The notes beneath the pieces are model-generated. The model did no database searches. It was not told the origin of the DNA and was given only the letters and a program-made list of their open reading frames with translations. From Sedimentibacter saalensis (lineage in GTDB: Bacteria > Bacillota > Clostridia > Tissierellales > Sedimentibacteraceae), in contig NZ_VLKH01000004.1 in NCBI RefSeq assembly GCF_007830175.1, positions 124,001 to 188,000 of the forward strand: DNA of 64,000 nt, in the 5' to 3' direction. A program made the translations under genes and the position numbers. Positions 1 to 64,000 of the stretch are shown here, one piece after another (the first letter of the stretch is position 1; every line of letters begins with the position of its first letter).

Positions 1-93
1 TATGAAATTATATCCCTTTATATTTCTCCTGTACTAACAACATTATAACTATTTGTTCAGTATTAATCAACATATACAAACATGACTTGCTAA

Positions 94-120
94 TAAAAAT
101 CCTTGAGACTGACCCAAGGA
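94..120 (-). terminator. Terminator after the selenoprotein gene
   Basis: On the minus strand a six-base-pair stem (TCCTTG/CAAGGA, positions 100-105 and 115-120) is followed by a run of T residues. It lies directly after the stop codon of the DsbA-like gene and fits a short rho-independent terminator. Confidence 0.6.
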
Positions 121-127
121 TTACTTA

Positions 128-718
128 TTACTTATTCAATACATTTTTAAATGATTCTATAGATTGCGCCCCAACTATAGCATATTTGTCGTTTATTATA
201 AATGTTGGAGTGCTGTTTACTTCATAATGTGTTGCTGATTTCTTTGCTTCTGCCAAGTTACTTTCATAAGAACCATCTTCCAGCCTTTTCATCATTTCAT
301 CTTTATTCAGGCCAATACTTTCTGCTATTGATTTAAGCAATCCAACATCACCGATATTTTTCCCCTGAGTAAAATACGAATAAAACAATTTATCATGAAA
401 CTCATGGAATTTACCTTTTTCTTTAGCATATTCGCTAGCAAGCAGAGCCAAATGTGTATTTGAAATCAAATCAACTCCGCTAAATTTAACACCATACTTA
501 TTGCTCATATTATTTATGTTTTTAAACATATCTTCCACTGACATTCCCGGGAAAAGATCTGAAACTTTGTCACCTTCTTTAGAAACCTCAGGATGCAGTT
601 CATATGGTATCCATTCATCTTCTATATCAAATTCTTTTTTTAATTCATCGACAATACCTTTGCCTATATAACAGAATGGTCACGCATAATCTGAAAAAAT
701 TAATATTTTGTTTATCAT
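128..718 (-). CDS. DsbA/FrnE-family thiol oxidoreductase, probable selenoprotein (UPFC active site)
   Basis: This is a thioredoxin-fold dithiol oxidoreductase of the DsbA/FrnE type, expected to form or reduce disulfides in the cytoplasm. The 138-residue ORF from position 544 is only the C-terminal part. The same frame continues upstream to an ATG at 718 preceded by AAAGGAG, interrupted by one TGA at 680-682. Reading the TGA as selenocysteine gives a 196-residue protein, the usual length of the family. The N-terminus is MINKILIFSDYA-U-PFCYIGKG, with the TGA exactly at the first Cys of the expected CPxC active site. Residues on both sides are family-like, including the region between 682 and 544. 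The C-terminal cis-Pro segment (STPTFIIN) is intact. Selenocysteine is inferred. A sequencing error or a fresh nonsense mutation are the alternatives. No signal peptide is visible. Confidence 0.78.
680..682 (-). other. In-frame UGA, probable selenocysteine codon
   Basis: The codon lies 12 codons after the ATG, at the nucleophilic first position of a CPFC-type motif. About 15 nucleotides downstream a GG-containing 8-nt loop is flanked by AUA/UAU, which is only a weak hint of a bacterial SECIS hairpin. Recoding is inferred from position, conservation of the reading frame and the retained ribosome site. Confidence 0.7.
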
Positions 719-847
719 ATTAGCTCCTTTGCATTTAAGTTCTTTTCTTTGTTATACCCATTATTGAAGTAAAATAAACTCAGAACTTTGCAGAACTTAA
801 TATCCACTTTGTTTTATATTGTAAGCAATAGAAATTACTACACTGTA

Positions 848-1717
848 TTACCTAAAATTTGATGGATCGTATCCTAAAAATTCATCATATACATCTAATC
901 TTCTGTCTTTTTTTGTTGAATTATACTTAGTTGTTCCATGGGCTCTTACTTTAGCAAAATTGCAATCTCCATATATAATTTGTTCTGTATCGTCTGCCGG
1001 TCCTGCAATTGGAATTCCCGCTGTTCTTACAATTAAACTTCTGCCCGGAAATGCCATTTCTCTTTCTATTCCGACCCTGTCAGCAGCAGCTATGTATATT
1101 CCGTTGGAATGTGCAGCTGCCATAGCAAGTACAGGTCCGAAGTTTTTCATATTATCAGGCAGACTGTCAATGGTAACCCAGTTTGTAGGAACACAAATTA
1201 TATCTGCTCCCTGTGCCGCAAGAATTCTGTATGTTTCAGGAAACCACATGTCATAACAAATTATAATTCCAATTTTGCCAATTGGTGTATGAAATACAGG
1301 GAGTCCCAGGTTTCCAGGTTCAAACCACAAAAATTCATCTTCCCACAGATGTAGCTTTCTATATTTTCCAATTAAACCCTCGGGCCCAATCAGCACTGCA
1401 GTGTTGTATAAATCAGAACCATCAATTTCTGTAATTCCTGACACTATGTAGATATTTCTGTCACGGGCTGTCTTGCTCCATGCTTTTACACTTTCACTGT
1501 CATTGATGTTCTCTGCTAAGTCAATTGCTTCTTGCCTGTTATCAAAATTGTATCCTGAATTGGCCATTTCAGGCATAACTATAAGCTTGGCCCCATTATC
1601 TGCAGCTTCATTTATCATATGCACAGATTTTTTTATATTTCCCGCAATGTCGCCTATTTTAACATCCATTTGCAAACATGCAACCTTAACGTCCAGTTTC
1701 TTTTTTTTAATTTCCAC
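848..1717 (-). CDS. Nitrilase-superfamily carbon-nitrogen hydrolase
   Basis: This is a cytoplasmic amidohydrolase or N-carbamoylase-like enzyme of the nitrilase superfamily. Counting from the GTG at 1717, the catalytic triad is visible as Glu50 (MPEMANSGY), Lys121 (YRKLHLWEDE) and Cys154 (IIICYDMWFPE). The open frame extends to 1819, but AGGAGG stands five bases before the GTG and the upstream residues look unlike the family, so I start at 1717 (289 residues). The protein ends with a normal C-terminal sheet region. It is a single-gene unit divergent from the enoate-reductase operon. The substrate cannot be told from sequence; N-carbamoyl amino acids or short amides are candidates. Confidence 0.88.
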   Translation of the reverse strand: MEIKKKKLDVKVACLQMDVKIGDIAGNIKKSVHMINEAADNGAKLIVMPEMANSGYNFDNRQEAIDLAENINDSESVKAWSKTARDRNIYIVSGITEIDGSDLYNTAVLIGPEGLIGKYRKLHLWEDEFLWFEPGNLGLPVFHTPIGKIGIIICYDMWFPETYRILAAQGADIICVPTNWVTIDSLPDNMKNFGPVLAMAAAHSNGIYIAAADRVGIEREMAFPGRSLIVRTAGIPIAGPADDTEQIIYGDCNFAKVRAHGTTKYNSTKKDRRLDVYDEFLGYDPSNFR

Positions 1718-1847
1718 TTCTTCCTCCTGTTTATATAAATTATGTACTATTTTAGTGAAGAACCTTACGAATATATATCGAAAACGATAAAAGGCCCCGT
1801 CCCTATATCCATTATCCATCTAAAGCATTAATTAAGCAAAGATTTTT

Positions 1848-1876
1848 TTGACAAACGTCTATTTATTTGTTGAATA
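1848..1876 (+). promoter_or_regulatory. Candidate promoter for the enoate-reductase/AcnX operon
   Basis: TTGACA at 1848-1853 and TGAATA at 1871-1876 are separated by 17 bases. A second candidate further down (TTGTGC ... TATCAT, ending near 1922) is also possible. Both lie in the divergent spacer upstream of the ATG at 1988. Confidence 0.45.
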
Positions 1877-1987
1877 TTTCACAAAATAATATCTTGTGCT
1901 TTTCTTATCTTTATTATATCATAAAAGTGAGTATATGTAAATTAATGGAAACACGCACTACTATAAAAGCAAAGGAAGTGTTAATTT

Positions 1988-4258
1988 ATGAAAACAGATG
2001 CATTGGTACAAGAACTTATCGACAGCTACGGTAACTGGGTTTCCGACGGAAAACGTTCGCAGCAGTCAATGGGCTCCATGACAAAGAATCTGTATCCTTA
2101 TGATTCTATATTCAGTCCCATTCGTGTAAATCATCTGGTTATCAAGAACCGCATCGTCATGGCTCCTATGGGCAACATCGACATGTGCGAGGAAACAGGA
2201 CGTCCCAACGACAAGATGCTCCAGTATTTCTTCGCAAGAGCAAAGGGCGGCACCGGTCTTCTGACCACCGGACTCATACCAATTTCTCACGGCATTGACA
2301 ACTCTATCACAGAAATGGGCAAACTGTCTTACTTCCCCAGGATAGACCGCAGCCGCACAGTACAAGCTGGCTGGCGCGATCTGGCGCAGGGCTGCCACGC
2401 TTTCGGCTCCAGAATTTTTATACAGTTAACACCAGGTCTTGGTCGTGTGGGTAATCCACAATGCCTGGTCAATGAATTAAAATTCCCGGTTTCAGCATCG
2501 TGGAATCCTAATTTCTATATTTCTCAAATTCCTTGCGCCAGGATTTCCGACGGGAAACTGAAGAAGATTGTCAAAAACACAGGTCAGGCAGCGGCAGATG
2601 CCAAGGCTTGCGGCTTAGACGGTGTCTATCTCCACGGTCATGAGGGTTACCTGCTTGAACAAATGACCAATCCTGCCTTTAACCGCAGAAAAATGGGTCG
2701 CTATGCCAACTGGAAGCAGTTCGGCATTGACCTTGTTACAGAAATCCGCAATAGAACAGGTCCAGCATACCCTATTATGTACCGCATAGACTTAAGTCTT
2801 GCTTTGAATGAAACCTATGGTTCAACCATGGAAAAGGAAAGTGCTTTAAAAAAATTCACCAATGGCCGCTCCATTGAGGATACTCTTGAGTACATGGAAG
2901 ATTTAGTCAGAGCCGGCGTTGACATGTTCGACGTTGACCTGGGATGCTACGATAACTGGTGGCTGCCCCACCCACCTGCAGGCATGCCCGCAGGCTGCTT
3001 CCTGCAGATAAGCAAGTACGCCAAGGATTATTTCAATAATAAGGGCATCAAGTCTAATGCAGGTGTAGAGGTTCCCATTGTGGCTGTAGGAAAGCTTGGC
3101 TATCCTGACCTCGCAGAACAGGCACTTCGGGACAATATGTGCGACATGGTGATGCTGGGACGCCCGCTTCTGGCAGATCCTGAATGGCCTAACAAAGTGT
3201 ATGCCGGTAAAGTTGAAGAAATCTGTCCATGCATAGGTTGTCAGGAGGGATGCATCAATGAATTCGTTGATGGCGGCCATCCCCAGTGCGCTGTAAATCC
3301 CAGAACCGGATTTGAAGATGTGCATACGGCAATTCCTGCTGATGCAAAAATAAAAAAACACATTGCAGTTATTGGCGCAGGGCCAGCCGGATGCAACTTT
3401 GCCTTACAAGCTGCTGCACGGGGCCATAAGGTTGACTTGTATGAAAAATCCGGCAGCATTGGCGGCAAGATGAATCCCGGCTCAACACCTAAGGGAAAAT
3501 TTGACTTTAACAACTACCGAATGTATGTGGAAGCAACAGTGATAAAAGCGGTCGAAGAAGGCATGATCGATGTTTTTCTTAATACAGAATGTGACCTGGA
3601 TACCCTGAAGAAGAAAAGCTATGATACGATCGTGACCGCCATCGGCACCAAAGCAGCAGAACTTAATGTCCCAGGCTATGAAAATATGAAGACTGCACAG
3701 GCAACAGAACTGCTGGAGAATCCTGAGCTGCTGGGAGAGGCAAAGAAGGTTGTAATTATCGGAGGAGGTGTGGTTGGCTGCGAAACTGCCTACTGGCTGT
3801 CTTTTGAAAAAAATATGGATGTTACTGTGGTAGAAATGCTGCCTTACCTTATGGATGGGGCCTGCACCGCGAACCGCGGCCATTTGATCTATTACATGAA
3901 AAAAAATGGTGTAAAACTCATCAATATGGCAATGGTAAAGGGCTTTGAAAACAGCAAGGTGAAGATTTCCCGCAACACTCATAAGAATGTTCCCAACCCA
4001 TATAACACCTGGCAGCCCATCCTGCCAAAAAATATTGAAAATCCCCTTGCACCCAAGGTAAAGGATGAATATCAAGAAGAGTTTCTGGATGCCGATCTGG
4101 TGGTGTTTGCCATGGGCGGCAAACCTGATGACAGCCTGTACTATGCTTTGCAGGAAGCCCACGCAGCACATGAAATCTACAATATCGGAGACAGCTTCGC
4201 CGCCGGCAGAGTACTGGAAGCAAACCGGGCAGCATATAATCTTGCTGTAAAGCTGTAA
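1988..4258 (+). CDS. Old-yellow-enzyme / 2-enoate-reductase-like iron-sulfur flavoprotein
   Basis: This 756-residue flavoprotein probably reduces an activated C=C (or C=N) bond with NAD(P)H. An N-terminal ~30-residue extension is followed by the FMN-binding TIM barrel (IKNRIVMAPMGNID, LHGHEGYL, MVMLGRPLLADPEW). A Cys cluster for a 4Fe-4S centre follows around residues 414-436 (CPCIGCQEGC ... C). The C-terminal half has an FAD/NAD fold with AVIGAGPAGC near residue 459 and VVIIGGGVVGCE near 587. This is the architecture of 2-enoate reductase, 2,4-dienoyl-CoA reductase and bile-acid BaiCD. AAAGGAAG precedes the ATG. The aconitase-X genes follow 11 bases downstream, suggesting it reduces the dehydration product. 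Base composition is clearly richer in GC than the flanks. Confidence 0.9.
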   Translation: MKTDALVQELIDSYGNWVSDGKRSQQSMGSMTKNLYPYDSIFSPIRVNHLVIKNRIVMAPMGNIDMCEETGRPNDKMLQYFFARAKGGTGLLTTGLIPISHGIDNSITEMGKLSYFPRIDRSRTVQAGWRDLAQGCHAFGSRIFIQLTPGLGRVGNPQCLVNELKFPVSASWNPNFYISQIPCARISDGKLKKIVKNTGQAAADAKACGLDGVYLHGHEGYLLEQMTNPAFNRRKMGRYANWKQFGIDLVTEIRNRTGPAYPIMYRIDLSLALNETYGSTMEKESALKKFTNGRSIEDTLEYMEDLVRAGVDMFDVDLGCYDNWWLPHPPAGMPAGCFLQISKYAKDYFNNKGIKSNAGVEVPIVAVGKLGYPDLAEQALRDNMCDMVMLGRPLLADPEWPNKVYAGKVEEICPCIGCQEGCINEFVDGGHPQCAVNPRTGFEDVHTAIPADAKIKKHIAVIGAGPAGCNFALQAAARGHKVDLYEKSGSIGGKMNPGSTPKGKFDFNNYRMYVEATVIKAVEEGMIDVFLNTECDLDTLKKKSYDTIVTAIGTKAAELNVPGYENMKTAQATELLENPELLGEAKKVVIIGGGVVGCETAYWLSFEKNMDVTVVEMLPYLMDGACTANRGHLIYYMKKNGVKLINMAMVKGFENSKVKISRNTHKNVPNPYNTWQPILPKNIENPLAPKVKDEYQEEFLDADLVVFAMGGKPDDSLYYALQEAHAAHEIYNIGDSFAAGRVLEANRAAYNLAVKL

Positions 4259-4269
4259 GGAGGAGATCT

Positions 4270-5544
4270 ATGATTTTAAAACCTGAGCAACAAGCCATTT
4301 TAAACGGTGAAAAGGGTGAAACGCTGGCAAAGGTAATGAAGACCTTAGTCATGTTTGGTGAAGCCTTTGATGCAGAAACGATGGTACCTGTAACCAGTAA
4401 ATATAACCACCTTGTCACCTCTTTTGGACTCGGTGCTCTGCAGCCGGTCTATGATTTGATGAACCAGTTTATTGATGCGGGCGCTGTATCAAGCCAAAAG
4501 TTCACTGCAGACCCAAGACCCATGGATAAAAATGTTCCATCCGGTCTCTTACAAAATCTGGTTTTCAAAAAGTTTATGTACAACAAGCAAGATTACTATG
4601 AAGATCAGCTGAAAAAGCTGGGCCTCCTCAACGATGATGCCTTTACCTGCACCTGCTATATGGATGCCGTTGGAAATAAACCCAACAAGGGTGATGTCCT
4701 GTCCTGGTCTGAATCCTCTGCCGTTGTCTATGCCAACTCCGTGCTGGGTGCCCGCTGCAACCGCAATTCCGGTATACTCGACATCATGGGCTCAATCGTA
4801 GGCTTTGTGCCCTACTTTGGCCTTCTTACCGATGAAGGCCGCAAGGCAGACTGGATTGTAGAAGTTAAAACATCTAAAAAGCCGGAAGCGCAACTCCTTG
4901 GATCTGCAATAGGCATGAAGGTAATGGAAGATGTTCCATATGTAAAAGGCCTTGACAAATGGCTGGGCAATAACCTAGATGATGATGCCTGTACATACCT
5001 TAAGGACTTCGGCGCAGCAACCGCCTCCAATGGTGCAGTGGGTCTGTATCACATTGACGGTCTGACGCCGGAAGCCGTAGAGCAAGGAGAACAGCTTATT
5101 GCTGACGGTGCAAAGATCTACGTCATAGACGATGATGAGCTACAGCGTGTTTATGACAACTATCCTGTAATGTGGAAAAACATTGATGCCAAACCCAAGC
5201 TATGCTTCATGGGATGTCCTCATATGAGCCTGCAGCAACTTAAGGACTGGACAGACAAGGTAGAATCATCACTGAAGCAGTATGGAAACAAGAAGGTCGT
5301 TATTCCCACTGTGTTTACAGCAGCACCAGGAGTTTTGAAGGAGTTTGAAACCACGTCCTATTCAGCGCGGCTGAACGCTACCGGTGTCATTACCTCCTAT
5401 ATATGCCCCCTGATGTATATGAACAACCCTCTGAGCGGAAAAATGCCGGTCATAACCTCAAGCAACAAGCTGCGCACATATACCACCGCACGATATTTCA
5501 CTGATGATGAAATACTGGTCCAGATTACAAAAGGAGGGAAGTAA
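4270..5544 (+). CDS. Aconitase X catalytic (large) subunit
   Basis: This is the DUF521/AcnX large subunit, 424 residues, normal for the split form. AcnX enzymes are iron-sulfur dehydratases; known members act on cis-3-hydroxy-L-proline or on mevalonate 5-phosphate. Family marks seen are LTCTCYMDAVGNKP-like text (here FTCTCYMDAVGNKP), the WSESSAVVYANSVLGARCNR segment and later Cys residues (CFMGCPHMS) suited to holding a cluster. A strong AAGGAGGAG ribosome site precedes the ATG. The small subunit begins immediately after the stop codon, so both are made from one message. The substrate is unknown, but coupling to an enoate-type reductase suggests a hydroxy acid that is dehydrated and then reduced. 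Confidence 0.88.
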   Translation: MILKPEQQAILNGEKGETLAKVMKTLVMFGEAFDAETMVPVTSKYNHLVTSFGLGALQPVYDLMNQFIDAGAVSSQKFTADPRPMDKNVPSGLLQNLVFKKFMYNKQDYYEDQLKKLGLLNDDAFTCTCYMDAVGNKPNKGDVLSWSESSAVVYANSVLGARCNRNSGILDIMGSIVGFVPYFGLLTDEGRKADWIVEVKTSKKPEAQLLGSAIGMKVMEDVPYVKGLDKWLGNNLDDDACTYLKDFGAATASNGAVGLYHIDGLTPEAVEQGEQLIADGAKIYVIDDDELQRVYDNYPVMWKNIDAKPKLCFMGCPHMSLQQLKDWTDKVESSLKQYGNKKVVIPTVFTAAPGVLKEFETTSYSARLNATGVITSYICPLMYMNNPLSGKMPVITSSNKLRTYTTARYFTDDEILVQITKGGK

Positions 5545-5988
5545 ATGAAAACATTTAAAGGACGCGTTGTAACACCCGGCACCTCAAAGGCGGAAGCTCT
5601 TGTCTCCCACGGTGGTCTGAATACACTTGCTTCATTCCAGAAAGCGCTGCAGTTCGGTGATAAGACTTCCAAGTGCAGCGATCAGAACAATGAAGATCTT
5701 TATGGAAAGCCCATGGCCGGCAAGGCTTTATGTCTGCCTCAGACTATCGGCTCTACAACCGGCGGTCTAGTGCTTTACACTGCCTGCTCCATGGGCCGTC
5801 AACCTGCGTGTATGCTGTTTGCCAACCATATTGACTCACTTGCTGCAGCAGGTGCCATTCTGGCTAATATTTGGCTGGATGGGATTTCCATGCCGGTCGT
5901 TGACTCTCTCGGGGAAGAATTCCTCGCTTATGTCAAGGATGGGATGCAGATTACAATTGATGACGAAGGCATTGTTACTGTAATTTAA
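5545..5988 (+). CDS. Aconitase X swivel-domain (small) subunit
   Basis: This is a DUF126-type swivel domain, 147 residues, which completes the AcnX dehydratase. Family marks are FKGRVVTPGTSKAEALVS at the start and LPQTIGSTTGGLVLYTAC in the middle. The latter carries the GST motif that closes the active site, although the usual GSTSG is GSTTGG here. The ATG abuts the TAA of the large subunit, and AAAGGAGGGAAG inside the preceding gene supplies the ribosome site. It forms a three-gene operon with the flavoprotein and the large subunit. Confidence 0.88.
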   Translation: MKTFKGRVVTPGTSKAEALVSHGGLNTLASFQKALQFGDKTSKCSDQNNEDLYGKPMAGKALCLPQTIGSTTGGLVLYTACSMGRQPACMLFANHIDSLAAAGAILANIWLDGISMPVVDSLGEEFLAYVKDGMQITIDDEGIVTVI

Positions 5989-6054
5989 ATCTTGATCATA
6001 TTAAGGACTAAAATTCCAACAAGCAATAAATTATTCACTATAAATATTAAGAAA

Positions 6055-6100
6055 GGGCAAATCAGAATTTTTCTCTGATTTGCCCACTTTTGTTTTATTT
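6055..6100 (+). terminator. Terminator of the AcnX operon
   Basis: Perfect 12-bp arms (GGGCAAATCAGA at 6055-6066 and its complement at 6074-6085) with a 7-nt loop are followed by a T-rich tract. It ends the rightward operon before the convergent hydrolase gene. Confidence 0.85.
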
Positions 6101-6176
6101 AATAAACTATTTTATTATTAACCATTTTCCTCATAACATTTATTTTTAGTACGATATACCCCTAAATTGAAATTCA

Positions 6177-7151
6177 CTATACACAATCCTCAAACACTGG
6201 TTCGATATACTCTTTAATCAGTTTTATTCTATCTTGAGCATGGGGTGTATAAAAAGAAGCAATTGAAATAACTATATTTTTCTTTTCATTGACATAAATC
6301 ACATTTCCTCCATCTCCCATAGCGGCATAAGCATGTTCTTCATCATCAATAATCCACCACAGATAACCATATGACAGTTCTCCCCACCTGCTATGTTCTT
6401 TTGTACTCTCATTTATCCATTCGGAAGATATAACTTGTTTACCATTCCATATTCCACCATCCAGGTACAGTTGACCTATCTTTGCCATATCCGCAGGAGT
6501 CAGGGTAAGACCCCATCCTGCTGCATTTACTCCATTTTGGTCAACAACCCAGCCGTTGACATCCTTAGCTTCGTAAAATGCCATTTGTTCCTCTTTATTA
6601 TGAAAAATCACATTGGACTTGGTCTCAATTTCCAGCGGCGAGAATAAGTACTTTGTTGCGAAATCAAGCACGGATTGCCCGGTTGCTTTTACAAGAATAC
6701 CTGAAAAAATATCCGGTCCTATAAGGGGAGCGTATCTGAATTCTCCAATCTGTCCTTTTCCTCCTAATAAATCAAGTGCAAATTTTACCCAGTTATCGCT
6801 GGTAAAATATTTTGTATAAGGTTCGGTTTTATGTTTATAGGGTGCTGTCATTGTCAACAGGTCTTTAAGTGTAATGCTCTGTATCGTTTTTTCTCCTCTT
6901 TTTACTGTGTAATCCGGAAAAAAATCCAATACATTCTGATTAATGCTTTTTATGAACCCTTTGTCTATGGCTATGCCAATCAATATGGAAATAATACTTT
7001 TTGTTACTGAAAAAACATGGAGAGTGCTGGCAGCACTGCATTCGTTAAAGTACTTTTCATATACCGTCTTACCATTTTTCAGAACAATTATGCCTCCCAT
7101 ATTCTTGTAGCTGTTATTTATTACCTCTTCCATTTTTGTTTTTAAGTTCAT
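6177..7151 (-). CDS. Beta-lactamase-family serine hydrolase
   Basis: This is a class C/penicillin-binding-like serine hydrolase of 324 residues, without a visible signal peptide, so probably a cytoplasmic esterase or peptidase rather than a true beta-lactamase. The catalytic SxxK is in VFSVTKSIISILIG, the Tyr motif is plausibly in the PYTKYF/RYAPL region, and the conserved YGYLWW precedes the terminal GDGGNVIYV, which stands in for the KTG box. AAGGAGG lies eight bases before the ATG. It follows the AraC/GyrI regulator by 56 bases on the same strand and may be controlled by it. Confidence 0.85.
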   Translation of the reverse strand: MNLKTKMEEVINNSYKNMGGIIVLKNGKTVYEKYFNECSAASTLHVFSVTKSIISILIGIAIDKGFIKSINQNVLDFFPDYTVKRGEKTIQSITLKDLLTMTAPYKHKTEPYTKYFTSDNWVKFALDLLGGKGQIGEFRYAPLIGPDIFSGILVKATGQSVLDFATKYLFSPLEIETKSNVIFHNKEEQMAFYEAKDVNGWVVDQNGVNAAGWGLTLTPADMAKIGQLYLDGGIWNGKQVISSEWINESTKEHSRWGELSYGYLWWIIDDEEHAYAAMGDGGNVIYVNEKKNIVISIASFYTPHAQDRIKLIKEYIEPVFEDCV

Positions 7152-7207
7152 GCATGATACCTCCTTATATTTTCCATATGCCCACCTCAGAATTAATTTA
7201 CAGCATA

Positions 7208-8137
7208 TTAGAAAATAATGGGCTCAATGGGAACGTAAATGTCCACTTCAATGATATGATTTTCATCAGCATCCGGATTATTACGATACACTTCAAATGG
7301 ATAGGAATTTCTTGGAACATAACCACTGCATGTAAGCCATTCCTTATACATGTAATCCCAGACATTGCTGAATTGTTCCTGCTGAATCCGGAAATGTCCA
7401 ACCGCATACAGACCACCTTCTAACTTCATCCTTCCAAGAACTCCGTTTTCTTGTATCAGTATGTCCTTTGGAACCGTCAGGCACAGACTGGTACGAAACT
7501 GACTCTCATCTCCGAATTCCGGATTGTCATGATATATGGCAAGCAGCCAGTTTTGTTCGTCTACAAGAAGGTGCTGATTATTCGCATGAACAAATAACGT
7601 GTGTAGCAGATTGACATATTCTTTTGATAAAGTCTCATAAGTGCCGGTATGTCTGACATAAGCGACCTGTTTTTCTTCCAGGTTTTCTATTGTGATTTGA
7701 CCAGTCACAGGAAACAGCTTTTCTGCCCATTCTTTCTTTGCTGTATCCTTATTGTACTCTGACAATAAAAAAGAATCTTTGCAATTCTTGCTATATTCCT
7801 TACGATATTCTCTTGGACTAATGCCATAATAATTCTTAAAAGCTCGGGAAAATACAGCTGAGTCCGTAAATCCAAGTTCATAAGCAATGTCCGTGATATT
7901 TTTATCTGCCCGATGTACTAGCAGAAAAAGTGCATTCTCCATACGGATTCGGTTCACATAATGAGCCAATGATTCATGTAACATACTCTGAAAAATTCGG
8001 CTGAAATGATACTTTGAGAACCCAGCAGCATTAGAAAGCTCCTCAATAGACATGGGCTGTCCGAAATGTTGCTCAATGTAGTCCTGTACTTTATGAATTC
8101 TTCGTATGTATTCTTCCTTACACTCCTGCTCTGACAT
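7208..8137 (-). CDS. AraC-family regulator with GyrI-like effector domain
   Basis: This is a transcription factor of 309 residues from the ATG at 8137, chosen because CAGGAGG precedes it; the frame stays open to 8176. The N-terminal ~105 residues hold the two AraC helix-turn-helices (IEELSNAAGFSKYHFSRIF and ITDIAYELGFTDSAVFSRAF) ending in the typical GISPREYRK. The C-terminal ~160 residues are a GyrI/BmrR-like ligand-binding fold (QVAYVRHTGTYETL ... EVDIYVPIE). Such proteins usually sense cationic drugs or other small molecules. The hydrolase gene downstream is the likely target. Confidence 0.9.
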   Translation of the reverse strand: MSEQECKEEYIRRIHKVQDYIEQHFGQPMSIEELSNAAGFSKYHFSRIFQSMLHESLAHYVNRIRMENALFLLVHRADKNITDIAYELGFTDSAVFSRAFKNYYGISPREYRKEYSKNCKDSFLLSEYNKDTAKKEWAEKLFPVTGQITIENLEEKQVAYVRHTGTYETLSKEYVNLLHTLFVHANNQHLLVDEQNWLLAIYHDNPEFGDESQFRTSLCLTVPKDILIQENGVLGRMKLEGGLYAVGHFRIQQEQFSNVWDYMYKEWLTCSGYVPRNSYPFEVYRNNPDADENHIIEVDIYVPIEPIIF

Positions 8138-8239
8138 ATGATTTCCTCCTGTTCCTGTCACGGTTACACTTATCATACCTCAAATGTTATTTACAAATAT
8201 ACTAATTTTTTAAAATTGTAATAAATTAAGAAGATTTCA

Positions 8240-8779
8240 TTACCATTTTTCATACCGAACTATTTCATCAATCTTTTTTCTTGGTCGTTGATTTGGTGCT
8301 TCATCACCATATCCCAACGTAATTATTCCGCACACATATTTATCTTCCGGAATGTTTAGAATAGGTCTGACAGCATCTTGTTCAAACCACGCTGTCCAAC
8401 ATGTTGCCAACCCCAAATGCTCTGCTTCAAGCAATATATGTTCTATCGCAATCGCTGTATCCCTAATAATTAGTTTAAGCTCTGGCTCAGGGCTGTTCTC
8501 ATCCAGCCTGACACTGATGTCTTCAGAAATACGACAGCGAATATCTGCTACGCACACAATAAATACTGAAGCTGTCATCATCCATTTTTGATTATGATCG
8601 GCAATTGTTAGTTTCTCTTTAGTTTCCTCTGATTCAACTATGATGAAAGTCCATGGTTGAGTATTGCTGCCTGATGGTGCTAATCTAGCACTTTCTAATA
8701 TTTGAACAACCTTCTCTTTTTCAATTTTTTTATCAAGATATTTACGGATGCTTCTTCTGTTTTCTATTTGTTCCAGCAT
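8240..8779 (-). CDS. Nitroreductase-family flavoprotein
   Basis: This is an FMN-dependent nitroreductase-like protein of 179 residues. The N-terminal RRSIRKYLDKKIE and ARLAPSGSNTQPW segments bind FMN phosphate, and the C-terminal VCGIITLGYGDEAP segment is typical. GGGAG lies seven bases before the ATG. It would use NAD(P)H to reduce nitro compounds, quinones or flavins; the physiological substrate is unknown. The cupin gene lies 41 bases upstream on the same strand. Confidence 0.9.
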   Translation of the reverse strand: MLEQIENRRSIRKYLDKKIEKEKVVQILESARLAPSGSNTQPWTFIIVESEETKEKLTIADHNQKWMMTASVFIVCVADIRCRISEDISVRLDENSPEPELKLIIRDTAIAIEHILLEAEHLGLATCWTAWFEQDAVRPILNIPEDKYVCGIITLGYGDEAPNQRPRKKIDEIVRYEKW

Positions 8780-8820
8780 GTTAATCTCCCTTTCTGATAT
8801 AGGTCATCGTGGAAGCTTGC

Positions 8821-9288
8821 TCATTTTGTGTGATTTGGCTCAGATGTCCACGACGAATCTAAATCTTTTCCTCTGAAAATTCGGCGTTGGTCATTCGATT
8901 TCTGAAGATACATATCCTCATCCGGATAGTAACAGGTATCCTCTTTTTCGTTGGTTCCTACATCTATAATGACCAGACTTTCATTGCCAGAGTTATAAAA
9001 CGTATGCGCGATTTCTTGCGCCGCCGGTTTTGCAATGAAGTCACCCTGTTTCACAAGCCACTCTTGGCCGTTTAAGCGCAAAGTCCCGGAGCCAGAAAGG
9101 ATCATAAAAAACTCTTCCTGTTGGGAGTGACTATGATATTTGGTGCTATATGCTTTCGGCGGAACGTAATCAATGTTCACATAAATCTTTTGGCTCCCCG
9201 CCGCAGCACCTAACGATTTTGTAATTAAGCCAACGGAATCTTTCCATAAAAATTCTTCTGGTAATTGTTCTACATTCAATATTTCCAT
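8821..9288 (-). CDS. Cupin-domain protein
   Basis: This is a single-domain cupin of 155 residues. Metal-ligand positions are visible in motif 1 (KYHSHSQQEEFFMIL, with His, His and Glu) and motif 2 (EIAHTFYNSGNE, with His). It belongs to the group that includes sugar epimerase/isomerase-like and oxalate-decarboxylase-like small cupins, so the function stays open. AAGGAG precedes the ATG by nine bases. A REP-like inverted repeat lies just upstream. Confidence 0.82.
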   Translation of the reverse strand: MEILNVEQLPEEFLWKDSVGLITKSLGAAAGSQKIYVNIDYVPPKAYSTKYHSHSQQEEFFMILSGSGTLRLNGQEWLVKQGDFIAKPAAQEIAHTFYNSGNESLVIIDVGTNEKEDTCYYPDEDMYLQKSNDQRRIFRGKDLDSSWTSEPNHTK

Positions 9289-9352
9289 GTGTTTGTTGCT
9301 CCTTCATAAAATATAAGAAATTTGTATTTCGCATTGTTTGATATTGACGGTC

Positions 9353-9443
9353 ATAGGGGACGGTTCTCCTTGACCATTTCATTATATCTTTTAACACCGT
9401 TACTCTTAGATTTGGTGATTTTCCACAGAGAACTGCCCCCTAT
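9353..9443. repeat. REP-like inverted repeat
   Basis: The arms ATAGGGGACGGTTCTC (9353-9368) and GAGAACTGCCCCCTAT (9428-9443) are imperfect complements separated by 59 bases. The GGGGACGGTTCTC core resembles REP-type palindromes that are common in Firmicutes and tied to IS200-like REP transposases. That link is from memory, and no transposase is present here. Confidence 0.5.
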
Positions 9444-9492
9444 GGCGCATAAACAATTTTGGTTCGCTTCTCCTCATTAACCAATCCTGCAA

Positions 9493-10236
9493 TTATTTCT
9501 TTAATTTCATTGCTCTAATCAGCAGAAAATCAGGCTTATGAATGTTGTCCAAATAATCATGATATTGATTCATTACCAACTCAGATGGAATTGGCTCTGA
9601 CATCTGTTCAATACAGAATCCAGATTCGATTAAAGTGTTAATAATACTTGAAAACGTCCTATGATACTTAATAACTCCATCCTTAAACCATCGAGATTCT
9701 CTTTTACCATCAATTGAATAGTTAGAAATATTTGCATAGAGCTTTTTGCCATTTTCATCTTTAGTCCATCGATTTCCATATGTAAAACTTGTACTAAAAG
9801 GATGCTCTTGCGAGAAAATAAATTTACCACCGTTATTAAGCAATCTATATACTTGTTCCGCTACCATCTTAAAATCCTCTATATAATGCAACGCTAAAGA
9901 GCTAACAACCAAATCAAATGATGGATTAAGTTCTGATAAATCCTCCATATCCAATTTTTTGTATATAATCTGAGGTGATGAGTTTTCATTAATGGCAACC
10001 TGTAGCATTTTTTCAGATATGTCGATTCCTACCACCTTATCAGCTCCCATTCCTATGTACTTAACACAATGTTCTCCATAGCCGCAACCAAGATCCAAAA
10101 TACGAAGACCACTAAGTGGAGGTAGCATTTCAAAAAGAGCAGGAATTTCAACAATTTCATTTGCATTTACTCCAGATCTTAATTTCTTATATGATTCAAA
10201 AAAAACATTATCATCGTAAATATTTTGTCTATTCAA
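9493..10236 (-). CDS. Class I SAM-dependent methyltransferase
   Basis: This is a Rossmann-fold methyltransferase of 247 residues. Motif I is ILDLGCGYGEHCVKY, the motif II acid is in VVGIDIS, and FDLVVSSLALHYI is the post-II segment. The best start is a TTG at 10236 with an AGAAGG site upstream, since no in-frame ATG fits. The substrate is unknown. It sits among small genes separated by repeats, with an attC-like element about 100 bases upstream. Confidence 0.85.
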   Translation of the reverse strand: MNRQNIYDDNVFFESYKKLRSGVNANEIVEIPALFEMLPPLSGLRILDLGCGYGEHCVKYIGMGADKVVGIDISEKMLQVAINENSSPQIIYKKLDMEDLSELNPSFDLVVSSLALHYIEDFKMVAEQVYRLLNNGGKFIFSQEHPFSTSFTYGNRWTKDENGKKLYANISNYSIDGKRESRWFKDGVIKYHRTFSSIINTLIESGFCIEQMSEPIPSELVMNQYHDYLDNIHKPDFLLIRAMKLKK

Positions 10237-10263
10237 CGCTCATACCTTCTTCTTCTAAATTAA

Positions 10264-10359
10264 TTTACCTGACTTTAAACTATAAGTCATAGTTTGTTAT
10301 GTTATAAATCTATACTACTTTAACAAGTCAGGCAAATTCTATTTAACTGTGCGTTATTA
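10264..10359 (-). repeat. attC-like repeat, copy A (hairpin plus 27-bp shared block)
   Basis: A 27-bp block at 10333-10359 is nearly identical to 11779-11806, with one base inserted in the latter. Beside it, 10264-10279 and 10319-10336 form an imperfect inverted repeat with a 2-nt bulge and one mismatch. On the minus strand the shared block contains GTTAAAT, which fits the integron core GTTRRRY. The element precedes the methyltransferase gene. The integron-like reading is inference, since no integrase is in the window. Confidence 0.45.
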
Positions 10360-10477
10360 TATAATTTGTTTTTCATATTTTTGATAATGACATGCTCGTT
10401 TAATACACTATCGTTTTTAATTTCGCTTATAACATTTACAATTTATTTAAATTAAACTGTGGGTATTATATTTAGTC

Positions 10478-10939
10478 TTACTTCAAAAAATATGCCATGG
10501 GGGTGAATCGTATACCATTCACAGTCTGCTCCTTGTCTATATCAACAAAACCAAGTCGATGATATACTTCTACTGCATATGGAGATGAATTTACAGTAAT
10601 TTTGCTAACATTGTCCTGTTTTTTGCATATTTCTTTAACTGTCTGGAATAAACTTTTTGCTATACCTCGCCTATGATAATCCTTTTTTACAAACAGCATA
10701 CATATATGATTAACTCCTCTTGTTGCTATTACGCCTGTCAAATCACCATTATCTATATATCCCCAAAAACATAACTCTCCTTTATCAAATTTTTCAACAA
10801 TAGAATTATATGATATAAATTTTCTAAACTCTTCGATACCATCTGTTGAGTAATCAGGTGATTCAAATTCTTGAAAAACCGCCCACACTAAATCAAGAGA
10901 ATTTTCAATATTTTCTTTCTTCAACTTAATAATATTCAC
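10478..10939 (-). CDS. GNAT-family N-acetyltransferase
   Basis: This is a GNAT fold of 153 residues from the GTG at 10939, chosen for the AGGCAGG seven bases upstream; the frame opens at 10960. The acetyl-CoA loop is seen as MLFVKKDYHRRGIAKSLFQ, followed by the conserved VNSSPYAVEVYHRLGFVDID. The substrate is unknown. GTTAGGC, an exact GTTRRRY core, overlaps the region immediately upstream on the coding strand, in keeping with a possible gene-cassette arrangement. Confidence 0.85.
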   Translation of the reverse strand: MNIIKLKKENIENSLDLVWAVFQEFESPDYSTDGIEEFRKFISYNSIVEKFDKGELCFWGYIDNGDLTGVIATRGVNHICMLFVKKDYHRRGIAKSLFQTVKEICKKQDNVSKITVNSSPYAVEVYHRLGFVDIDKEQTVNGIRFTPMAYFLK

Positions 10940-11236
10940 ACAAACACACCTGCCTAACACGAATTATTGTTTCGCATTTATTTAAATATTTTGACATAAG
11001 ATTATATATTTTATTTATAATTAGCACAAAATTTCACTACCAAAATACTGTTCCTGAAAGTATATTTTGTTGTTCAATTCCTTTTTTCGTAAATATCATA
11101 TTATATATTCAATTATTATGTGGCTCCTAATGTCATATTTTTATTTTATAAATCTAATTTTATTTCATCTCATAATAAACATAATGGGAAATTCAAATTA
11201 TCGACAAATTGGAATTTATCTATTTCATAATCAACA

Positions 11237-11764
11237 CTAACGTTCCATTAATAATCGACATATAGTTTGAATATTTCTGTCTATAGGTTGCGTTCCATCT
11301 ACCCGAATGATCGGAATATTAATATACTCTAACCATACTGCTACATCATCTTCTGAACGTTGCTCAACCATATCAAAAAACTTTTTCTCCTTCTCATATA
11401 AATCGCCACCTTGCAAAATCCTGTCTCCAAATTTTTTATATGATCTATTTCTTACTCGTTTCATTCTAATTTCTTTTGGCGCACTAACCAATACCGCACA
11501 AGTAAACATGGAACTAACTTCTTCACCATAATTTCCTTTAACCGAAGCAAGTATAAAATTATCATATAGTTTTAGATCTTCTAACAATAAAGACGACACC
11601 TCTTCTCTTGTTCGTGCCATCTCATAGTTATAATCCATGCTATTTAAAGGGAAATAATAGTCTTCTATGTCCACAAACTTCCATTCTAATTTTTTAGAAA
11701 GTTCTTTGCCTAATGTACTTTTTCCTGCACCATTTCCACCACATACAATTATTCTATTTCCCAT
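11237..11764 (-). CDS. P-loop NTPase, adenylate-kinase-like
   Basis: This 175-residue nucleotide kinase-like protein has Walker A GGNGAGKSTLG at residues 8-18 and an adjacent acidic DIEDYYFP that may hold Mg or substrate. An Arg-rich lid follows (RMKRVRNRSYKKFGDR). It resembles small AAA_18/adenylate-kinase-like proteins of unknown substrate. The ATG is 15 bases after the second attC-like repeat. The 270-base spacer downstream, up to the GNAT gene, is AT-rich with nothing recognisable. Confidence 0.8.
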   Translation of the reverse strand: MGNRIIVCGGNGAGKSTLGKELSKKLEWKFVDIEDYYFPLNSMDYNYEMARTREEVSSLLLEDLKLYDNFILASVKGNYGEEVSSMFTCAVLVSAPKEIRMKRVRNRSYKKFGDRILQGGDLYEKEKKFFDMVEQRSEDDVAVWLEYINIPIIRVDGTQPIDRNIQTICRLLMER

Positions 11765-11778
11765 TCTATTTTCCTCAT

Positions 11779-11806
11779 CAAATTCTTATTTAACTGTGCG
11801 TTATTA
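11779..11806 (-). repeat. attC-like repeat, copy B
   Basis: This 28-bp block matches 10333-10359 apart from one extra T. It lies directly 5' of the P-loop kinase gene on the coding strand, as copy A lies 5' of the methyltransferase. No strong flanking hairpin like that of copy A was seen. Confidence 0.45.
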
Positions 11807-11871
11807 GCCAAACTAGAAGTTTATTTTATATCTTTATATTAATTTTATCTTACTTTGCTTTCCGAATTCAT

Positions 11872-12699
11872 TTATATCTTTTGACATTTCGGACAATAAT
11901 AAATGCTGCCGCCCATGTATGCTTCTTTGATTATTGTGGTGCCGCATATTTCACATGGCTTGTTAGCTGTGTTTTTGCTTAGTTTTGTTATGTAGCTGCC
12001 TGGGTTTCCGAACAGATCTTTTTCAGTGTCCCTGCCGCCTTGTTCTATCATTTCTTTTAGGGTAGTTTTAATTGAATCATAGAGGAGTTCTTTATCGCTT
12101 TTCGTAAATGATGAAACTTTTTTCTTTGGATGAATTCCGGCATTGAAGAGAATGTCCTGCAATGTGCCGTTACCTAAGCCTGGTATTCTTTGCTCAGTTG
12201 CCAGCAAAGCTTTTGCACTTAATTTTTGTGCTCCTGGTGCAGATAAAATTGCATTAAAATATTCCCTGTCAAATTCTTCAGAGATGGGAGATATACTATC
12301 TTTGGCGCGTAAATAATATGAGTTGTCAAATCCTCCAACATTAAAGCACCATAGACCTCCATACATTTGAACTGATGCGCTCAAGGCTGTAAAATCCTCA
12401 AATTCAACTAGAAGCTGGTGCTTTTGCGGTCTTTTTTCTCCAATACCATGGAATCTTAAATTGACTCCATCCCCAAATAATAATATTGCATCCTCAACTG
12501 TGATTTCAACATATCCGGCTACTGCTTCCGCTCTGGTTATCACTTTTCCTGAGAGCATACTTTTGTAGTCCTGCGGATCATTGTTGAACCATGCAAATTT
12601 ATGAGGAGATTGTGAAGCTATAACATCCTTAATTCGTTTTCCTTCAACAGTTTTGTTTAATTGCATTGATAATGTTGATGCTTCTGGTATTTCAATCAT
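11872..12699 (-). CDS. Fpg/Nei-family DNA glycosylase lacking the N-terminal catalytic Pro
   Basis: This is a formamidopyrimidine-DNA-glycosylase-like protein, 275 residues, normal for the family. The helix-two-turn-helix region (IPGLGNGTLQDILFNAGIHPKKKV) and a C-terminal zinc finger (CEICGTTI ... YYCPKCQ) are intact. The family starts MPELPE, with Pro2 as the nucleophile after Met removal. Here the start is MIEIPEA, with Ile in that position, while the following Glu is kept. The lesion-processing chemistry may therefore differ or be lost, leaving DNA binding. No other in-frame start would place a Pro second. The flanking repeats suggest transfer. Confidence 0.85.
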   Translation of the reverse strand: MIEIPEASTLSMQLNKTVEGKRIKDVIASQSPHKFAWFNNDPQDYKSMLSGKVITRAEAVAGYVEITVEDAILLFGDGVNLRFHGIGEKRPQKHQLLVEFEDFTALSASVQMYGGLWCFNVGGFDNSYYLRAKDSISPISEEFDREYFNAILSAPGAQKLSAKALLATEQRIPGLGNGTLQDILFNAGIHPKKKVSSFTKSDKELLYDSIKTTLKEMIEQGGRDTEKDLFGNPGSYITKLSKNTANKPCEICGTTIIKEAYMGGSIYYCPKCQKI

Positions 12700-13037
12700 T
12701 TTTTACACCCCCTAATGTAAATAAATAATCAAGTATTAAGTTAATCGCGCAATATATTCATTAAAACAATACTAGCATAATATGGAGAAAACCGCAATAA
12801 ATGTTTCCTAAAAATGGTAATTGTTATATATGCTTTACCTTTACTTGGTAGAAGTGATTTAATTTAAACTATAATTACTATTATTGAAAAATATGTTTCT
12901 TACAAGGAAGAATAATTTAAATAAATGATATAAGAAAGTCAATTTACAGAAATTCTTTCACACACTCAAGAAATGTATCTGTAGGAAATGCAGATACATT
13001 TCTTTATTCCTCTTTTAAAGGAACTGCTTTAATTTTG
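12700..13037. other. Non-coding spacer
   Basis: This AT-rich spacer of 338 bases holds no credible ORF. Its only clear element is the long hairpin at 12968-13004. Confidence 0.6.
12968..13004 (-). terminator. Hairpin terminator after the DUF218 gene
   Basis: Fourteen-base arms (AAGAAATGTATCTG and its exact complement) enclose a 9-nt loop. It lies 34 bases past the stop codon of the leftward DUF218 gene. The T-tract on that strand is weak, so it could equally be a processing or transcription-barrier element. Confidence 0.6.
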
Positions 13038-13718
13038 CTAATTATCATTTGTTGTATCGCCGTTTCCACTGACAGGTATTGTATCACCCAGAAATTTAGG
13101 GTTCGGCTTAAATATAGCCATAAAAAAATCCTTGACTCTTGCAGCTTTTTCTCGTATTTCTCTTAAATCCTGGCCTGCATATACCCTGATGTCAGCTGAT
13201 ACTCCATATGCTTCTATTCCAAGGGACCTTGCAGTGTATAAAGCTCTATACAGATGATACTGTTGAGTAACAATTATAATTTTATCTGCCTGAAATATTT
13301 CTTTTGCACGATAAATGCTGTCATAGGTAGATATGCCGGCATGATCCATGAAAACATGCTCGGAAGGTATTCCCCTCTCAACTGCATATCTCTTCATTGT
13401 GTTGACCTCATCGTATCCTTTGGTGCTGTGATCACCGCTCATAATCAATCTGTCGGAAACCCCTTTATTATATAAATCCATGCCTGTCAAGATTCTGTCC
13501 TCCAACATTGGACTTGGAGATCCGTCTCTTCTAACTCCGGCACCAAGAACCAATATGCAGTCCGCATCTTTATCTAATGATTCTTCAGCTGATATTATCA
13601 TGTCTTCAGTGGAAGATTTCACATGAATATTGATAAATATAGTTAATAAAATTGACAATATAATCAATGAAATAATTGCTTTAGAAATAAAAATCCCCAC
13701 TTTAACTATTTTTTTCAT
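13038..13718 (-). CDS. SanA/YdcF-like DUF218 membrane-anchored protein
   Basis: This 226-residue protein has one N-terminal transmembrane segment (about residues 9-30) and a DUF218 domain exposed outside. Motifs are DCILVLGAGVRRDGSPS, RLIMSGDHSTKGYDEV, DHAGISTYDSIYRA and IIVTQQYHLYRALYTA, which match SanA/vancomycin-sensitivity proteins closely. SanA-type proteins affect envelope permeability by an unclear mechanism. It stands alone upstream of a hairpin terminator. Confidence 0.85.
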   Translation of the reverse strand: MKKIVKVGIFISKAIISLIILSILLTIFINIHVKSSTEDMIISAEESLDKDADCILVLGAGVRRDGSPSPMLEDRILTGMDLYNKGVSDRLIMSGDHSTKGYDEVNTMKRYAVERGIPSEHVFMDHAGISTYDSIYRAKEIFQADKIIIVTQQYHLYRALYTARSLGIEAYGVSADIRVYAGQDLREIREKAARVKDFFMAIFKPNPKFLGDTIPVSGNGDTTNDN

Positions 13719-13807
13719 AATGTCTCCTGATAAATACTCTTAGTTATATTCTACTAGATTATGATATAAATTGAAACATAAAATCAAATTATTTTATTTA
13801 CATATAA

Positions 13808-13840
13808 AAATCTGGTAATTGATTTATCATTACCAGATTT
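13808..13840 (-). terminator. ilvC terminator
   Basis: AAATCTGGTAAT (13808-13819) and its complement (13829-13840) form a 12-bp stem. On the minus strand it is followed by TTTTTATATG, 16 bases after the ilvC stop. Confidence 0.85.
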
Positions 13841-13855
13841 AAATAGTTTTAAAAA

Positions 13856-14896
<1,041 letters not shown>

Positions 14897-14969
14897 TTAT
14901 TAGTTATGTCATTTGACAAACCTACAGCAATACTAGTTGTCCATGAGAAAGTTAGCAATTTCCAGTCTC

Positions 14970-15014
14970 GTTCATCAATTTATTTGCTCACTTTCGCTCG
15001 CATAAATTGAGAAC
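14970..15014. repeat. Hairpin/palindrome between T-box and ilvC
   Basis: The arms GTTCATCAATTTAT (14970-14983) and ATAAATTGAGAAC (15002-15014) pair with one bulge. The loop itself contains GCTCACTTTCGCTCGC. It lies past the T-box terminator, in the ~200-base stretch before ilvC, and may be a dispersed repeat or a second control structure. Confidence 0.4.
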
Positions 15015-15080
15015 TCGTTGGGTTTGACCTACCAACCATTTTACAGAAAAAATACTCTGAAAAATTGGGTTAGGGCATAA

Positions 15081-15388
15081 AAAAATCTTCCTCTCTCAGG
15101 GTAAACTAATCCCTAAGAGACGGAAGATATAAATCTTTCGCGGTACCACTCTTATTCATTTCATACGAAATGCCCTCTCCGGATACGGAATATTTCTAGT
15201 CGATATCCTGCCACTTTTAACGATTGGCTTCTTCGTACCATCCTACTCAAATTTTCGGAAGGTCCGCTCCAAGGCTACTTCTGCATTTCATCTGATATTG
15301 TCTTTCACCAATCCAACAACTCTCTGAAATCGCTGAAAATGCATACTACTCCTTTTCACAGCGTTTATGTGTTTATTAATTTGTATTT
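15081..15388 (-). promoter_or_regulatory. T-box riboswitch leader of ilvC, probable Val (GUA) specifier
   Basis: The diagnostic T-box sequence AAGAGTGGTACCGCG lies on the minus strand at 15139-15153. Just after it, a long GC-rich hairpin followed by seven Ts (about 15081-15129) is the terminator. The T-box can pair in the alternative antiterminator. In Stem I, an AGUA segment faces GAA (15279-15281), and TGCATTT pairs with AAATGCA. The next codon is GUA at 15276-15278, which I read as a valine specifier, consistent with ilvC. The T-box call is firm; the specifier is a reading by eye. Confidence 0.93.
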
Positions 15389-15394
15389 TTTAGA

Positions 15395-15423
15395 AGTATA
15401 ACATCCGCAAAAAGGTTTGTCAA
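15395..15423 (-). promoter_or_regulatory. Promoter of the T-box/ilvC unit
   Basis: On the minus strand a perfect -35 TTGACA (15418-15423), a 17-base spacer and -10 TATACT (15395-15400) predict a start near 15388, just before Stem I of the T-box. Confidence 0.85.
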
Positions 15424-15475
15424 TTAAAATTTTAAAATTTTGTTTTGTCATAAATTCAGTAGTATTTCATCCAAT

Positions 15476-16024
15476 TTAACTATGACACATTTCTTTTCCA
15501 AGTTTTCTTGCCATTAATTTATATTCACTGTTCTCTGCATCCTGCCTTGTGCCTAATCCATAGGCCAAAAGCATTCCGCCTTCCTGCCAGTTCATATATT
15601 TGCACAAGCTTTTGTAATGAGCTTTTATTCCATCCATAGCCCATTCATCTTTATCTGCACCTGCAGCTATGAGAAATAATTTTTTTGAATTTTCCCTAAG
15701 CAAATCATTAACAGAATAAAATCTGTCTATAACCCTTTTTAACTGCGATGTCATACCGAAATAATACAATGGAGTTACCAATACAACCGCATCGGCAGTT
15801 AACAAATGCAAAATTATTTCAATCATGTCATCATATTCATATACACATTTACCTTCATTCTTCCGGCAGTGGTCACAACCAATACATGGATTGAGTTTTA
15901 ATTTTGCTGTATCAAAACGAATTAATTCATGAGATGATTCCATTGCACCGCTGCAAAATTCATCTGCTAGCAACGATGTTGTTCCGTTTGTGTGCGGACT
16001 TCCTGTAAGTACTACAACTTTCAT
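15476..16024 (-). CDS. NADPH-dependent FMN-reductase/flavodoxin-fold protein
   Basis: This 182-residue flavodoxin-like oxidoreductase has the FMN phosphate loop VLTGSPHTNGTTSLLADEF at the N-terminus and VLVTPLYYFGMTSQLKRVIDRFY around the flavin. A Cys pair (GCDHCRKNEGKC) is typical of iron-sulfur flavoprotein-like multimeric reductases in anaerobes. The redox partner is unknown. It is transcribed alone, leftward, away from the ABC block. Confidence 0.88.
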   Translation of the reverse strand: MKVVVLTGSPHTNGTTSLLADEFCSGAMESSHELIRFDTAKLKLNPCIGCDHCRKNEGKCVYEYDDMIEIILHLLTADAVVLVTPLYYFGMTSQLKRVIDRFYSVNDLLRENSKKLFLIAAGADKDEWAMDGIKAHYKSLCKYMNWQEGGMLLAYGLGTRQDAENSEYKLMARKLGKEMCHS

Positions 16025-16127
16025 ACTATTCCCCTATTCTTATTCTGCGTTTTCATTGTTTGAATATGTAAATTTTTATAAATTATATCATTAATACAGA
16101 AATTCTTCAAACAATACAATAATTTAC

Positions 16128-16153
16128 CCGGCAGCAAAAATGATTGCTGCCGG
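16128..16153 (-). terminator. Terminator of the first ABC operon
   Basis: CCGGCAGCA (16128-16136) and TGCTGCCGG (16145-16153) form a perfect 9-bp stem, 7 bases beyond the permease stop codon. The following T-tract on the minus strand is short. Confidence 0.7.
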
Positions 16154-16159
16154 ATTTAT

Positions 16160-17752
16160 TTATATTATGTTTCTATTTTTAAATCCTGCTAAACCGACGA
16201 GAGTAAAAGTTATTGAAAGCAGAACAAGCAATGACAGTGACAATGCTGACAGTTCATTAACTGGAATGCTGTAGTGAGCGTAACCAAACGGAGTAAGCTC
16301 CATTGCTGACCAGCCAACAATTCCTGCCTCCCACAGCATTTCTGTAACAATAAACAGTCCAAGTAAAAACCAGCTCAATACAGCAGAAATGCGCGGCATC
16401 CATCCATACAGCAATGATGTAATTCCAATTATAACCCAGACTGATGGTATTTTTGTCAAACTCATTACTATTGCCTTTGAAACTAATGACATGTCCCCTG
16501 ATGAATAGCCCCATCCCCATCCTACTGATGCCCCTAGGACTAAAAGTATAACAGCACTTCCTGCATATGCTATAATTAAATAACCGCTCATCAATTTGAT
16601 TCTGCTCACAGGCTGGGCTAACAACATTTCTGCAAAATGCTCTGACTCTTCTTTTTTAAGATTAAGTACTGTTGATATACCATAGACAGAAGTTCCTGCC
16701 ATGAGCCCCATAATATAAATGGTTACTGAAACAAAGCCTTCTCTGTTGCCGAGTTTTGACATAGTTTCTGCCCATGTGCTCATGTTCACTAGCATTTCAC
16801 TTATATTTTCAGATATGCTTGGAGTTATAAATCCAACAGCACCTCCTATAAAAGCCATGCCTATACACCAAACTATTATTGTTTTCTTATGCTGTCTTAA
16901 AGATAGCGCCAATGGACTCTTAAGTTCAGCAGAATCCTCCGGACCAAGCTTTTCCTTGAAAATACCTCTGCCTAAATCTCTGTTATCCATCAAGTAATAT
17001 GCAAAAGCAATAGGAATAATTGACAGCACCATAAAAACTAGCAAAGGAGAAAAATTATTTCCTCCAAAAGGCTCAGTTATTCTAAACCATGCTTCTGGAG
17101 CAAGCCATATCCAAAATGTGCTGCCGCCTCCAACATTGTTTATCATCATAGGAACCATGCTTAAAAAATAAAGTGCTAAAATAAAACCTCGTGCACTTCC
17201 GGAATCTTGAAAAATCTGTGATATGAGAACCCCAATTCCGGTAAAAATAAGTCCCACCGCACAAAGTGTCAATCCTGCCAATAAAGAACCTGTTAATGAA
17301 AATCCACTGATTATCATTATTATGGAGACAAACAATGCTGATATGAAACTTCCTGCAAAGCTAATAGCAATAGAAGCAGTTATGGCTGCATTTCTTCCTT
17401 TTCCGTTTCCATAAATCAATTCATATCTTCCGGACTCTTCATCGGAACGGGTATGTCTGATAGCGGTAAATGAACTTCCTATCATGACTGCAATAGATGA
17501 TTGAAGCATTCCGCGCCATAAAACCGCACCTTCCTTGCTCAGTGGCACAATTGGACCAAGGATTGCATTTGTAAGTGCATTAGCAGAAAGTTCTGCCATA
17601 AATTCACGCCAGTCAGCCATAGATTCAATGAAAGAAATCTGTCCGGCAATTAAAAATAACGGTAGCAGTATCCAAACAGGCAATATGAATCTGTCTCGGC
17701 GCAAATAAAATCTCAATAAATTTAACGTTCCTTTGAAGTTATTGTCAGCCAT
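16160..17752 (-). CDS. ABC exporter permease (530 residues)
   Basis: This membrane protein has about 12 hydrophobic segments and looks like two ABC2-type permease halves fused. Such exporters move drugs, antibiotics or lipids. The first half carries a large loop near ADWREFMAELSANALTNAILGP. It starts one base after the ATPase stop codon and belongs to the TetR-ATPase-permease operon. The cargo is not visible from sequence, but the autoregulated TetR suggests a toxic compound. Confidence 0.88.
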   Translation of the reverse strand: MADNNFKGTLNLLRFYLRRDRFILPVWILLPLFLIAGQISFIESMADWREFMAELSANALTNAILGPIVPLSKEGAVLWRGMLQSSIAVMIGSSFTAIRHTRSDEESGRYELIYGNGKGRNAAITASIAISFAGSFISALFVSIIMIISGFSLTGSLLAGLTLCAVGLIFTGIGVLISQIFQDSGSARGFILALYFLSMVPMMINNVGGGSTFWIWLAPEAWFRITEPFGGNNFSPLLVFMVLSIIPIAFAYYLMDNRDLGRGIFKEKLGPEDSAELKSPLALSLRQHKKTIIVWCIGMAFIGGAVGFITPSISENISEMLVNMSTWAETMSKLGNREGFVSVTIYIMGLMAGTSVYGISTVLNLKKEESEHFAEMLLAQPVSRIKLMSGYLIIAYAGSAVILLVLGASVGWGWGYSSGDMSLVSKAIVMSLTKIPSVWVIIGITSLLYGWMPRISAVLSWFLLGLFIVTEMLWEAGIVGWSAMELTPFGYAHYSIPVNELSALSLSLLVLLSITFTLVGLAGFKNRNII

Positions 17753-17753
17753 A

Positions 17754-18674
17754 TTACTTCAACTCCTTGTGAGCAGCATTATTAAGCATTATGCCTTCAT
17801 TTTTTTCATAATGTCGCATGAAAAGTTCTTCTAAGGCAGGTGGTTCTGCTGTCAGTGACTTTATTCCGGAAGCTGATAGTTTGCTTATAATATGATCTAA
17901 ATTTTCTGAATCTGCAGAAAAACGAACCTTTCCTCTATCATGAGAAATATCATGAATTCCTTCAAGTTTATTTAAATCCAGATCACTTTTTAATTCAACG
18001 GTCAAAGTTGTACGCGTTAAATGACGAAGATCATCTAACGTTCCTGACTCTACGATTTTTCCTTGTCTTATTATTCCAATTTTATCGCACACAGCTTCAA
18101 CCTCAGCCAAAATATGACTTGACAGAAACACTGTCTTTCCTTCTTTTTTTGCTTTATGAATATAATCTTGAAAAATCAGTTCCATAAGTGGATCCAAGCC
18201 GGAAGTTGGTTCATCTAATATAAGCATTTTTGCATTTGATGACAATGCTGCAATTAAAGCTACCTTTTGACGATTACCTTTAGAATATGACTTGCACTTT
18301 TTTCGTATATCCAATTGAAAAGTTTCAATTAATTCCTTCTGCTTTGCAGAGTCAATGTTTCCATGCAATCGTCCTAAAAAGTTAATTACCTCACCTCCTG
18401 TTAAGTTAGGCCAGAGTGTCACATCTCCGGGCACATATGCTATGTGTTCATGCAACTTAACAGCATCGGTCCAGGGATCTCCCCCAAGTAATCTTACATC
18501 TCCTGAATCCTTTTGAAGCATCCCCAACAAAATCCGTATTGTAGTGGATTTTCCTGCTCCATTTGGGCCTATGAATCCATATATTTCACCTTCTTTTACA
18601 ATTAAATCAACACCATCCAAAGCTTTTTGTTTACCAAAAAATTTTGTGAGTTTACTAATTTCAATTGTATTCAT
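17754..18674 (-). CDS. ABC transporter ATP-binding protein
   Basis: This 306-residue ATPase partners the 530-residue permease. Walker A is [13 protein letters not shown], the signature is the CcmA/drug-type variant [13 protein letters not shown], and Walker B is [13 protein letters not shown] with the switch His in [11 protein letters not shown]. The C-terminal ~80 residues form the regulatory extension usual in drug exporters. The ATG lies 11 bases after the TetR stop, so all three genes are one transcript. Confidence 0.93.
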
Positions 18675-18685
18675 AAATACCCTCC

Positions 18686-19309
18686 CTATTTATAAAAACT
18701 TTTTCTTAATTCATCTAAATATCCGTTAAATTCAACACCTATTTTTTCATAGTCTGCCACATAATTTTCATCGCTTCTTATTTCTTCAAGAATTTTATTA
18801 GCATAACCCCCGATAGCCCAATAAATAAGCTGCTTTGATTTTTCAACATCAAGGTTATCTCTGAATTTTGAAATATCAATATCGCCGTAAAAATTCATAA
18901 GGCTGTATTCGTCAAGATTTTTTCGTCTTTCATCCAGTTCTTTCTTAACATCTTCAGAATCTGTAAAAACAACAACCTTTGTAAAATCAAATATCCACGG
19001 ATATTTTTTTAAAACCTTAACTTTAAGCATATAAGTATTGCTCAATCTCTCAAATATATCTTTTTCATCCAAATCAATTAAATCAAAATATTCCTTTTTT
19101 ATAATTTCTAAGCAATAATCATACAAAAACAGAAAAAAATCCTTTTTATTATTTACATAATGAAACATTAAGCTTTTAGAAATACCTGCTTCTTTTGCTA
19201 TTACATTTGTGGAAGCATCATCAAAGCCCTTAGCTGCAAATTCTTTCAATGCTGCATTTATTATTTCTTCACGCCTTTTGGACTCTAAATTTAGCAATTT
19301 TTCAAACAA
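18686..19309 (-). CDS. TetR-family repressor of the first ABC operon
   Basis: This 207-residue regulator has an N-terminal helix-turn-helix ([36 protein letters not shown]) followed by a divergent helical ligand domain. It heads the operon and is very probably autoregulated, since two copies of an ACCTATTAGGT palindrome sit on its own promoter. Ligand unknown. Its N-terminus resembles the other two TetR proteins in this block. Confidence 0.93.
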
Positions 19310-19332
19310 TATAACACCTTCTTACAATAAAA

Positions 19333-19382
19333 TTGACCTATTAGGTTAATGGAATTATATCGCCATTTACCTAATAGGTCAA
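19333..19382 (-). promoter_or_regulatory. TetR promoter with duplicated operator (unit 1)
   Basis: Two 20-bp arms (19333-19352, 19363-19382) are inverted with one mismatch, and each contains the palindrome ACCTATTAGGT. On the minus strand, -35 TTGACC (19377-19382) and -10 TATAAT (19354-19359) have a 17-base spacer. One operator covers the -35 and spacer, and the other covers the start site. Confidence 0.9.
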
Positions 19383-19411
19383 TATAGTAAATTTATTTTT
19401 ATTGAATTTTA

Positions 19412-20227
19412 TCAAATTAAATCTTTTCTGTTATATAAAGAGTAGGTAAAATAAACTGAAACAGCTGTTATCATTGTGCTAATTAAAACATACACAATGT
19501 TTATTCCGTTGTTCACTACCTCTGTTCCAGTAAAATATCTAAATGGAGACAAAAAATTAAGATAATTTATTTTTCCCACATATTCAATCACAATACCTAT
19601 TACATACGTCACAAATACAAACAAAAAACCGGACTTAAGTGCTGAGTTGTGAGTATTGAGTGCGGCTGCCAACAAAAGGCCAATTGAAAAAAACACGACT
19701 TGGGTCAATAACATACCAATTATTGTTTTTGTAATCAATACAATAACTAATTTTCCTTCTATAACCCCTGCAAATGTACCATCTATGAACATAATGGTAG
19801 CAATGCTTCCAATCCATGATACAAATGCAAGCACAATTATATTTATAACGCCCACCAGTATCTTTGCAGTAATAATTTCATTCCTTTTATATGGTTTTGA
19901 GTAAATAAATTCAAATGTCCTGTCTCTTTGGTCTCTGGAAAGAATGGTAACTCCTATATAGACCGCATGGACAAATACGATTAAACAAATCCAGTAAAAC
20001 ATGATGAGATGGTAATCCAATGATGTATCCATGGATAATCCTTCCATGCCAAACATTATGACTACAATTCTAGGCATGGAATTCATGCTGTCCATAATGC
20101 TGTCTGCATATTGTGATACCATTGGATACTCAGCCAATCCATACAAAATGGTCACTAAAGTTACTATACCCCAGATGATTAATCCTTTTTTACTTAGTTT
20201 TAATTCTTTTATAATAATAGATTTCAT
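19412..20227 (-). CDS. ABC-2-type permease A
   Basis: This 271-residue permease has about six membrane segments and the conserved cytosolic RDQRDRTFEFIYSKPYKRNEIITAK loop of ABC-2 exporters. I start at the ATG at 20227, seven bases after AGGAGG; a second ATG three bases earlier is equally in frame, and the frame itself opens at 20269. It pairs with the next permease and the ATPase at 21043-21924. A heterodimeric drug or peptide exporter is likely. Confidence 0.88.
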   Translation of the reverse strand: MKSIIIKELKLSKKGLIIWGIVTLVTILYGLAEYPMVSQYADSIMDSMNSMPRIVVIMFGMEGLSMDTSLDYHLIMFYWICLIVFVHAVYIGVTILSRDQRDRTFEFIYSKPYKRNEIITAKILVGVINIIVLAFVSWIGSIATIMFIDGTFAGVIEGKLVIVLITKTIIGMLLTQVVFFSIGLLLAAALNTHNSALKSGFLFVFVTYVIGIVIEYVGKINYLNFLSPFRYFTGTEVVNNGINIVYVLISTMITAVSVYFTYSLYNRKDLI

Positions 20228-20238
20228 CATCACACCTC

Positions 20239-21033
20239 CTAAGAAACAAGCGCAATATCTTTTTTGCAAAAAATTTTATATCCTGCAGCTAAGAATAAAA
20301 GTATTAAAATTATCAGTGCAGCAATATATTTAACCTCATATGAAACTGATGTAATAATTGCCGAGCCATTAAAATAATGAAGCGGTGACAAGAACCTAAG
20401 AAAATTTATTCCAACAATACGAGACATTGAACCCGTTGCATAGGATATAAATACCACTCCCGTTGATATAGGCAGTGTTGCCCTTATTTTTGGAAACATG
20501 GTCCCAATGAGCATACCAAAAGTCAGGAAAATCAGCTGAACCCAAGTGATTGAGACAGCAATTAAAACAAGTGTTTTTAGATTAAAACTGTAATTTGTTC
20601 CCCTGGACATGCTTACATACGACATTACAGTGTAAAAAACTCCCACAATAATTGCTTCTACAGCTAATGCAAAAAATTTCGATACATATACATTCCCTCT
20701 GCTCCATGGCTTTGTCAATAAAAAATCAGCAGAGTTTTGTTTATATTCTTTAGTCATAATTCCAAGACCCTTGTTAAATCCATTGATGGCACAAGCAAAC
20801 ATAATAAAAAATGTCAGGAAGTAATATATACCCATAGGAGTATTTAAAATCTCCATATTAAGCCCAATGGAGTCAAAAAAAGTATTATCACTTAATGATT
20901 CCATACCAAAGTTTGCACTGGCTATCATTTTTATATATACAGGAAGCATGAAGAATATTGCTGAACATAAAGCCAATGACCAAATGATAATAGACTTCTT
21001 CAACTGTCTCATTTCAAATTTAAAAATTACCAT
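20239..21033 (-). CDS. ABC-2-type permease B
   Basis: This 264-residue membrane protein has about six hydrophobic segments and is similar in plan to its downstream neighbour (KEYKQNSADFLLTKPWSRGNVYVSKF). The two probably form the membrane heterodimer of one exporter. It starts nine bases after the ATPase stop codon. Confidence 0.88.
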   Translation of the reverse strand: MVIFKFEMRQLKKSIIIWSLALCSAIFFMLPVYIKMIASANFGMESLSDNTFFDSIGLNMEILNTPMGIYYFLTFFIMFACAINGFNKGLGIMTKEYKQNSADFLLTKPWSRGNVYVSKFFALAVEAIIVGVFYTVMSYVSMSRGTNYSFNLKTLVLIAVSITWVQLIFLTFGMLIGTMFPKIRATLPISTGVVFISYATGSMSRIVGINFLRFLSPLHYFNGSAIITSVSYEVKYIAALIILILLFLAAGYKIFCKKDIALVS

Positions 21034-21042
21034 AGTATCCTC

Positions 21043-21924
21043 CTACTTATAATAATGTAAAAATATCTCTTCGAGAGAAGGCTCTTCAATAAAGACATCA
21101 TCAACTTTAAGATTATATATCTTTTCAATGATTTTATCTGCTTCGCCTCTATAAATAAATGATACCTGTCTACCCTTCACCTTATAATCTGCAACACTGT
21201 CTTCTTTAAAATAATCCTTTTCAATTGGTTCAGAAACCATCAATTGTACTTTTTTATATCCGTTTTTTCTTAATTCAATCATGTTCTGAACGTTAATAAT
21301 CCTTCCTTCTTTTATAATGGCAACCTTGCTGCATATCCTCTGTACTTCGCTTAATACGTGAGAAGAATATAAAATTGTGGCTCCTTTTTTATTTTCTTCT
21401 TTGAGAATTTCAAAAAATATTTCTTTAATCAATGGATCAAGCCCGTTTGTCGGTTCATCGAGTATTATTAATTTTGGAGAATGTAAAAGTGCTGCTACTA
21501 TCCCCACCTTCTTTTTGTTTCCAAATGAAAGATCACTGATTTTACGTGTATCATCAAGCTTCAATTTTTCTTTTAACTCATTAATTCTGGCGCTGCAATC
21601 CATCTGGTAAAGTTCAGCTGAATACTTAAGCAATTCCTTTACTGTCATGTTTTCATAGTAATATGCTTCTGAAGGTAGATACCCCACGTTCCTGGCTATC
21701 ATGTGGGCTTCTTTGATGCAGTCCATATTGAAAATATTTGCACTGCCTGATGTTGGATGAATAAGAGCTAAAAGTGTCCTGATTGTAGTGGATTTTCCTG
21801 CTCCGTTTGGTCCTATGAATCCGAAAATTTCTCCTTCCTCTACTGTAAAGCTTACATCTTCTATGCCTCTGTGTTTGCCGTAAAATTTGGAAAGACTTTT
21901 AATTTCAATCACATTTGTACTCAT
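21043..21924 (-). CDS. ABC transporter ATP-binding protein
   Basis: This 293-residue ATPase of the second exporter has Walker [14 protein letters not shown], signature LSFGNKKKVGIV and Walker B LIILDEPTNGLDP, followed by the C-terminal regulatory extension. It resembles the ATPase at 17754-18674 in the whole N-terminal domain, so the two operons may be diverged relatives. GGAGG precedes the ATG, eight bases from the TetR stop. Confidence 0.93.
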   Translation of the reverse strand: MSTNVIEIKSLSKFYGKHRGIEDVSFTVEEGEIFGFIGPNGAGKSTTIRTLLALIHPTSGSANIFNMDCIKEAHMIARNVGYLPSEAYYYENMTVKELLKYSAELYQMDCSARINELKEKLKLDDTRKISDLSFGNKKKVGIVAALLHSPKLIILDEPTNGLDPLIKEIFFEILKEENKKGATILYSSHVLSEVQRICSKVAIIKEGRIINVQNMIELRKNGYKKVQLMVSEPIEKDYFKEDSVADYKVKGRQVSFIYRGEADKIIEKIYNLKVDDVFIEEPSLEEIFLHYYK

Positions 21925-21932
21925 ACATCCTC

Positions 21933-22547
21933 CTATTTATAAAAACAACGTTTCATAATATCGAAATAATCATCCCATTCACCAAGAAGTTCCATGCTTA
22001 CATCTTCAAATGAATTTAATGAATTTCTCTGTTGCTCTGAAAAGCTGAGCATCGTCCAATTTATAATATTTATGGTTTTATTAATATCAATGTCATCACG
22101 AAACTTTGAAAAATCAATATTTTTATAAATCCTTGACATACCATTTTCAATAATTATTTTGCTCTTATTTTTTATTTCTGATTTAACCTCCTCAGATTCT
22201 TCCTTTCCAATGGCATTAATAAAATCAAATGCCTGGGGAACCTTTTTCATAATATTAAATTTTATAATACCCACATCTCTTATTCTTTCAAAAAAATCAG
22301 TTTCGTTTAAATCAATTTCGTCATACATGTTTTCAATAATTTCAGCAACATAATCAATCAGGAAAAAATATAATTCTTTTTTACTTTTAAAATAATTAAA
22401 CAATGAACCCTTTGAAATATCAGCTTCCTTAATAATTTCATTTGTTGAAGCCCTTTCATATCCATTTTTGGCAAACTCTTTTAATGAAGCATTTATTATA
22501 CGACTTTGTTTCTCCGGTTCTAAAGTATAAAACTTATTAAAAATCAT
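21933..22547 (-). CDS. TetR-family repressor of the second ABC operon
   Basis: This 204-residue regulator starts at the ATG at 22547 (MIFNKFYTLEPEKQ), after AGGTGAGGTGG; the frame opens at 22580 inside the promoter. The helix-turn-helix is FAKNGYERASTNEIIKEADISKGSLFNYFKSKKELY. It heads a four-gene operon with the ATPase and two permeases, and its promoter carries a perfect duplicated operator. Confidence 0.92.
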   Translation of the reverse strand: MIFNKFYTLEPEKQSRIINASLKEFAKNGYERASTNEIIKEADISKGSLFNYFKSKKELYFFLIDYVAEIIENMYDEIDLNETDFFERIRDVGIIKFNIMKKVPQAFDFINAIGKEESEEVKSEIKNKSKIIIENGMSRIYKNIDFSKFRDDIDINKTINIINWTMLSFSEQQRNSLNSFEDVSMELLGEWDDYFDIMKRCFYK

Positions 22548-22571
22548 AACCACCTCACCTATTAAATTAAA

Positions 22572-22620
22572 TGACCACATTGGTCATATATATTATACAA
22601 TATATGACCAATGTGGTCAA
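22572..22620 (-). promoter_or_regulatory. TetR promoter with duplicated operator (unit 2)
   Basis: A perfect 20-bp inverted repeat (22572-22591 and 22600-22619) holds TGACCACATTGGTCA in each arm. -35 TTGACC (22615-22620), a 17-base spacer and -10 TATAAT (22592-22597) lie on the minus strand. One operator covers the -35 and spacer, the other the start site. Confidence 0.92.
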
Positions 22621-22635
22621 GGACTATGCTATATT

Positions 22636-25002
22636 TTATTTCTTTAATTTTTCTACTATTCCATTTCCACCATCAACAATTACTCTGTCTCCGGTTTTTA
22701 GTCTTAATGTAGCATTACCACATCCCACAACTGCAGGTATTCCCATCTCTCGGGCTACAATAGCTGCATGTGACAGAGGTGCTCCAACATCAGTTACAAC
22801 GGCAGCTGCTCTTGGAAAAAGCGGTGTCCACCCTACATTGGTAGTTGTGGCTACTAATATTTCACCCTGCTGCAATTTATCACCTTCTTCCGGATTTAAC
22901 AGAACTCGAACCGTTCCTTCCACCTTGCCCCCTGCTCCGGGAAAACCCTTAAGTATTTCGGAATCTGGAGAAGTGCTGACAGTCTTTGAAGAATCATAAT
23001 AGTCCATTCTTCTGTTTTCATCCTTAATCCATTCCGAAGGATTAAATCGTCCTTTTATAATTGATGGAAATGGCGGTAATTCCTTAAATTTTTCATAGTT
23101 CGTTTTTCTTGCGGAAATAAACATCAATGATGATTCATCATTTTTTGTGAGTACATTTATAATATCATCAATGTAAAGAAAAAATACATCTTCACCAATT
23201 CCTATAATTTCTCCTGCTTTTAGCGCAAATGCTCTGTTGATTCTAAATACTCTTACTAACTCTGAACGCGCTGACTCTCTGTTTCTGGCCCCTTCTGCTG
23301 CCTTTTTTAATTGTTTGTCCAGCCATTTTGTTTTATTTGGAAACTTATCTTTATATCTTTTCAAAGCAACTTCAAACTTTGTACGTTGTTCATTCAATAG
23401 CTTATCTACATCCGTATCAGAAGCTGTAAATTCATTTATCTGTCTTTCAAGCCATGATTCATCCTCTGAAGGATCAGAAATTGATAGTTCAAACTCATGG
23501 GGACCCCTATGTCCATACAATTCTAAATATTCCTCTCGGCTTATGCTTCCTTTTACTACATTTGATATTCCAACAACAGGTCCAAGACTGGCAAGAACAG
23601 AATCTCCTCTTAGATTTGACAAAAGCGCATTAGAATCTTCTGCTCCTACCATTTCATTAAGTTTCTTGCTTAACGTCATGGCTATAACGGCTTTACTGCC
23701 CCCAGCCACATGTATCCACCATGCTTTTGAATTATATGGCTGAAGTTCATCATTCCATAAGGACAGCAACTCTTCAGGTGTACTAGCGACTTTAATCTTC
23801 TCTGAAATGTTCCTGCACCATTCAGGAGTATTCTTAATATGCTCATGCATATTTTTTGAAGCCTTCATTGTATTCTTTATTAAATTCTTTATTCTAGGAA
23901 ACATAATCTTAATTAATTCAAGACGTGCAAAGGGATAAACAGGTACATTCATTCCCTCCGGAAATTGTCCGAACAAGTCTCCCATAAGTGACATGCCTCG
24001 TTTTACATCAAAACCATACAAGGCTGTAATGGCTGATAATCTTTGACTGATATTTGAATATATTCTTCCACAAATATTGCCTGACCATAAAAAATATCCT
24101 GGAATAAAGCCAGATTCAACATCTAATGACCTTACTATACTCCATGTCAGTGGAGTTATGACATCAGGTATTGCTTCTCCAACATTTGTATTTACCCATA
24201 GACTGTCACCTGATAAACTTTCATTTATCTCATAAGTGTCTAAATTTCCTGATGTCAGAGTAGTTATTGGTCTACACTGCAGCAGATACAATTTTCCATC
24301 TGCAACAGCCCATTCAATATCCTGAGGACTCTTCATTTCCTTTTCTAGTTTTGAGGCATATTCATAAAGATCAGATGCATATTTTTTTAACTCATCCGGG
24401 CCGGAATATCTTCCTTTTGGGCGCATTAATCTAAAAGGAAAAGCGTCAGATTCTCCCGATACAAGCTGCTCACCTAGACCATGTACGTAATTTCCTATCA
24501 TATTTACATAGCTTCCTGTTATGGGATCAGCTGAAAACAATACACCAGAAACTTCAGAATTCACCATAAGCTGAACAACAACTGCTACCCTGTGAAACTC
24601 ATCGACACCTTGAACAGAGCTGTAGACTTTTACTCGCTGTGAATTCCTTGAATTAAAAACTGTATAAATTGCTTCTAAAATTTTATCATCTGTTTCTGCA
24701 TTTAATACTGTTTCAAATTCACCTGCAAATGATGCTGATTTTGAATCTTCACTTAAGGCTGACGACCTGACAGCAAACATTGCATCTTTATTATTTTTTC
24801 TAATTTCATTCAGTAAAAATTGTGTTTCTTGCCATGCTTCATTATTTAATATATCTTCTCTAAAAGCTGAGGGCAAAATTACAAAACCTTCAGGAACCGG
24901 ATAACCTCCCTTAAACATTTTAGCAAGCATTCCGCCTTTACCGCCTGCAAATTTATATAGTTCAGGACTTAATTCTCTGAAATGTTTTACAGTGTCTAGC
25001 AT
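22636..25002 (-). CDS. PEP/pyruvate-binding phosphotransferase (PEP synthase / rifampin-phosphotransferase-like)
   Basis: This 788-residue protein starts with a PPDK/PEP-synthase-type ATP-grasp domain (GGKGGMLAKMFKGGYPVPEGFVI, VRSSALSEDSKSASFAGEFETVL, DIEWAVADGKLYLLQCRPIT). A middle region follows, then the swivelling phospho-His domain (GAPLSHAAIVAREMGIPAVVG, His near residue 745). It lacks the C-terminal PEP-binding barrel of true PEP synthase and so looks like the rifampin phosphotransferase group, which inactivates drugs by ATP-dependent phosphorylation. The TetR gene two bases upstream also suggests an inducible detoxifying role. Substrate not shown. Confidence 0.85.
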   Translation of the reverse strand: MLDTVKHFRELSPELYKFAGGKGGMLAKMFKGGYPVPEGFVILPSAFREDILNNEAWQETQFLLNEIRKNNKDAMFAVRSSALSEDSKSASFAGEFETVLNAETDDKILEAIYTVFNSRNSQRVKVYSSVQGVDEFHRVAVVVQLMVNSEVSGVLFSADPITGSYVNMIGNYVHGLGEQLVSGESDAFPFRLMRPKGRYSGPDELKKYASDLYEYASKLEKEMKSPQDIEWAVADGKLYLLQCRPITTLTSGNLDTYEINESLSGDSLWVNTNVGEAIPDVITPLTWSIVRSLDVESGFIPGYFLWSGNICGRIYSNISQRLSAITALYGFDVKRGMSLMGDLFGQFPEGMNVPVYPFARLELIKIMFPRIKNLIKNTMKASKNMHEHIKNTPEWCRNISEKIKVASTPEELLSLWNDELQPYNSKAWWIHVAGGSKAVIAMTLSKKLNEMVGAEDSNALLSNLRGDSVLASLGPVVGISNVVKGSISREEYLELYGHRGPHEFELSISDPSEDESWLERQINEFTASDTDVDKLLNEQRTKFEVALKRYKDKFPNKTKWLDKQLKKAAEGARNRESARSELVRVFRINRAFALKAGEIIGIGEDVFFLYIDDIINVLTKNDESSLMFISARKTNYEKFKELPPFPSIIKGRFNPSEWIKDENRRMDYYDSSKTVSTSPDSEILKGFPGAGGKVEGTVRVLLNPEEGDKLQQGEILVATTTNVGWTPLFPRAAAVVTDVGAPLSHAAIVAREMGIPAVVGCGNATLRLKTGDRVIVDGGNGIVEKLKK

Positions 25003-25004
25003 AA

Positions 25005-25625
25005 TTATCCTTCAGTTTTTTCTATGCCGTAACGTATCATACATAGAAAACTGTTCCTTTCTTCTATAAATTTTTGTAGATTAGCTTCATTAAAGTTAGT
25101 ATCATTTTCAATCTCTGATAAATACTTGTTGTCGCAATAATCCAATGCAAGCATTACAAGCTGGAACGCCTGATCAGAATCTATTCCTTCTTTCAGACTA
25201 ACTTTCTTAAACATTTGCTTCCATATCTGATTTTTTCTGAAAATCAATTCACCATACTTTTCTTTAATTTCTATTTTCAATTCTTCAGGAGTTTCATAAA
25301 AAGCATTAATTACGAACTTATATAAGACTGGATTCTTTTTATAGTATTTGAATTTGATGATGCTGAACTTTTCTTTAGCTTTAAAAAAATCTTCATATTC
25401 TGGAAGTGTATCAAAACCCATTTCAACCTTGCCCTTTTCAAAGCATCTGTCCAAAAGGTCCAGGTACAATTCCTTCTTGCCTTTGAAATGATGAAAAATC
25501 AGAGTTCTGGATATACCTGCCGCCTCTGATAGCATTAATGTTGAAGTATTATCATATCCATGATTTGCAAATACTTCCATACAAGCATCTAAAATTTGTT
25601 CCTTATCATATATTTTTTTAGGCAT
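25005..25625 (-). CDS. TetR-family repressor of the phosphotransferase unit
   Basis: This 206-residue regulator has helix-turn-helix FANHGYDNTSTLMLSEAAGISRTLIFHHFKGKKELY. It is followed within two bases by the PEP/pyruvate-binding protein, forming a two-gene operon. GGAGGTCAAT precedes the ATG. Two operator-like palindromes on the promoter indicate autoregulation. Confidence 0.93.
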   Translation of the reverse strand: MPKKIYDKEQILDACMEVFANHGYDNTSTLMLSEAAGISRTLIFHHFKGKKELYLDLLDRCFEKGKVEMGFDTLPEYEDFFKAKEKFSIIKFKYYKKNPVLYKFVINAFYETPEELKIEIKEKYGELIFRKNQIWKQMFKKVSLKEGIDSDQAFQLVMLALDYCDNKYLSEIENDTNFNEANLQKFIEERNSFLCMIRYGIEKTEG

Positions 25626-25639
25626 ATTGACCTCCTGTA

Positions 25640-25694
25640 ATTATACTGACCGTACTGTCAGTATAATTATATTACATGCTGACATATGTGTCAA
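25640..25694 (-). promoter_or_regulatory. TetR promoter with two operators (unit 3)
   Basis: On the minus strand, -35 TTGACA (25689-25694), a 17-base spacer and -10 TATAAT (25666-25671) form a near-consensus promoter. A perfect inverted repeat (25640-25650 and 25657-25667) covers the start site, and TGACACATATGTCA covers the -35. Confidence 0.88.
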
Positions 25695-25695
25695 C

Positions 25696-25733
25696 AAAAA
25701 ATGACAGTCAGGATTTAATCCAGCTGTCATTTT
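25696..25733 (-). terminator. Terminator of the PadR/HAAS operon
   Basis: ATGACAG/CTGTCAT arms (25701-25707, 25724-25730) with an inner GGATT/AATCC pairing are followed on the minus strand by a T-run. Confidence 0.75.
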
Positions 25734-25752
25734 CATCTTCTTTTTAATTTAT

Positions 25753-26712
25753 TTATCTTCCTTCTGAAATTGCTTTTATGGCTCCGAATAGCACTCCGGC
25801 TACAGGCCAGATAATCCATGACATTGCCCAGTTGTTGGTTATGAAACTGTATCCCAGATATACAGCAACAACTACACACCAATATACTTTTGAAACAGTC
25901 TGGAATGTTTTGTTTGATTTACTTCTTACAGAATAATCACCTTGCTGCAGCAGCACATTGCACGGTTCATAATAGCTGCTCTTGTTGATTAAGTTGTAGG
26001 TGGAAAGTGCAACAATTATTAATGTTATTGTTACAGCTATTACACTTAATCCATCAATTTCACTTACAAGTGGAGTAACAATTACAGGCAGTGCACTTAA
26101 AATATAGCATACCACTGAAATACTTACTGCCGCTTTATAAGTCGGCTCATCTTGCTTTTGTATATTTCGAACCATTTCTTCAGCCTTATAGTCAAGTTCA
26201 AAAACATTGAATTTAAGGTATTCATATTTTTCCAGTTTGCTTGTATATCTTATAAAGTGTAAAACTCCTGTTGCCACTAAACATATGAGAACTACCAAAC
26301 CTGCAGCAATCAACAATTCTTCCTTAACACCAACAACGCCCAGCTCTTTTAATCCAATTAATAACAACAAAGTTACCGGAGAAATTATGCAAAGCAATAC
26401 TCCCAAAGCTGTTTTTGGAGCTGCAGCTCTTGATTCTTCTATATAATTTTTTGCTTCTTCATAAGTAACCAAAGGAATATCAGTCTTATTTTCTATGACT
26501 TGCTTTATTCCCAAAGTGTCTCCCAGTTCATCCAGATTACCAAATTCAGATATTACAATTCCTATAGCTTCATTTTCAGTTTTTCCCTCATTCTTCAGCT
26601 CATTGTACTTGTCTTCCATCATTGCAAGCAATTCTTTTTTTGCCCTTGCCACATCTTCTGTCTGTGGCAACCCTAAAAACATGTTGTCAAGATAATTCCT
26701 AATTGTATTCAT
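25753..26712 (-). CDS. HAAS-domain membrane protein (PadR partner)
   Basis: This 319-residue protein starts at the ATG at 26712, after GAGGAG. The first ~75 residues are the helical HAAS/DUF1700-like sensor segment (LPQTEDVARAKKELLAMMEDKYNELK ... GIVISEFGNLDELGDTLG). About six transmembrane segments follow. Such proteins are commonly encoded next to PadR regulators and tie gene control to membrane state; the mechanism is not established here. Its start overlaps the end of the PadR gene by 14 bases, implying translational coupling. Confidence 0.85.
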   Translation of the reverse strand: MNTIRNYLDNMFLGLPQTEDVARAKKELLAMMEDKYNELKNEGKTENEAIGIVISEFGNLDELGDTLGIKQVIENKTDIPLVTYEEAKNYIEESRAAAPKTALGVLLCIISPVTLLLLIGLKELGVVGVKEELLIAAGLVVLICLVATGVLHFIRYTSKLEKYEYLKFNVFELDYKAEEMVRNIQKQDEPTYKAAVSISVVCYILSALPVIVTPLVSEIDGLSVIAVTITLIIVALSTYNLINKSSYYEPCNVLLQQGDYSVRSKSNKTFQTVSKVYWCVVVAVYLGYSFITNNWAMSWIIWPVAGVLFGAIKAISEGR

Positions 26713-27043
26713 GGTCATTCTCCTCAACTATAAATTTTTCAATAACTTCACGGGTAACTTCCCATTCTTCGCATCTTTCCTTATAATATTTTATGCCTTC
26801 TTCTGTTATTTTGTAATATGTTCGTGGTTTCCCATTTGTTTCGTTTCCCGAGAACGCTTCAATGTAACCATTTGATTCCATTCTCTTAAACGCAGAGTAA
26901 AGAGTTGTTTCCTTCATTACATATTTTTCATTTGTTAATTCTCTTATTCTTTTGGAAATTTCATAGCCATAAGATGGTTCATCAAGCAAAAGATATAATA
27001 TCATCGTATCATTGTAGCCCCTGATTACATCACTGCTAATCAT
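26699..27043 (-). CDS. PadR-family regulator
   Basis: This 114-residue PadR-like winged-helix repressor has DTMILYLLLDEPSYGYEISKRIREL, then ETTLYSAFKRMESNGYIEAF as the recognition region and wing, and a C-terminal dimer helix. It heads the operon with the HAAS membrane protein. An inverted repeat flanks its promoter, so autoregulation is likely. Confidence 0.93.
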   Translation of the reverse strand: MISSDVIRGYNDTMILYLLLDEPSYGYEISKRIRELTNEKYVMKETTLYSAFKRMESNGYIEAFSGNETNGKPRTYYKITEEGIKYYKERCEEWEVTREVIEKFIVEENDHEYN

Positions 27044-27074
27044 AAAATACCTCTTTCTAATAATTTTACTTCAT

Positions 27075-27128
27075 CTGTCGTACTTTATCTGATGAAGTAA
27101 TTATAGTACATTTACTACGACAGGTCAA
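27075..27128 (-). promoter_or_regulatory. PadR promoter with flanking inverted repeat
   Basis: On the minus strand, -35 TTGACC (27123-27128), a 17-base spacer and -10 TATAAT (27100-27105). CTGTCGTACTTTA (27075-27087) and TTTACTACGACAG (27111-27123) are inverted with two mismatches and bracket the -10, a likely PadR operator. Confidence 0.82.
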
Positions 27129-27186
27129 GTACTTTTTAAATTATTTTTATAAAAAAAATAGAGGGTATACCTCCATTTGAAATTAT

Positions 27187-28236
27187 TTACTTAACTGTAC
27201 ACTTTCTTATGTTATCTGCAAATTTCTTTGCCTTTTCATTGATGTTTTCAATTTTTTCCACTTCACCGTAATCATTGGCCGTTTCCATCAGGGCAAATTC
27301 CGGTGGAAGCATGAATGTCTTGTTAATGTTCAGGGCACTTATGAGCTGCTGTGCAATTATGTCACTTCCGCTGAATCCTGAAACAATAACTGCATAGACA
27401 TACTTGTCATAAAACTTAAATTTTCTGAACAGTGCTGTGAGCCTGTTTATTGCAGCTGACATGTTTGCGCTTATGGAATCATTGTAATTTGGGCATACCA
27501 TCACAAGTACATCACAGTTTATTATTGCAGGGTATATTTCTTCAACCATCACACCTCCGTAAAAACAATTGTTGCTTTGGGAATAGTGCTTGCATGCCTT
27601 GTAAGAACATCCCTTGCAGTCTCTTACAGAGCCATTTTCAATATGTATTTCATTTATGTCAAATTCCTCTAAATTGTTTTTGACCATTTTCCAGAGAGAC
27701 AAAGTGTTTGATGTGTTGTAGTTGCTGGCATGAAGAGCAAGTATTTTTGGTCTGTCAAGTTTGTTAGGGTTAAATTCCATAAGTTTGTCAACAACGCTTT
27801 TGCATTCCTGCAAACACACTTCCTCCAGACTTAAATCAGTCATTTTTTTTCGAGTGTTAAGGTTTTTTAATGAGCCTGTGGCTTCTGACAGAGGCCTTCC
27901 TGGAAACATACAGCCAGCCATATTTGCATAGAGAATTGTTTTTCTTGCTATATCTCTTGAAAAAAGTTCGTTGTTGCTGTTTATAATAATGCTTCCAGCT
28001 GAATTTTCCATAAATTTTTCCCCGGACATTCTTATTTTTTCAAGCATTTTAAAATGCTCAATATTGATGCCGGACTCTCCCAGTTCAACTGCAAACAAAA
28101 TTTTCTTATTTTTCAAGTCATTAACTTCTTCACTTGCCCTGAAGATTACAGCTTCACGACCTTTCAATGAAAATTCAAGCATATTTTCAAGTCTAAGTGA
28201 TATTTCCCCGGGAATGAAAACATTTAGTTTTTCCAC
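27187..28236 (-). CDS. Flavodoxin-fold NAD(P)H oxidoreductase with a long N-terminal extension
   Basis: This 349-residue protein has a flavodoxin/FMN-reductase domain from about residue 160 on (PKILALHASNYNTSNTLSLWKMV, DCKGCSYKACKHYSQSNNC, CDVLVMVCPNYNDSISANM). The first ~155 residues are a divergent extension I do not recognise, with SAGSIIINSNNELFSRDIARKTI-like text that could be a degenerate related fold. The Cys-rich loop fits an iron-sulfur or disulfide site. It lies 78 bases after the LDH-like gene on the same strand and may belong to that cluster. A short GAGG/CCTC hairpin with a T-run follows it. Confidence 0.8.
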   Translation of the reverse strand: MEKLNVFIPGEISLRLENMLEFSLKGREAVIFRASEEVNDLKNKKILFAVELGESGINIEHFKMLEKIRMSGEKFMENSAGSIIINSNNELFSRDIARKTILYANMAGCMFPGRPLSEATGSLKNLNTRKKMTDLSLEEVCLQECKSVVDKLMEFNPNKLDRPKILALHASNYNTSNTLSLWKMVKNNLEEFDINEIHIENGSVRDCKGCSYKACKHYSQSNNCFYGGVMVEEIYPAIINCDVLVMVCPNYNDSISANMSAAINRLTALFRKFKFYDKYVYAVIVSGFSGSDIIAQQLISALNINKTFMLPPEFALMETANDYGEVEKIENINEKAKKFADNIRKCTVK

Positions 28237-28314
28237 AAAAACACCCTCTTTTTATTTAATAGCTAAAAATAAGGAACATTCAGCTAAGCTAAATGTACCC
28301 TTGATTTATGATTC

Positions 28315-29544
28315 TTAATCTAATTTTATTTTTTCATTTATAATTTTTGATAATTCATCATATGTATGCCTGATTCTTGCAAAAAGTTCATCCGGCATTT
28401 GTATTTTTTCAATTTCAAGGCCGGAAGGAAGATTTCTGTTTTTTGCGCCCATGAAAACTCCCCCAAGAAAGTTAGAGCTGTAATGAAATTTTCCTTCAAG
28501 AGTGAGTATTATTGATATTGCCCCCGAAGAAAGTGCCGGTGCTATGTATGGTTTGAACCCTGTTTTTCTCACTTCGAGATTTGCTTCCACTGCAAGTTTT
28601 GTGAGTTCTTTTGATAGTTTGTCATCGTAGTTTTCTATGCTGTTTGCTATTACAAGGTCGTTTCCGTGCGGTCCGAAGGCCCTTCCTTCACTCAGGTAGG
28701 AAGAATATTCATTGTATTTTTTTGCGTAGTACATTGCTCTTGCATTCATTACACCAAGCCCGTAGCCTTTTATTTGCTCAGGTTTAAGCACACCTTTGCT
28801 TTCTTTTAAAACAGCAGCGCACAGCAAATCAACGGGATCTGAAACCACAGCAAATATTCCTTTGAAATTTTCATGGGCAGCCTGAGCTGCATATTCCTGT
28901 ATGAGTTTATAGTTTTCTTCAAACTGAACCATTCTAACATCAACACTCTCGCTTCCAACGGGCGGGACTCCCTTAGAAGCACAGAACACGAACATATCGC
29001 AGTCAAACAGTTCATTTTTTTCTACACCATGCACATGAGGAAGAGAATCTTCAAATGGAAATGCTGTCTGGTTCATTTCATATTCCCATCTGTTGATTTT
29101 ATCCTGGCTTCTGTCATATATTCCTATGGATTCAACTGCATTTCCCCCAAGAAGCTTAAGACCTGTAAGAAGTGTGCTTCCCACATCTCCAAGAGCCAGT
29201 ACGTTCACTCTTTTTTTCTTAATTTCATCCATAATGAAACATTGTTCATAATCATCGTAATCCGCATTTACGGCCTTTACTTTTCTTTCACAGATTAAAT
29301 TCATGATTTCTTCCGGCACTTCTTTTTCAAAGTCATCAGTACCGATTTTCAGGAGTTCAACTCCCTCACCCAACGTGAAAAGGTCAGCCGCACTGCATAC
29401 GGCGTAAGTTCTTTTTGAACTGTTCCTGTCAGATTTGTACAAAAAATATAATTCATTTGCATCTGCTGGAAGAATTGTTTTTTCATAGCCAAAATCCTGA
29501 GCTGAAAACATATATTTATCTTTATATTTATAATAGTTAAACAT
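28315..29544 (-). CDS. LDH/MDH-like dehydrogenase with N-terminal extension
   Basis: This 409-residue protein is related to lactate/malate dehydrogenases. An unrecognised N-terminal region of ~110 residues precedes the NAD fold (VNVLALGDVGSTLLTGLKLLGG). AVVSDPVDLL matches the conserved V-S/T-N-P-V segment with Asp for Asn, and GRAFGPHGNDLVIA carries the catalytic-type His. Arg-containing VRMVQFEENYKLIQEY corresponds to the substrate helix. Its ATG overlaps the stop codon of the giant multidomain gene by one base (TAATG), so the two are translationally coupled and probably work together. The true substrate is unknown. Confidence 0.78.
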   Translation of the reverse strand: MFNYYKYKDKYMFSAQDFGYEKTILPADANELYFLYKSDRNSSKRTYAVCSAADLFTLGEGVELLKIGTDDFEKEVPEEIMNLICERKVKAVNADYDDYEQCFIMDEIKKKRVNVLALGDVGSTLLTGLKLLGGNAVESIGIYDRSQDKINRWEYEMNQTAFPFEDSLPHVHGVEKNELFDCDMFVFCASKGVPPVGSESVDVRMVQFEENYKLIQEYAAQAAHENFKGIFAVVSDPVDLLCAAVLKESKGVLKPEQIKGYGLGVMNARAMYYAKKYNEYSSYLSEGRAFGPHGNDLVIANSIENYDDKLSKELTKLAVEANLEVRKTGFKPYIAPALSSGAISIILTLEGKFHYSSNFLGGVFMGAKNRNLPSGLEIEKIQMPDELFARIRHTYDELSKIINEKIKLD

Positions 29545-32500
29545 TATTTTATAATCCTCTCCAGCTTTATTAATGTTTCAATGCTAACATCCATGTAACC
29601 GGAAGCTTCCATGTTCAAATCGTAATAAATATTGTCTCCAAGGTAAGGAAGCCTAGGAGAAAGCAGTACTTCACCAAGTCTTTTTACAGTAAGTTTTTTC
29701 TCATATAAATCCTGAAATTCTGCTTCAAGAACATGAAGTATGTTTTTAGCGTTTTCAAGACTTACCATGGACAAATTGTAAATTGCTTCATTTGTAGCAC
29801 CACTGATGTACATAGGCGAATAATATGGAAGTATCAGGTTTATTGACGGTATGAGATTAAGCATGTTTTCATTGTTAAGCCACATTCCGTCACCGCCTAA
29901 AAACGGGTACATGAGGTTTTCATTGAACCAAATTCTCAGATTTGGTATGAAATATGCGCAGTCAGCGTCTCTTCCCTGAATGTCCATAAGGTCCTTACCA
30001 CGGCCTGACATTATTCCAAGGATTATTTTCTTTACTTCAATGTTGTGCTTCTTGAGTATAGGGTCAAGTTCCTTTATTCTGTAACCTTTGTGCAGCAAGT
30101 CGTCTACTAGGATAACAGGCTTTTCAAATGACTTTATAGTCTTCACCTGGTTTTCTATAGGTGAATAAAAAGGATATTCAGTTATCATAAACTGTGCTGC
30201 ATCTGTTGAATAAACTTTTTCTGTATGAAGAGATTTAGTAACGGTGTTCGGCACAACCATTCCCTTTAAAATATTGCCGAAAGGAACGCACATGTAGTCG
30301 CCTATTACTTTAGGAACCTGCACTTCGTTGCTTACGTTGTTGATGCTGCATATTTTGTTTATGAGAGTCTGGTTTATCATGTCATTGTCGATTGAAAGAA
30401 CCAGACTTCCTGGATACAGCTCAGTCATTGATTTCTGAAGCCTTTTTCTGGCGTTAACAATTGCTTCGTGAACCCTCGGATTTGTGTTCAATGGTTCCTT
30501 TATGAAGCTTTCAAGGTTCAATGTGAGGCATACAGGGAACTTCATATCTACTGCATAGACAGTCTTGCTCTGCCTTTCATCCTTTATTTCCCTGAACCCC
30601 TGAAGCTCCAGCGTTTCAATTACAGTTTCGCTGTTTGTGTTTGAAAGTATGTTGTAGTACATTGCATAAGTAAAATCATTTTTAAGGCAATGAGCCAGCG
30701 TTTCCGTGATTAATATCTGCTCCATGTTATCATATAACTTGCTTGGGTTAATAAAAATTCCGTCTATTATAATGAGTCTGCCTGCAGTTTTTTCACGAAC
30801 ATGGTTAGCGATGTACTGGCTTTCAAACTCTGAGTATACTTCTGAAGAGCCTATCTGGTGGAATGCTGAAAATCCAAGAAGCTTGTTGGAATTTTTGCTG
30901 TCTCTAATAACAAGAAGCTTTATTTTTTTGGAAATCAATTTTTCACCTATATTTTCATACAGGTTTGTGTACATGAAAATATAGTGCCCTATTTCATCCA
31001 CGATTTTCTTGCTTAAATCTTCAACAATTTCTATTACAAAAGGTTTTGACTTCAACACGCTCTTGTTGAGAGGCTCCCTTATGTAAAGGTTTCTGTCGTA
31101 TATGAAGCTTTGAGCAAGAGGATCTATGAGGTTGGAGATGTCTCTGTTGTTGTCTATGTTTTCTCTTATTTGTGTTGAGCTTATATCCTCAAGGTAAAGA
31201 GGAAGCTGAAGCTCTACAAGGGAACCCTTTATTCTAGCCTTAGTTTCTTCGGCTTTTTTCACAGAACTTACTGACATATCGTCTTTTGTTCTCTTGAATA
31301 CTATGTGGTTGAAACTGTGAATTGAGTTCTTTGTAGGACGCGATTTGTATGCTGTTGCATTCATCAATACATCGCTTCCCACAACAATATAAATATCCTT
31401 TTCAGGAAACAAAGATTTAAGCCCCTTCAGGTCTGCAGCGTTTGAAAGGTTTATTGGAATATCATCAGGAAACAAAAATACACCAAGTTCATCTGCTATA
31501 GACATGTTAATTATCTGACGCCTTATAAGTCTTGGCTGGACTTTCTTGGACCAGGAAAATTCATCAACAGCAAGGTAGACGTCATAGCCGAGATTTCTTA
31601 TTTCTGTAACAATTCCTTTATGGCTCAGTGAAAACGGGTCGAATGTTCCCGGGAAAAACGCGATGTTTTTATTTTCATTTATGTTGAAATTCTTGAAATT
31701 GAATTCATATTCATTGATAAAACGGTAAATGTGGTTGAATGAAGCTGAATTGTTGAAGAAAAACAAGTCTCCCATTTCCCTCTCGTTTATAAGGGTGAGA
31801 AGTTTTTTGTAAATCAAAAGAAACACCTTGTTTTTTTCTTGAAGCGTCAGCTTTTTTGAGCCAAATATGTGCTGCCCTATTACAAGGAATGTTTCCTGCT
31901 TTACCTGCATGTTGTAATTTGCAAGGCCGCTTAATATTATTCCAAGTATTTTTACAAGCCTCTTGTTATATGTGCCATCATCCTCGCCGAATCTTTCCTT
32001 GTATTCAGGATAGTGCTGTACCATCACTCCAAGCGTATTTATTACCAATGCGCTTGCTCTTTCGTTTGTACCTTTGTATATATTGTTAAGCTCTGCGATA
32101 AACTCATCAAGTTCCTTTGGATACAATAGCATTACAAATTTCCCCAGGTATTCAGGGATGTATTTTGCGTATTGAAGTTCATCAATTTCCAAGCCTTTTA
32201 TAAGCTCAACTGCAATTTCGTTTCTCTGGTCAATTGTAAGAAGAGGTCCTATTTCAACAAGTGAGTTTCCTGCCTTGTTTCTTACGGATTCCTTTGCACT
32301 TACTTTCACAAGGTTTGCTAGATGTGTTGCTGTCTGAAGTAATGCAACGTCATTCTTATTCTTTATGTGATCCATTATATAGTCTATGCTAATGGTTTTT
32401 ACATTCCATGGCGTAGCTGTCTTCAGATTGTTTAGGAACAAGTCTGAAGTCTTATACCTGCTGCTTGTGATAAGGGTCTTGTACTTAGTGATTAAATCAT

Positions 32501-34412
32501 AGGACATGTTCATATTTTTGGCTATTTTATATTTAAGATAGTTTATGCACAGTCCGTCATTTTCAGAAATAATGGATGTCAGATCATATATTTTTTCAAG
32601 AGATGAGCTTATATTAGCTTTGTTTTTTACAACAAGATTGAAAAACTGAACTGCCATGAGCCTTACATCGCTTGCAGGATTGTCCAGTGAACCAATTGCA
32701 TAATCAATGATATAATCAAGCTGTTCAGGTTCATACAAATCAACCGGAATACTCAAAAGAGAATTCAGGCAGCTTAATTTAGCCATATATTCATTGTTTT
32801 CTGTTTTATAATAGTCTAAAAGAAGATTTAAGTAGCTCTTCTTGTTGTTGTTTCTTTTTGAGTTTATGACTGAATCAACAAATATTCTCAGTGAATATCC
32901 GATCCATTCCTTGTGGTTGTCTGTTACCTTGTATCCCGGATCAAGAAAAAGTCCTAAATATTTGTCCCACAAAGCAAGACCGGTCATCTCTTCATTTATT
33001 TCAATTTTTACGTCATCAGGAATTTCTTTTGTATATTCCAGATCAAATGAAACAATTATTATACCCATAAGGTTTGCAGCCTGACGTCTTATGTCGCCTT
33101 CCCTGTGAACCAGAAGTTCATATAAAAAGCTTAGGGTAAACAACTTTTCTTTCTGTGAAAGATAAATAGAATACTCTTCAAGTATATTCAGATAAGATCT
33201 TAGGTTTTTCCAATCCTGTTCACTTCTTGCAGCTTCTATCATGCTTGTGAAGTTTATTTCATTGTTCAGTTTGCTCATGAGTGTTGTATTGTGTGATATT
33301 GCCATGTATTTAAAATTTTCAACAACATCATATCCATCTATGAGAGCATAATCTATTATTTTGTCAGGAGAAGGCTCCTCGGTTTTAAAGTCTATGTTTA
33401 TGCCTTTGTGTATGATGAAGTTTTCAAAATCCTTCAACTTTGAATACACTCTCATGTATCTCTTTTCTTTTGCTTCGTCCACATTGTCAAGTTTGTCAAG
33501 AATTATCTGAAATGATTCACTCAAATCGTATATGTGCATTTCATAGCCGTTTTTTGACTGCTTGTTTTTCACTCTGAAATCTGCATATATCAAAATAAGG
33601 GATTCAAGAGGTAGATTTTCAAGTTCCAAATCCCAAGTGGAATGGTTTGCCGCAATAAGAGATATGCTTGGCATGTTGTATTTCATGAACCATTGGTCTG
33701 TGTAATAGTAATGAAGATATGCAACTCTTCTTTTTTCAAGTCCCTTGCATCCGTACTTACCTATGTCATGGCCAGCTGCTGCCCCGGATACAAGCCCTAA
33801 GTTTACGTTAATTCCTACTTTCTTTAGCTGTCTTGCAACATGCATTGCAACATAGTGTACAGCAGTAACATGTTTTAATGTGTTGTAGCCGTTTACTTCA
33901 GCATCAAGCATCATCAATTCGTATATATAATTTTTGTCAAACTTATCCAAAAAGTTAACATATTCGTCAGGATTTGGAAGATCGCTGATCTCTTCTTCAG
34001 ACAGGAATTTGAAATCTGCAAACTTGTCGTAAACATCGCTGTTTTTTGCGTGACTCAGTATTGTTCTTAATATTTCCAGGTATATGAGAGCTCCGTTTTC
34101 ATATTTGGGATTAAGCTTAATGGTTGCTGCTTCTGGGAACGATTTGTGTAAGACATACTGAAAAATATAAGAAAGCCAGTCTTTGGGAGCTTCAGAACAA
34201 ACAATGTCAAGTATGTCAACTGAAAGGTCGATTACATCCTTGCACATGAACTGTTTTTTGTTTATAAGAATCAGCAGATTATTTACAAATTTCTTATTTA
34301 TTATAAATGACTGCATCTTTTCTTCGGAATAATTTATTCTTTTCAAAAACTCTTTTTGAGTCAAACTTAATAATATCTCTTTGTGCAATTCGTTCAACAT
34401 AAATCTGCTCAT
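29544..34412 (-). CDS. Giant multidomain protein: HD hydrolase, helical repeats, NadD-like, GNAT-like, phosphoribosyltransferase-like
   Basis: This is a cytoplasmic protein of 1622 residues. Residues ~180-290 are an HD domain (His186, GHDIGKYG with His215-Asp216, NHSTWD at 256-261). Residues ~340-900 are all-helical and look HEAT/armadillo-like. Residues ~915-1115 are a nicotinate-mononucleotide-adenylyltransferase-type fold, with FFPGTFDPFSLSHKG (GTFDP at 922-926, His931), VVGSD at 1010-1014 and ISSTQIRENI from 1077. Residues ~1120-1290 resemble a GNAT fold. Residues ~1300-1520 resemble a type I phosphoribosyltransferase, with PVILVDDLLHKGYR at 1432-1445. No domain looks broken. HD plus NadD recalls the YqeK/NadD pair of NAD metabolism. 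The combined function is unknown to me. Confidence 0.8.
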   Translation of the reverse strand: MSRFMLNELHKEILLSLTQKEFLKRINYSEEKMQSFIINKKFVNNLLILINKKQFMCKDVIDLSVDILDIVCSEAPKDWLSYIFQYVLHKSFPEAATIKLNPKYENGALIYLEILRTILSHAKNSDVYDKFADFKFLSEEEISDLPNPDEYVNFLDKFDKNYIYELMMLDAEVNGYNTLKHVTAVHYVAMHVARQLKKVGINVNLGLVSGAAAGHDIGKYGCKGLEKRRVAYLHYYYTDQWFMKYNMPSISLIAANHSTWDLELENLPLESLILIYADFRVKNKQSKNGYEMHIYDLSESFQIILDKLDNVDEAKEKRYMRVYSKLKDFENFIIHKGINIDFKTEEPSPDKIIDYALIDGYDVVENFKYMAISHNTTLMSKLNNEINFTSMIEAARSEQDWKNLRSYLNILEEYSIYLSQKEKLFTLSFLYELLVHREGDIRRQAANLMGIIIVSFDLEYTKEIPDDVKIEINEEMTGLALWDKYLGLFLDPGYKVTDNHKEWIGYSLRIFVDSVINSKRNNNKKSYLNLLLDYYKTENNEYMAKLSCLNSLLSIPVDLYEPEQLDYIIDYAIGSLDNPASDVRLMAVQFFNLVVKNKANISSSLEKIYDLTSIISENDGLCINYLKYKIAKNMNMSYDLITKYKTLITSSRYKTSDLFLNNLKTATPWNVKTISIDYIMDHIKNKNDVALLQTATHLANLVKVSAKESVRNKAGNSLVEIGPLLTIDQRNEIAVELIKGLEIDELQYAKYIPEYLGKFVMLLYPKELDEFIAELNNIYKGTNERASALVINTLGVMVQHYPEYKERFGEDDGTYNKRLVKILGIILSGLANYNMQVKQETFLVIGQHIFGSKKLTLQEKNKVFLLIYKKLLTLINEREMGDLFFFNNSASFNHIYRFINEYEFNFKNFNINENKNIAFFPGTFDPFSLSHKGIVTEIRNLGYDVYLAVDEFSWSKKVQPRLIRRQIINMSIADELGVFLFPDDIPINLSNAADLKGLKSLFPEKDIYIVVGSDVLMNATAYKSRPTKNSIHSFNHIVFKRTKDDMSVSSVKKAEETKARIKGSLVELQLPLYLEDISSTQIRENIDNNRDISNLIDPLAQSFIYDRNLYIREPLNKSVLKSKPFVIEIVEDLSKKIVDEIGHYIFMYTNLYENIGEKLISKKIKLLVIRDSKNSNKLLGFSAFHQIGSSEVYSEFESQYIANHVREKTAGRLIIIDGIFINPSKLYDNMEQILITETLAHCLKNDFTYAMYYNILSNTNSETVIETLELQGFREIKDERQSKTVYAVDMKFPVCLTLNLESFIKEPLNTNPRVHEAIVNARKRLQKSMTELYPGSLVLSIDNDMINQTLINKICSINNVSNEVQVPKVIGDYMCVPFGNILKGMVVPNTVTKSLHTEKVYSTDAAQFMITEYPFYSPIENQVKTIKSFEKPVILVDDLLHKGYRIKELDPILKKHNIEVKKIILGIMSGRGKDLMDIQGRDADCAYFIPNLRIWFNENLMYPFLGGDGMWLNNENMLNLIPSINLILPYYSPMYISGATNEAIYNLSMVSLENAKNILHVLEAEFQDLYEKKLTVKRLGEVLLSPRLPYLGDNIYYDLNMEASGYMDVSIETLIKLERIIK

Positions 34413-34625
34413 AATATACCTCTAAAATTAGATTTAATTGCACACATTATATCATAGTCCAAAGTTTACTGCAAGAATATCATAAAATTCACAAACCATC
34501 ATAATTCAACAAAACAAACGATTTACCCTTGTAAAATATTCCGAAATGTATTATATTAAATTACACATGAAATCATTTTATTTAATAAATAAATTGCATA
34601 ACAAATAAAATTATTGGAGGCTAAA

Positions 34626-35519
34626 ATGTTTTTATTGACTTATTTTTACGAGGGTTCAGAAGCTGCAGGATTTCTGAATAGTAACAAGAATGGTATCATT
34701 CCTGCATCCGTTGTATTTTCAAAATTAAATGTTCCGGCACCTTCAAACATGCTAAATATAATTGATGTTTTTGATGATTTGGAATTGGATAAAATCAATG
34801 AGGCAATTGTATCCTGTTCTGAATTTATTGACTTGGATAAAGTTAAAATTTTGTCTCCAATTCCTTACCCCAGAAGAAACGTAATTTGTCTTGGAAAAAA
34901 TTATCTGGATCATGTTAAAGAAGTTAAAAATCTGAAAAATGTAAGTGCTGACATACCGTCAAAACCTATATATTTCAGCAAAATTGCATACCCTGCCATA
35001 GGTCAGGAAGATTTTGTTGATATGCACCAGGGAATTGTCAAGGAACTGGACTATGAAGCAGAGCTTGCTGTCATAATAGGCAAGAAAGGCAAGAACATAT
35101 GTAAGGAAGAGGCAGAAGACTATATATTCGGATATACAATTTGCAATGATATTTCTGCCAGGGATTTGCAGCAAGAACACGTGCAGTGGCACAAGGGAAA
35201 ATCATTTGATACATTTTGCCCATTAGGACCGGTAATTGCTCATAAATCAACAATTGCATTCCCGCCTGAGCTTGAAATAAAAAGCTTCATCAACGGAGAA
35301 ATCAGACAAAACAGCAACACTAGACAACTCATATTTGACATACCAACAATAATAAGCGACCTTTCAAGTGGCATCACACTATATCCGGGAGACATAATCC
35401 TAACAGGAACACCTGCAGGAGTTGGAGCAGGATTTAATCCTCCGAAATATCTTAATCCCGGAGATAAAATGGAATGCTTCATAGAAGGAATAGGAACTCT
35501 TGTTAATACTGTAAAATAA
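34626..35519 (+). CDS. Fumarylacetoacetate-hydrolase-family protein
   Basis: This 297-residue FAH-fold hydrolase starts at the ATG at 34626 with GGAGG eight bases upstream; the frame opens at a TTG at 34614. The N-terminal ~70 residues are the small cap domain. The catalytic domain shows ICLGKNYLDHVKEV, the metal-binding ELDYEAELAVIIGKKG, GYTICNDISARDLQ, KSFDTFCPLGPVI and LTGTPAGVGAGFNPP. Relatives are acylpyruvases, oxaloacetate decarboxylases and 2-hydroxyhepta-2,4-diene-1,7-dioate isomerases; substrate unclear. Its stop codon abuts that of the convergent DUF4363 gene with no spacer. Confidence 0.92.
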   Translation: MFLLTYFYEGSEAAGFLNSNKNGIIPASVVFSKLNVPAPSNMLNIIDVFDDLELDKINEAIVSCSEFIDLDKVKILSPIPYPRRNVICLGKNYLDHVKEVKNLKNVSADIPSKPIYFSKIAYPAIGQEDFVDMHQGIVKELDYEAELAVIIGKKGKNICKEEAEDYIFGYTICNDISARDLQQEHVQWHKGKSFDTFCPLGPVIAHKSTIAFPPELEIKSFINGEIRQNSNTRQLIFDIPTIISDLSSGITLYPGDIILTGTPAGVGAGFNPPKYLNPGDKMECFIEGIGTLVNTVK

Positions 35520-35903
35520 TTAAAAAATATTATCCAGTGCAAGACATTCATTTTCCTTAATAATATTAAATTGTATTCTTAAGTGCTCAAGCTCTGCTTG
35601 AGCCATATTTTTATCTTTGTTTTTAATGAAAGACTGTAGCTTTTTAATGGAAGAATCAATGTTGTCAATTTCATCCTGGTTGATGAAGTACACCCACAGA
35701 CCTCTTGCTTCTTCCCACCTTCTGTAATGACTTTCATAATCGACTTCTGCTTTTACCCAGTTTCCTTCTTCAATGACTTGTGATAAAAGAAACAGATTTT
35801 CCCAGTAATATGAGGTGACCGGCTCCACCGACGTGAAATGAAACCATACCCACACACCTATCATCACAATCAATACTATCAATGAAATAATTACCATTCT
35901 CAT
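35520..35903 (-). CDS. DUF4363-family membrane-anchored protein
   Basis: This 127-residue protein has one N-terminal transmembrane helix (residues 4-24) and a helical outer domain (YYWENLFLLSQVIEEGNWVKAEVDYESHYRRWEEARGLW). That is the pattern of DUF4363 proteins, which in Clostridia usually follow a DUF421 gene, as here three bases downstream of it. Function unknown. Confidence 0.8.
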   Translation of the reverse strand: MRMVIISLIVLIVMIGVWVWFHFTSVEPVTSYYWENLFLLSQVIEEGNWVKAEVDYESHYRRWEEARGLWVYFINQDEIDNIDSSIKKLQSFIKNKDKNMAQAELEHLRIQFNIIKENECLALDNIF

Positions 35904-35906
35904 ATG

Positions 35907-36545
35907 CTACCTCTTATAAAAAATAAATTTATCTTCTTCATCAACAAAACCATACAGTACCTGCCGGGATTTAAGCTTATTCTTTTTAAGCTCGTCTTGT
36001 AAATCAGATTCTGAAATATTAAACTTCTCAAGATTTTTCTGCATTATTTCCCCGTCAAGAATTACTGCTATGGGAATTCTTGCGCATCTTTTCCCAGGCT
36101 CTTCATCAGGAGCAATGATGCTCATTTCTCCGTTTGTCTCCATAATCAGGTAATCTATGTCTTCAACGCTGTAATACCCTTTAAGCCTCATTTGCCCAAG
36201 AACATCATTGACATTGATCCTCAGCTTGTTCATGTCCTTTGTGTTGAATTGTCCATGATCTATTATTATGGTAGGAGTGCCGCATATTATTTTTCTAGCC
36301 TTGTTGCTCTTCAATGTGACATAGGATATGAAGCACTGCAAAAACATAATAACAGCTATGGCCATGAAACCATGGACCAAGGGAGCTCCAAGATCTTCCA
36401 TGGGCATAACTGCAAGCTCTGCAAGCATAAGTGAAACTACAAGGTCAAAAGGCTGAAGCTCGCCCAGCTCTCCCTTTCCCATTATTCTCATTGACAAAAG
36501 CAAAATTGCATACAGTATTAATGATCTGATAGCAACAATAATCAT
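35907..36545 (-). CDS. DUF421 (YetF-like) membrane protein
   Basis: This 212-residue protein has three N-terminal membrane segments (SLILYAILLLSMRIMGKGELGELQPFDLVVSLMLAELA is the DUF421 signature). A soluble C-terminal YetF-type domain follows (TPTIIIDHGQFNTKDMNKLRINVNDVLGQMRLKGYYSVEDID). B. subtilis relatives are spore- or envelope-linked. It forms an operon with the DUF4363 gene. Confidence 0.92.
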   Translation of the reverse strand: MIIVAIRSLILYAILLLSMRIMGKGELGELQPFDLVVSLMLAELAVMPMEDLGAPLVHGFMAIAVIMFLQCFISYVTLKSNKARKIICGTPTIIIDHGQFNTKDMNKLRINVNDVLGQMRLKGYYSVEDIDYLIMETNGEMSIIAPDEEPGKRCARIPIAVILDGEIMQKNLEKFNISESDLQDELKKNKLKSRQVLYGFVDEEDKFIFYKR

Positions 36546-36584
36546 TTTTACCTCTCTGTTTAAAGTTATCTAAAAATGCTAAAA

Positions 36585-36621
36585 ACAAATGAAGCATAAA
36601 AGTGAATTTTGCTTCATTTGT
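36585..36621. repeat. Hairpin in the DUF421-PIN/TRAM spacer
   Basis: Arms ACAAATGAAGC (36585-36595) and its exact complement (36611-36621) lie between the DUF421 start and the PIN/TRAM terminator. A T-run follows on the minus strand, so it may be a backup terminator. Confidence 0.5.
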
Positions 36622-36639
36622 ATTATTGGTTTATTGCAT

Positions 36640-36669
36640 AAAAAAAATACTCATTTCTGAGTATTTTTA
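36640..36669 (-). terminator. Terminator of the PIN/TRAM gene
   Basis: AATACTCA (36646-36653) and TGAGTATT (36658-36665) form a stem followed on the minus strand by six or more Ts, five bases from the stop codon. Confidence 0.85.
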
Positions 36670-36673
36670 TTGT

Positions 36674-37765
36674 TTATACAGCTTTGTTTATTACGTTTTT
36701 AAGTTTTGCAAAAATCATTCTTCCTGCTGCAGTCTGTAAGACGCTGGTAACAGTAACCACAACAGAATCTCCAATACACTTTTTGCCGCCTTCCACAACT
36801 ATCATTGTGCCGTCGTCAAGATATGCAAGTCCCTGGCCTGATTCTTTTCCGTCTTTAACAACCATGACGGTCATTTCTTCTCCTGGAAGAACTATCGGTT
36901 TAACCGCATTTGCCAGCTCGTTGATGTTTAACACCTCAACTCCCTGGAACTCAGCAACCTTGTTCAGGTTAAAGTCGTTGGTCAGAACCTTACCCCCAAG
37001 TTCCTTTGCAAGTTTTAAAAGCTTCACATCCACTTCAATGTTGTCGCCGTAATCCTTTGATTCAATCAAAACATTTACAGTGTCATCTTTCTGAAGAATA
37101 TTTAAAATATCCAGACCTCTTCTTCCTCTGTTTCTTTTAAGACTGTCGGAAGAATCTGCTATGTGCCTTAGTTCCTTAAGGACAAATTCAGGAATTACAA
37201 GTGTGCCTTCAATAAATCCTGTCTTGCAAATGTCGGAAATTCTACCGTCAATAATAACGCTTGTATCAAGTATCTTTGGTGAAACAATTTCTTTTTTCGC
37301 ACTTTTGTCTTTCTTAACCGGCTGGACTTTTTTAAGATTTAACTGTGGCCAAATAACATCGTCTTTTTTTCTTGTGGATATTTTTATTCCCAAGTAACCA
37401 AACAACAAGTATGACAATATGGAAACTATTGTTCCAACATACTTTATGTCAGCAAATGGCTGGCTTATTAAAAAAGCTATAACAAACCCAACAATAAGAC
37501 CCAAGGCGCCCCAGATAATATCAATAGTTGAAAATTTCATCAATTCCCTTTCGAAAGCTTCAGCTATTCTCTGACCAGTCTTTTTAATTTTAACAGAAAG
37601 TAGAAAAAATATTATTCCAAAAATTAAACTGATACCAATAATTATTAAAATGTTTTGCAAACCTGATAATTTAAGAAGACCATTTTGATTTAACACTACA
37701 CCTATAAAAGCCCCTATAGAAGCTCCTATGGTAGTAATAACTGCTCTTACAATTTTATCTATCAT
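36674..37765 (-). CDS. PIN/TRAM-domain membrane protein (YacL family)
   Basis: This 363-residue protein has four N-terminal membrane segments (residues ~5-145). A PIN nuclease-like domain follows ([54 protein letters not shown], holding the acidic residues), then a C-terminal TRAM RNA-binding segment ([20 protein letters not shown]). YacL-type proteins are widespread in Firmicutes and are thought to act on RNA at the membrane; the target is unknown. It is downstream of carD, as is common in Clostridia. Confidence 0.93.
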
Positions 37766-37918
37766 TTAATCACCTCCTTAGTAGTATACCCAAATTTTGT
37801 TATATTATTTAATGTAACACATTTTTTCTTATTTGGCTACATTTAAATGAAATTATACCCCATTTTTATTAAACAAATCTTAACCTGCATAAAAAAAGAA
37901 TGCACTAAGCATGAGCTT

Positions 37919-38413
37919 CTAAACATTCAGTGCATCTTCATTTATTATATTGTCCAAATATTCCTGAATTCCGTTGGAGTCTGTCTCTGTTGAAAGTGAA
38001 ATTTCACTTACAAGCATCTGCTTTGCGCTTACAAGCATTTTCTTTTCTCCGGTTGAAAGACCTTTCTCCTTGTCCCTGTATGTCAGATCCCTCACCACCT
38101 GGGCAACTTCAAAAATGTCTCCTGTCTTCATTTTAATCATATTATCGCGGAACCTTTTGTTCCAGTTGGAATCATTCAATACCGCAGCCTGCTTTAATAT
38201 GCTGTAGACTCCTTCAACAAGACTTTTATCAATAATGTTTCTCAAGCCGATATTGTTTACATTGTCAACAGGTATCATAAGCTTCATTTCACCAATCGGC
38301 ATTTTCAAAACGTAATAACTTTTTACTTCGCCTAAAATTTCCTTAGATTCCAATGTCTCTATTACCCCAGCTCCGTGCATGGGATAAACTACCTTATCTC
38401 CTAAATTAAACAT
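37919..38413 (-). CDS. carD: CarD-family transcription regulator
   Basis: This 164-residue CarD/CdnL-type protein binds RNA polymerase beta and stabilises open complexes. The N-terminal RID Tudor-like domain (FNLGDKVVYPMHGAGVIETLESKEILGEVKSYYVLKMP) and C-terminal helical DNA-binding part (WNKRFRDNMIKMKTGDIFEVAQVVRDL) are complete. AGGAGG precedes the ATG, and a near-consensus promoter lies just upstream. Confidence 0.93.
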   Translation of the reverse strand: MFNLGDKVVYPMHGAGVIETLESKEILGEVKSYYVLKMPIGEMKLMIPVDNVNNIGLRNIIDKSLVEGVYSILKQAAVLNDSNWNKRFRDNMIKMKTGDIFEVAQVVRDLTYRDKEKGLSTGEKKMLVSAKQMLVSEISLSTETDSNGIQEYLDNIINEDALNV

Positions 38414-38435
38414 ATTGTTACCTCCTATAATTTAT

Positions 38436-38464
38436 AGTATACACTATCGGGCAACTTATGTCAA
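38436..38464 (-). promoter_or_regulatory. carD promoter
   Basis: On the minus strand, -35 TTGACA (38459-38464), a 17-base spacer and -10 TATACT (38436-38441), about 22 bases before the ATG of carD. Confidence 0.88.
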
Positions 38465-38621
38465 ATTTATCATTATACCTTGACAGTATGTTGTTGTCAA
38501 TAAAAAATATCAATTTTTTTATTAAAATTTCAACTTATTTTTTAGTTTTCTTTTATAACGTTATACCGGCGTGAAAACGATATGCATAAAATCTCAAAAA
38601 AAATATTTTTTAAAATTTTAT

Positions 38622-38647
38622 AAAAAAACAAGTGCCTTTCGGCACTT
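38622..38647 (-). terminator. Terminator of the transketolase operon
   Basis: AAGTGCC TTTC GGCACTT (38630-38647) is a perfect 7-bp stem with a T-run on the minus strand. It overlaps the stop codon of the transketolase C-terminal gene. Confidence 0.88.
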
Positions 38648-39578
38648 ATTTCATTTTTATGATTTCCTTACAAGATTCTTCTATATTTTTCTCAGTGAGC
38701 ATGTATTTTTCCATGAGGTCTTCAGGTTTTCCAGATTCACCAAATGTGTCCATAACTCCGATTCTTCTTACAGGTACAGGGCATGTGTCCGAAAGCACTT
38801 CCAGCACTGCACTTCCCAATCCGCCTATAATGCTGTGTTCTTCAGCAGTTACCACTGCTCTTGTTTCTTTGGCAGCCTTAATTATAATTTCCTTGTCAAT
38901 AGGCTTGATTGTGTGTATGTTTATAACTCTTGCATCAATTCCCTGTGCCTTTAATGATTCAGAGGCCTTTAAAGCTTTCTGAACCATTATTCCAGTGGCA
39001 ATTATTGTCACATCGCTTCCGTTCTTAAGCTCAACGCCCTTACCTATTTCAAACTGGTATGAAGAATCATAAACATCTTCAACAGCCATTCTTCCAAGTC
39101 TTATATAAACCGGCCCAACATATTCCGCAGCTTTTAAAACTGCCTGTTCTGCTTCTATACAATCTGCAGGATTTATGACAGTCATGTTTGGAATGCTTCT
39201 CATGAGGCTTATGTCTTCAATGGCCTGATGTGATGCTCCGTCTTCTCCGACTGTAAGGCCTGCGTGTGTTGCAGCTATTTTAACGTTTAAAAATGGATAT
39301 GCCACAGTGTTTCTGATTATTTCAAATGCTCTTCCGGCAGCAAACATTGCAAATGAGCTTGCAAATGGAATTTTTCCTGCAAGAGACATTCCAGCTGCAG
39401 TGCCGATTAAATTTTGCTCTGCGATTCCAACATTGAAAAATCTCTCAGGACTTACTTTTTTAAATTCTGATGTCTTGGTGGAACCGGACAAATCAGCATC
39501 CAACACCACAACATCTGGATTGTTTGCAGCAAGCTTTTTTAACGCCTCACCGTATGCTTCTCTAGTTGCTTTAGCCAT
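38646..39578 (-). CDS. Transketolase, C-terminal subunit
   Basis: This is the 310-residue pyrimidine-binding and C-terminal part of a split transketolase. It shows FFNVGIAEQNLIGTAAGMSLAGKIPF (catalytic Glu), ATHAGLTVGEDGASHQAIEDISLMR and the C-terminal VVTAEEHSIIGGLGSAV. With the N-terminal subunit it transfers two-carbon units with thiamine diphosphate in the pentose phosphate pathway. Its start overlaps the end of the N-terminal gene by eight bases. Confidence 0.95.
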   Translation of the reverse strand: MAKATREAYGEALKKLAANNPDVVVLDADLSGSTKTSEFKKVSPERFFNVGIAEQNLIGTAAGMSLAGKIPFASSFAMFAAGRAFEIIRNTVAYPFLNVKIAATHAGLTVGEDGASHQAIEDISLMRSIPNMTVINPADCIEAEQAVLKAAEYVGPVYIRLGRMAVEDVYDSSYQFEIGKGVELKNGSDVTIIATGIMVQKALKASESLKAQGIDARVINIHTIKPIDKEIIIKAAKETRAVVTAEEHSIIGGLGSAVLEVLSDTCPVPVRRIGVMDTFGESGKPEDLMEKYMLTEKNIEESCKEIIKMK

Positions 39579-40389
39579 TCAAGCCACCTCCAATTTCTTC
39601 CATTGCCATACAAAACTCTTCATAGTTAGGGGCTTTTCCATGCCATGAAGCCTTGTCTTCCATGAAGGAGCAGCCTTTTCCTTTTATAGTTTCTGCTATG
39701 ATCAGTGCAGGTTTTCCTGTAACTTTTTTTCTTTCTTCGAATGCTTTTTCCAGTGACTCAAAGTCATGACCGTCTGCCTTGATAACATGCCATCCGAATG
39801 CTTCGAATTTTTCATCTATTGGCTCAACTGTCATAACGTCGTTGTTTTTGCCGTCTATCTGCAGGCCGTTGTGGTCAAGAATAGCAGTGAGGTTGTCAAG
39901 ATGGTAGTGATTTGCAAGCATAGCAGCTTCCCAAATCATTCCTTCCTGAATTTCTCCGTCTCCAAGAAGGGCAAACACTCTGTTTTCCTTTTTATCCAGC
40001 TTGAAAGCAAGAGCCATTCCGTTTGCAATGGAAAGTCCCTGTCCAAGAGATCCAGTTGAAGCTTCAACTCCCGGAAGCTTTTTCATGTCAGGGTGTCCCT
40101 GAAGCTTTGAGTTAACCTGTCTTAATGTGCCCATAAGCTCCTTATTTATGAATCCCTTTTCCATGAGTGCTGAGTACAGAACCGGAGCCCCGTGTCCTTT
40201 TGAAAGAACGAAGCGGTCTCTCCCCTCATCATGAGGATCCTTTATGTTCATTTCTTTGAAGTACAGATAGGTAACAATTTCAACAGCTGAAAGAGACCCG
40301 CCAGGGTGCCCTGATTTTGCTTCATGAATCATAGTCAGAATGTTTTTTCTTAAATTCTGTGCTGTGAGTTTCAAATCATCATATTTCAT
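39571..40389 (-). CDS. Transketolase, N-terminal subunit
   Basis: This 272-residue thiamine-diphosphate-binding half of a split transketolase has HEAKSGHPGGSLSAVEIVTYLYF, DRFVLSKGHGAPVLYSAL, GSLGQGLSIANGMALAFKL and the ThDP motif LLGDGEIQEGMIWEAAMLANHYHLDNLTAILDHN. Split transketolases are usual in Clostridia and archaea. The small transaldolase lies 67 bases upstream on the same strand, which completes the non-oxidative pentose phosphate branch. Confidence 0.95.
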   Translation of the reverse strand: MKYDDLKLTAQNLRKNILTMIHEAKSGHPGGSLSAVEIVTYLYFKEMNIKDPHDEGRDRFVLSKGHGAPVLYSALMEKGFINKELMGTLRQVNSKLQGHPDMKKLPGVEASTGSLGQGLSIANGMALAFKLDKKENRVFALLGDGEIQEGMIWEAAMLANHYHLDNLTAILDHNGLQIDGKNNDVMTVEPIDEKFEAFGWHVIKADGHDFESLEKAFEERKKVTGKPALIIAETIKGKGCSFMEDKASWHGKAPNYEEFCMAMEEIGGGLNG

Positions 40390-40456
40390 ATTTTCCTCCG
40401 TTTTTTATTAATTGAGGTAATTAAGTTCTAACTATAAACTAACTCAATCATTATTA

Positions 40457-41104
40457 TTAATTTTTTGGAACTGTTTCCCAGTCCTTGAGAAACTGCTCAA
40501 TTCCCCTGTCTGTAAGAGGATGCTTTGTCATCTGAACAAGAACCTTGTATGGTACTGTTGCAATGTGACAGCCAATTCTTGCAGCCTGTGTTACATGCAT
40601 AGGGTGTCTTATGCTTGCTGCAATTATTTCTGATTTTATGTTGTGATAGTTGAATATATCAACAATTTCTGAAATAAGCTCCATTCCGTCTGTACTTATA
40701 TCATCAAGTCTTCCCACAAATGGGCTTACATATGTTGCTCCTGCTCTTGCGGCAAGTAGTGCCTGACCAGCTGAAAATATAAGTGTTACGTTTGTTTTGA
40801 TGTTTTCACTGCTTAAAACCTTCACAGCCTTAAGACCTTCAGCAGTCATAGGTATTTTAATTATTATGTTCTTGTGTATTTTGGCCAGTTCAACAGCTTC
40901 TCTAATCATGCCTTCTGAATCAAGGCTTATAACTTCAGCACTTATGGGGCCGTCAACAATTTGTGTTATTTCTCTTACAACTTCTTCAAATTTTCTTCCT
41001 TCTTTGGCAATAAGTGAAGGATTTGTAGTGACTCCGCAGATGATACCCATATCATTTGCTTTTTTTATTTCTTCAACATTGGCTGTATCGATAAATAATT
41101 TCAT
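40457..41104 (-). CDS. Small transaldolase / fructose-6-phosphate aldolase
   Basis: This 215-residue TalC/MipB-type aldolase has [37 protein letters not shown] at the N-terminus, the Schiff-base Lys in [15 protein letters not shown] and [31 protein letters not shown]. Whether it acts as transaldolase or fructose-6-phosphate aldolase cannot be decided by eye; the split transketolase next door favours a transaldolase role. It lies nine bases after the glycosyltransferase gene. Confidence 0.95.
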
Positions 41105-41113
41105 ATGTACCTC

Positions 41114-41881
41114 CTATTTAATTTCTTTCACTATATTTTTATTTCCAAAAATAACCTTTAGCATAAATACAGGCAGCACTGCCTGACGTGATATTCTCTT
41201 TGGTTCCTTTATGAGTCTGTACAACCACTCAAGCCCTAAGTTCACATATATGTCAGGAGCTCTTTTCACATTGCCGGCAAGTACGTCAATTGTTCCTCCA
41301 TTGCCGATTATGATTTTAGCATTTAGCTTATCCTTGTTGAATTCAATCCATTGTTCCTGTTTTTTTGCTCCGAATCCAACAAACAATATGTCTGGTTCAT
41401 GCATGTTTATTTCATCAACAACCTTCTGTTCTTCTTCATGACCACCCTGGCCTAAGTGTGCTCCCTTGAAATAACCGTGATGATACCCGGCAATTTTTAT
41501 TCCGGGATATTTTTCATGGACATTTTTCATGGCAGTTTCAGCAATTCCGGGCTTTCCTCCAACAGCGTAAAGCTTAAGTCCTTTTTTGTCAGCAAGCTCA
41601 AGAAGTTTCATTGACAAATCAAATCCTGCAACTTTTCCCTTCAAAGGATGTTTTTTGATTTTTGATGCATAAACAAGTCCTATACCATCTGGTATGTTGA
41701 TGCTTGATTTGTTCATGTAGTTCAGGAACTCCTCATCATTCTGGCACATCATGACTATTTCTGTATTGGGAGTATATATAATGTATTTTTCTCCCTTTGA
41801 CAATCTGTCCGCAACGGTGCTCATCACTTCGTCCATTGACTGATTGTCAATTCTTACACCCATAATACTTATTTTATCCAT
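41114..41881 (-). CDS. WecG/TagA/CpsF-family glycosyltransferase
   Basis: This 255-residue GT26 enzyme transfers an N-acetyl-hexosamine to an undecaprenyl-linked sugar in wall polymer synthesis. Seen are TPNTEIVMMCQNDEEFLNYMNKSSINIPDGIGLVYASK, AGFDLSMKLLELADKKGLKLYAVGGKPGIAE, DILFVGFGAKKQEQWI and the C-terminal RAPDIYVNLGLEWLYRLIKEPKRISRQ amphipathic tail. It lies one base after the csaB stop, within an envelope operon. Confidence 0.94.
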   Translation of the reverse strand: MDKISIMGVRIDNQSMDEVMSTVADRLSKGEKYIIYTPNTEIVMMCQNDEEFLNYMNKSSINIPDGIGLVYASKIKKHPLKGKVAGFDLSMKLLELADKKGLKLYAVGGKPGIAETAMKNVHEKYPGIKIAGYHHGYFKGAHLGQGGHEEEQKVVDEINMHEPDILFVGFGAKKQEQWIEFNKDKLNAKIIIGNGGTIDVLAGNVKRAPDIYVNLGLEWLYRLIKEPKRISRQAVLPVFMLKVIFGNKNIVKEIK

Positions 41882-41882
41882 T

Positions 41883-42935
41883 TTAAATTTCCTTTAATAT
41901 TTTATAATTTACATTTGTCAGTTCACGAAGTTTGGATACGCTTTGTTTAAGCATCAGCTTTTCTTCATTTTCATTTTCTATTTTGTTTACTATTTCACTG
42001 TATAGCTGTATGGAATCTATATTGTCTATCTTGCAGGATACCTTCATGTTGACGCTGTTTGCAAAATGGTCAACCTTGTGGTCATAGGATACAGCAACAA
42101 ATGGTACATTGGCTGCAGCTGCAAATATTAAAGAATGAAGTCTCACTCCAACCATGACATCCATATTTTTTATTATGTCAAGTGCATCAGTTGTAGTAAG
42201 TCTTTCCTTGTAATACACTGCCTTGTCGCCCAGGCTTTTTTCAACCTCTTCAATGAGAAGTAAATCTTCGTTGTAATAAAAAGGTATGAAACAGCACTCT
42301 ATACCGTCACTTATGAGCTTTTGTGCAACCTGGACGATTTTTGTGCTCACATCTGCATTTTTCCAGTTTCTCAGTGAAAAACAAACCCTTTTTGGTCCAT
42401 GTGGGGTTTTGTTAATGCTTTCGCCGGCCTTTAAGTTGATAACGGGGTCCGTTGACAAAAAAATCTTGTCCTGGTTTACTCCCAGGGCCTCTAAATAGTC
42501 CTTTGAATGTTTATCTCGGACAGTGATATAATCCACAAGTTTAAGTGTGCTTGCTACTGCATTTTTGCTCTTTTCATTTATAATTGGTCCTATTCCCTGA
42601 CTGAGCATTATTATTTTATTGTTCATGAGCTTTGCAAGCCTTATGAGGAATAAATAGTAATAAATGCTTCTTTTGCTCGTTATATCCTGAAGAAGGCTCC
42701 CTCCTCCGAACACTATGGCATCAGATGACTTGAGTTTCCTAAGTATGGACATCACATTGTACCTATCTATGGTGTCTATGTCGTATTTTCTTGCGGTTGC
42801 TTCCTTGTTGCCTGACAAAATGGTAATGCTTTTTCTGTCCGTTATTTGCAGGATTTGCTCAAGGGCCATTTCCAGTATTGCTTCGTCACCTAAGTTGCCA
42901 AAGCCGTAATACCCTGCTAACAATATTCTTTTCAC
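41883..42935 (-). CDS. csaB: Polysaccharide pyruvyl transferase CsaB
   Basis: This 350-residue enzyme adds ketal pyruvate to secondary wall polymers so that SLH-domain proteins can bind. Motifs are ILLAGYYGFGNLGDEAILEMAL, AIVFGGGSLLQDITSKRSIYYYL, ILSQGIGPI, TVRDKHSKDYL and GVRLHSLIFAAAANVPFVAVSYDHKV. Its ATG overlaps the DUF5693 stop (ATGA). The organism therefore probably carries an S-layer or SLH proteins; none is in the window. Confidence 0.94.
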   Translation of the reverse strand: MKRILLAGYYGFGNLGDEAILEMALEQILQITDRKSITILSGNKEATARKYDIDTIDRYNVMSILRKLKSSDAIVFGGGSLLQDITSKRSIYYYLFLIRLAKLMNNKIIMLSQGIGPIINEKSKNAVASTLKLVDYITVRDKHSKDYLEALGVNQDKIFLSTDPVINLKAGESINKTPHGPKRVCFSLRNWKNADVSTKIVQVAQKLISDGIECCFIPFYYNEDLLLIEEVEKSLGDKAVYYKERLTTTDALDIIKNMDVMVGVRLHSLIFAAAANVPFVAVSYDHKVDHFANSVNMKVSCKIDNIDSIQLYSEIVNKIENENEEKLMLKQSVSKLRELTNVNYKILKEI

Positions 42936-45082
42936 TTAAGTCTCTCCTGTAATTTAACGAATAATTTATTAAGCCAATCAAGCACAACAACCAGAATGCA
43001 ACCTATGATTATACCAAATCCAAGAGCAATTAATGTCCTTGCAAATGATAAGTAAATCGGAGTTCTCAAATGAGAAAATGTATTTATTACGGATGATGTT
43101 CCAATGGCAGAAGCCAGCATAAACAGCCCTGTATAGAACATTGATTTTTTGCTTGCAGCATAAACAGCAGCAAAAATAGAAGGGAATGCAATTAAGAATT
43201 CCTTTGTTCTAGGCCTTGCAAGAAGAACATATTCCATGAAATTTCTGGAAATCATTTCAATGTTTGAAGGCTGAATGTTTGTTTCATGTCCTGTTCTTGA
43301 AATGTAGATATAGCCTGCAACAGCCAATATTCCTGCAATGATTCCATAGTAAATTTTAATTTCCTTGTTCAAAATTTTAATTGTTGTATTGACTACGCTT
43401 TTAACCGAATCTTCCTGTTCGTTGTTCATGAAATATATTAAAAACATCATTAGAAAGACTCCAAACGGAAGAATCTGAGCAAACTTAACTCCTCTGAAAA
43501 TATCCATTTCAAGGAAGTACTTCACATCAGCAAGCATTGCATCAACAAACACAGCACCTGCCAGTGATATGGCAACAGAAGCTGTAAGGATTAACGTTGA
43601 ATAAATCATAAGCTGGACGTTTGTGTATTGTTTTTTTGATATGAATATTTTCTTTATATGCATCATGAAAAAATAAATTGCAATTCCTGAAAATGAAACC
43701 GCAGCAGCAAAGGAAAATCCTTTCTCAGCAATATTTCTCATGACAAAAGGCACTGCTGAAGCTGGGACTGCTGCCAGGTACAGGTAATTGAAAAATTTAT
43801 GTTTAATGTTGAACATCTTAAGGAATAAAAACACACAGGATAATGTGATTCCTGCTGCCATTACAGCAAGTCTTTTTGCACCTATGTGGAATTCATGCAT
43901 TGCCTGAGCCTTTCCAAGAGTTATGTTGTGCTCGCTCAGTCTTTCCTGAAGGCTATTAAATGTTCTTTCATATTCTGCTGCTTCAGTCATGAACTTTGTG
44001 CTTTTTTCTTCTTCATAGAAGGGTTTGAAATAAATGACTCTGATGTTTCGTTCTGTGATTGCCCTGAACAGTGTGTTTTCTATTTCTTCTGCACCTTCAT
44101 AATTGTAGTATTTGTTCCTTGCCCTTATGTAATCCCACATTGTGAATGCTCTTAAAGCCTGGTACCCGGAATCTTCAACCAGGTCCTTAAGCCCTTCCTG
44201 CTTAATGTGCTCTCTTTGCTCGGAACTTTCAATCATAACTACGGAAATATCATTTTCCATTACATAATCAAGCAAGTTTTGTTCATTATCAGGAAATCCC
44301 AAAACTTCCTTGCCGTGAAGTATGTAAAGCCTTGGTTCTAAATTATATCTTTCATTTGCATTCTTATATGCATCCGCAAGCTTTTCGTTGTGAGACGGGA
44401 AATTAATTGGTCTTAATATTACATCAAGATTTGCATCTTTTATAAGATTTATTTTTTCCTCGTCATAGCCTATTCCTATGTTAAGAAGCCTTGAATCGCT
44501 AATTTCTTTTGCTTCGTAAACTCCCAAGCCTTCATTGTTGACAATTCTAAGAGTAGGGCTGTAGTAAAGATCGTCGGCTGTTCCGTCAAGAACTATGTAA
44601 AAAACACCGTCAAAAGAGTATGTATTGAAAAATTCATCAGTATATCTTTCATTGAGCCCTGAAACCAAGTAATCATAAGTTTCTTTATCCTTTGTTGAAA
44701 CAACCACATCATACTGATCTATTTCTTTATTCATGATCATTTCTACAATTTCAGGCTTGTAAAATTCAACCCAGTTGTAGTTTTCAATCAACTTTGAAAC
44801 AATTTCAGCTCTGAGGGGTTTACCGTCTTGGATGAGAAGTTTTATTGTTTCTTCCTGTATTGCAACAGACTGAGAACCGTATTTCTTAAACTCTTTGAGC
44901 CACCAACTCAAATCTTTTTCAGAGCTGTCAGCAAATTTCTCCATTTCATTGTAATCAAGTACTATTTCAGCAGTCTTGTACTGCTTTTCAACTTCTACGC
45001 GCTGGTATATGGTAAACAGCCCCACAAGCAGTGTCAGGCATATTATTAAGAGCACTGTTTTATCTATTTTGTTAAGTTTCAT
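42932..45082 (-). CDS. DUF5693-family polytopic membrane protein
   Basis: This 716-residue protein has an N-terminal membrane anchor (residues 8-26). A large extracellular domain of ~370 residues follows (YDVVVSTKDKETYDYLVSGL, VVMIESSEQREHIKQEGLKDL), then about eight membrane segments. This matches DUF5693 proteins that sit beside csaB in many Clostridia. A role in wall-polymer assembly or export is inferred from that pairing only. It begins the operon that runs to the transketolase genes. Confidence 0.85.
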   Translation of the reverse strand: MKLNKIDKTVLLIICLTLLVGLFTIYQRVEVEKQYKTAEIVLDYNEMEKFADSSEKDLSWWLKEFKKYGSQSVAIQEETIKLLIQDGKPLRAEIVSKLIENYNWVEFYKPEIVEMIMNKEIDQYDVVVSTKDKETYDYLVSGLNERYTDEFFNTYSFDGVFYIVLDGTADDLYYSPTLRIVNNEGLGVYEAKEISDSRLLNIGIGYDEEKINLIKDANLDVILRPINFPSHNEKLADAYKNANERYNLEPRLYILHGKEVLGFPDNEQNLLDYVMENDISVVMIESSEQREHIKQEGLKDLVEDSGYQALRAFTMWDYIRARNKYYNYEGAEEIENTLFRAITERNIRVIYFKPFYEEEKSTKFMTEAAEYERTFNSLQERLSEHNITLGKAQAMHEFHIGAKRLAVMAAGITLSCVFLFLKMFNIKHKFFNYLYLAAVPASAVPFVMRNIAEKGFSFAAAVSFSGIAIYFFMMHIKKIFISKKQYTNVQLMIYSTLILTASVAISLAGAVFVDAMLADVKYFLEMDIFRGVKFAQILPFGVFLMMFLIYFMNNEQEDSVKSVVNTTIKILNKEIKIYYGIIAGILAVAGYIYISRTGHETNIQPSNIEMISRNFMEYVLLARPRTKEFLIAFPSIFAAVYAASKKSMFYTGLFMLASAIGTSSVINTFSHLRTPIYLSFARTLIALGFGIIIGCILVVVLDWLNKLFVKLQERLK

Positions 45083-45160
45083 TTTATCTCCTTTTCAGAT
45101 GTTTAAATCTAATAAACAATAACATATTAATTTCATAAAATCAACTTTGTAACTATCAAA

Positions 45161-45997
45161 TTATTTTTCCAGCACGCACACAACCATTTTAACGAGAAAT
45201 TCCTTAAAAAACGGTAATTTTGCAGGATACTTAAAAATTCCCCGAAGGGGTTCTTCCGAATAATACACAGTCTTGAACCTGCTGTTATTTAAGATTTTTT
45301 TTGCTCTTTTGATTGTCATTTTGTTTATGTATGAAAAATACTCAGTTCCATCAGATTTTGCTGAAATTCGAAACTCAATTCTTTCCTTGCCGTCAGGCAA
45401 ATCCTTCACAAGTTCCTTGTATGTTTCTATTAGTGTTTTTTCACTGAAAAATACATGTACCCACGGCATTCCTATGGCATCGCTTAAATGTGCTCCGTAA
45501 GGATGGTTGTATGGTGGAAAATTCAAATACAATTTTCCGTTTTTTTTCAATATTCTGTAGCATTCTTCAAGAACCTTCTCCGGCTCATCCACATGTTCCA
45601 TGGCATCATTCATGATAATAGTGTCAAATGTCTCATCGTCAAAAGGAGTTTTTGAAGCATCCGCGCACACAAACTGGAACTTATCGCTCATGTTGTATTT
45701 TTCTGCAAGCTTTTCTGCTTCATTTTTATATTTTCCCAGTATTTCTACCCCTGTTATGCTCTTAACTCCCTTAGAGCCGTAAAAAACAGTCTTTCCTCCT
45801 GCTCCGCAGCCAATGTCAAGCACATCTTTATCCTTAAACATTTTATCCACATCTGTATATTTCAAATAAAATTTTATTGTATCTATTCCTTTTTCATACT
45901 GCCATTCTGCATATGTTTTTTTACCTTCATTGTTTAAATTGAAAGGATGTAGTGGCAGCTTGAACAGTTTGTTGACTGTCATACATAAATTTCGCAT
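45161..45997 (-). CDS. Class I SAM-dependent methyltransferase
   Basis: This 278-residue protein has VLDIGCGAGGKTVFYGSKGVKSITGVEI (motif I), DETFDTIIMNDAMEHVDEPEKVLEECYRILKKNGKLYLNFPPY (motifs II-III) and a C-terminal extension. It resembles wall- or glycan-linked methyltransferases, in line with its place upstream of an envelope operon. Substrate unknown. The 200-base divergent spacer upstream is AT-rich with no clear operator. Confidence 0.85.
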   Translation of the reverse strand: MRNLCMTVNKLFKLPLHPFNLNNEGKKTYAEWQYEKGIDTIKFYLKYTDVDKMFKDKDVLDIGCGAGGKTVFYGSKGVKSITGVEILGKYKNEAEKLAEKYNMSDKFQFVCADASKTPFDDETFDTIIMNDAMEHVDEPEKVLEECYRILKKNGKLYLNFPPYNHPYGAHLSDAIGMPWVHVFFSEKTLIETYKELVKDLPDGKERIEFRISAKSDGTEYFSYINKMTIKRAKKILNNSRFKTVYYSEEPLRGIFKYPAKLPFFKEFLVKMVVCVLEK

Positions 45998-46197
45998 ATA
46001 ATAACCTTCTTCTTTAAGTTTTTATTACTTTGCAATTATAACATTACATTTTGGCAAATTCAATCTTTAGTTGCTTATTCAGCACATTTCGTTCTTCTTC
46101 TAAAATTTTACCCATAATTTTTTATTTGTCACTTTATGTTGAATTATTTGTTAATTTAAGTTAAAATGTTTTATATACTATTAAGGGAGTTGTTATT

Positions 46198-46677
46198 TTG
46201 AAAAAAGTTTTAGTTTTGACATTGATATTGCTGCTTGCATTTTCTACGGTTATTTTTGCAGCTCCGGGAGACACAAGCGATCCTATTGTGGTGTTGAGCT
46301 ACTTGAATGAGCAAATAGAAGCTCTAATCAGCAAGTACAAGCTTGAAGACATCGATGATATGCAAAAACAAATTGACAATTTAGACTCATCAGGCGGCAG
46401 TTCCTCTGGTATGGCTCTTGAAATTGTTGAAATCAGAAATGGCGAAAAAATAATTGCAGGCTCCGGATCTGAACTCATTTTAAGAGGCGGAGAAGCTGTC
46501 ATCATAGGAAGCGAAATGGGCGGTATTTCAGATGTTACCCTAGGCAAGGACTTTGTGTCAGGAATGTCTGTTGTTCCAAACCACCTTATGATAGTTCCAA
46601 GAGATGACGGAAGAGGCGTTTATGCTGAAAAATATGCCATATTCATGGTACGAGGCTCATACAAAGTAGTTAAATAA
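46198..46677 (+). CDS. Secreted protein of unknown function
   Basis: This 159-residue protein starts at a TTG (46198) preceded by GGGAG at eight bases. A clear signal peptide occupies residues 1-21 (KKVLVLTLILLLAFSTVIFA, cleaved after AxA). A short helical segment (VLSYLNEQIEALISKYKLEDIDDMQKQIDNLD) and a Ser/Gly linker follow, then a compact beta-rich C-terminal half (IRNGEKIIAGSGSELILRGGEAVIIGS). I know similar Clostridial secreted proteins only as hypothetical. A location near csaB hints at the cell surface. Confidence 0.75.
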   Translation: MKKVLVLTLILLLAFSTVIFAAPGDTSDPIVVLSYLNEQIEALISKYKLEDIDDMQKQIDNLDSSGGSSSGMALEIVEIRNGEKIIAGSGSELILRGGEAVIIGSEMGGISDVTLGKDFVSGMSVVPNHLMIVPRDDGRGVYAEKYAIFMVRGSYKVVK

Positions 46678-46687
46678 GAATTATAAT

Positions 46688-46722
46688 AAAATGATAAATG
46701 GATCTTCCATTTATCATTTTTT
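46688..46722. terminator. Bidirectional terminator
   Basis: A 15-bp perfect stem (46688-46702 with 46706-46720) with T-runs on both strands lies between the convergent secreted-protein and birA genes and touches the birA stop. Confidence 0.9.
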
Positions 46723-47497
46723 ATGTATTGAGCCTTACAGACACTTCCCCTGAAATAATTTTCTCAGTCGTTCCATTTTCAGTTATAACCACCAGTTCTC
46801 CTTCAGAACTTATGTCAACGGCAGTTGCCTTTCTGACTAAATTGTTTTCAATGAGGTTTATGTTCTTTCCTATGACATATGATTTTTCTCTGCATATGTC
46901 CAGGCTTTCTTTAAAATTCCCCTTTATGAATTCATTGTACAAAATTTCAAAGTTATTGAGTATTTTTGCAGCAACAAGGCTCTTCTCGAAAATAATCCCT
47001 GCTTCCATATACAATGAAGAAGCTACGTCTTTTATTTCATCAGGAAAATTGTCGTTGTTTATGTTCATTCCTATTCCAACAACTACATATGGATTTTTGT
47101 TCATCTCAGTCTTCATCTCAGTGAGTATTCCGCATATCTTTTTACCGTTTAAAAAAATGTCGTTAGGCCACTTGATCTGAGAGATGATATGAAGTTCATC
47201 AAGTGCTTTTGCCACTGCAGCAGCACAAACTTGAGTGATCTTCGAAATTTGAGACAGTTCAATTTCAGGAATAAGCACTACGGACATGCACATTCCCTTT
47301 TGCGATTCCCATCTTCTGCCCAGCCTTCCCCTGCCTGTTGTCTGTTCTTCACATGTTACAAGGCTGCCATTTGAAAGGTCGTTGTTTTTGGCATAATTGT
47401 TTGTTGAGTCAACTTTTTCAACAAACACAACATTTCTTCCCATAAACTTCGTATTGAGATGTTTGTTTAAATTTTCCCCGCTTAAGTAATCCTTCAT
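46721..47497 (-). CDS. birA: Biotin-[acetyl-CoA-carboxylase] ligase
   Basis: This 258-residue biotin protein ligase lacks the N-terminal helix-turn-helix, so it is a monofunctional enzyme that activates biotin to biotinyl-AMP and attaches it to carboxylase Lys. Motifs are VDSTNNYAK, TTGRGRLGRRWESQKGMCMSVVL, IKWPNDIFLNGKKICGILTEM and VVGIGMNIN. Its ATG overlaps the preceding gene by four bases (ATGA). Confidence 0.95.
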   Translation of the reverse strand: MKDYLSGENLNKHLNTKFMGRNVVFVEKVDSTNNYAKNNDLSNGSLVTCEEQTTGRGRLGRRWESQKGMCMSVVLIPEIELSQISKITQVCAAAVAKALDELHIISQIKWPNDIFLNGKKICGILTEMKTEMNKNPYVVVGIGMNINNDNFPDEIKDVASSLYMEAGIIFEKSLVAAKILNNFEILYNEFIKGNFKESLDICREKSYVIGKNINLIENNLVRKATAVDISSEGELVVITENGTTEKIISGEVSVRLNT

Positions 47498-48114
47498 TGT
47501 TGTTCAGCCAATTCCTTTATAAGTTTTACAAACTCTTCATCAGCCTCATACCCTTGAAGATCCAGTCTGTTGTTTTTAGTGCTGAATTCGTTGTGGTATT
47601 TTTCCTTCACATAAATTTTTTCTTCTTCAATATCATAGTAAAGATCAAAATTGTATTCATCTTCATTTTCAAATATGAAAAAACTGTTTTCAACAATTAC
47701 ACTGACATCCAGCCAGTAGTACCCGTCATCCTTATTAGACAACTCCTTGACTTTAGCTGCTTCATCTGCATCTGCCAGATTTTCCAGCAAAAGTTTTGCA
47801 ACGCCAACTTTATCAAGATCATCAGACAAAGCACCATTAAAGCTGTTAAGCTTTTTAATCCTTTCATGCTGACTTGTATATCTGATTCCTTCATTGGAAT
47901 AAACAGTTGGGTCAACAAATGAAACGCTGCTTATGCTACCGGAAATTTTTAGAATTTCCGAGCTCATAACCTCATCAATTTTCTCCTGGTAATCCTGGGT
48001 GCTAAAAAAGCTGTATACTGCAAACACAAGAGCAGCCAGCACCGCAAGCAGCACAATTATTCGTCCGTAATTTATTTTTCGTTTTTTGCTGTACATGCTA
48101 TGTCTTCTTGCCAT
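47494..48114 (-). CDS. Membrane-anchored protein of unknown function
   Basis: This 206-residue protein starts at the ATG at 48114 after AAGGTGG; the frame opens at 48123. A basic N-terminus (ARRHSMYSKKRKINYGR) and one transmembrane helix (residues ~20-40) are followed by a lysine/acid-rich outer domain. It is in the polA-coaE-birA run and has no motif I recognise. The downstream ATGA overlap with birA shows cotranslation. Confidence 0.75.
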   Translation of the reverse strand: MARRHSMYSKKRKINYGRIIVLLAVLAALVFAVYSFFSTQDYQEKIDEVMSSEILKISGSISSVSFVDPTVYSNEGIRYTSQHERIKKLNSFNGALSDDLDKVGVAKLLLENLADADEAAKVKELSNKDDGYYWLDVSVIVENSFFIFENEDEYNFDLYYDIEEEKIYVKEKYHNEFSTKNNRLDLQGYEADEEFVKLIKELAEQQ

Positions 48115-48116
48115 AA

Positions 48117-48785
48117 CTACCACCTTATATCTTTTAATTTAAGAAGCTTCTTTATATTTTCTTCAAGCTCCTGTAGTGTGCCCTCATTGTCAATGATTTC
48201 ATCTGCCATGGAAATTTTTTTCTTAATAGGTATTTGTTTGCTGATGATTTTTAAAACATCTTCAGGGTTTTTACCTTCCTTCAGAGCCCTTTTTTCAAGC
48301 CTATTTCTTTGTGTTTCTTCGCTTACGCTCACAAGCCATATCTCATCAAACTTAATGCTGTATGACTCATTCCTTGCAATGCTTTCAAAAATCAGAGGTA
48401 TGTCTAAAAATATTACTTCGTCATTTGAACTTTCAACACCCTTTGCAAGTTCCTCCCTGACGAATGCATGAACCATGTCATTGAGGGTTTCAAGTCTTTG
48501 TGTGTCATTGAACACAATGCTGCCGAGAACACTCCTGTTAATTGTGCCATCTTCATTTAAAATTGTATGTCCGAACAAGTCAACAACCTTGTTATAAAGC
48601 TCTGTTCCTTTATTGTAGCCTTCATGGACAATTTTATCCGAATCAAGAACATTAAATCCCATTTTTTTTAAAATATCAACAGCCGCTGACTTACCTGTTC
48701 CAATGCTTCCTGTGATGACAATCACTTTTTTATCATTAAATGTTTCTGATTCTTGTTTATGATGATCTTGATTATTTTGCTTCAT
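48117..48785 (-). CDS. coaE: Dephospho-CoA kinase
   Basis: This enzyme phosphorylates dephospho-CoA in the last step of CoA synthesis. It is 222 residues from the ATG at 48785, which overlaps the polA stop by 14 bases; the open frame reaches 48803 and the exact start is uncertain. The P-loop is VIVITGSIGTGKSAAVDIL, followed by FNVLDSDKIVHEGYNKG, the lid region and the base-binding LVSVSEETQRNRLEKRAL. The polA-coaE order is common in Firmicutes. Confidence 0.94.
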   Translation of the reverse strand: MKQNNQDHHKQESETFNDKKVIVITGSIGTGKSAAVDILKKMGFNVLDSDKIVHEGYNKGTELYNKVVDLFGHTILNEDGTINRSVLGSIVFNDTQRLETLNDMVHAFVREELAKGVESSNDEVIFLDIPLIFESIARNESYSIKFDEIWLVSVSEETQRNRLEKRALKEGKNPEDVLKIISKQIPIKKKISMADEIIDNEGTLQELEENIKKLLKLKDIRW

Positions 48786-51504
48786 ACCAGCTACCGCCCA
48801 CATTCACGTCAGATTCCAGGCGAACCTTGAAACCCTTAACCACATTTTCCATTTCTTCCTTAAGAAGTGTCTTGACCGCTTCAAGCTCATCACCGGCAGT
48901 TTCTATTATAAGCTCATCGTGTACCTGCAAAATCAGCCTTGATTTCATTTTGTTATTCTTTAACCTGTTGTAGACTCCAACCATTGCAGATTTGATTATA
49001 TCTGCTGCCGTGCCCTGCACAGGTGTGTTCAGGGCAATTCTTTCTCCAAAAGAACGGATGTTGAAATTGCGGGATGCAAGCTCTGGAATATATCTTCGTC
49101 GCCCGAAAAATGTTGTAACATATCCATCCTTCTTGCCCTGTTCAACAATGTTTTTCATGTATTGGTCAATGTTTGAGAAAAACGACAGATAATTGTCTAT
49201 GTACTGTTTTGCTTCCTTCCTTGGAATACCCAGGTCTCTGCTTAACCCGTAGTCGCTTATTCCATAGACGATTCCAAAGTTTACTGCCTTAGCCCTGCTT
49301 CTCATGGTGGAAGTAACCTGTTCCATGTCAACATGGAAAACCTGTGATGCTGTCTTTGTGTGTATGTCTTCATGATTTATAAATGCATCAATAAGATTTT
49401 TTTCATCTGCTAGATGTGCCAGCACACGAAGTTCTATTTGGGAATAATCGGCATCGCATAAAACAAATCCATTCTCAGCAACAAAAGCCTTTCTCAGCTC
49501 CCTTCCCTCATCCGTCCTTGTAGGAATATTCTGAAGGTTTGGTTCTGTGCTTGAAATTCTTCCTGTTGCTGCAATTGTCTGGTTGAATACAGAATGAACT
49601 CGTCCGTCTTTGCTTATTACGTTTTTAAGCCCGTCAACATATGTTGAGTTTAACTTAACCATCTGCCTGTAATCAACAATATATCTGGCTATTTCATGTT
49701 CAGACATGAGTTTTTCCAACACTTCCGCATCAGTTGAAACGCCTGTCTTAGTCTTTTTAATGACAGGAAGATTCAACTTTTCAAAAAGAATATATGAAAG
49801 CTGTTTTGGGGAATTTATGTTGAAGTTTTCTCCTGCCAGCTCATAGATAACTTTTTCAAGCTCTGCAATTTTCTCCTGAAAATGAACTCCAAGTACACCA
49901 AGCATATCCGGATCAACCTTGAAACCTATGAACTCCATGTATGCCAGCACTTCAATAAGAGGAATTTCAATCAAATTGAAAAGGTCTGTCATTTCAAGTT
50001 CAGCAATTTCAGATAAAATCAGTTTTTCAGTCCTTATTACTACATTAATGAAATTGTACAAATAAGTTTTTTTATTTTCCAGATCCAGTTCTCTGAATGT
50101 AATTCCTTTTTTGCCTGTTCCAAGAATTTCATTTTCAGAAAGTATGTCTTCTTTCAAGTATTCATAGGCTATTTTGTCTATGGAATATGAGCTTTCAGAA
50201 GGATTAAGAAGATATTTCCCTATTTCAGAATCAAATGATATTCCGTTAAGCTCCATATTATTTCTCATAAGGTAAATAACTTCATTTTTGATGTTGTGTC
50301 CTGATACATTGATTGTACCGTCAACAAATATATATTTTAAAATGTCAAGGACCTTTTCTTCACTTATTTTTTCTAAATCTATGTAGTATATTTTGATTCC
50401 GTCAGAAATTCCTATTGCTACCGCATTGCTGTACAATGCCCTGTCACCGTCTAAGAGAAATTTAATATAAATCTTTTTAGTTTTTTTGATATCTTCTGCA
50501 ATTTCAATTATCTTTTTTTCATCATCTACATAAATAATGCTTGTGTCCACGTAGTTATTTGCATTTACATTTACATCTTCATCGACCTCTGCAGCATCAA
50601 ACAAAGACATCTGCGACTGTTCCTGTACATTTTCAGGCGAGGTAGTGTCTTCTATTCTTTTTTTGAAATTTCTGAACTCCAGCTGATCGTACAAATCTAA
50701 AAGGCTTTTTGCATCCGGCTTTTTAAGTCTGTAGTCTTCAATATTAAAATCAATGGGAATGTCTGTGATTATGCGAGCGAGGCCCTGGCTCATATATGCC
50801 TGAAGTTTGTCTGTTTCAAGTTTTTCTTTTAGCTTACCTTTTATGTTGTCAATATTTTCATAAATGTTGTCAAGGCTTTTGTATTCCTGAATCAGCTTCA
50901 AAGCAGTTTTTTCTCCAACACCCCCAACTCCCGGAATGTTGTCAGAAGAATCTCCCATGAGAGCCTTAAGGTCAATGAACTGTGCAGGAGTTATTCCATA
51001 TTCCTCGTTCATTCTTTCAATGCTCATTTCCTCGGTGTTTGTAACGCCTTTTTTCGTAAGTATAACTCTTGTGTTGTTGTCTATAAGCTGAAGATAATCC
51101 TTGTCGCTTGTTACAAGGTATGTCTTTGCTCCATATTCTTCTGCAGCGCTGGCAAATGTTCCTGCCACGTCGTCTGCTTCAAAACCTTCTATTTCAACAC
51201 ATTTAATATTATGAACCTCGAGAACATCCCGGATAAGCTGAAACTGTGAAACAAGCTCGTCAGGAGCTTTTTGTCTTGTGGCTTTGTAATCTTTGTATTG
51301 TTCATGCCTGAATGTAGGCTTCTTTGGATCAAATGCAACACATATGTACTCAGGAGAATATGTATCTATAAGTTTATACATCATGCTTAAAAAACCATAA
51401 ACAGCATTTGTAAACTGACCTTTTTTAGTCTTAAGAGGAGGCATAGCGTAAAACGCTCTGAAAAGCAAGCTGTTGCCATCCAATATCATAATTTTATTTT
51501 CCAT
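48772..51504 (-). CDS. polA: DNA polymerase I
   Basis: This 910-residue polymerase has the N-terminal 5'-3' nuclease (ILDGNSLLFRAFYAMPPLKTKKGQFTNAV, EGFEADDVAGTFA, LMGDSSDNIPGVGGVGEKTA) and the complete polymerase domain (motif A DADYSQIELRVLAHLA, motif B RSRAKAVNFGIVYGIS, motif C LQVHDELIIE). The middle 3'-5' exonuclease domain lacks the DxE metal ligands, having IKFLLDGD where they should be, so proofreading is absent as in many Firmicutes. AGGAG precedes the ATG. Confidence 0.97.
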   Translation of the reverse strand: MENKIMILDGNSLLFRAFYAMPPLKTKKGQFTNAVYGFLSMMYKLIDTYSPEYICVAFDPKKPTFRHEQYKDYKATRQKAPDELVSQFQLIRDVLEVHNIKCVEIEGFEADDVAGTFASAAEEYGAKTYLVTSDKDYLQLIDNNTRVILTKKGVTNTEEMSIERMNEEYGITPAQFIDLKALMGDSSDNIPGVGGVGEKTALKLIQEYKSLDNIYENIDNIKGKLKEKLETDKLQAYMSQGLARIITDIPIDFNIEDYRLKKPDAKSLLDLYDQLEFRNFKKRIEDTTSPENVQEQSQMSLFDAAEVDEDVNVNANNYVDTSIIYVDDEKKIIEIAEDIKKTKKIYIKFLLDGDRALYSNAVAIGISDGIKIYYIDLEKISEEKVLDILKYIFVDGTINVSGHNIKNEVIYLMRNNMELNGISFDSEIGKYLLNPSESSYSIDKIAYEYLKEDILSENEILGTGKKGITFRELDLENKKTYLYNFINVVIRTEKLILSEIAELEMTDLFNLIEIPLIEVLAYMEFIGFKVDPDMLGVLGVHFQEKIAELEKVIYELAGENFNINSPKQLSYILFEKLNLPVIKKTKTGVSTDAEVLEKLMSEHEIARYIVDYRQMVKLNSTYVDGLKNVISKDGRVHSVFNQTIAATGRISSTEPNLQNIPTRTDEGRELRKAFVAENGFVLCDADYSQIELRVLAHLADEKNLIDAFINHEDIHTKTASQVFHVDMEQVTSTMRSRAKAVNFGIVYGISDYGLSRDLGIPRKEAKQYIDNYLSFFSNIDQYMKNIVEQGKKDGYVTTFFGRRRYIPELASRNFNIRSFGERIALNTPVQGTAADIIKSAMVGVYNRLKNNKMKSRLILQVHDELIIETAGDELEAVKTLLKEEMENVVKGFKVRLESDVNVGGSWYEAK

Positions 51505-51670
51505 GTAATCTCCTTTGCATCAAAAGAATTCCGTTTTGCTGCAACAGCACCGGTATCTTATTATTATTTTTATTATAACAATTTCTATTCTCAGGGTAAA
51601 GGAATATTTTATCTCATATATTGATTTTTCAAACATATAATTAATTAACGATGTGGAGGTGCAATAAATA

Positions 51671-52285
51671 TTGAACAAAATTACTGCAAAAAACTATAAT
51701 TTTTCAAATGTGAAGTTCTTTACTCCCATGCAATTAAGCGAACATTACAACTTGTACACAAGATATATTGATTGCCTTAATAAGGTTAATCTTGAAATGT
51801 CCTACAGCGACACAAATGAATGCAACCAAAATTACAGCAGTACAAGATCCGCCCAAAAATCAAAGACATTTTGTTTTGATGCCATAAAACTCCATGAACT
51901 GTATTTTGAAAACCTCACAGGAAACAACACAACAATTTACGGATCTATTTCAGAAGTAATTGACGACGTGTTTGGTTCATACAGCAATTTTTTTGAAAAA
52001 TTCAAATGCATCGCGCTGTCCATGAGAGGATGGGTAATGTTGTGCTTTGACAAATACAACGGCGAGTATTACATCTATGGGCAGGATTCCCATGACGACG
52101 GTGTCATGCTTTACGCTGAGCCTCTAATAGTTCTTGATGTGTATGAGCACTCCTACATGATTGATTACGGAACCAACAGAAGCCTGTATGTTGATGTATT
52201 TTTTGAAAACCTTGATTTTAAAGTCGTTAATTCAAGAATAAATTATCTGCTAAATTTGGAACCCAAAGAACCCCCCCACATATAA
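51671..52285 (+). CDS. Fe/Mn superoxide-dismutase-fold protein
   Basis: This 204-residue protein starts at a TTG (51671) with GGAGGT about ten bases upstream. Although divergent, it keeps all four metal ligands of the SodFM family: His25 (SEHYNLY), His75 (KLHELYFENL), Asp156 and His160 (LDVYEHSYMIDYGTNRSLYVDVF). RGWVML and GQDSHDD match the SGWAWL and QD segments. The usual second His of the first helix is missing, and an Asn/Ser-rich insert stands at 48-64. Relatives in spore-formers are often coat proteins, so both catalytic and structural roles are possible. A small hydrophobic peptide gene follows by 34 bases. Confidence 0.85.
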   Translation: MNKITAKNYNFSNVKFFTPMQLSEHYNLYTRYIDCLNKVNLEMSYSDTNECNQNYSSTRSAQKSKTFCFDAIKLHELYFENLTGNNTTIYGSISEVIDDVFGSYSNFFEKFKCIALSMRGWVMLCFDKYNGEYYIYGQDSHDDGVMLYAEPLIVLDVYEHSYMIDYGTNRSLYVDVFFENLDFKVVNSRINYLLNLEPKEPPHI

Positions 52286-52319
52286 TAAATTAAACAATAA
52301 ACTTAAGGAGGTTTCAAAT

Positions 52320-52430
52320 ATGGGATTTTTTCATGGCAATAGAGTAGGCGGCGCTAGCGGATCAAATTTACTGTTTTTCTTCTTATTGTTGGTAATTTTA
52401 TTCAACCAGTGCGATGATTTTGATCTGTAA
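52320..52430 (+). CDS. Small hydrophobic peptide (36 residues)
   Basis: The ORF from ATG at 52320 to TAA at 52430 has a strong AAGGAGG site seven bases upstream. The peptide is MGFFHGNRVGGASGSN followed by a single hydrophobic helix (LLFFFLLLVILF) and an acidic tail. Its form resembles YjcZ-like sporulation peptides. It lies right after the SOD-like gene and before a strong terminator, so the two are probably one transcript. Confidence 0.75.
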   Translation: MGFFHGNRVGGASGSNLLFFFLLLVILFNQCDDFDL

Positions 52431-52462
52431 TAAATAAAAATTGCATTTAATAAGAACAATAA

Positions 52463-52484
52463 AAGGCCTGGATTTCCAGGCCTT
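52463..52484. terminator. Bidirectional terminator
   Basis: AAGGCCTGG and its complement (52463-52471, 52476-52484) form a perfect 9-bp stem between the rightward SOD-like pair and the leftward LysR gene. The T-tracts are modest on both strands. Confidence 0.75.
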
Positions 52485-52504
52485 GTTATTGCATTATTTT
52501 ATTG

Positions 52505-53407
52505 TTATTTGTCTTTGTATCTTTCAACCATAAATTCCTTGAATTTTTCTTCAACTTTGGAAAAATATCTGTCAGGCTGATATACATAGTAAAGCTTTCT
52601 TTTAAGATTCATACCTTCAACGTTCAATATGAACGCTTTTATTTCATTTATTTCTTGTTCCACTGCCTTTTTAGGAAGTACAGCAAGTCCTAAGTTGTTT
52701 GTTATGAATTTCTTGATTATGTCGTTGTCTTCAGCCTGAATTACTATGTTCAGGTCGCTCAATTTAATTTTTTTTCCGTTCAGATAGTTTTCAAACATGT
52801 GTAGTGTTGCTGATCCCTTTTCCCTGACAATGAACTTTTGCTCAAGAAGATCAGCTGCTTTTATTTTACGGTCCTTGAACTCTTCATTTTTTTCGGCAGA
52901 TGCCACAACAACAACTTCATCTTCCGCAATACATATGCTCTTTAATTTTTTGTTCTTGGACAATATTCCCGTAAAACCAAAGCTTGTGAATCCTTCTTCT
53001 ATGTTTTTGAACACCATGTCCGAGTCAATTTTTTTAATTACATATGTTGTTTCAGGATACAATTTGTTAAATTCGATTATCAAATCGTGTATGTAGTAAT
53101 CTGCAGGCATTGAACTTGTGTATACAGTCAAATTGCCCTTTACCAAGTCGTCTTCACATCTAAGCAAAGAATATATTTTGTTTTCTTCGCTCAATACGCT
53201 TTTTGCATATTTGTACAGAATGTAGCCTTCTTCGGTTGGTACTATTTCTCTGCCGCTTTTCTTAAAAAGCTCTGCTCCGAAATCCTTCTCAAGAAGCTGC
53301 ATTTGTTTAGAAACTGCAGGCTGTGTTATGAAAAGCTTTTCTGCTGCCTTTGATATATTTTTCAAATTAATTACTTCTATAAATGTTCTTAGGTAAGATG
53401 TATTCAT
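52505..53407 (-). CDS. LysR-family regulator
   Basis: This 300-residue protein has an N-terminal winged helix (FIEVINLKNISKAAEKLFITQPAVSKQMQLLEKDFG) and a periplasmic-binding-like effector domain with LTVYTSSMPADYYIHDLI and NLGLAVLPKKAVEQEI. It is the last gene of the leftward hut run, 14 bases after the HutP-like gene. Regulation of histidine use is a reasonable guess from location; the ligand is unknown. Confidence 0.93.
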   Translation of the reverse strand: MNTSYLRTFIEVINLKNISKAAEKLFITQPAVSKQMQLLEKDFGAELFKKSGREIVPTEEGYILYKYAKSVLSEENKIYSLLRCEDDLVKGNLTVYTSSMPADYYIHDLIIEFNKLYPETTYVIKKIDSDMVFKNIEEGFTSFGFTGILSKNKKLKSICIAEDEVVVVASAEKNEEFKDRKIKAADLLEQKFIVREKGSATLHMFENYLNGKKIKLSDLNIVIQAEDNDIIKKFITNNLGLAVLPKKAVEQEINEIKAFILNVEGMNLKRKLYYVYQPDRYFSKVEEKFKEFMVERYKDK

Positions 53408-53421
53408 GATTAACCCTCATA

Positions 53422-53859
53422 TTATATTGGCTGTATGCCCATTCCAACTGCTTCATGCTCAAAACCTCTTCTAGGAGAGCCTATCTGTCCGTAAAGAACA
53501 ACAGCAATCCAATTTCCACTGGAAGGGTCGTCCTCGATTAAGGTGCCTCTTACAATTGTAAATGTAAGGCCTGCGCTCCTTAAAACTTCACCTAGCATGA
53601 CCTGCCCCCTGCAGTAACCGCTGAGAGCTTCAATGATAGCATGATAAAGTGCATGTTCCTCATGGTAGTTCTCACGAATGATGTCTTCTCTTGAAGCCGC
53701 TGTTTCTATGGCAGCAACAATTTTCTTCGCATCCATTGAACCGGCCTGGCCCCTGTAAATGACATAATTCTTTTTTTCATAAAATTCCTTGAGATTTTCC
53801 ATGTCGCCGTCATCCATTGCCAGCAGCAATGCTATTTTACCAATACCACGTTTATTCAT
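53422..53859 (-). CDS. hutP: HutP-family RNA-binding regulator
   Basis: This 145-residue HutP-like protein has KIALLLAMDDGDMENLKEFY at the start and the metal/histidine site region ENYHEEHALYHAIIEALSGYCRGQVMLGEVLRSAGLTFTIVRGTLIEDD. In B. subtilis HutP senses L-histidine and Mg and prevents termination in the hut leader. Here it is downstream of the hut enzymes rather than first in the operon. Its RNA target was not found by eye. Confidence 0.9.
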   Translation of the reverse strand: MNKRGIGKIALLLAMDDGDMENLKEFYEKKNYVIYRGQAGSMDAKKIVAAIETAASREDIIRENYHEEHALYHAIIEALSGYCRGQVMLGEVLRSAGLTFTIVRGTLIEDDPSSGNWIAVVLYGQIGSPRRGFEHEAVGMGIQPI

Positions 53860-53913
53860 GACTACCTCTTCATTGAGTTAATTATAACGCATAACGCATT
53901 TTAAATTATACCA

Positions 53914-54528
53914 TTAAAATGGTGATAATTCCAATATTTTTTTCTCATAAAAAAGTGTTTCTTCCTGAAGAACATCTGCTCTGTTTTTATATTCAAAAAC
54001 AAAATCCTTATCGCTGATTGTTTCAAGGTTTATTCTTACATTTAAAAGTGCCGAGAGAACTGCTGTTCTTGCAAGCATTGCAGCTACAAGACCGTCAGTA
54101 ACGGCATTTGAATTTCCTCTTGCAACAACGGCCTCAGCCAGAGGAAGGATTTTAAAAGATGTTTGGGCAACATCAAGAGGAACCTCTGCTGCTATTTTTG
54201 CACTTTCTTCTATAGCTTTGTTTCTAAGAATTTTTTGTTCATCATCTTCCTTTGGCATTTTGTATGCTTCCATGACTTTGTTGTAAGCGTAGCTGTCCCT
54301 TTCAATGTCATCAAGCAGCTTACTTCTAAGAGCCATTGCCTTATTTTTTATTTCATTCATTTCAGATTCAACTTCAATGTATTTTTTCTTACCCGTTGTC
54401 AGGTTGGCAACCATTTCTGCAAGAGCAGCGCTCAATGCTCCGCAAAGAGCAGCAATGCTTCCTCCTCCAGGAACAGGAGAATTAGAAGCTACAACTTCTG
54501 CAAATTCATGTATAGACTTATTTTTCAT
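53914..54528 (-). CDS. fchA: Formiminotetrahydrofolate cyclodeaminase
   Basis: This 204-residue helical protein converts 5-formimino-THF to 5,10-methenyl-THF and ammonia. It shows FAEVVASNSPVPGGGSIAALCGALSAALAEMVANLT and the VARGNSNAVTDGLVAAMLARTAVLSALLNVRINL segment. In animals this domain is fused to the formiminotransferase; here it is a separate gene. Its ATG overlaps the hutI end by 11 bases. Confidence 0.94.
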   Translation of the reverse strand: MKNKSIHEFAEVVASNSPVPGGGSIAALCGALSAALAEMVANLTTGKKKYIEVESEMNEIKNKAMALRSKLLDDIERDSYAYNKVMEAYKMPKEDDEQKILRNKAIEESAKIAAEVPLDVAQTSFKILPLAEAVVARGNSNAVTDGLVAAMLARTAVLSALLNVRINLETISDKDFVFEYKNRADVLQEETLFYEKKILELSPF

Positions 54529-55777
54529 ATGGGTTCCCCTTTACAATTTCTCCGTTTTTAATTACTGTTTCAACTATGTTTACTGCTGCATGGTATGGAA
54601 GAAAATGAATTGAAGGATATTCAAGAATTATTATGTCTGCCTTCTTTCCTTTTTCAATGCTTCCTATTGTGTCAGCTCTGCCCACTGCAGCTGCAGCATT
54701 TATTGTGAGAGCTGTAATTATTTCTTCAATTGACAATTTCATGTGAATTGCTGCTAAAGCTATGACAAGTGGTATTGAATTTGTAAAGCAGCTTCCCGGA
54801 TTAAAATCCGTAGCCAGTGCCACAGCACAGCCTTCATCTATCATCATTCTTCCCCTTGCATATTCTTCCTTAAGGCAAAATGCTGTTGCAGGAAGAAGCG
54901 TGGCAATAGTATCAGACTTTGAAAGCATATTGATTCCTTCATCAGAAGACTGCAGCAGATGGTCTGCAGAAACACAGCCCAGTTCAACTGCAAGTTCTGT
55001 TCCTCCAAGCTGAACCATTTCATCAGCATGAATTTTAAGTTTTAATCCTGCATTTTTAGCAGCAGACAAAAATCTTCTTGACTGTTTCACAGAAAAAACA
55101 TTTTTTTCACAGAAAATGTCTGCAAACTCTGCCAATTGTTTTTCAGCAACAACTTTAAGAACATCGTTTATCATGAAATCAATGAATTCATCTTCTTTTC
55201 CTTTGTATTCAGGCAGAACGCTGTGAGGACCTAAGAATGTAGGAACCAAGTCCACAGGATGAATTTCGTCAAGTTTTTTCATGGCTTCAAGCTGCCTTAT
55301 TTCTGTCTCCATGTCAAGGCCGTATCCGCTTTTTCCTTCTATGGTTGTAACGCCCATATCCATAACTTTATCAAGCCTTTTTTTGCCTGTTAGTACAAAT
55401 TCGTCCAGTGTTGTGCTTCTTGTTGCCCTCACGGAACTTGTTATTCCGCCGCCTCTTTCCATGATGGACATATAATTGTCCCCTCTTAACCTCCATGAAA
55501 ATTCGTCAGCCCTGTACCCTCCGAAAATCAAATGAGTGTGAGAATCTATAAAACCTGGGAGCACTGCCTTGCCTTCAGCATCTATTACTGTATATTCATA
55601 GTTATCATATTTTGAAAGTATTTCATCAGTTGTTCCAACCTCAGCAATTATACCATCTTCAACAACAACAGCACCGTTTCGTATCATTCCAATGTCAGAC
55701 ATATCTTTGCCGTGCTTTGGACTTCTTCCACTGCATGTGACAAGTTCTGAAGCGTTTTTTATAATAAGTCTTTTCAT
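54518..55777 (-). CDS. hutI: Imidazolonepropionase
   Basis: This 419-residue metal-dependent amidohydrolase opens imidazolone-5-propionate to N-formimino-L-glutamate. Metal and catalytic residues lie in GFIDSHTHLIFGGYRADEF, LKIHADEMVQLGGTELAVELG, SADHLLQSSDEGI and ALATDFNPGSCFTNSIP. GGAGAAAC precedes the ATG. It follows ftcD after a strong intergenic hairpin. Confidence 0.96.
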   Translation of the reverse strand: MKRLIIKNASELVTCSGRSPKHGKDMSDIGMIRNGAVVVEDGIIAEVGTTDEILSKYDNYEYTVIDAEGKAVLPGFIDSHTHLIFGGYRADEFSWRLRGDNYMSIMERGGGITSSVRATRSTTLDEFVLTGKKRLDKVMDMGVTTIEGKSGYGLDMETEIRQLEAMKKLDEIHPVDLVPTFLGPHSVLPEYKGKEDEFIDFMINDVLKVVAEKQLAEFADIFCEKNVFSVKQSRRFLSAAKNAGLKLKIHADEMVQLGGTELAVELGCVSADHLLQSSDEGINMLSKSDTIATLLPATAFCLKEEYARGRMMIDEGCAVALATDFNPGSCFTNSIPLVIALAAIHMKLSIEEIITALTINAAAAVGRADTIGSIEKGKKADIIILEYPSIHFLPYHAAVNIVETVIKNGEIVKGNPYEK

Positions 55778-55794
55778 GTTTCTCCTTTCGAATG

Positions 55795-55819
55795 TACCCT
55801 CCGCAAATTGCGGAGGGTA
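55795..55819. other. Intercistronic hairpin between ftcD and hutI
   Basis: TACCCTCCGCA (55795-55805) and its exact complement (55809-55819) form an 11-bp stem with a 3-nt loop. No T-run follows on the coding strand, so it is more likely a processing or stability element than a terminator. Confidence 0.7.
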
Positions 55820-55825
55820 GTTTCC

Positions 55826-56719
55826 TTACTGAAGTCTTGTTTCAAGCACCTGGTCGCTTGAGAAATTTTCAAGTCTTAAATAATAATCTGCTGTATCAAC
55901 CAGCGCCTGCATTGGAACAAGCCCTACTATTTCGCTGCCCACAATGTTTACTCCGTATCTTGCAGCTTCCATTTTAATTGTTTCAAAAACTCTGTAAATG
56001 GATGTCTTTGTGTAGTCCGTAAGGTTCATGGATACCTGTACTATGCCCCTGTCTTCAAGTTCTATTCCAAGAGCCTTCACATATCTGAACCCGCCGCTTA
56101 AGTGTCTCACCTGTTTTGCAATTTTGCTTGCAATTTCAAGGTTGTTGGTTGAAAGATTAACATTGTATGCAACGAGAGGCATTCTTGCTCCGATTACTGT
56201 GGCTCCGGCTGTAGGGTGAATAGTTTCAGGACCAAAATCAGGCTTCCACATGTCATCCTTCATTTTTTCTGCCATTCCTTCAAACTGTCCTTTTCTTATG
56301 TTAGCAAGATTTTCTCTGTGAGGTGCCGTTGCTGATTTTTCATATAAGAAAAACGGCAGCCCGTATTTTTCAGAAGCTTCCTTTGCAACATGCTTTGCAA
56401 GAGCATCTGCTTCTTCAACAGTTGCATTTTTTATTGGAATGAATGGAATTACATCAACTGCTCCCATGCGTGGATGCTGTCCTTCGTGATGATTGAGGTC
56501 TATTAATTCAACTGCCCTGCCTATGGCTTCAATCATGGCAGCCCCTAATTCTTCCGGTTCTCCGACAAGAGTTACAACTGTTCTGTTGTGGTCCTCATCG
56601 CTGGAATAATCAAGAAGCTTAATATTTTTCTTTCCTCTGAAAACATCAAGTATTCTTTCTAATTTTTGTAAATCTCTTCCTTCGCTGAAATTTGGAACGC
56701 ATTCTATTATTTTGTTCAT
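55826..56719 (-). CDS. ftcD: Glutamate formimidoyltransferase
   Basis: This 297-residue protein moves the formimino group from formiminoglutamate to tetrahydrofolate. It has CVPNFSEGRDLQKLERIL, EDHNRTVVTLVGEPE, HHEGQHPRMGAVDVIPFIPI, PTAGATVIGARMPLVAYNVNL and VQVSMNLTDYTKTSIYRVFE. It is the transferase half only, with the cyclodeaminase encoded separately two genes on. It lies 12 bases after hutU. This pathway yields one-carbon units as well as ammonia. Confidence 0.96.
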   Translation of the reverse strand: MNKIIECVPNFSEGRDLQKLERILDVFRGKKNIKLLDYSSDEDHNRTVVTLVGEPEELGAAMIEAIGRAVELIDLNHHEGQHPRMGAVDVIPFIPIKNATVEEADALAKHVAKEASEKYGLPFFLYEKSATAPHRENLANIRKGQFEGMAEKMKDDMWKPDFGPETIHPTAGATVIGARMPLVAYNVNLSTNNLEIASKIAKQVRHLSGGFRYVKALGIELEDRGIVQVSMNLTDYTKTSIYRVFETIKMEAARYGVNIVGSEIVGLVPMQALVDTADYYLRLENFSSDQVLETRLQ

Positions 56720-56731
56720 GATTTTCTCCTG

Positions 56732-58756
56732 TTATTTTTTATATTCTGTAAATGTTCTGTCAATTAATTCATCGCTTGCAACGTAAGGAATTGTAATGTG
56801 GTCTTCCCCTGCAAACTGCTTGTTGTATTCCATTGTTGTTTCGATGGAATGTTCATTTCTTGCCCATGACCTTCTTGATACTCCCACCATTGTATCCCAT
56901 GGTATTGACTTAAATAGAATTTCATCAACTCTTCTGCTTCCATCAAGAACCATTCCAAATCCACCGTTTATGGACTTGCTTATTCCAACTCCCCCGCCGT
57001 TGTGAAGGGCAACAAGGCTCATTCCTCTTGCTGCATTTCCGGCAAAGCAGTGTACTGCCATATCTGCTGTTACATTGCTTCCGTCATATATATTTGATGT
57101 TTCTCTGAAAGGTGAATCTGTTCCGCCTGTGTCATGGTGGTCTCTTCCTATCATCACAGGACCTATTTCACCGTTTCTTACCATTTCATTGAACTTAAGG
57201 GCAATGTCCCTTCTTCCAAGAGCATCCTGGTAAAGAATTCTTGCCTGTGTTCCTACAACAAGCTTATTCTTTTCAGCATCGCGTATCCAGATGTAGTTGT
57301 CTCTGTCCTGTCCTCTTCTGTCAGGATTTATGCAGGACATGGCAGCATGGTCAGTCTTTCTTAAATCCTCAGGATTTCCGCTTAAGCAAACCCATCTGAA
57401 AGGTCCGTAGCCGTAATCAAACAGCATTGGTCCCATTATGTCTTCCACATAGGACGGGAATATGAAACCTTCGCTGGTGTCAGTTCCATTTTTGGCAATT
57501 TCCTTCACTCCCGCATCAAAGACGGCTTTCATGAACGCATTGCCGTAATCAAAGAAATAAGTTCCTCTGTCTACCAGTGTTTTTACTGCTTTGAAATGTT
57601 CTTCCAGAGATTTGTTTACAAGTTCAGCAAACTTTTCTCTGTCAGCCTTTAACAGCTCGGTTCTTTGCTCAAAGGTTAATCCTTTAGGGCAGTATCCTCC
57701 GTCATATGGAACATGGCATGATGTCTGGTCAGACAAAAGGTCCACGTGAATATTTTTATCTACTGCATATTCAAGGAGATCAACTATGTTTCCGTGATAT
57801 GCAATGGAAATTGTCTGTTTTTTGTCCAGGTATTCCTGAGCCTTTTTAAAAGCTTCTTCAAGACTGTCAGTTACCATGGTAACCCATCCCTGGTTCAGTC
57901 TTGTTTCAATTCTTGAATAATCGACTTCAGCAATTATGCCGACACCGTTGGCAATTTCAACAGCCTTTGGCTGAGCACCGCTCATTCCTCCAAGACCTGA
58001 AGTGATAAAAAGATGTCCTGCAAGGTCCTGGTCAGCAGGTATTCCAAGTTCCTTTCTTCCTGCATTTATGAGGGTGTTGAATGTTCCGTGAACTATTCCC
58101 TGAGGTCCGATATACATCCATCCCCCTGCTGTCATTTGTCCGTAGCTTGAAACACCCATGGCTGTAGCCTTTGCCCAGTCGTGAGGGTTGTCAAACATTC
58201 CTATCATAAGGCCGTTTGATACTAAAACTCTCGGACTGGTTTTATGAGACTTGAAAAGTCCCAGAGGATGGCCTGACATAACAGCAAGAGTTTGTTCATC
58301 AGTAAGCTGTTCAAGATATTTTTTTAAAAGACAGTACTGCATCCAGTTCTGGCAAACCTGGCCAGTTTCCCCGTATGTCACAAGCTCATATGGGTACAGT
58401 GCAACTTCATGGTCAAGGTTGTTGTCTATCATAACCTGAAAAGCTTTGCCTTCAACGCAGTTTCCTTTGTATTCTTCAATTGGTTTTCCGTAAATTCTTT
58501 CCTTTGGCATGAAACGGTAGCCGTAAATCCTGCCTCTCGTCATGAGCTCTTCTAGAAATTCAGGAGCAAGTTTTTCATGAAGATTTTCAGGAACGTACCT
58601 GAGGGCATTTTTAAGAGCAAGCTTGATTTCTCTTTCATTTAATGTAAGCTCTCTCTTGGGTGCTCTTCTCACATTTTCTTTAAACACTGGGTATTCCGGA
58701 AGAACGTCATCTAATTTAATTGTCATAGCATTTAATATGTCTAAATTATTAATCAT
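56732..58756 (-). CDS. hutU: Urocanate hydratase, long form
   Basis: This NAD-dependent enzyme converts urocanate to imidazolonepropionate. The ATG at 58756, preceded by GGAGG, gives 674 residues; the frame itself opens at 58798. At this length it matches the long eukaryote-like group rather than the ~555-residue B. subtilis type. Conserved parts include YETGQVCQNWMQYC-like text (YGETGQVCQNWMQYC), TAGGWMYIGPQGIVHGTFNT, FITSGLGGMSGAQPKAV and MIGRDHHDTGGTDSPFRET. It is the first gene of the leftward hut run; histidine ammonia-lyase must be elsewhere. Confidence 0.97.
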   Translation of the reverse strand: MINNLDILNAMTIKLDDVLPEYPVFKENVRRAPKRELTLNEREIKLALKNALRYVPENLHEKLAPEFLEELMTRGRIYGYRFMPKERIYGKPIEEYKGNCVEGKAFQVMIDNNLDHEVALYPYELVTYGETGQVCQNWMQYCLLKKYLEQLTDEQTLAVMSGHPLGLFKSHKTSPRVLVSNGLMIGMFDNPHDWAKATAMGVSSYGQMTAGGWMYIGPQGIVHGTFNTLINAGRKELGIPADQDLAGHLFITSGLGGMSGAQPKAVEIANGVGIIAEVDYSRIETRLNQGWVTMVTDSLEEAFKKAQEYLDKKQTISIAYHGNIVDLLEYAVDKNIHVDLLSDQTSCHVPYDGGYCPKGLTFEQRTELLKADREKFAELVNKSLEEHFKAVKTLVDRGTYFFDYGNAFMKAVFDAGVKEIAKNGTDTSEGFIFPSYVEDIMGPMLFDYGYGPFRWVCLSGNPEDLRKTDHAAMSCINPDRRGQDRDNYIWIRDAEKNKLVVGTQARILYQDALGRRDIALKFNEMVRNGEIGPVMIGRDHHDTGGTDSPFRETSNIYDGSNVTADMAVHCFAGNAARGMSLVALHNGGGVGISKSINGGFGMVLDGSRRVDEILFKSIPWDTMVGVSRRSWARNEHSIETTMEYNKQFAGEDHITIPYVASDELIDRTFTEYKK

Positions 58757-59151
58757 CTTAATACCTCCATTCTTATTAATATCATTATATAAGAACACCG
58801 TCGATAAATCGTCTATACATTTAAGATTTCTTAAAGCTTTTTTTATTATAATAAATTTACAGTTAGTAAGAGAAATCTTATTAACATCTCTCCCCCTTGT
58901 TTTTTTATAAATACGTTATTAGGTCTTGCACGAGCAAGGCCTAATTTTTTCCTAATGTACTCGGGTTACTATAATAATGACTTCATGAAAACATTGTCTC
59001 CCCTGGTATAGTTTTTTTATAAATACGTTATTAGGCCTTGCACGCGCAGGGCCTAATTTTTTCTAATTTTAACCCCTATCCATTATGCTTAAAATTGTTG
59101 ATTTTATTGATAATATGCTATATTATTGAAATATAAACTTCAGGAGATACT
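58757..59151. other. Divergent regulatory spacer between hutU and the SARP-type gene
   Basis: This 395-base AT-rich spacer holds no credible gene. It contains the repeated hairpin pair at 58899-59067, a TATAAT on the minus strand near 58790 that may serve hutU, and a CGATAAATCG palindrome near 58803. Confidence 0.6.
58899..59067 (+). repeat. Tandem repeated terminator-like hairpins
   Basis: Two ~57-base copies (58899-58956 and 59011-59067) with a 112-base period each start GTTTTTTTATAAATACG. Each folds into an 11-bp stem (TTAGGYCTTGC / GCARGGCCTAA) with a 4-nt loop and ends in TTTTTT on the plus strand, as rho-independent terminators do. The repeat may extend upstream through a shared TCTCCCC. 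They precede the SARP-type gene at 59152. Confidence 0.8.
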
Positions 59152-60843
59152 ATGGATATTATTTCAGTAAAAATGCTTGGTAACCCCACAGTTATGTACA
59201 ACCAAAATAAGGTGACTTTTCCTTACAAAAAGGCAGAAGCCTTGTTTTATTATGTCTGTTTAAACAAGCATGTGAGAAGAGAAGAAGCAATGAACATATT
59301 CTGGGCTGACACTGACGAAGCAACCGGGCGCAAGAATTTAAGGGATGCAATTTATAAAATTAAATTGAGCACATGCGATACAATCTTTTCACCATCAAAA
59401 ACATACATTGAATTTTCTGACAATGTTAATATTGAAATTGACACAGACAATCTTGACGTTTCAAATGCCAGAAATTTGTACACCGGAGATTTTCTACTGA
59501 ACTTCTCAGTAAAAAACTGCTTTGACTTTGAAAACTGGATGATTGAAAAAAGAAATTTCTATAAAGACATATACATTAAATCCGTATTTGAAAAAGTCAA
59601 TGAGCTTGTGTCCATCGGTGACTATGTTAACATACAGAAATATTCAGACATATTGATTCAAAATGATCCTTACAATGAAAAAACACTGAGATATCTCATG
59701 AAAATTTTTGCTCTTTCTGAAGATTACAACACATCAGTTAAACTTTATTATGACATGTGTTCTGTTTTGAAGCATGACCTGGGAGTAGAGCCGGAACAAA
59801 AAACAAAGAAAATGTACAAAGAAATACTGGAGCTTAAAAACACATTTAATCAGGATCAGCAAAAAAACAACTTCGATGAACTGAAAATTAAGGTTGAAAA
59901 TTTAACCGGTTACTACACCATGTACCACGAAACATATCCTGTACTTGCTACTGAGTTTTCAAATAGAGACGATTTTTCAGTAACTGATGTTGAGAAAGAA
60001 CTTTCGAACATAGAAAAGGATTTGAAAAACATAGATAACCTTGACACAGAATACATAAAAATCAAAATGGAAGAATCGTACCTGGCAGGAAGATATTATA
60101 TTTCCAAAGGAAACTATAACAAGGGTATAGAAAAAATCAACATAAGCATAAAGCTTGCAGAAAAACTAGACAACTTCATTTATCTTTTGAACAATTACAA
60201 GCAGATGATTTACTACGGCATTCAGGTAGACAACAGTGAAATAATGAAGGAATACATTGGCAGGAGCATGAACCTTCTTGAAAAAAGAGATATCATTGAG
60301 GAAAGAGGAATAATGTTAAGGCTGAAGGGTCTTTATTTCATTAAGACTGAAAACTACAAGGAAGCAGCAAGCAACCTTACTGAATCCATCAACATTTTTT
60401 CAAGTCTTTATATGTTTAATAAAAAATACAGCGTAAATATTTCCGCCTGCTACAACTACCTGGGTCAGATGAACAAGGATCTTGGAAATTTCAAGGAAGC
60501 ATTTGATTTTTTCATGAAGGCAATTAACATATGCAATGAAAATTCTGTATTGAAGGGGCTTGAAATATTTTATTCCAATGCAGGCCAGGCATTGTACCAC
60601 ATGGGGAAATATGATGAAGCAAAAAAACATATAAACACGTCATTGGAATATTTTGAACGCTTCAATTCCATCTGGGGCAGGGATTTTGCCGAATGCTATG
60701 CAGCTCTCATTGAAATAAAAAATGAAAATTTAAATTTAGCTCAGCTTCACATTAAAAATGCTGAAGAATATGCAAACAAACTTAACAATCCAAAATCAAT
60801 TGACTTGACCGAAAAAATAAAAAAAATACTTGAAGAAAAATAA
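59152..60843 (+). CDS. SARP/BTAD-type regulator with TPR repeats
   Basis: This 563-residue protein has an N-terminal OmpR/SARP-like winged helix (SVKMLGNPTVMYNQNKVTFPYKKAEALFYYV ... REEAMNIFWADTDEATGRKNLRDAIYKIKL). A bacterial transcriptional activation domain follows (residues ~95-245; LRYLMKIFALSEDYNTSVKLYYDMCSVLKHDLGVEP). From ~310 to the end it is TPR-like (YNYLGQMNKDLGNFKEAFDFFMKAINIC, FYSNAGQALYHMGKYDEAKKHINTSLEYFE). No NB-ARC ATPase is present. It is divergent from hutU and could be its activator. GGAG precedes the ATG. Confidence 0.88.
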   Translation: MDIISVKMLGNPTVMYNQNKVTFPYKKAEALFYYVCLNKHVRREEAMNIFWADTDEATGRKNLRDAIYKIKLSTCDTIFSPSKTYIEFSDNVNIEIDTDNLDVSNARNLYTGDFLLNFSVKNCFDFENWMIEKRNFYKDIYIKSVFEKVNELVSIGDYVNIQKYSDILIQNDPYNEKTLRYLMKIFALSEDYNTSVKLYYDMCSVLKHDLGVEPEQKTKKMYKEILELKNTFNQDQQKNNFDELKIKVENLTGYYTMYHETYPVLATEFSNRDDFSVTDVEKELSNIEKDLKNIDNLDTEYIKIKMEESYLAGRYYISKGNYNKGIEKINISIKLAEKLDNFIYLLNNYKQMIYYGIQVDNSEIMKEYIGRSMNLLEKRDIIEERGIMLRLKGLYFIKTENYKEAASNLTESINIFSSLYMFNKKYSVNISACYNYLGQMNKDLGNFKEAFDFFMKAINICNENSVLKGLEIFYSNAGQALYHMGKYDEAKKHINTSLEYFERFNSIWGRDFAECYAALIEIKNENLNLAQLHIKNAEEYANKLNNPKSIDLTEKIKKILEEK

Positions 60844-60868
60844 TCCGCCTTAAAGGCGGATTATTTTT
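60838..60868. terminator. Bidirectional terminator
   Basis: AATCCGCCT and AGGCGGATT (60842-60850, 60854-60862) form a 9-bp stem with A/T tracts on both sides between the convergent SARP-type and DUF2087 genes. Confidence 0.9.
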
Positions 60869-61130
60869 CGTTGACCCAGTATTTTCCTCCGTCAGGAGTG
60901 CGAATCAACAAATTATAATCAACAAGAAGTCTTCTTAAAATGAAATAATCATTGAATGTGTGATTTTCATTTATTATGTGGTTTACTTCTTTCTCTGAAT
61001 ATTTCTTTCCTTTTTCAAATTTTCCTGCAAGATATGTTAACACAGGAATTTTTGTCCTGTTTGGTGAAGGCAGTACTTTTATTTTTCCTTCATCATTTAA
61101 AAATTGCAATATATTTGTGCTTTTTTGCAT
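60861..61130 (-). CDS. DUF2087-domain protein
   Basis: This 89-residue protein consists of one DUF2087 domain (FLNDEGKIKVLPSPNRTKIPVLTYLAGKFEKGKKYSEKEVNHIINENHTFNDYFILRRLLVDYNLLIRTPDGGKYW). It is a winged-helix-like fold often found with regulators, whose function is unknown. Its start overlaps the flavodoxin gene's stop by one base, so the pair is coupled. Confidence 0.88.
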   Translation of the reverse strand: MQKSTNILQFLNDEGKIKVLPSPNRTKIPVLTYLAGKFEKGKKYSEKEVNHIINENHTFNDYFILRRLLVDYNLLIRTPDGGKYWVNEK

Positions 61131-61786
61131 TAAAAACCTCTCCTCTCCAATAAATCCTTAACTTCAGTTGACAGTTTCATATGTGCTGCCATTTCATACC
61201 CTGTTTTTTCAAGAAGTTTAAAATATTCTTGTTTTTCATCCTTGAATAAATCCGAATTTTCATTTAAGCATCTGCTCTTCGTGAAATATATTTCTCCTGA
61301 TAATTCCATGTGAACTTTTTCTGCAACCCTGTTAATCCAAAGAGATGTAACGTCAAATTCCTTAGCATCATCTAAACCGCAGCTCGATATCATCATGAGC
61401 TTAGGGATTTTTACCTGGCTTGAATTATCAGCAGGAACAGCTGGCTTTTGCTGCTCACCAGGTCCTCCTATCATTGTCATCCTGTCCATAAAAACCTTAA
61501 GCATTCCGGAAATATTTCCAAATTGAACAGGAGAAGCAAAGACAATTACGTCTGCATCACCCATATGCATCATAATCTCTAACATATCATCTTTAATAAC
61601 GCATTGTGCAGGTCCCTTTGTCCAGCATATGTGGCATCCCATGCAATGATTAATATTTTTTTCTGATAGTTGAATGTTGACGGTTTTTGCTCCTGCATCA
61701 ACGGCTCCCTTTAAGAACTTTTCAATAATTACATTTGTATTTCCATTTGAACCCCTCGGACTTCCATTTATAACTGTTACTTTCAT
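61130..61786 (-). CDS. NADPH-dependent FMN-reductase/flavodoxin-fold protein
   Basis: This 218-residue protein has VINGSPRGSNGNTNVIIEKFLKGA for the FMN phosphate, CMGCHICWTKGPAQCVIKDDM as a Cys-rich segment and VIVFASPVQFGNISGMLKVFMDRM near the flavin ring. It belongs to the same broad family as 15476-16024 but is a distinct member. The DUF2087 protein is cotranslated and may regulate or stabilise it. Confidence 0.9.
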   Translation of the reverse strand: MKVTVINGSPRGSNGNTNVIIEKFLKGAVDAGAKTVNIQLSEKNINHCMGCHICWTKGPAQCVIKDDMLEIMMHMGDADVIVFASPVQFGNISGMLKVFMDRMTMIGGPGEQQKPAVPADNSSQVKIPKLMMISSCGLDDAKEFDVTSLWINRVAEKVHMELSGEIYFTKSRCLNENSDLFKDEKQEYFKLLEKTGYEMAAHMKLSTEVKDLLERRGF

Positions 61787-61883
61787 AATTCCACCTCATA
61801 TATATTTACTAATTTACTAAATTACTAAACATATATTAATATCTCAGCACACATTTGTCAATGCAATTATTTTCCAAAAAATA

Positions 61884-61912
61884 AAAAATCCGACTTGTCA
61901 GTCGGATTTTTT
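61884..61912 (-). terminator. Terminator of the permuted-papain gene
   Basis: AAAAATCCGACT and its complement form a long stem with a 4-nt loop and a T-run on the minus strand. It overlaps the stop codon region of the gene at 61911. Confidence 0.9.
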
Positions 61913-62474
61913 AAATTCTTGCATAAGACGGGGTTAATCCATTAACATGCTTCATATTTCTTAAATTACCTCTGAATATAACTCTGCCGTCAATATCTAG
62001 CAGGCTCTGAGGTCTCACCAGGTTTCTTGGCATGTTTAAATCTGCAACACCGCAGTTGTTTAAAATGTAATAAACAAATTCAGAACATAAGAATCTGTCA
62101 CTGTAACATGCTTCATTGTTTAATAAGCCGTCAATCAGCCCCATGTAATTGTACTTATAAATGCTGCTGTTCATTATAAATTCATCAAGAAGCTCCACTG
62201 CTTTGTTGTATTGCTGTCTTGAAACATCAACTTCTATAATAACTCCCTGCAGATTTCTGCACATTCCGTATATTCCCTCATCGATATTTTCTTTAATGAA
62301 GCTGCCCACAAATGGATTGTATACTTTTTTTCTTCCAAAACTGTACATTTGGTTGAGGTCTTCATCCAATGATATGGCAGCGTGCGTGAATTCATCATTT
62401 GTAACAAATCCGATCATCCTTGATAAAACAGTGCTTGTCCTTGTTAAAACTATATATAAGTGCATGGATTTCAT
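61911..62474 (-). CDS. Permuted NlpC/P60 (YiiX-like) papain-fold protein
   Basis: This 187-residue protein lacks a signal peptide. The order of catalytic residues is circularly permuted: His first (DEFTHAAISLDED, near residue 31) and Cys late (YSDRFLCSEFVYYILNNCGV, near 129). This is the YaeF/YiiX pattern of amidases or acyltransferases on lipids or peptidoglycan. GGAGG lies six bases before the ATG. Single-gene unit; substrate unknown. Confidence 0.8.
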   Translation of the reverse strand: MKSMHLYIVLTRTSTVLSRMIGFVTNDEFTHAAISLDEDLNQMYSFGRKKVYNPFVGSFIKENIDEGIYGMCRNLQGVIIEVDVSRQQYNKAVELLDEFIMNSSIYKYNYMGLIDGLLNNEACYSDRFLCSEFVYYILNNCGVADLNMPRNLVRPQSLLDIDGRVIFRGNLRNMKHVNGLTPSYARI

Positions 62475-62573
62475 AATTGCCTCCGTATGTTAATAACCAT
62501 ATTATCATACATACATCTTAATTATGACTAAATTATTTATTAAAACTTCATTAAATTTACATTTATTAATAGT

Positions 62574-62604
62574 GATAAAAAAGAAAAGCAGCATTAAGCT
62601 GCTT
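62574..62604 (-). terminator. Terminator of the TipA-type gene
   Basis: AAGCAGC/GCTGCTT arms (62586-62592, 62598-62604) are followed by TTCTTTTTTATC on the minus strand, four bases past the stop codon. Confidence 0.88.
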
Positions 62605-62607
62605 CTC

Positions 62608-63372
62608 TTATTTTTTCATTCCTGTGTAAATCAGCACAGCTTCTCTTAAGAATTCTGCAGTTCCAGGGTTTTTGCTGTCATAATATGCTTTGAACCTTTC
62701 ATCATCAATATACATCTGTGTTATATTGACATGTGCTTCCTTGTTGTACTGCCCCCAGAAAAATGACAGCCATTTTCCGTGAAGCTCCGCAGCCTTTTGA
62801 GCTGTTTCACTGTAGGGTTTTCCTTCCTTAAAGGCCTTTTCCAATGTTATTAAAACTTCATTTCCAAGGTCTTCAATTTCCTTGAACTGTTCTTCTGTCA
62901 TATTTTTCAATATTTTATTTGATTTGTCCACTGCCTTTTCGCCATATTTTTTTCTTGCTTCTTTTCCGAACTTCTTTTCATTGTTTGTAATAAGCTCATC
63001 CTTAAATCCTTCAAACTTTTCAGTATTGCTCATATTATATTTACCTTCCTTGCTCAAAATTGTTTTTTCCACATTATGGATTAAAATGTCCAACTGTGTT
63101 CTTTTAGAAATGAGCAACTGTCGATGTTCTTCAAGTGCCTTTTTTTCATCGAATTCACGGGATGTTATTATTTCCTTAATTTGTTCAAGGTTCACCCCAA
63201 GTTCTCTGTAAAACAATATTTGCTGCAGTCTGTCAACTTCATGCTCACCATAAAGCCTGTATCCTGAAGAGTTGATTCTTGCCGGCTTAAGAATTCCAAT
63301 TTCATCATAATACCTTAGCGTCCTTGTGCTGACATTTGCCATGACTGCAAGTTTTTTAACTGTATATTCCAT
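62608..63372 (-). CDS. MerR-family regulator with TipAS ligand domain
   Basis: This 254-residue protein starts at the ATG at 63372 after GAGGTGAG; the frame opens at 63402 inside the promoter. The winged helix is MEYTVKKLAVMANVSTRTLRYYDEIGILKPARI, followed by the dimer coil. The C-terminal ~130 residues match the TipAS antibiotic-recognition fold (FKEIEDLGNEVLITLEKAFKEGK ... HGKWLSFFWGQYNKEAHVNITQMYIDDERFKAYYD). TipA-type proteins bind thiopeptides and activate their own promoter. Confidence 0.94.
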   Translation of the reverse strand: MEYTVKKLAVMANVSTRTLRYYDEIGILKPARINSSGYRLYGEHEVDRLQQILFYRELGVNLEQIKEIITSREFDEKKALEEHRQLLISKRTQLDILIHNVEKTILSKEGKYNMSNTEKFEGFKDELITNNEKKFGKEARKKYGEKAVDKSNKILKNMTEEQFKEIEDLGNEVLITLEKAFKEGKPYSETAQKAAELHGKWLSFFWGQYNKEAHVNITQMYIDDERFKAYYDSKNPGTAEFLREAVLIYTGMKK

Positions 63373-63391
63373 ATGCTCACCTCTTGAATTA

Positions 63392-63422
63392 ATTGTACAC
63401 ATTTACGCAGCGTCAATGTCAA
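63392..63422 (-). promoter_or_regulatory. MerR-type promoter of the TipA-like gene
   Basis: On the minus strand, -35 TTGACA (63417-63422) and -10 TACAAT (63392-63397) are 19 bases apart, the stretched spacing that MerR activators correct. The spacer holds the palindrome ACGCTGCGT. Autoregulation is inferred. Confidence 0.85.
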
Positions 63423-63437
63423 CAGTTTTTTTATTTT

Positions 63438-64000
63438 TTATACTTTCCGGTGATATTCCTCATACTTTTTTATAAAGTACTTGCTTATAAAGTTTACAGC
63501 AAGTATAAAGACTATGAAAAACAAGGATTTTGCAGGATTTTCAAAATATGAGCTCACATTTTGCCCTATGAATGCAAGAGACAAAATCATAACGAATTTT
63601 GAAGGCAACAAAGCCAGGATAAACTGCTGTGTGTTCATGTTTGTTAGAGCAGCTGTACCGCTTATTAAAAATGACGGAGTAAAGGGAAAACAATACAGAA
63701 AGAACAAGACTGTGAGATTCTTTCTTCTTATTTTTTCCAATGTTCCCTTGTACTTGCTCTTTTCTATTTTGTTTTCTATTTTCTTGCCGCCGATTTTTCT
63801 TATGAGCATGAACAATAAAAAAGAGCCCAGGCAATTCCCGATCCATGAATAAAGATATCCCATGAAAAACCCAAATACAGCAACATTTATGATTACAAAA
63901 CCAACAAGAGGAAGCACTGGTAAAAATGCCTCAATGACAGGAAGAATAATTCCTGCAATCGGGCCTATCTTTTCAACAAAATTTAAAAAAACATCAGTAT
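63438..64000 (-). CDS. TVP38/TMEM64-family membrane protein (N-terminus cut by window end)
   Basis: The frame is open from the stop at 63438 to the window edge. Codons upstream of 63917 still read as a protein (FVEKIGPIAGIILPVIEAFLP), so the GTG at 63917 is not the start. About five membrane segments are seen, with the family's reentrant-type segments GNCLGSFLLFMLIRKIGG and FPFTPSFLISGTAALTNMN. These DedA-related proteins are linked to lipid or small-molecule transport. The first part of the gene lies outside. Confidence 0.85.
   Translation of the reverse strand, partial: TDVFLNFVEKIGPIAGIILPVIEAFLPVLPLVGFVIINVAVFGFFMGYLYSWIGNCLGSFLLFMLIRKIGGKKIENKIEKSKYKGTLEKIRRKNLTVLFFLYCFPFTPSFLISGTAALTNMNTQQFILALLPSKFVMILSLAFIGQNVSSYFENPAKSLFFIVFILAVNFISKYFIKKYEEYHRKV

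Follow-up and report, generated by a model that had tools for sequence, protein, structure and literature searches.

A 1622-residue HD, NadD-like, GNAT-fold and phosphoribosyltransferase-like fusion protein of Clostridia is part of a three-gene system with a dehydrogenase and a flavoprotein

Among described systems, the nearest to the locus analysed here is the YqeK-NadD fusion of mycoplasmas (JCVISYN3A_0380), in which an HD diphosphatase and NadD are joined in one protein and to which a proofreading role is ascribed (PMC9426524). YqeK itself (COG1713) is an Ap4A hydrolase, and its six-residue H...HD...H...H...D pattern marks a dinuclear site, according to a review (PMC8177086). In the NARP1 pathway (Adps-Namat), which resembles the present case in its phosphoribosyl-type chemistry around NAD, Namat is a homologue of Nampt (PMC12774641). 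An earlier inspection of the DNA (hereafter the sequence-only reading) had likened the HD and adenylyltransferase parts of the large protein to YqeK and NadD, and the published fusions make this analogy apt. The large protein differs from the mycoplasma fusion in that its HD domain is N-terminal and a HEAT solenoid lies between HD and NadD; it also has additional GNAT and phosphoribosyltransferase (PRTase)-like domains, differences at several NadD positions and two accompanying redox genes. From NARP1 it differs in that the NARP1 pathway is without an adenylyltransferase step. No paper on this architecture, for which the sequence-only reading had been unable to name a function, or on the gene trio was found in a literature search judged by titles and the openings of abstracts and covering few subscription papers.

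The window is the whole 64,000-nucleotide stretch of Sedimentibacter saalensis contig NZ_VLKH01000004.1 (positions 124,001 to 188,000) that was analysed, and the features considered here are collected in Table 1. The 1622-residue open reading frame codes for a real protein that is common to scattered anaerobic bacteria. Homologues were found in 26 of 27 family genomes, several of them as contig fragments, and in two further orders at E<=1e-40 (8/21 and 11/61 genomes). Within the class, 22 of 245 genomes carried the large protein at this threshold, some copies being cut by contig ends. In a phylum sample of 398 genomes there were 44 with a match, which extended over most of the length in eight (the own genome counted, and two of the eight in two pieces) and was confined to the NadD-like region in the remaining 36; the full-length form is thus retained in distant Bacillota. 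These homologues across family, phylum, class and two further orders ruled out a chance reading frame, and a single-ORF artefact or frameshift fusion was discarded because many genomes carry the identical architecture in one frame. The searches covered Bacillota genomes together with plasmid, phage and viral collections, and no homologue was present in 50,697 phage records and none was confirmed in viral contigs. A mobile element was also provisionally rejected, judging by the neighbours, as genes other than the trio vary between lineages.

Table 1. Features of the large gene and its two partner genes, with positions in the window
Feature	Position	Strand	Basis
Large multidomain protein	29544..34412	(-)	ATG start, 1622 aa, whole ORF with stop
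N-terminal helical segment, residues 1-140	33993..34412	(-)	Predicted structure model
HD domain, residues 141-340	33393..33992	(-)	TIGR00295 and HDIG (weak); Pfam HD in homologues
HEAT/ARM-like alpha-solenoid scaffold, about residues 341-905	31698..33392	(-)	Model; Pfam HEAT
NadD/NMNAT-like adenylyltransferase domain, residues 914-1112	31077..31673	(-)	Profile, sequence and structure matches
GNAT-fold domain, residues 1123-1291	30540..31046	(-)	Structure match; no clear CoA pyrophosphate loop
Type I phosphoribosyltransferase-like domain, about residues 1310-1550	29763..30485	(-)	Weak profile matches
Partner 1, lactate/malate-dehydrogenase-like protein, 409 aa	28315..29544	(-)	Profile match; alignment
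Partner 2, FMN_red protein with CX2CX4CX8C, 349 aa	27187..28236	(-)	Pfam; alignment

From the N- to the C-terminus the protein consists of HD, HEAT-like solenoid, NadD-like adenylyltransferase, GNAT fold and PRTase-like domain. The sequence-only reading had proposed five enzyme-like modules fused around a helical scaffold; of these, the NadD and GNAT folds were borne out by the structure model and the HD domain by its candidate ligands, while the PRTase part is likely and stayed under the Pfam cut-off. The motifs that it had named were located at residues 922-931 (GTFDP..H), 1012-1014 (GSD), 1077-1083 (ISSTQIR) and 1436-1443 (VDDLLHKG), and the HD residues at H181, H215-D216 and, further on, H234, H257 and D278. 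Mean identity to the window protein was 62% for HD, 62% for NadD, 55% for PRTase, 44% for the scaffold, 37% for GNAT and 33% for the fast-evolving N-terminal segment. A single-sequence PDB search with the large protein returned NadD-type chains only (E 0.015 and 0.24).

The six residues H181, H215, D216, H234, H257 and D278 are candidate metal ligands and follow the pattern of YqeK-type dinuclear HD diphosphatases. Each is found in 52 of 53 rows, with the partnerless copy L083 as the one exception, and all six are invariant in the 31 rows of another alignment. The pattern is common to YqeK, whereas spacing and context differ and the profile match is marginal: comparison with a profile of 10 YqeK-like rows, selected by motif, gave a weak hhalign E value of 0.009 (probability 4.6%), and a single YqeK sequence gave no useful match. 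Pfam HD was matched in 7/14 members, the domain searched alone retrieved two HD phosphohydrolases at E values too weak to count (0.057 and 0.12), and a profile of the HD/solenoid half had no match at E below 0.03. The region also scored 30.1 bits against the DVU_1551 NTP-transferase model, whose cut-off is 315. The helical part, for which the sequence-only reading had raised the question of a HEAT-like structure, is a HEAT/ARM-like alpha-solenoid in the model (about residues 377-909), and Pfam HEAT was detected in 4/14 members.

Evidence for the NadD-like domain came from a CTP_transf_like match over cut-off, a Foldseek match to 5lm3 (E 9.2e-9) and, in a confident model, a fold match to 4rpi_B (Z 18.3, rmsd 2.6, 186 aligned); the NCBIfam NadD equivalog TIGR00482 scored 43.4 bits, under its cut-off of 112.45. 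The domain has in common with NadD/NMN adenylyltransferases the fold, GTFDP, the second His of HxGH (53/53 rows), GSD and ISSTxIR, of which S1078, S1079 and R1083 are each kept in 51/53 rows. It differs from them in that the first His of HxGH is Ser or Thr (S/T928) in 53/53 rows, the base-pocket Trp (10/10 in ordinary NadDs) is Tyr (Y1022, 52/53), and three further positions are unlike: W954 (53/53; F/I in ordinary NadDs), N988 (53/53; D/E/K/Q) and D994 (50/53; T in 10/10), the alignment being less sure in the loop that holds these three. The 10 ordinary NadD rows came from 23 candidate loci and were selected with a pattern demanding HxGH and SSTxIR, so these two motifs are 10/10 by construction and the Trp and the other positions are unselected. 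D950 and E951 are not distinctive, since ordinary NadDs have D (8/10) or E (2/10) at 950 and E in 2/10 at 951. The ATP-side motifs are kept and several mononucleotide-side positions differ uniformly. Because the first His of HxGH is lost, adenylyl transfer by this domain is not certain. The host genome has an ordinary nadD followed by a yqeK-like gene at another site, and a role as substitute for the housekeeping NadD was therefore rejected.

The GNAT fold, which the sequence-only reading had left to structure prediction, was found by comparison with 6yga_A (Z 13.8, rmsd 3.2, 146 aligned). The acyl-CoA pyrophosphate loop of GNAT acetyltransferases has the motif R/QxxGxG/A. In relaxed form this pattern occurred in 12/53 rows, always at the far end of the stretch (RDFAYA type), and not in the window protein; with no recognisable loop of this kind, it is unsafe to name the domain an acetyltransferase. 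For the C-terminal domain, type I PRTases have a PRPP loop of the form [VIL]3-D-D-x-x-x-[TS]-G. The loop-like positions D1437 (52/53), D1438 (49/53) and G1443 (52/53) are conserved, the T/S position is Lys in 44/53 rows and otherwise N, H, T, R, S, Q or Y, and N1389, T1390, T1392, K1393, H1396 and K1399 are also conserved. Pfam Pribosyltran scored 14.6 bits in the window protein, under the curated cut-off of 26.3, and matched 28/37 members at E<=1 (best 6.4e-4). The region searched alone gave weak matches to PRPP synthetase and HPRT (E 0.058 and 0.076), and a viral fold search returned NMNATs and GNATs and, weakly, a UMP synthase (E 1.5e-3) and a protein with a PRTase domain (E 1.7e-3). The fold matches listed were filled by NadD and GNAT chains and included no PRTase, which is not evidence against a PRTase fold. 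These profile matches, weak but consistent, suggest that the domain is likely a PRTase.

The large gene belongs to a three-gene system, newly recognised here, that also comprises a dehydrogenase and a flavoprotein. The three class searches were taken as one set of 245 genomes because the listed negatives agree. At E<=1e-40, the large protein was found in 22 of these genomes, the dehydrogenase in 21 and the flavoprotein in 20, all nested, and neither partner occurred in any of the 223 class genomes without the large protein; Fisher tests that treat genomes as independent gave p values of 1.8e-29 for the dehydrogenase and 2.1e-27 for the flavoprotein. In 42/52 loci the dehydrogenase gene immediately follows the large gene in the same orientation, and in two more it lies some 5.5 kb further on; the flavoprotein gene directly follows the dehydrogenase gene in 40/43. 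In the window, the start of the dehydrogenase gene and the stop of the large gene overlap by one base. The survey of homologues and neighbours suggested by the sequence-only reading thus shows a conserved fusion followed by a dehydrogenase and then a flavoprotein, and its proposal of a self-contained pathway is not supported, as the near-perfect co-occurrence and conserved gene order tie in two further genes. Beyond the trio, each neighbouring gene family is found at 11 or fewer of the 52 loci. In G326, G661 and G662 the partners are not adjacent to the large gene and are present elsewhere in the genome. Nesting is imperfect over the whole survey: G664 (68% complete) contains a flavoprotein fragment, the large gene and the dehydrogenase not being found there. 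The partners missing from the class genomes G587 and G649 fall in incomplete assemblies (84 and 82%), and the G649 dehydrogenase runs into a contig start. Locus L164 is truncated at a contig end, which bears the start of the dehydrogenase gene.

The NadD motif set is intact in all 44 copies with a local partner and not intact in 3 of the 8 without (Fisher p 0.0025, a value that ignores the relatedness of the copies). L165 and L172, both orphan copies, are sisters, so that the decay counts as two independent events. In L172 it is mild (SST to SPA), with a NadD identity of 51%, slightly below that of its intact relatives L161, L170 and L177 (55-59%). G423 has diverged further: compared with its relative G398, identity to the window protein is 30 versus 68% in HD and 39 versus 70% in NadD, while GNAT (60 versus 62%) and PRTase (53 versus 62%) are better preserved. 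Locus L147 (G660, 79% complete) carries a large gene with intact motifs and no partner was found. As judged from the alignments, therefore, the NadD site, and once also the HD site, has decayed in some partnerless copies in which the PRTase-like part is largely conserved. Since the orphans with a decayed NadD site are still full-length open frames, part of the protein would have a role outside the cycle proposed below.

Partner 1 belongs with the L-lactate/malate dehydrogenases by its Rossmann domain (profile against 4q3n_A, E 3.4e-9) and by R204, R269 and H293, present in 45/45 rows, which we take to be the Arg, Arg and His positions acting on 2-oxoacids in LDH. It differs from that family in having Met at the catalytic Asp position (45/45), which leaves the LDH catalytic set incomplete, SDP in place of SNP (45/45) and, in most rows, some 110 additional residues at the N-terminus. 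The NAD-type Asp is present in 41/45 rows, with Ser, Gly or Ala in the other four. Partner 2 shares with iron-sulphur flavoproteins and NADPH-dependent FMN reductases an FMN_red domain (Pfam, over cut-off, E 4.3e-22) and four Cys conserved in 44/44 rows, and differs from them in an N-terminal part of about 160 residues without Pfam match; no PDB sequence relative was detected at E 0.01. It is probably an iron-sulphur flavoprotein, the four Cys being candidate ligands of a cluster.

We tentatively propose that the large protein is the core enzyme of a hitherto undescribed system of three genes for making and handling a nucleotide, a reading that we prefer to the others but regard as possible rather than probable. 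The C-terminal PRTase-like domain would join a base to PRPP, the NadD-like domain would adenylylate the resulting mononucleotide, probably not NaMN, to a dinucleotide, and the YqeK-like HD domain would cleave faulty or spent product, in line with the YqeK-NadD fusion already described. The modules, and perhaps the partners too, would be held by the HEAT solenoid, with the dehydrogenase and the flavoprotein running redox steps on, or with, the nucleotide. The architecture, the conserved gene order, the near-obligate co-occurrence and the decay in partnerless copies are observations, and from them we infer the cycle, with all its substrates and the sequence of its reactions. The sub-threshold PRTase match with its variable loop position, the weak YqeK match, the lost first His of HxGH, the imperfect nesting and the full-length orphans with a decayed NadD site speak against it. 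Its most specific form, in which the trio makes and uses a new NAD-like dinucleotide redox cofactor by means of the PRTase-like and NadD-like domains, HD proofreading and dedicated redox enzymes, appears unlikely to us; the NAD-type Asp of the dehydrogenase is equally compatible with ordinary NAD(P) and with a new dinucleotide.

This same Asp, the NadD fold and motifs and the proofreading described for HD-NadD fusions (PMC9426524) would also agree with a specialised unit for NAD salvage or repair. Ordinary NAD(P), or the deamido form, would then be built from one particular precursor by the PRTase-like and NadD-like domains, with HD as proofreader, and the redox pair would do no more than use or repair NAD(P)H. 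We consider this somewhat doubtful, given that the same genome has an ordinary nadD, that the base-pocket Trp is Tyr, the first His is lost and W954, N988 and D994 are unlike NadD, and that salvage alone has no obvious need for a dedicated dehydrogenase and flavoprotein. The NadD-like and HD domains might instead make and break an Ap4A-like dinucleotide in signalling or regulation, with HEAT and GNAT contacting targets and the redox proteins as sensors. YqeK cleaves Ap4A, according to the review (PMC8177086), and scaffold and GNAT evolve faster than HD, NadD and PRTase; however, the invariant catalytic-type residues of both redox partners resemble those of turnover enzymes, and the scarcity of recurrent gene families outside the trio likewise makes signalling rather improbable.

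Activation of a carboxylate with ATP by the NadD-like domain, in the manner of the citrate lyase ligase CitC, with the LDH-like protein sharing the 2-oxo or 2-hydroxy acid, was considered as well. The host genome protein L005, presumably CitC-like by its motif and its GNAT-plus-nucleotidyltransferase make-up, also lacks the first His (NPFTNGH), and the Arg, Arg and His presumed to act on 2-oxoacids are conserved in the dehydrogenase; nevertheless, NadDs rank first in whole-domain sequence and structure matches and the NadD GSD and ISSTxIR are kept, so that we hold this for quite improbable. An anti-phage defence or counter-defence, like the NAD-depletion and NAD-reconstitution systems, would find a precedent in the NAD-type enzymes known from such systems (NARP1; PMC12774641). 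It is, however, highly improbable: the three proteins matched no PADLOC family at E 0.1, the large protein is absent from the phage records and confirmed in no viral contig, and it is carried by nearly all family genomes.

Should the trio make an unusual nucleotide, anaerobic metabolism would gain a pathway and perhaps also a cofactor. On a more modest reading, it is a clear and testable set of three co-travelling genes, in the large one of which the NadD site, and once also the HD site, decays in partnerless copies, and it presents an HD-NadD pairing of the proofreading kind embedded in a far bigger machine. The system is carried by Sedimentibacter, Acetoanaerobium and other Clostridia, and Acetoanaerobium noterae has the three genes found in the window.

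The 1622-residue fusion that the sequence-only reading had proposed proved to be a genuine open reading frame of the 3.8-Mb host genome (contig C4). Within the family, 26 of 27 genomes carry a homologue. Matches at E ≤ 1e-40 occurred in 22 of 245 genomes of the class and in 8 of 21 and 11 of 61 genomes of two further orders; of 398 genomes sampled across the phylum, 8, its own among them, had a match over most of the length. Among named records 11 relatives (72–97% identity) were found, from Sedimentibacter and from MAGs labelled Firmicutes, Tissierellia or Clostridiales bacterium. When 14 diverse members (33–80% identity to the window protein) were aligned, the mean column identity was 57%, with conserved motifs throughout the length. 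This spread and conservation indicate that the large protein is real and old.

Features of the window, with their positions and main attributes
Feature	Position	Strand	Remarks
Large multidomain protein	29544-34412	(-)	1622 aa; ATG start
LDH/MDH-like dehydrogenase	28315-29544	(-)	Next after large gene, 1-base overlap; Pfam Ldh_1_N over cut-off
FMN_red flavoprotein	27187-28236	(-)	After dehydrogenase gene; FMN_red match
Fumarylacetoacetate-hydrolase family	34614-35519	Opposite to large gene	Directly upstream of large gene
DUF4363, YetF-type DUF421, PIN-TRAM, CarD	35520-38413		In this order, beside the trio
PPDK_N/PEP-utilizer protein	22636-25002		788 aa; flanked by two TetR regulators
Imidazolonepropionase-like amidohydrolase, urocanase	54518-58798		Probably a histidine-degradation cluster
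ORF	16160-17752		530 aa; no Pfam match at E 1e-5

The survey of homologues and neighbours that had been proposed uncovered a three-gene system. The dehydrogenase gene lay within the same stretch as the large gene in 44 of 52 loci, always on the same strand; the two abutted in 42 (38 by the initial distance cut-off and four with stop-to-stop frames overlapping by 151–271 bases) and were about 5.4–5.6 kb apart in 2 more. Every gene family outside the trio was confined to at most 11 of these 52 loci. In the class sample (n = 245, E ≤ 1e-40) the partners were nested within the 22 genomes carrying the large gene, the dehydrogenase being present in 21 of them, the flavoprotein in 20, and neither in genomes lacking the large gene. 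In three genomes (G326, G661 and G662) the partners were not adjacent to the large gene and lay together elsewhere. Acetoanaerobium noterae also carries the trio. Among the exceptions, G423 (98% complete, one contig) and G660 (79% complete) carried the large gene while no partner passed the thresholds applied, and G664 (68% complete) had a flavoprotein fragment without the large gene or the dehydrogenase. In one MAG locus (L014, 7980-15162) all three genes were broken into overlapping frames, probably by assembly errors.

Searched against Pfam, the window protein alone matched only a cytidylyltransferase-like domain; the 14 members added HD (7 of 14) and HEAT (4 of 14) at E ≤ 0.05. Two AlphaFold2 models, one for each half and each from a 51-row alignment, had mean pLDDT values of 87.8 (residues 1-912) and 89.4 (residues 905-1622). 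In the first the N-terminal half was almost entirely helical, and residues from about 377 to 909 aligned with HEAT/ARM solenoids (PP2A scaffold, CAND1, karyopherins); these matches may reflect a shared arrangement alone. The suspected HD module was recovered at residues 141-340, where the candidate ligands H181, H215, D216, H234, H257 and D278 were each present in 52 of 53 aligned homologues. The same six-residue pattern occurs in YqeK and is diagnostic of a dinuclear site, according to a review (PMC8177086).

In the second model, residues 914-1112 matched NadD structures (Z about 18) and residues 1123-1291 matched GNAT structures (Z up to 13.8). For the GNAT-like module the fold stood and the CoA pyrophosphate loop did not: its pattern was found at the expected position in 0 of 53 rows, and a relaxed pattern in 12 of 53, where each match lay at the distant end of the segment. 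For the putative phosphoribosyltransferase (PRTase) assignment of the C-terminal part there were weak, consistent Pfam matches (28 of 37 members, best E 6.4e-4), any other family matching at most one of the 37. Here N1389, T1390 and T1392 were conserved in 53 of 53 rows, K1393 and H1396 in 52 and K1399 in 50, which would fit a working site better than a remnant.

The NadD-like module retained GTFDP, the second His, GSD and ISSTxIR, which we take to be ATP-side motifs. Its 53 rows were compared with 10 ordinary NadDs, and since these had been picked by HxGH and SSTxIR, only the remaining positions are free comparisons. The large protein has S/T928 in place of the first His of NadD (a residue of the HxGH selected for), W954 and N988 in all 53 rows (the loop around 940-956 being less surely aligned), D994 in 50 rows where ordinary NadDs have T, and Y1022 in 52 where they have W. 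By alignment, the first His is also replaced in the Vibrio NadD-like protein 3h05, as it is in a CitC-like protein of the window's genome, so that this replacement alone does not imply lost activity. The genome also contains an ordinary nadD followed by a gene presumed, from motif and position, to be yqeK-like. The differing positions and the separate nadD make NaMN a less likely substrate.

The best PDB profile match of the dehydrogenase was 4q3n_A (E 3.4e-9). R204, R269 and H293 were present in 45 of 45 rows and align with two LDH arginines and the LDH histidine; it differs from LDH, again in 45 of 45 rows, in having Met266 at the Asp position and SDP for SNP. The roles of these Arg, Arg, His and Asp positions are presumed from LDH. 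An Asp, characteristic of NAD binding, follows the second strand in 41 of 45 rows (Ser, Gly or Ala in 4). Together these residues would suit a substrate resembling a 2-oxo- or 2-hydroxyacid, used with an ordinary dinucleotide of the NAD(P) type. In the flavoprotein, C207, C210, C215 and C224 (CX2CX4CX8C; 44 of 44 rows) suggest an iron-sulphur cluster.

The NadD motif set was intact in all 44 copies having a local partner and altered in 3 of 8 without one, namely the G423 copy and second copies in G565 (L172) and G608 (L165), genomes in which a single dehydrogenase gene accompanies the other large-gene copy. These second copies, without redox partners and with changed NadD motifs, remain open over their full length. 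Since they are sisters, the alterations point to two independent events. Compared with that of the related G398, the G423 copy had lost most identity to the window protein in HD (68% down to 30%) and NadD (70% down to 39%); the falls were smaller in the solenoid (52% down to 38%), the N-terminal helices (49% down to 39%), the C-tail (58% down to 42%), PRTase (62% down to 53%) and GNAT (62% down to 60%). L165 and L172 had HD identities of 58 and 62% and PRTase identities of 50 and 54%, all near the values of intact relatives; NadD identity was 41 and 51%, against 55–59% in L161, L170 and L177, the fall in L172 being small. From these counts and falls, the NadD step, with the HD step in one lineage, tends to be retained where redox partners are retained; other parts of the protein retain a role in their absence.

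The individual parts of the large protein are already known, and we place it with the HD-NadD nucleotide enzymes. The published model for this logic is a YqeK-NadD fusion of a minimal mycoplasma, in which YqeK proofreads in NAD synthesis (PMC9426524). The best joint reading, which we consider possible rather than probable, is that the PRTase-like part would form a mononucleotide from a base and PRPP, the NadD-like part would adenylylate it to a dinucleotide, the HD domain would edit or recycle this product, and the dehydrogenase and flavoprotein would perform redox work; substrates and step order are putative, as are the parts played by GNAT and HEAT. Rival explanations are ordinary NAD salvage or repair; CitC-like carboxylate activation by the NadD-like part; dinucleotide signalling; and defence, which is disfavoured, the three proteins having no PADLOC match at E 0.1 and the large protein no homologue in 50,697 phage records and none confirmed in viral contigs. 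A bolder version of the preferred dinucleotide pathway would make the trio a route to a new NAD-like cofactor, which the dehydrogenase residues do not demand. No description of the five-part protein or the trio was found in the literature covered, which was incomplete.

The DUF4363/DUF421/PIN-TRAM/CarD order adjoins the system in most Sedimentibacter-type loci examined, and G423 keeps these neighbours despite the loss of both redox partners. The fumarylacetoacetate-hydrolase-family gene grouped with relatives in 7 of 52 loci. The PPDK_N protein resembles PEP synthase and phosphotransferase models, far under their cut-offs; among 19 loci compared, only L006 shared both TetR genes and a close copy of the protein (91%), and L082 had a distant partial match.
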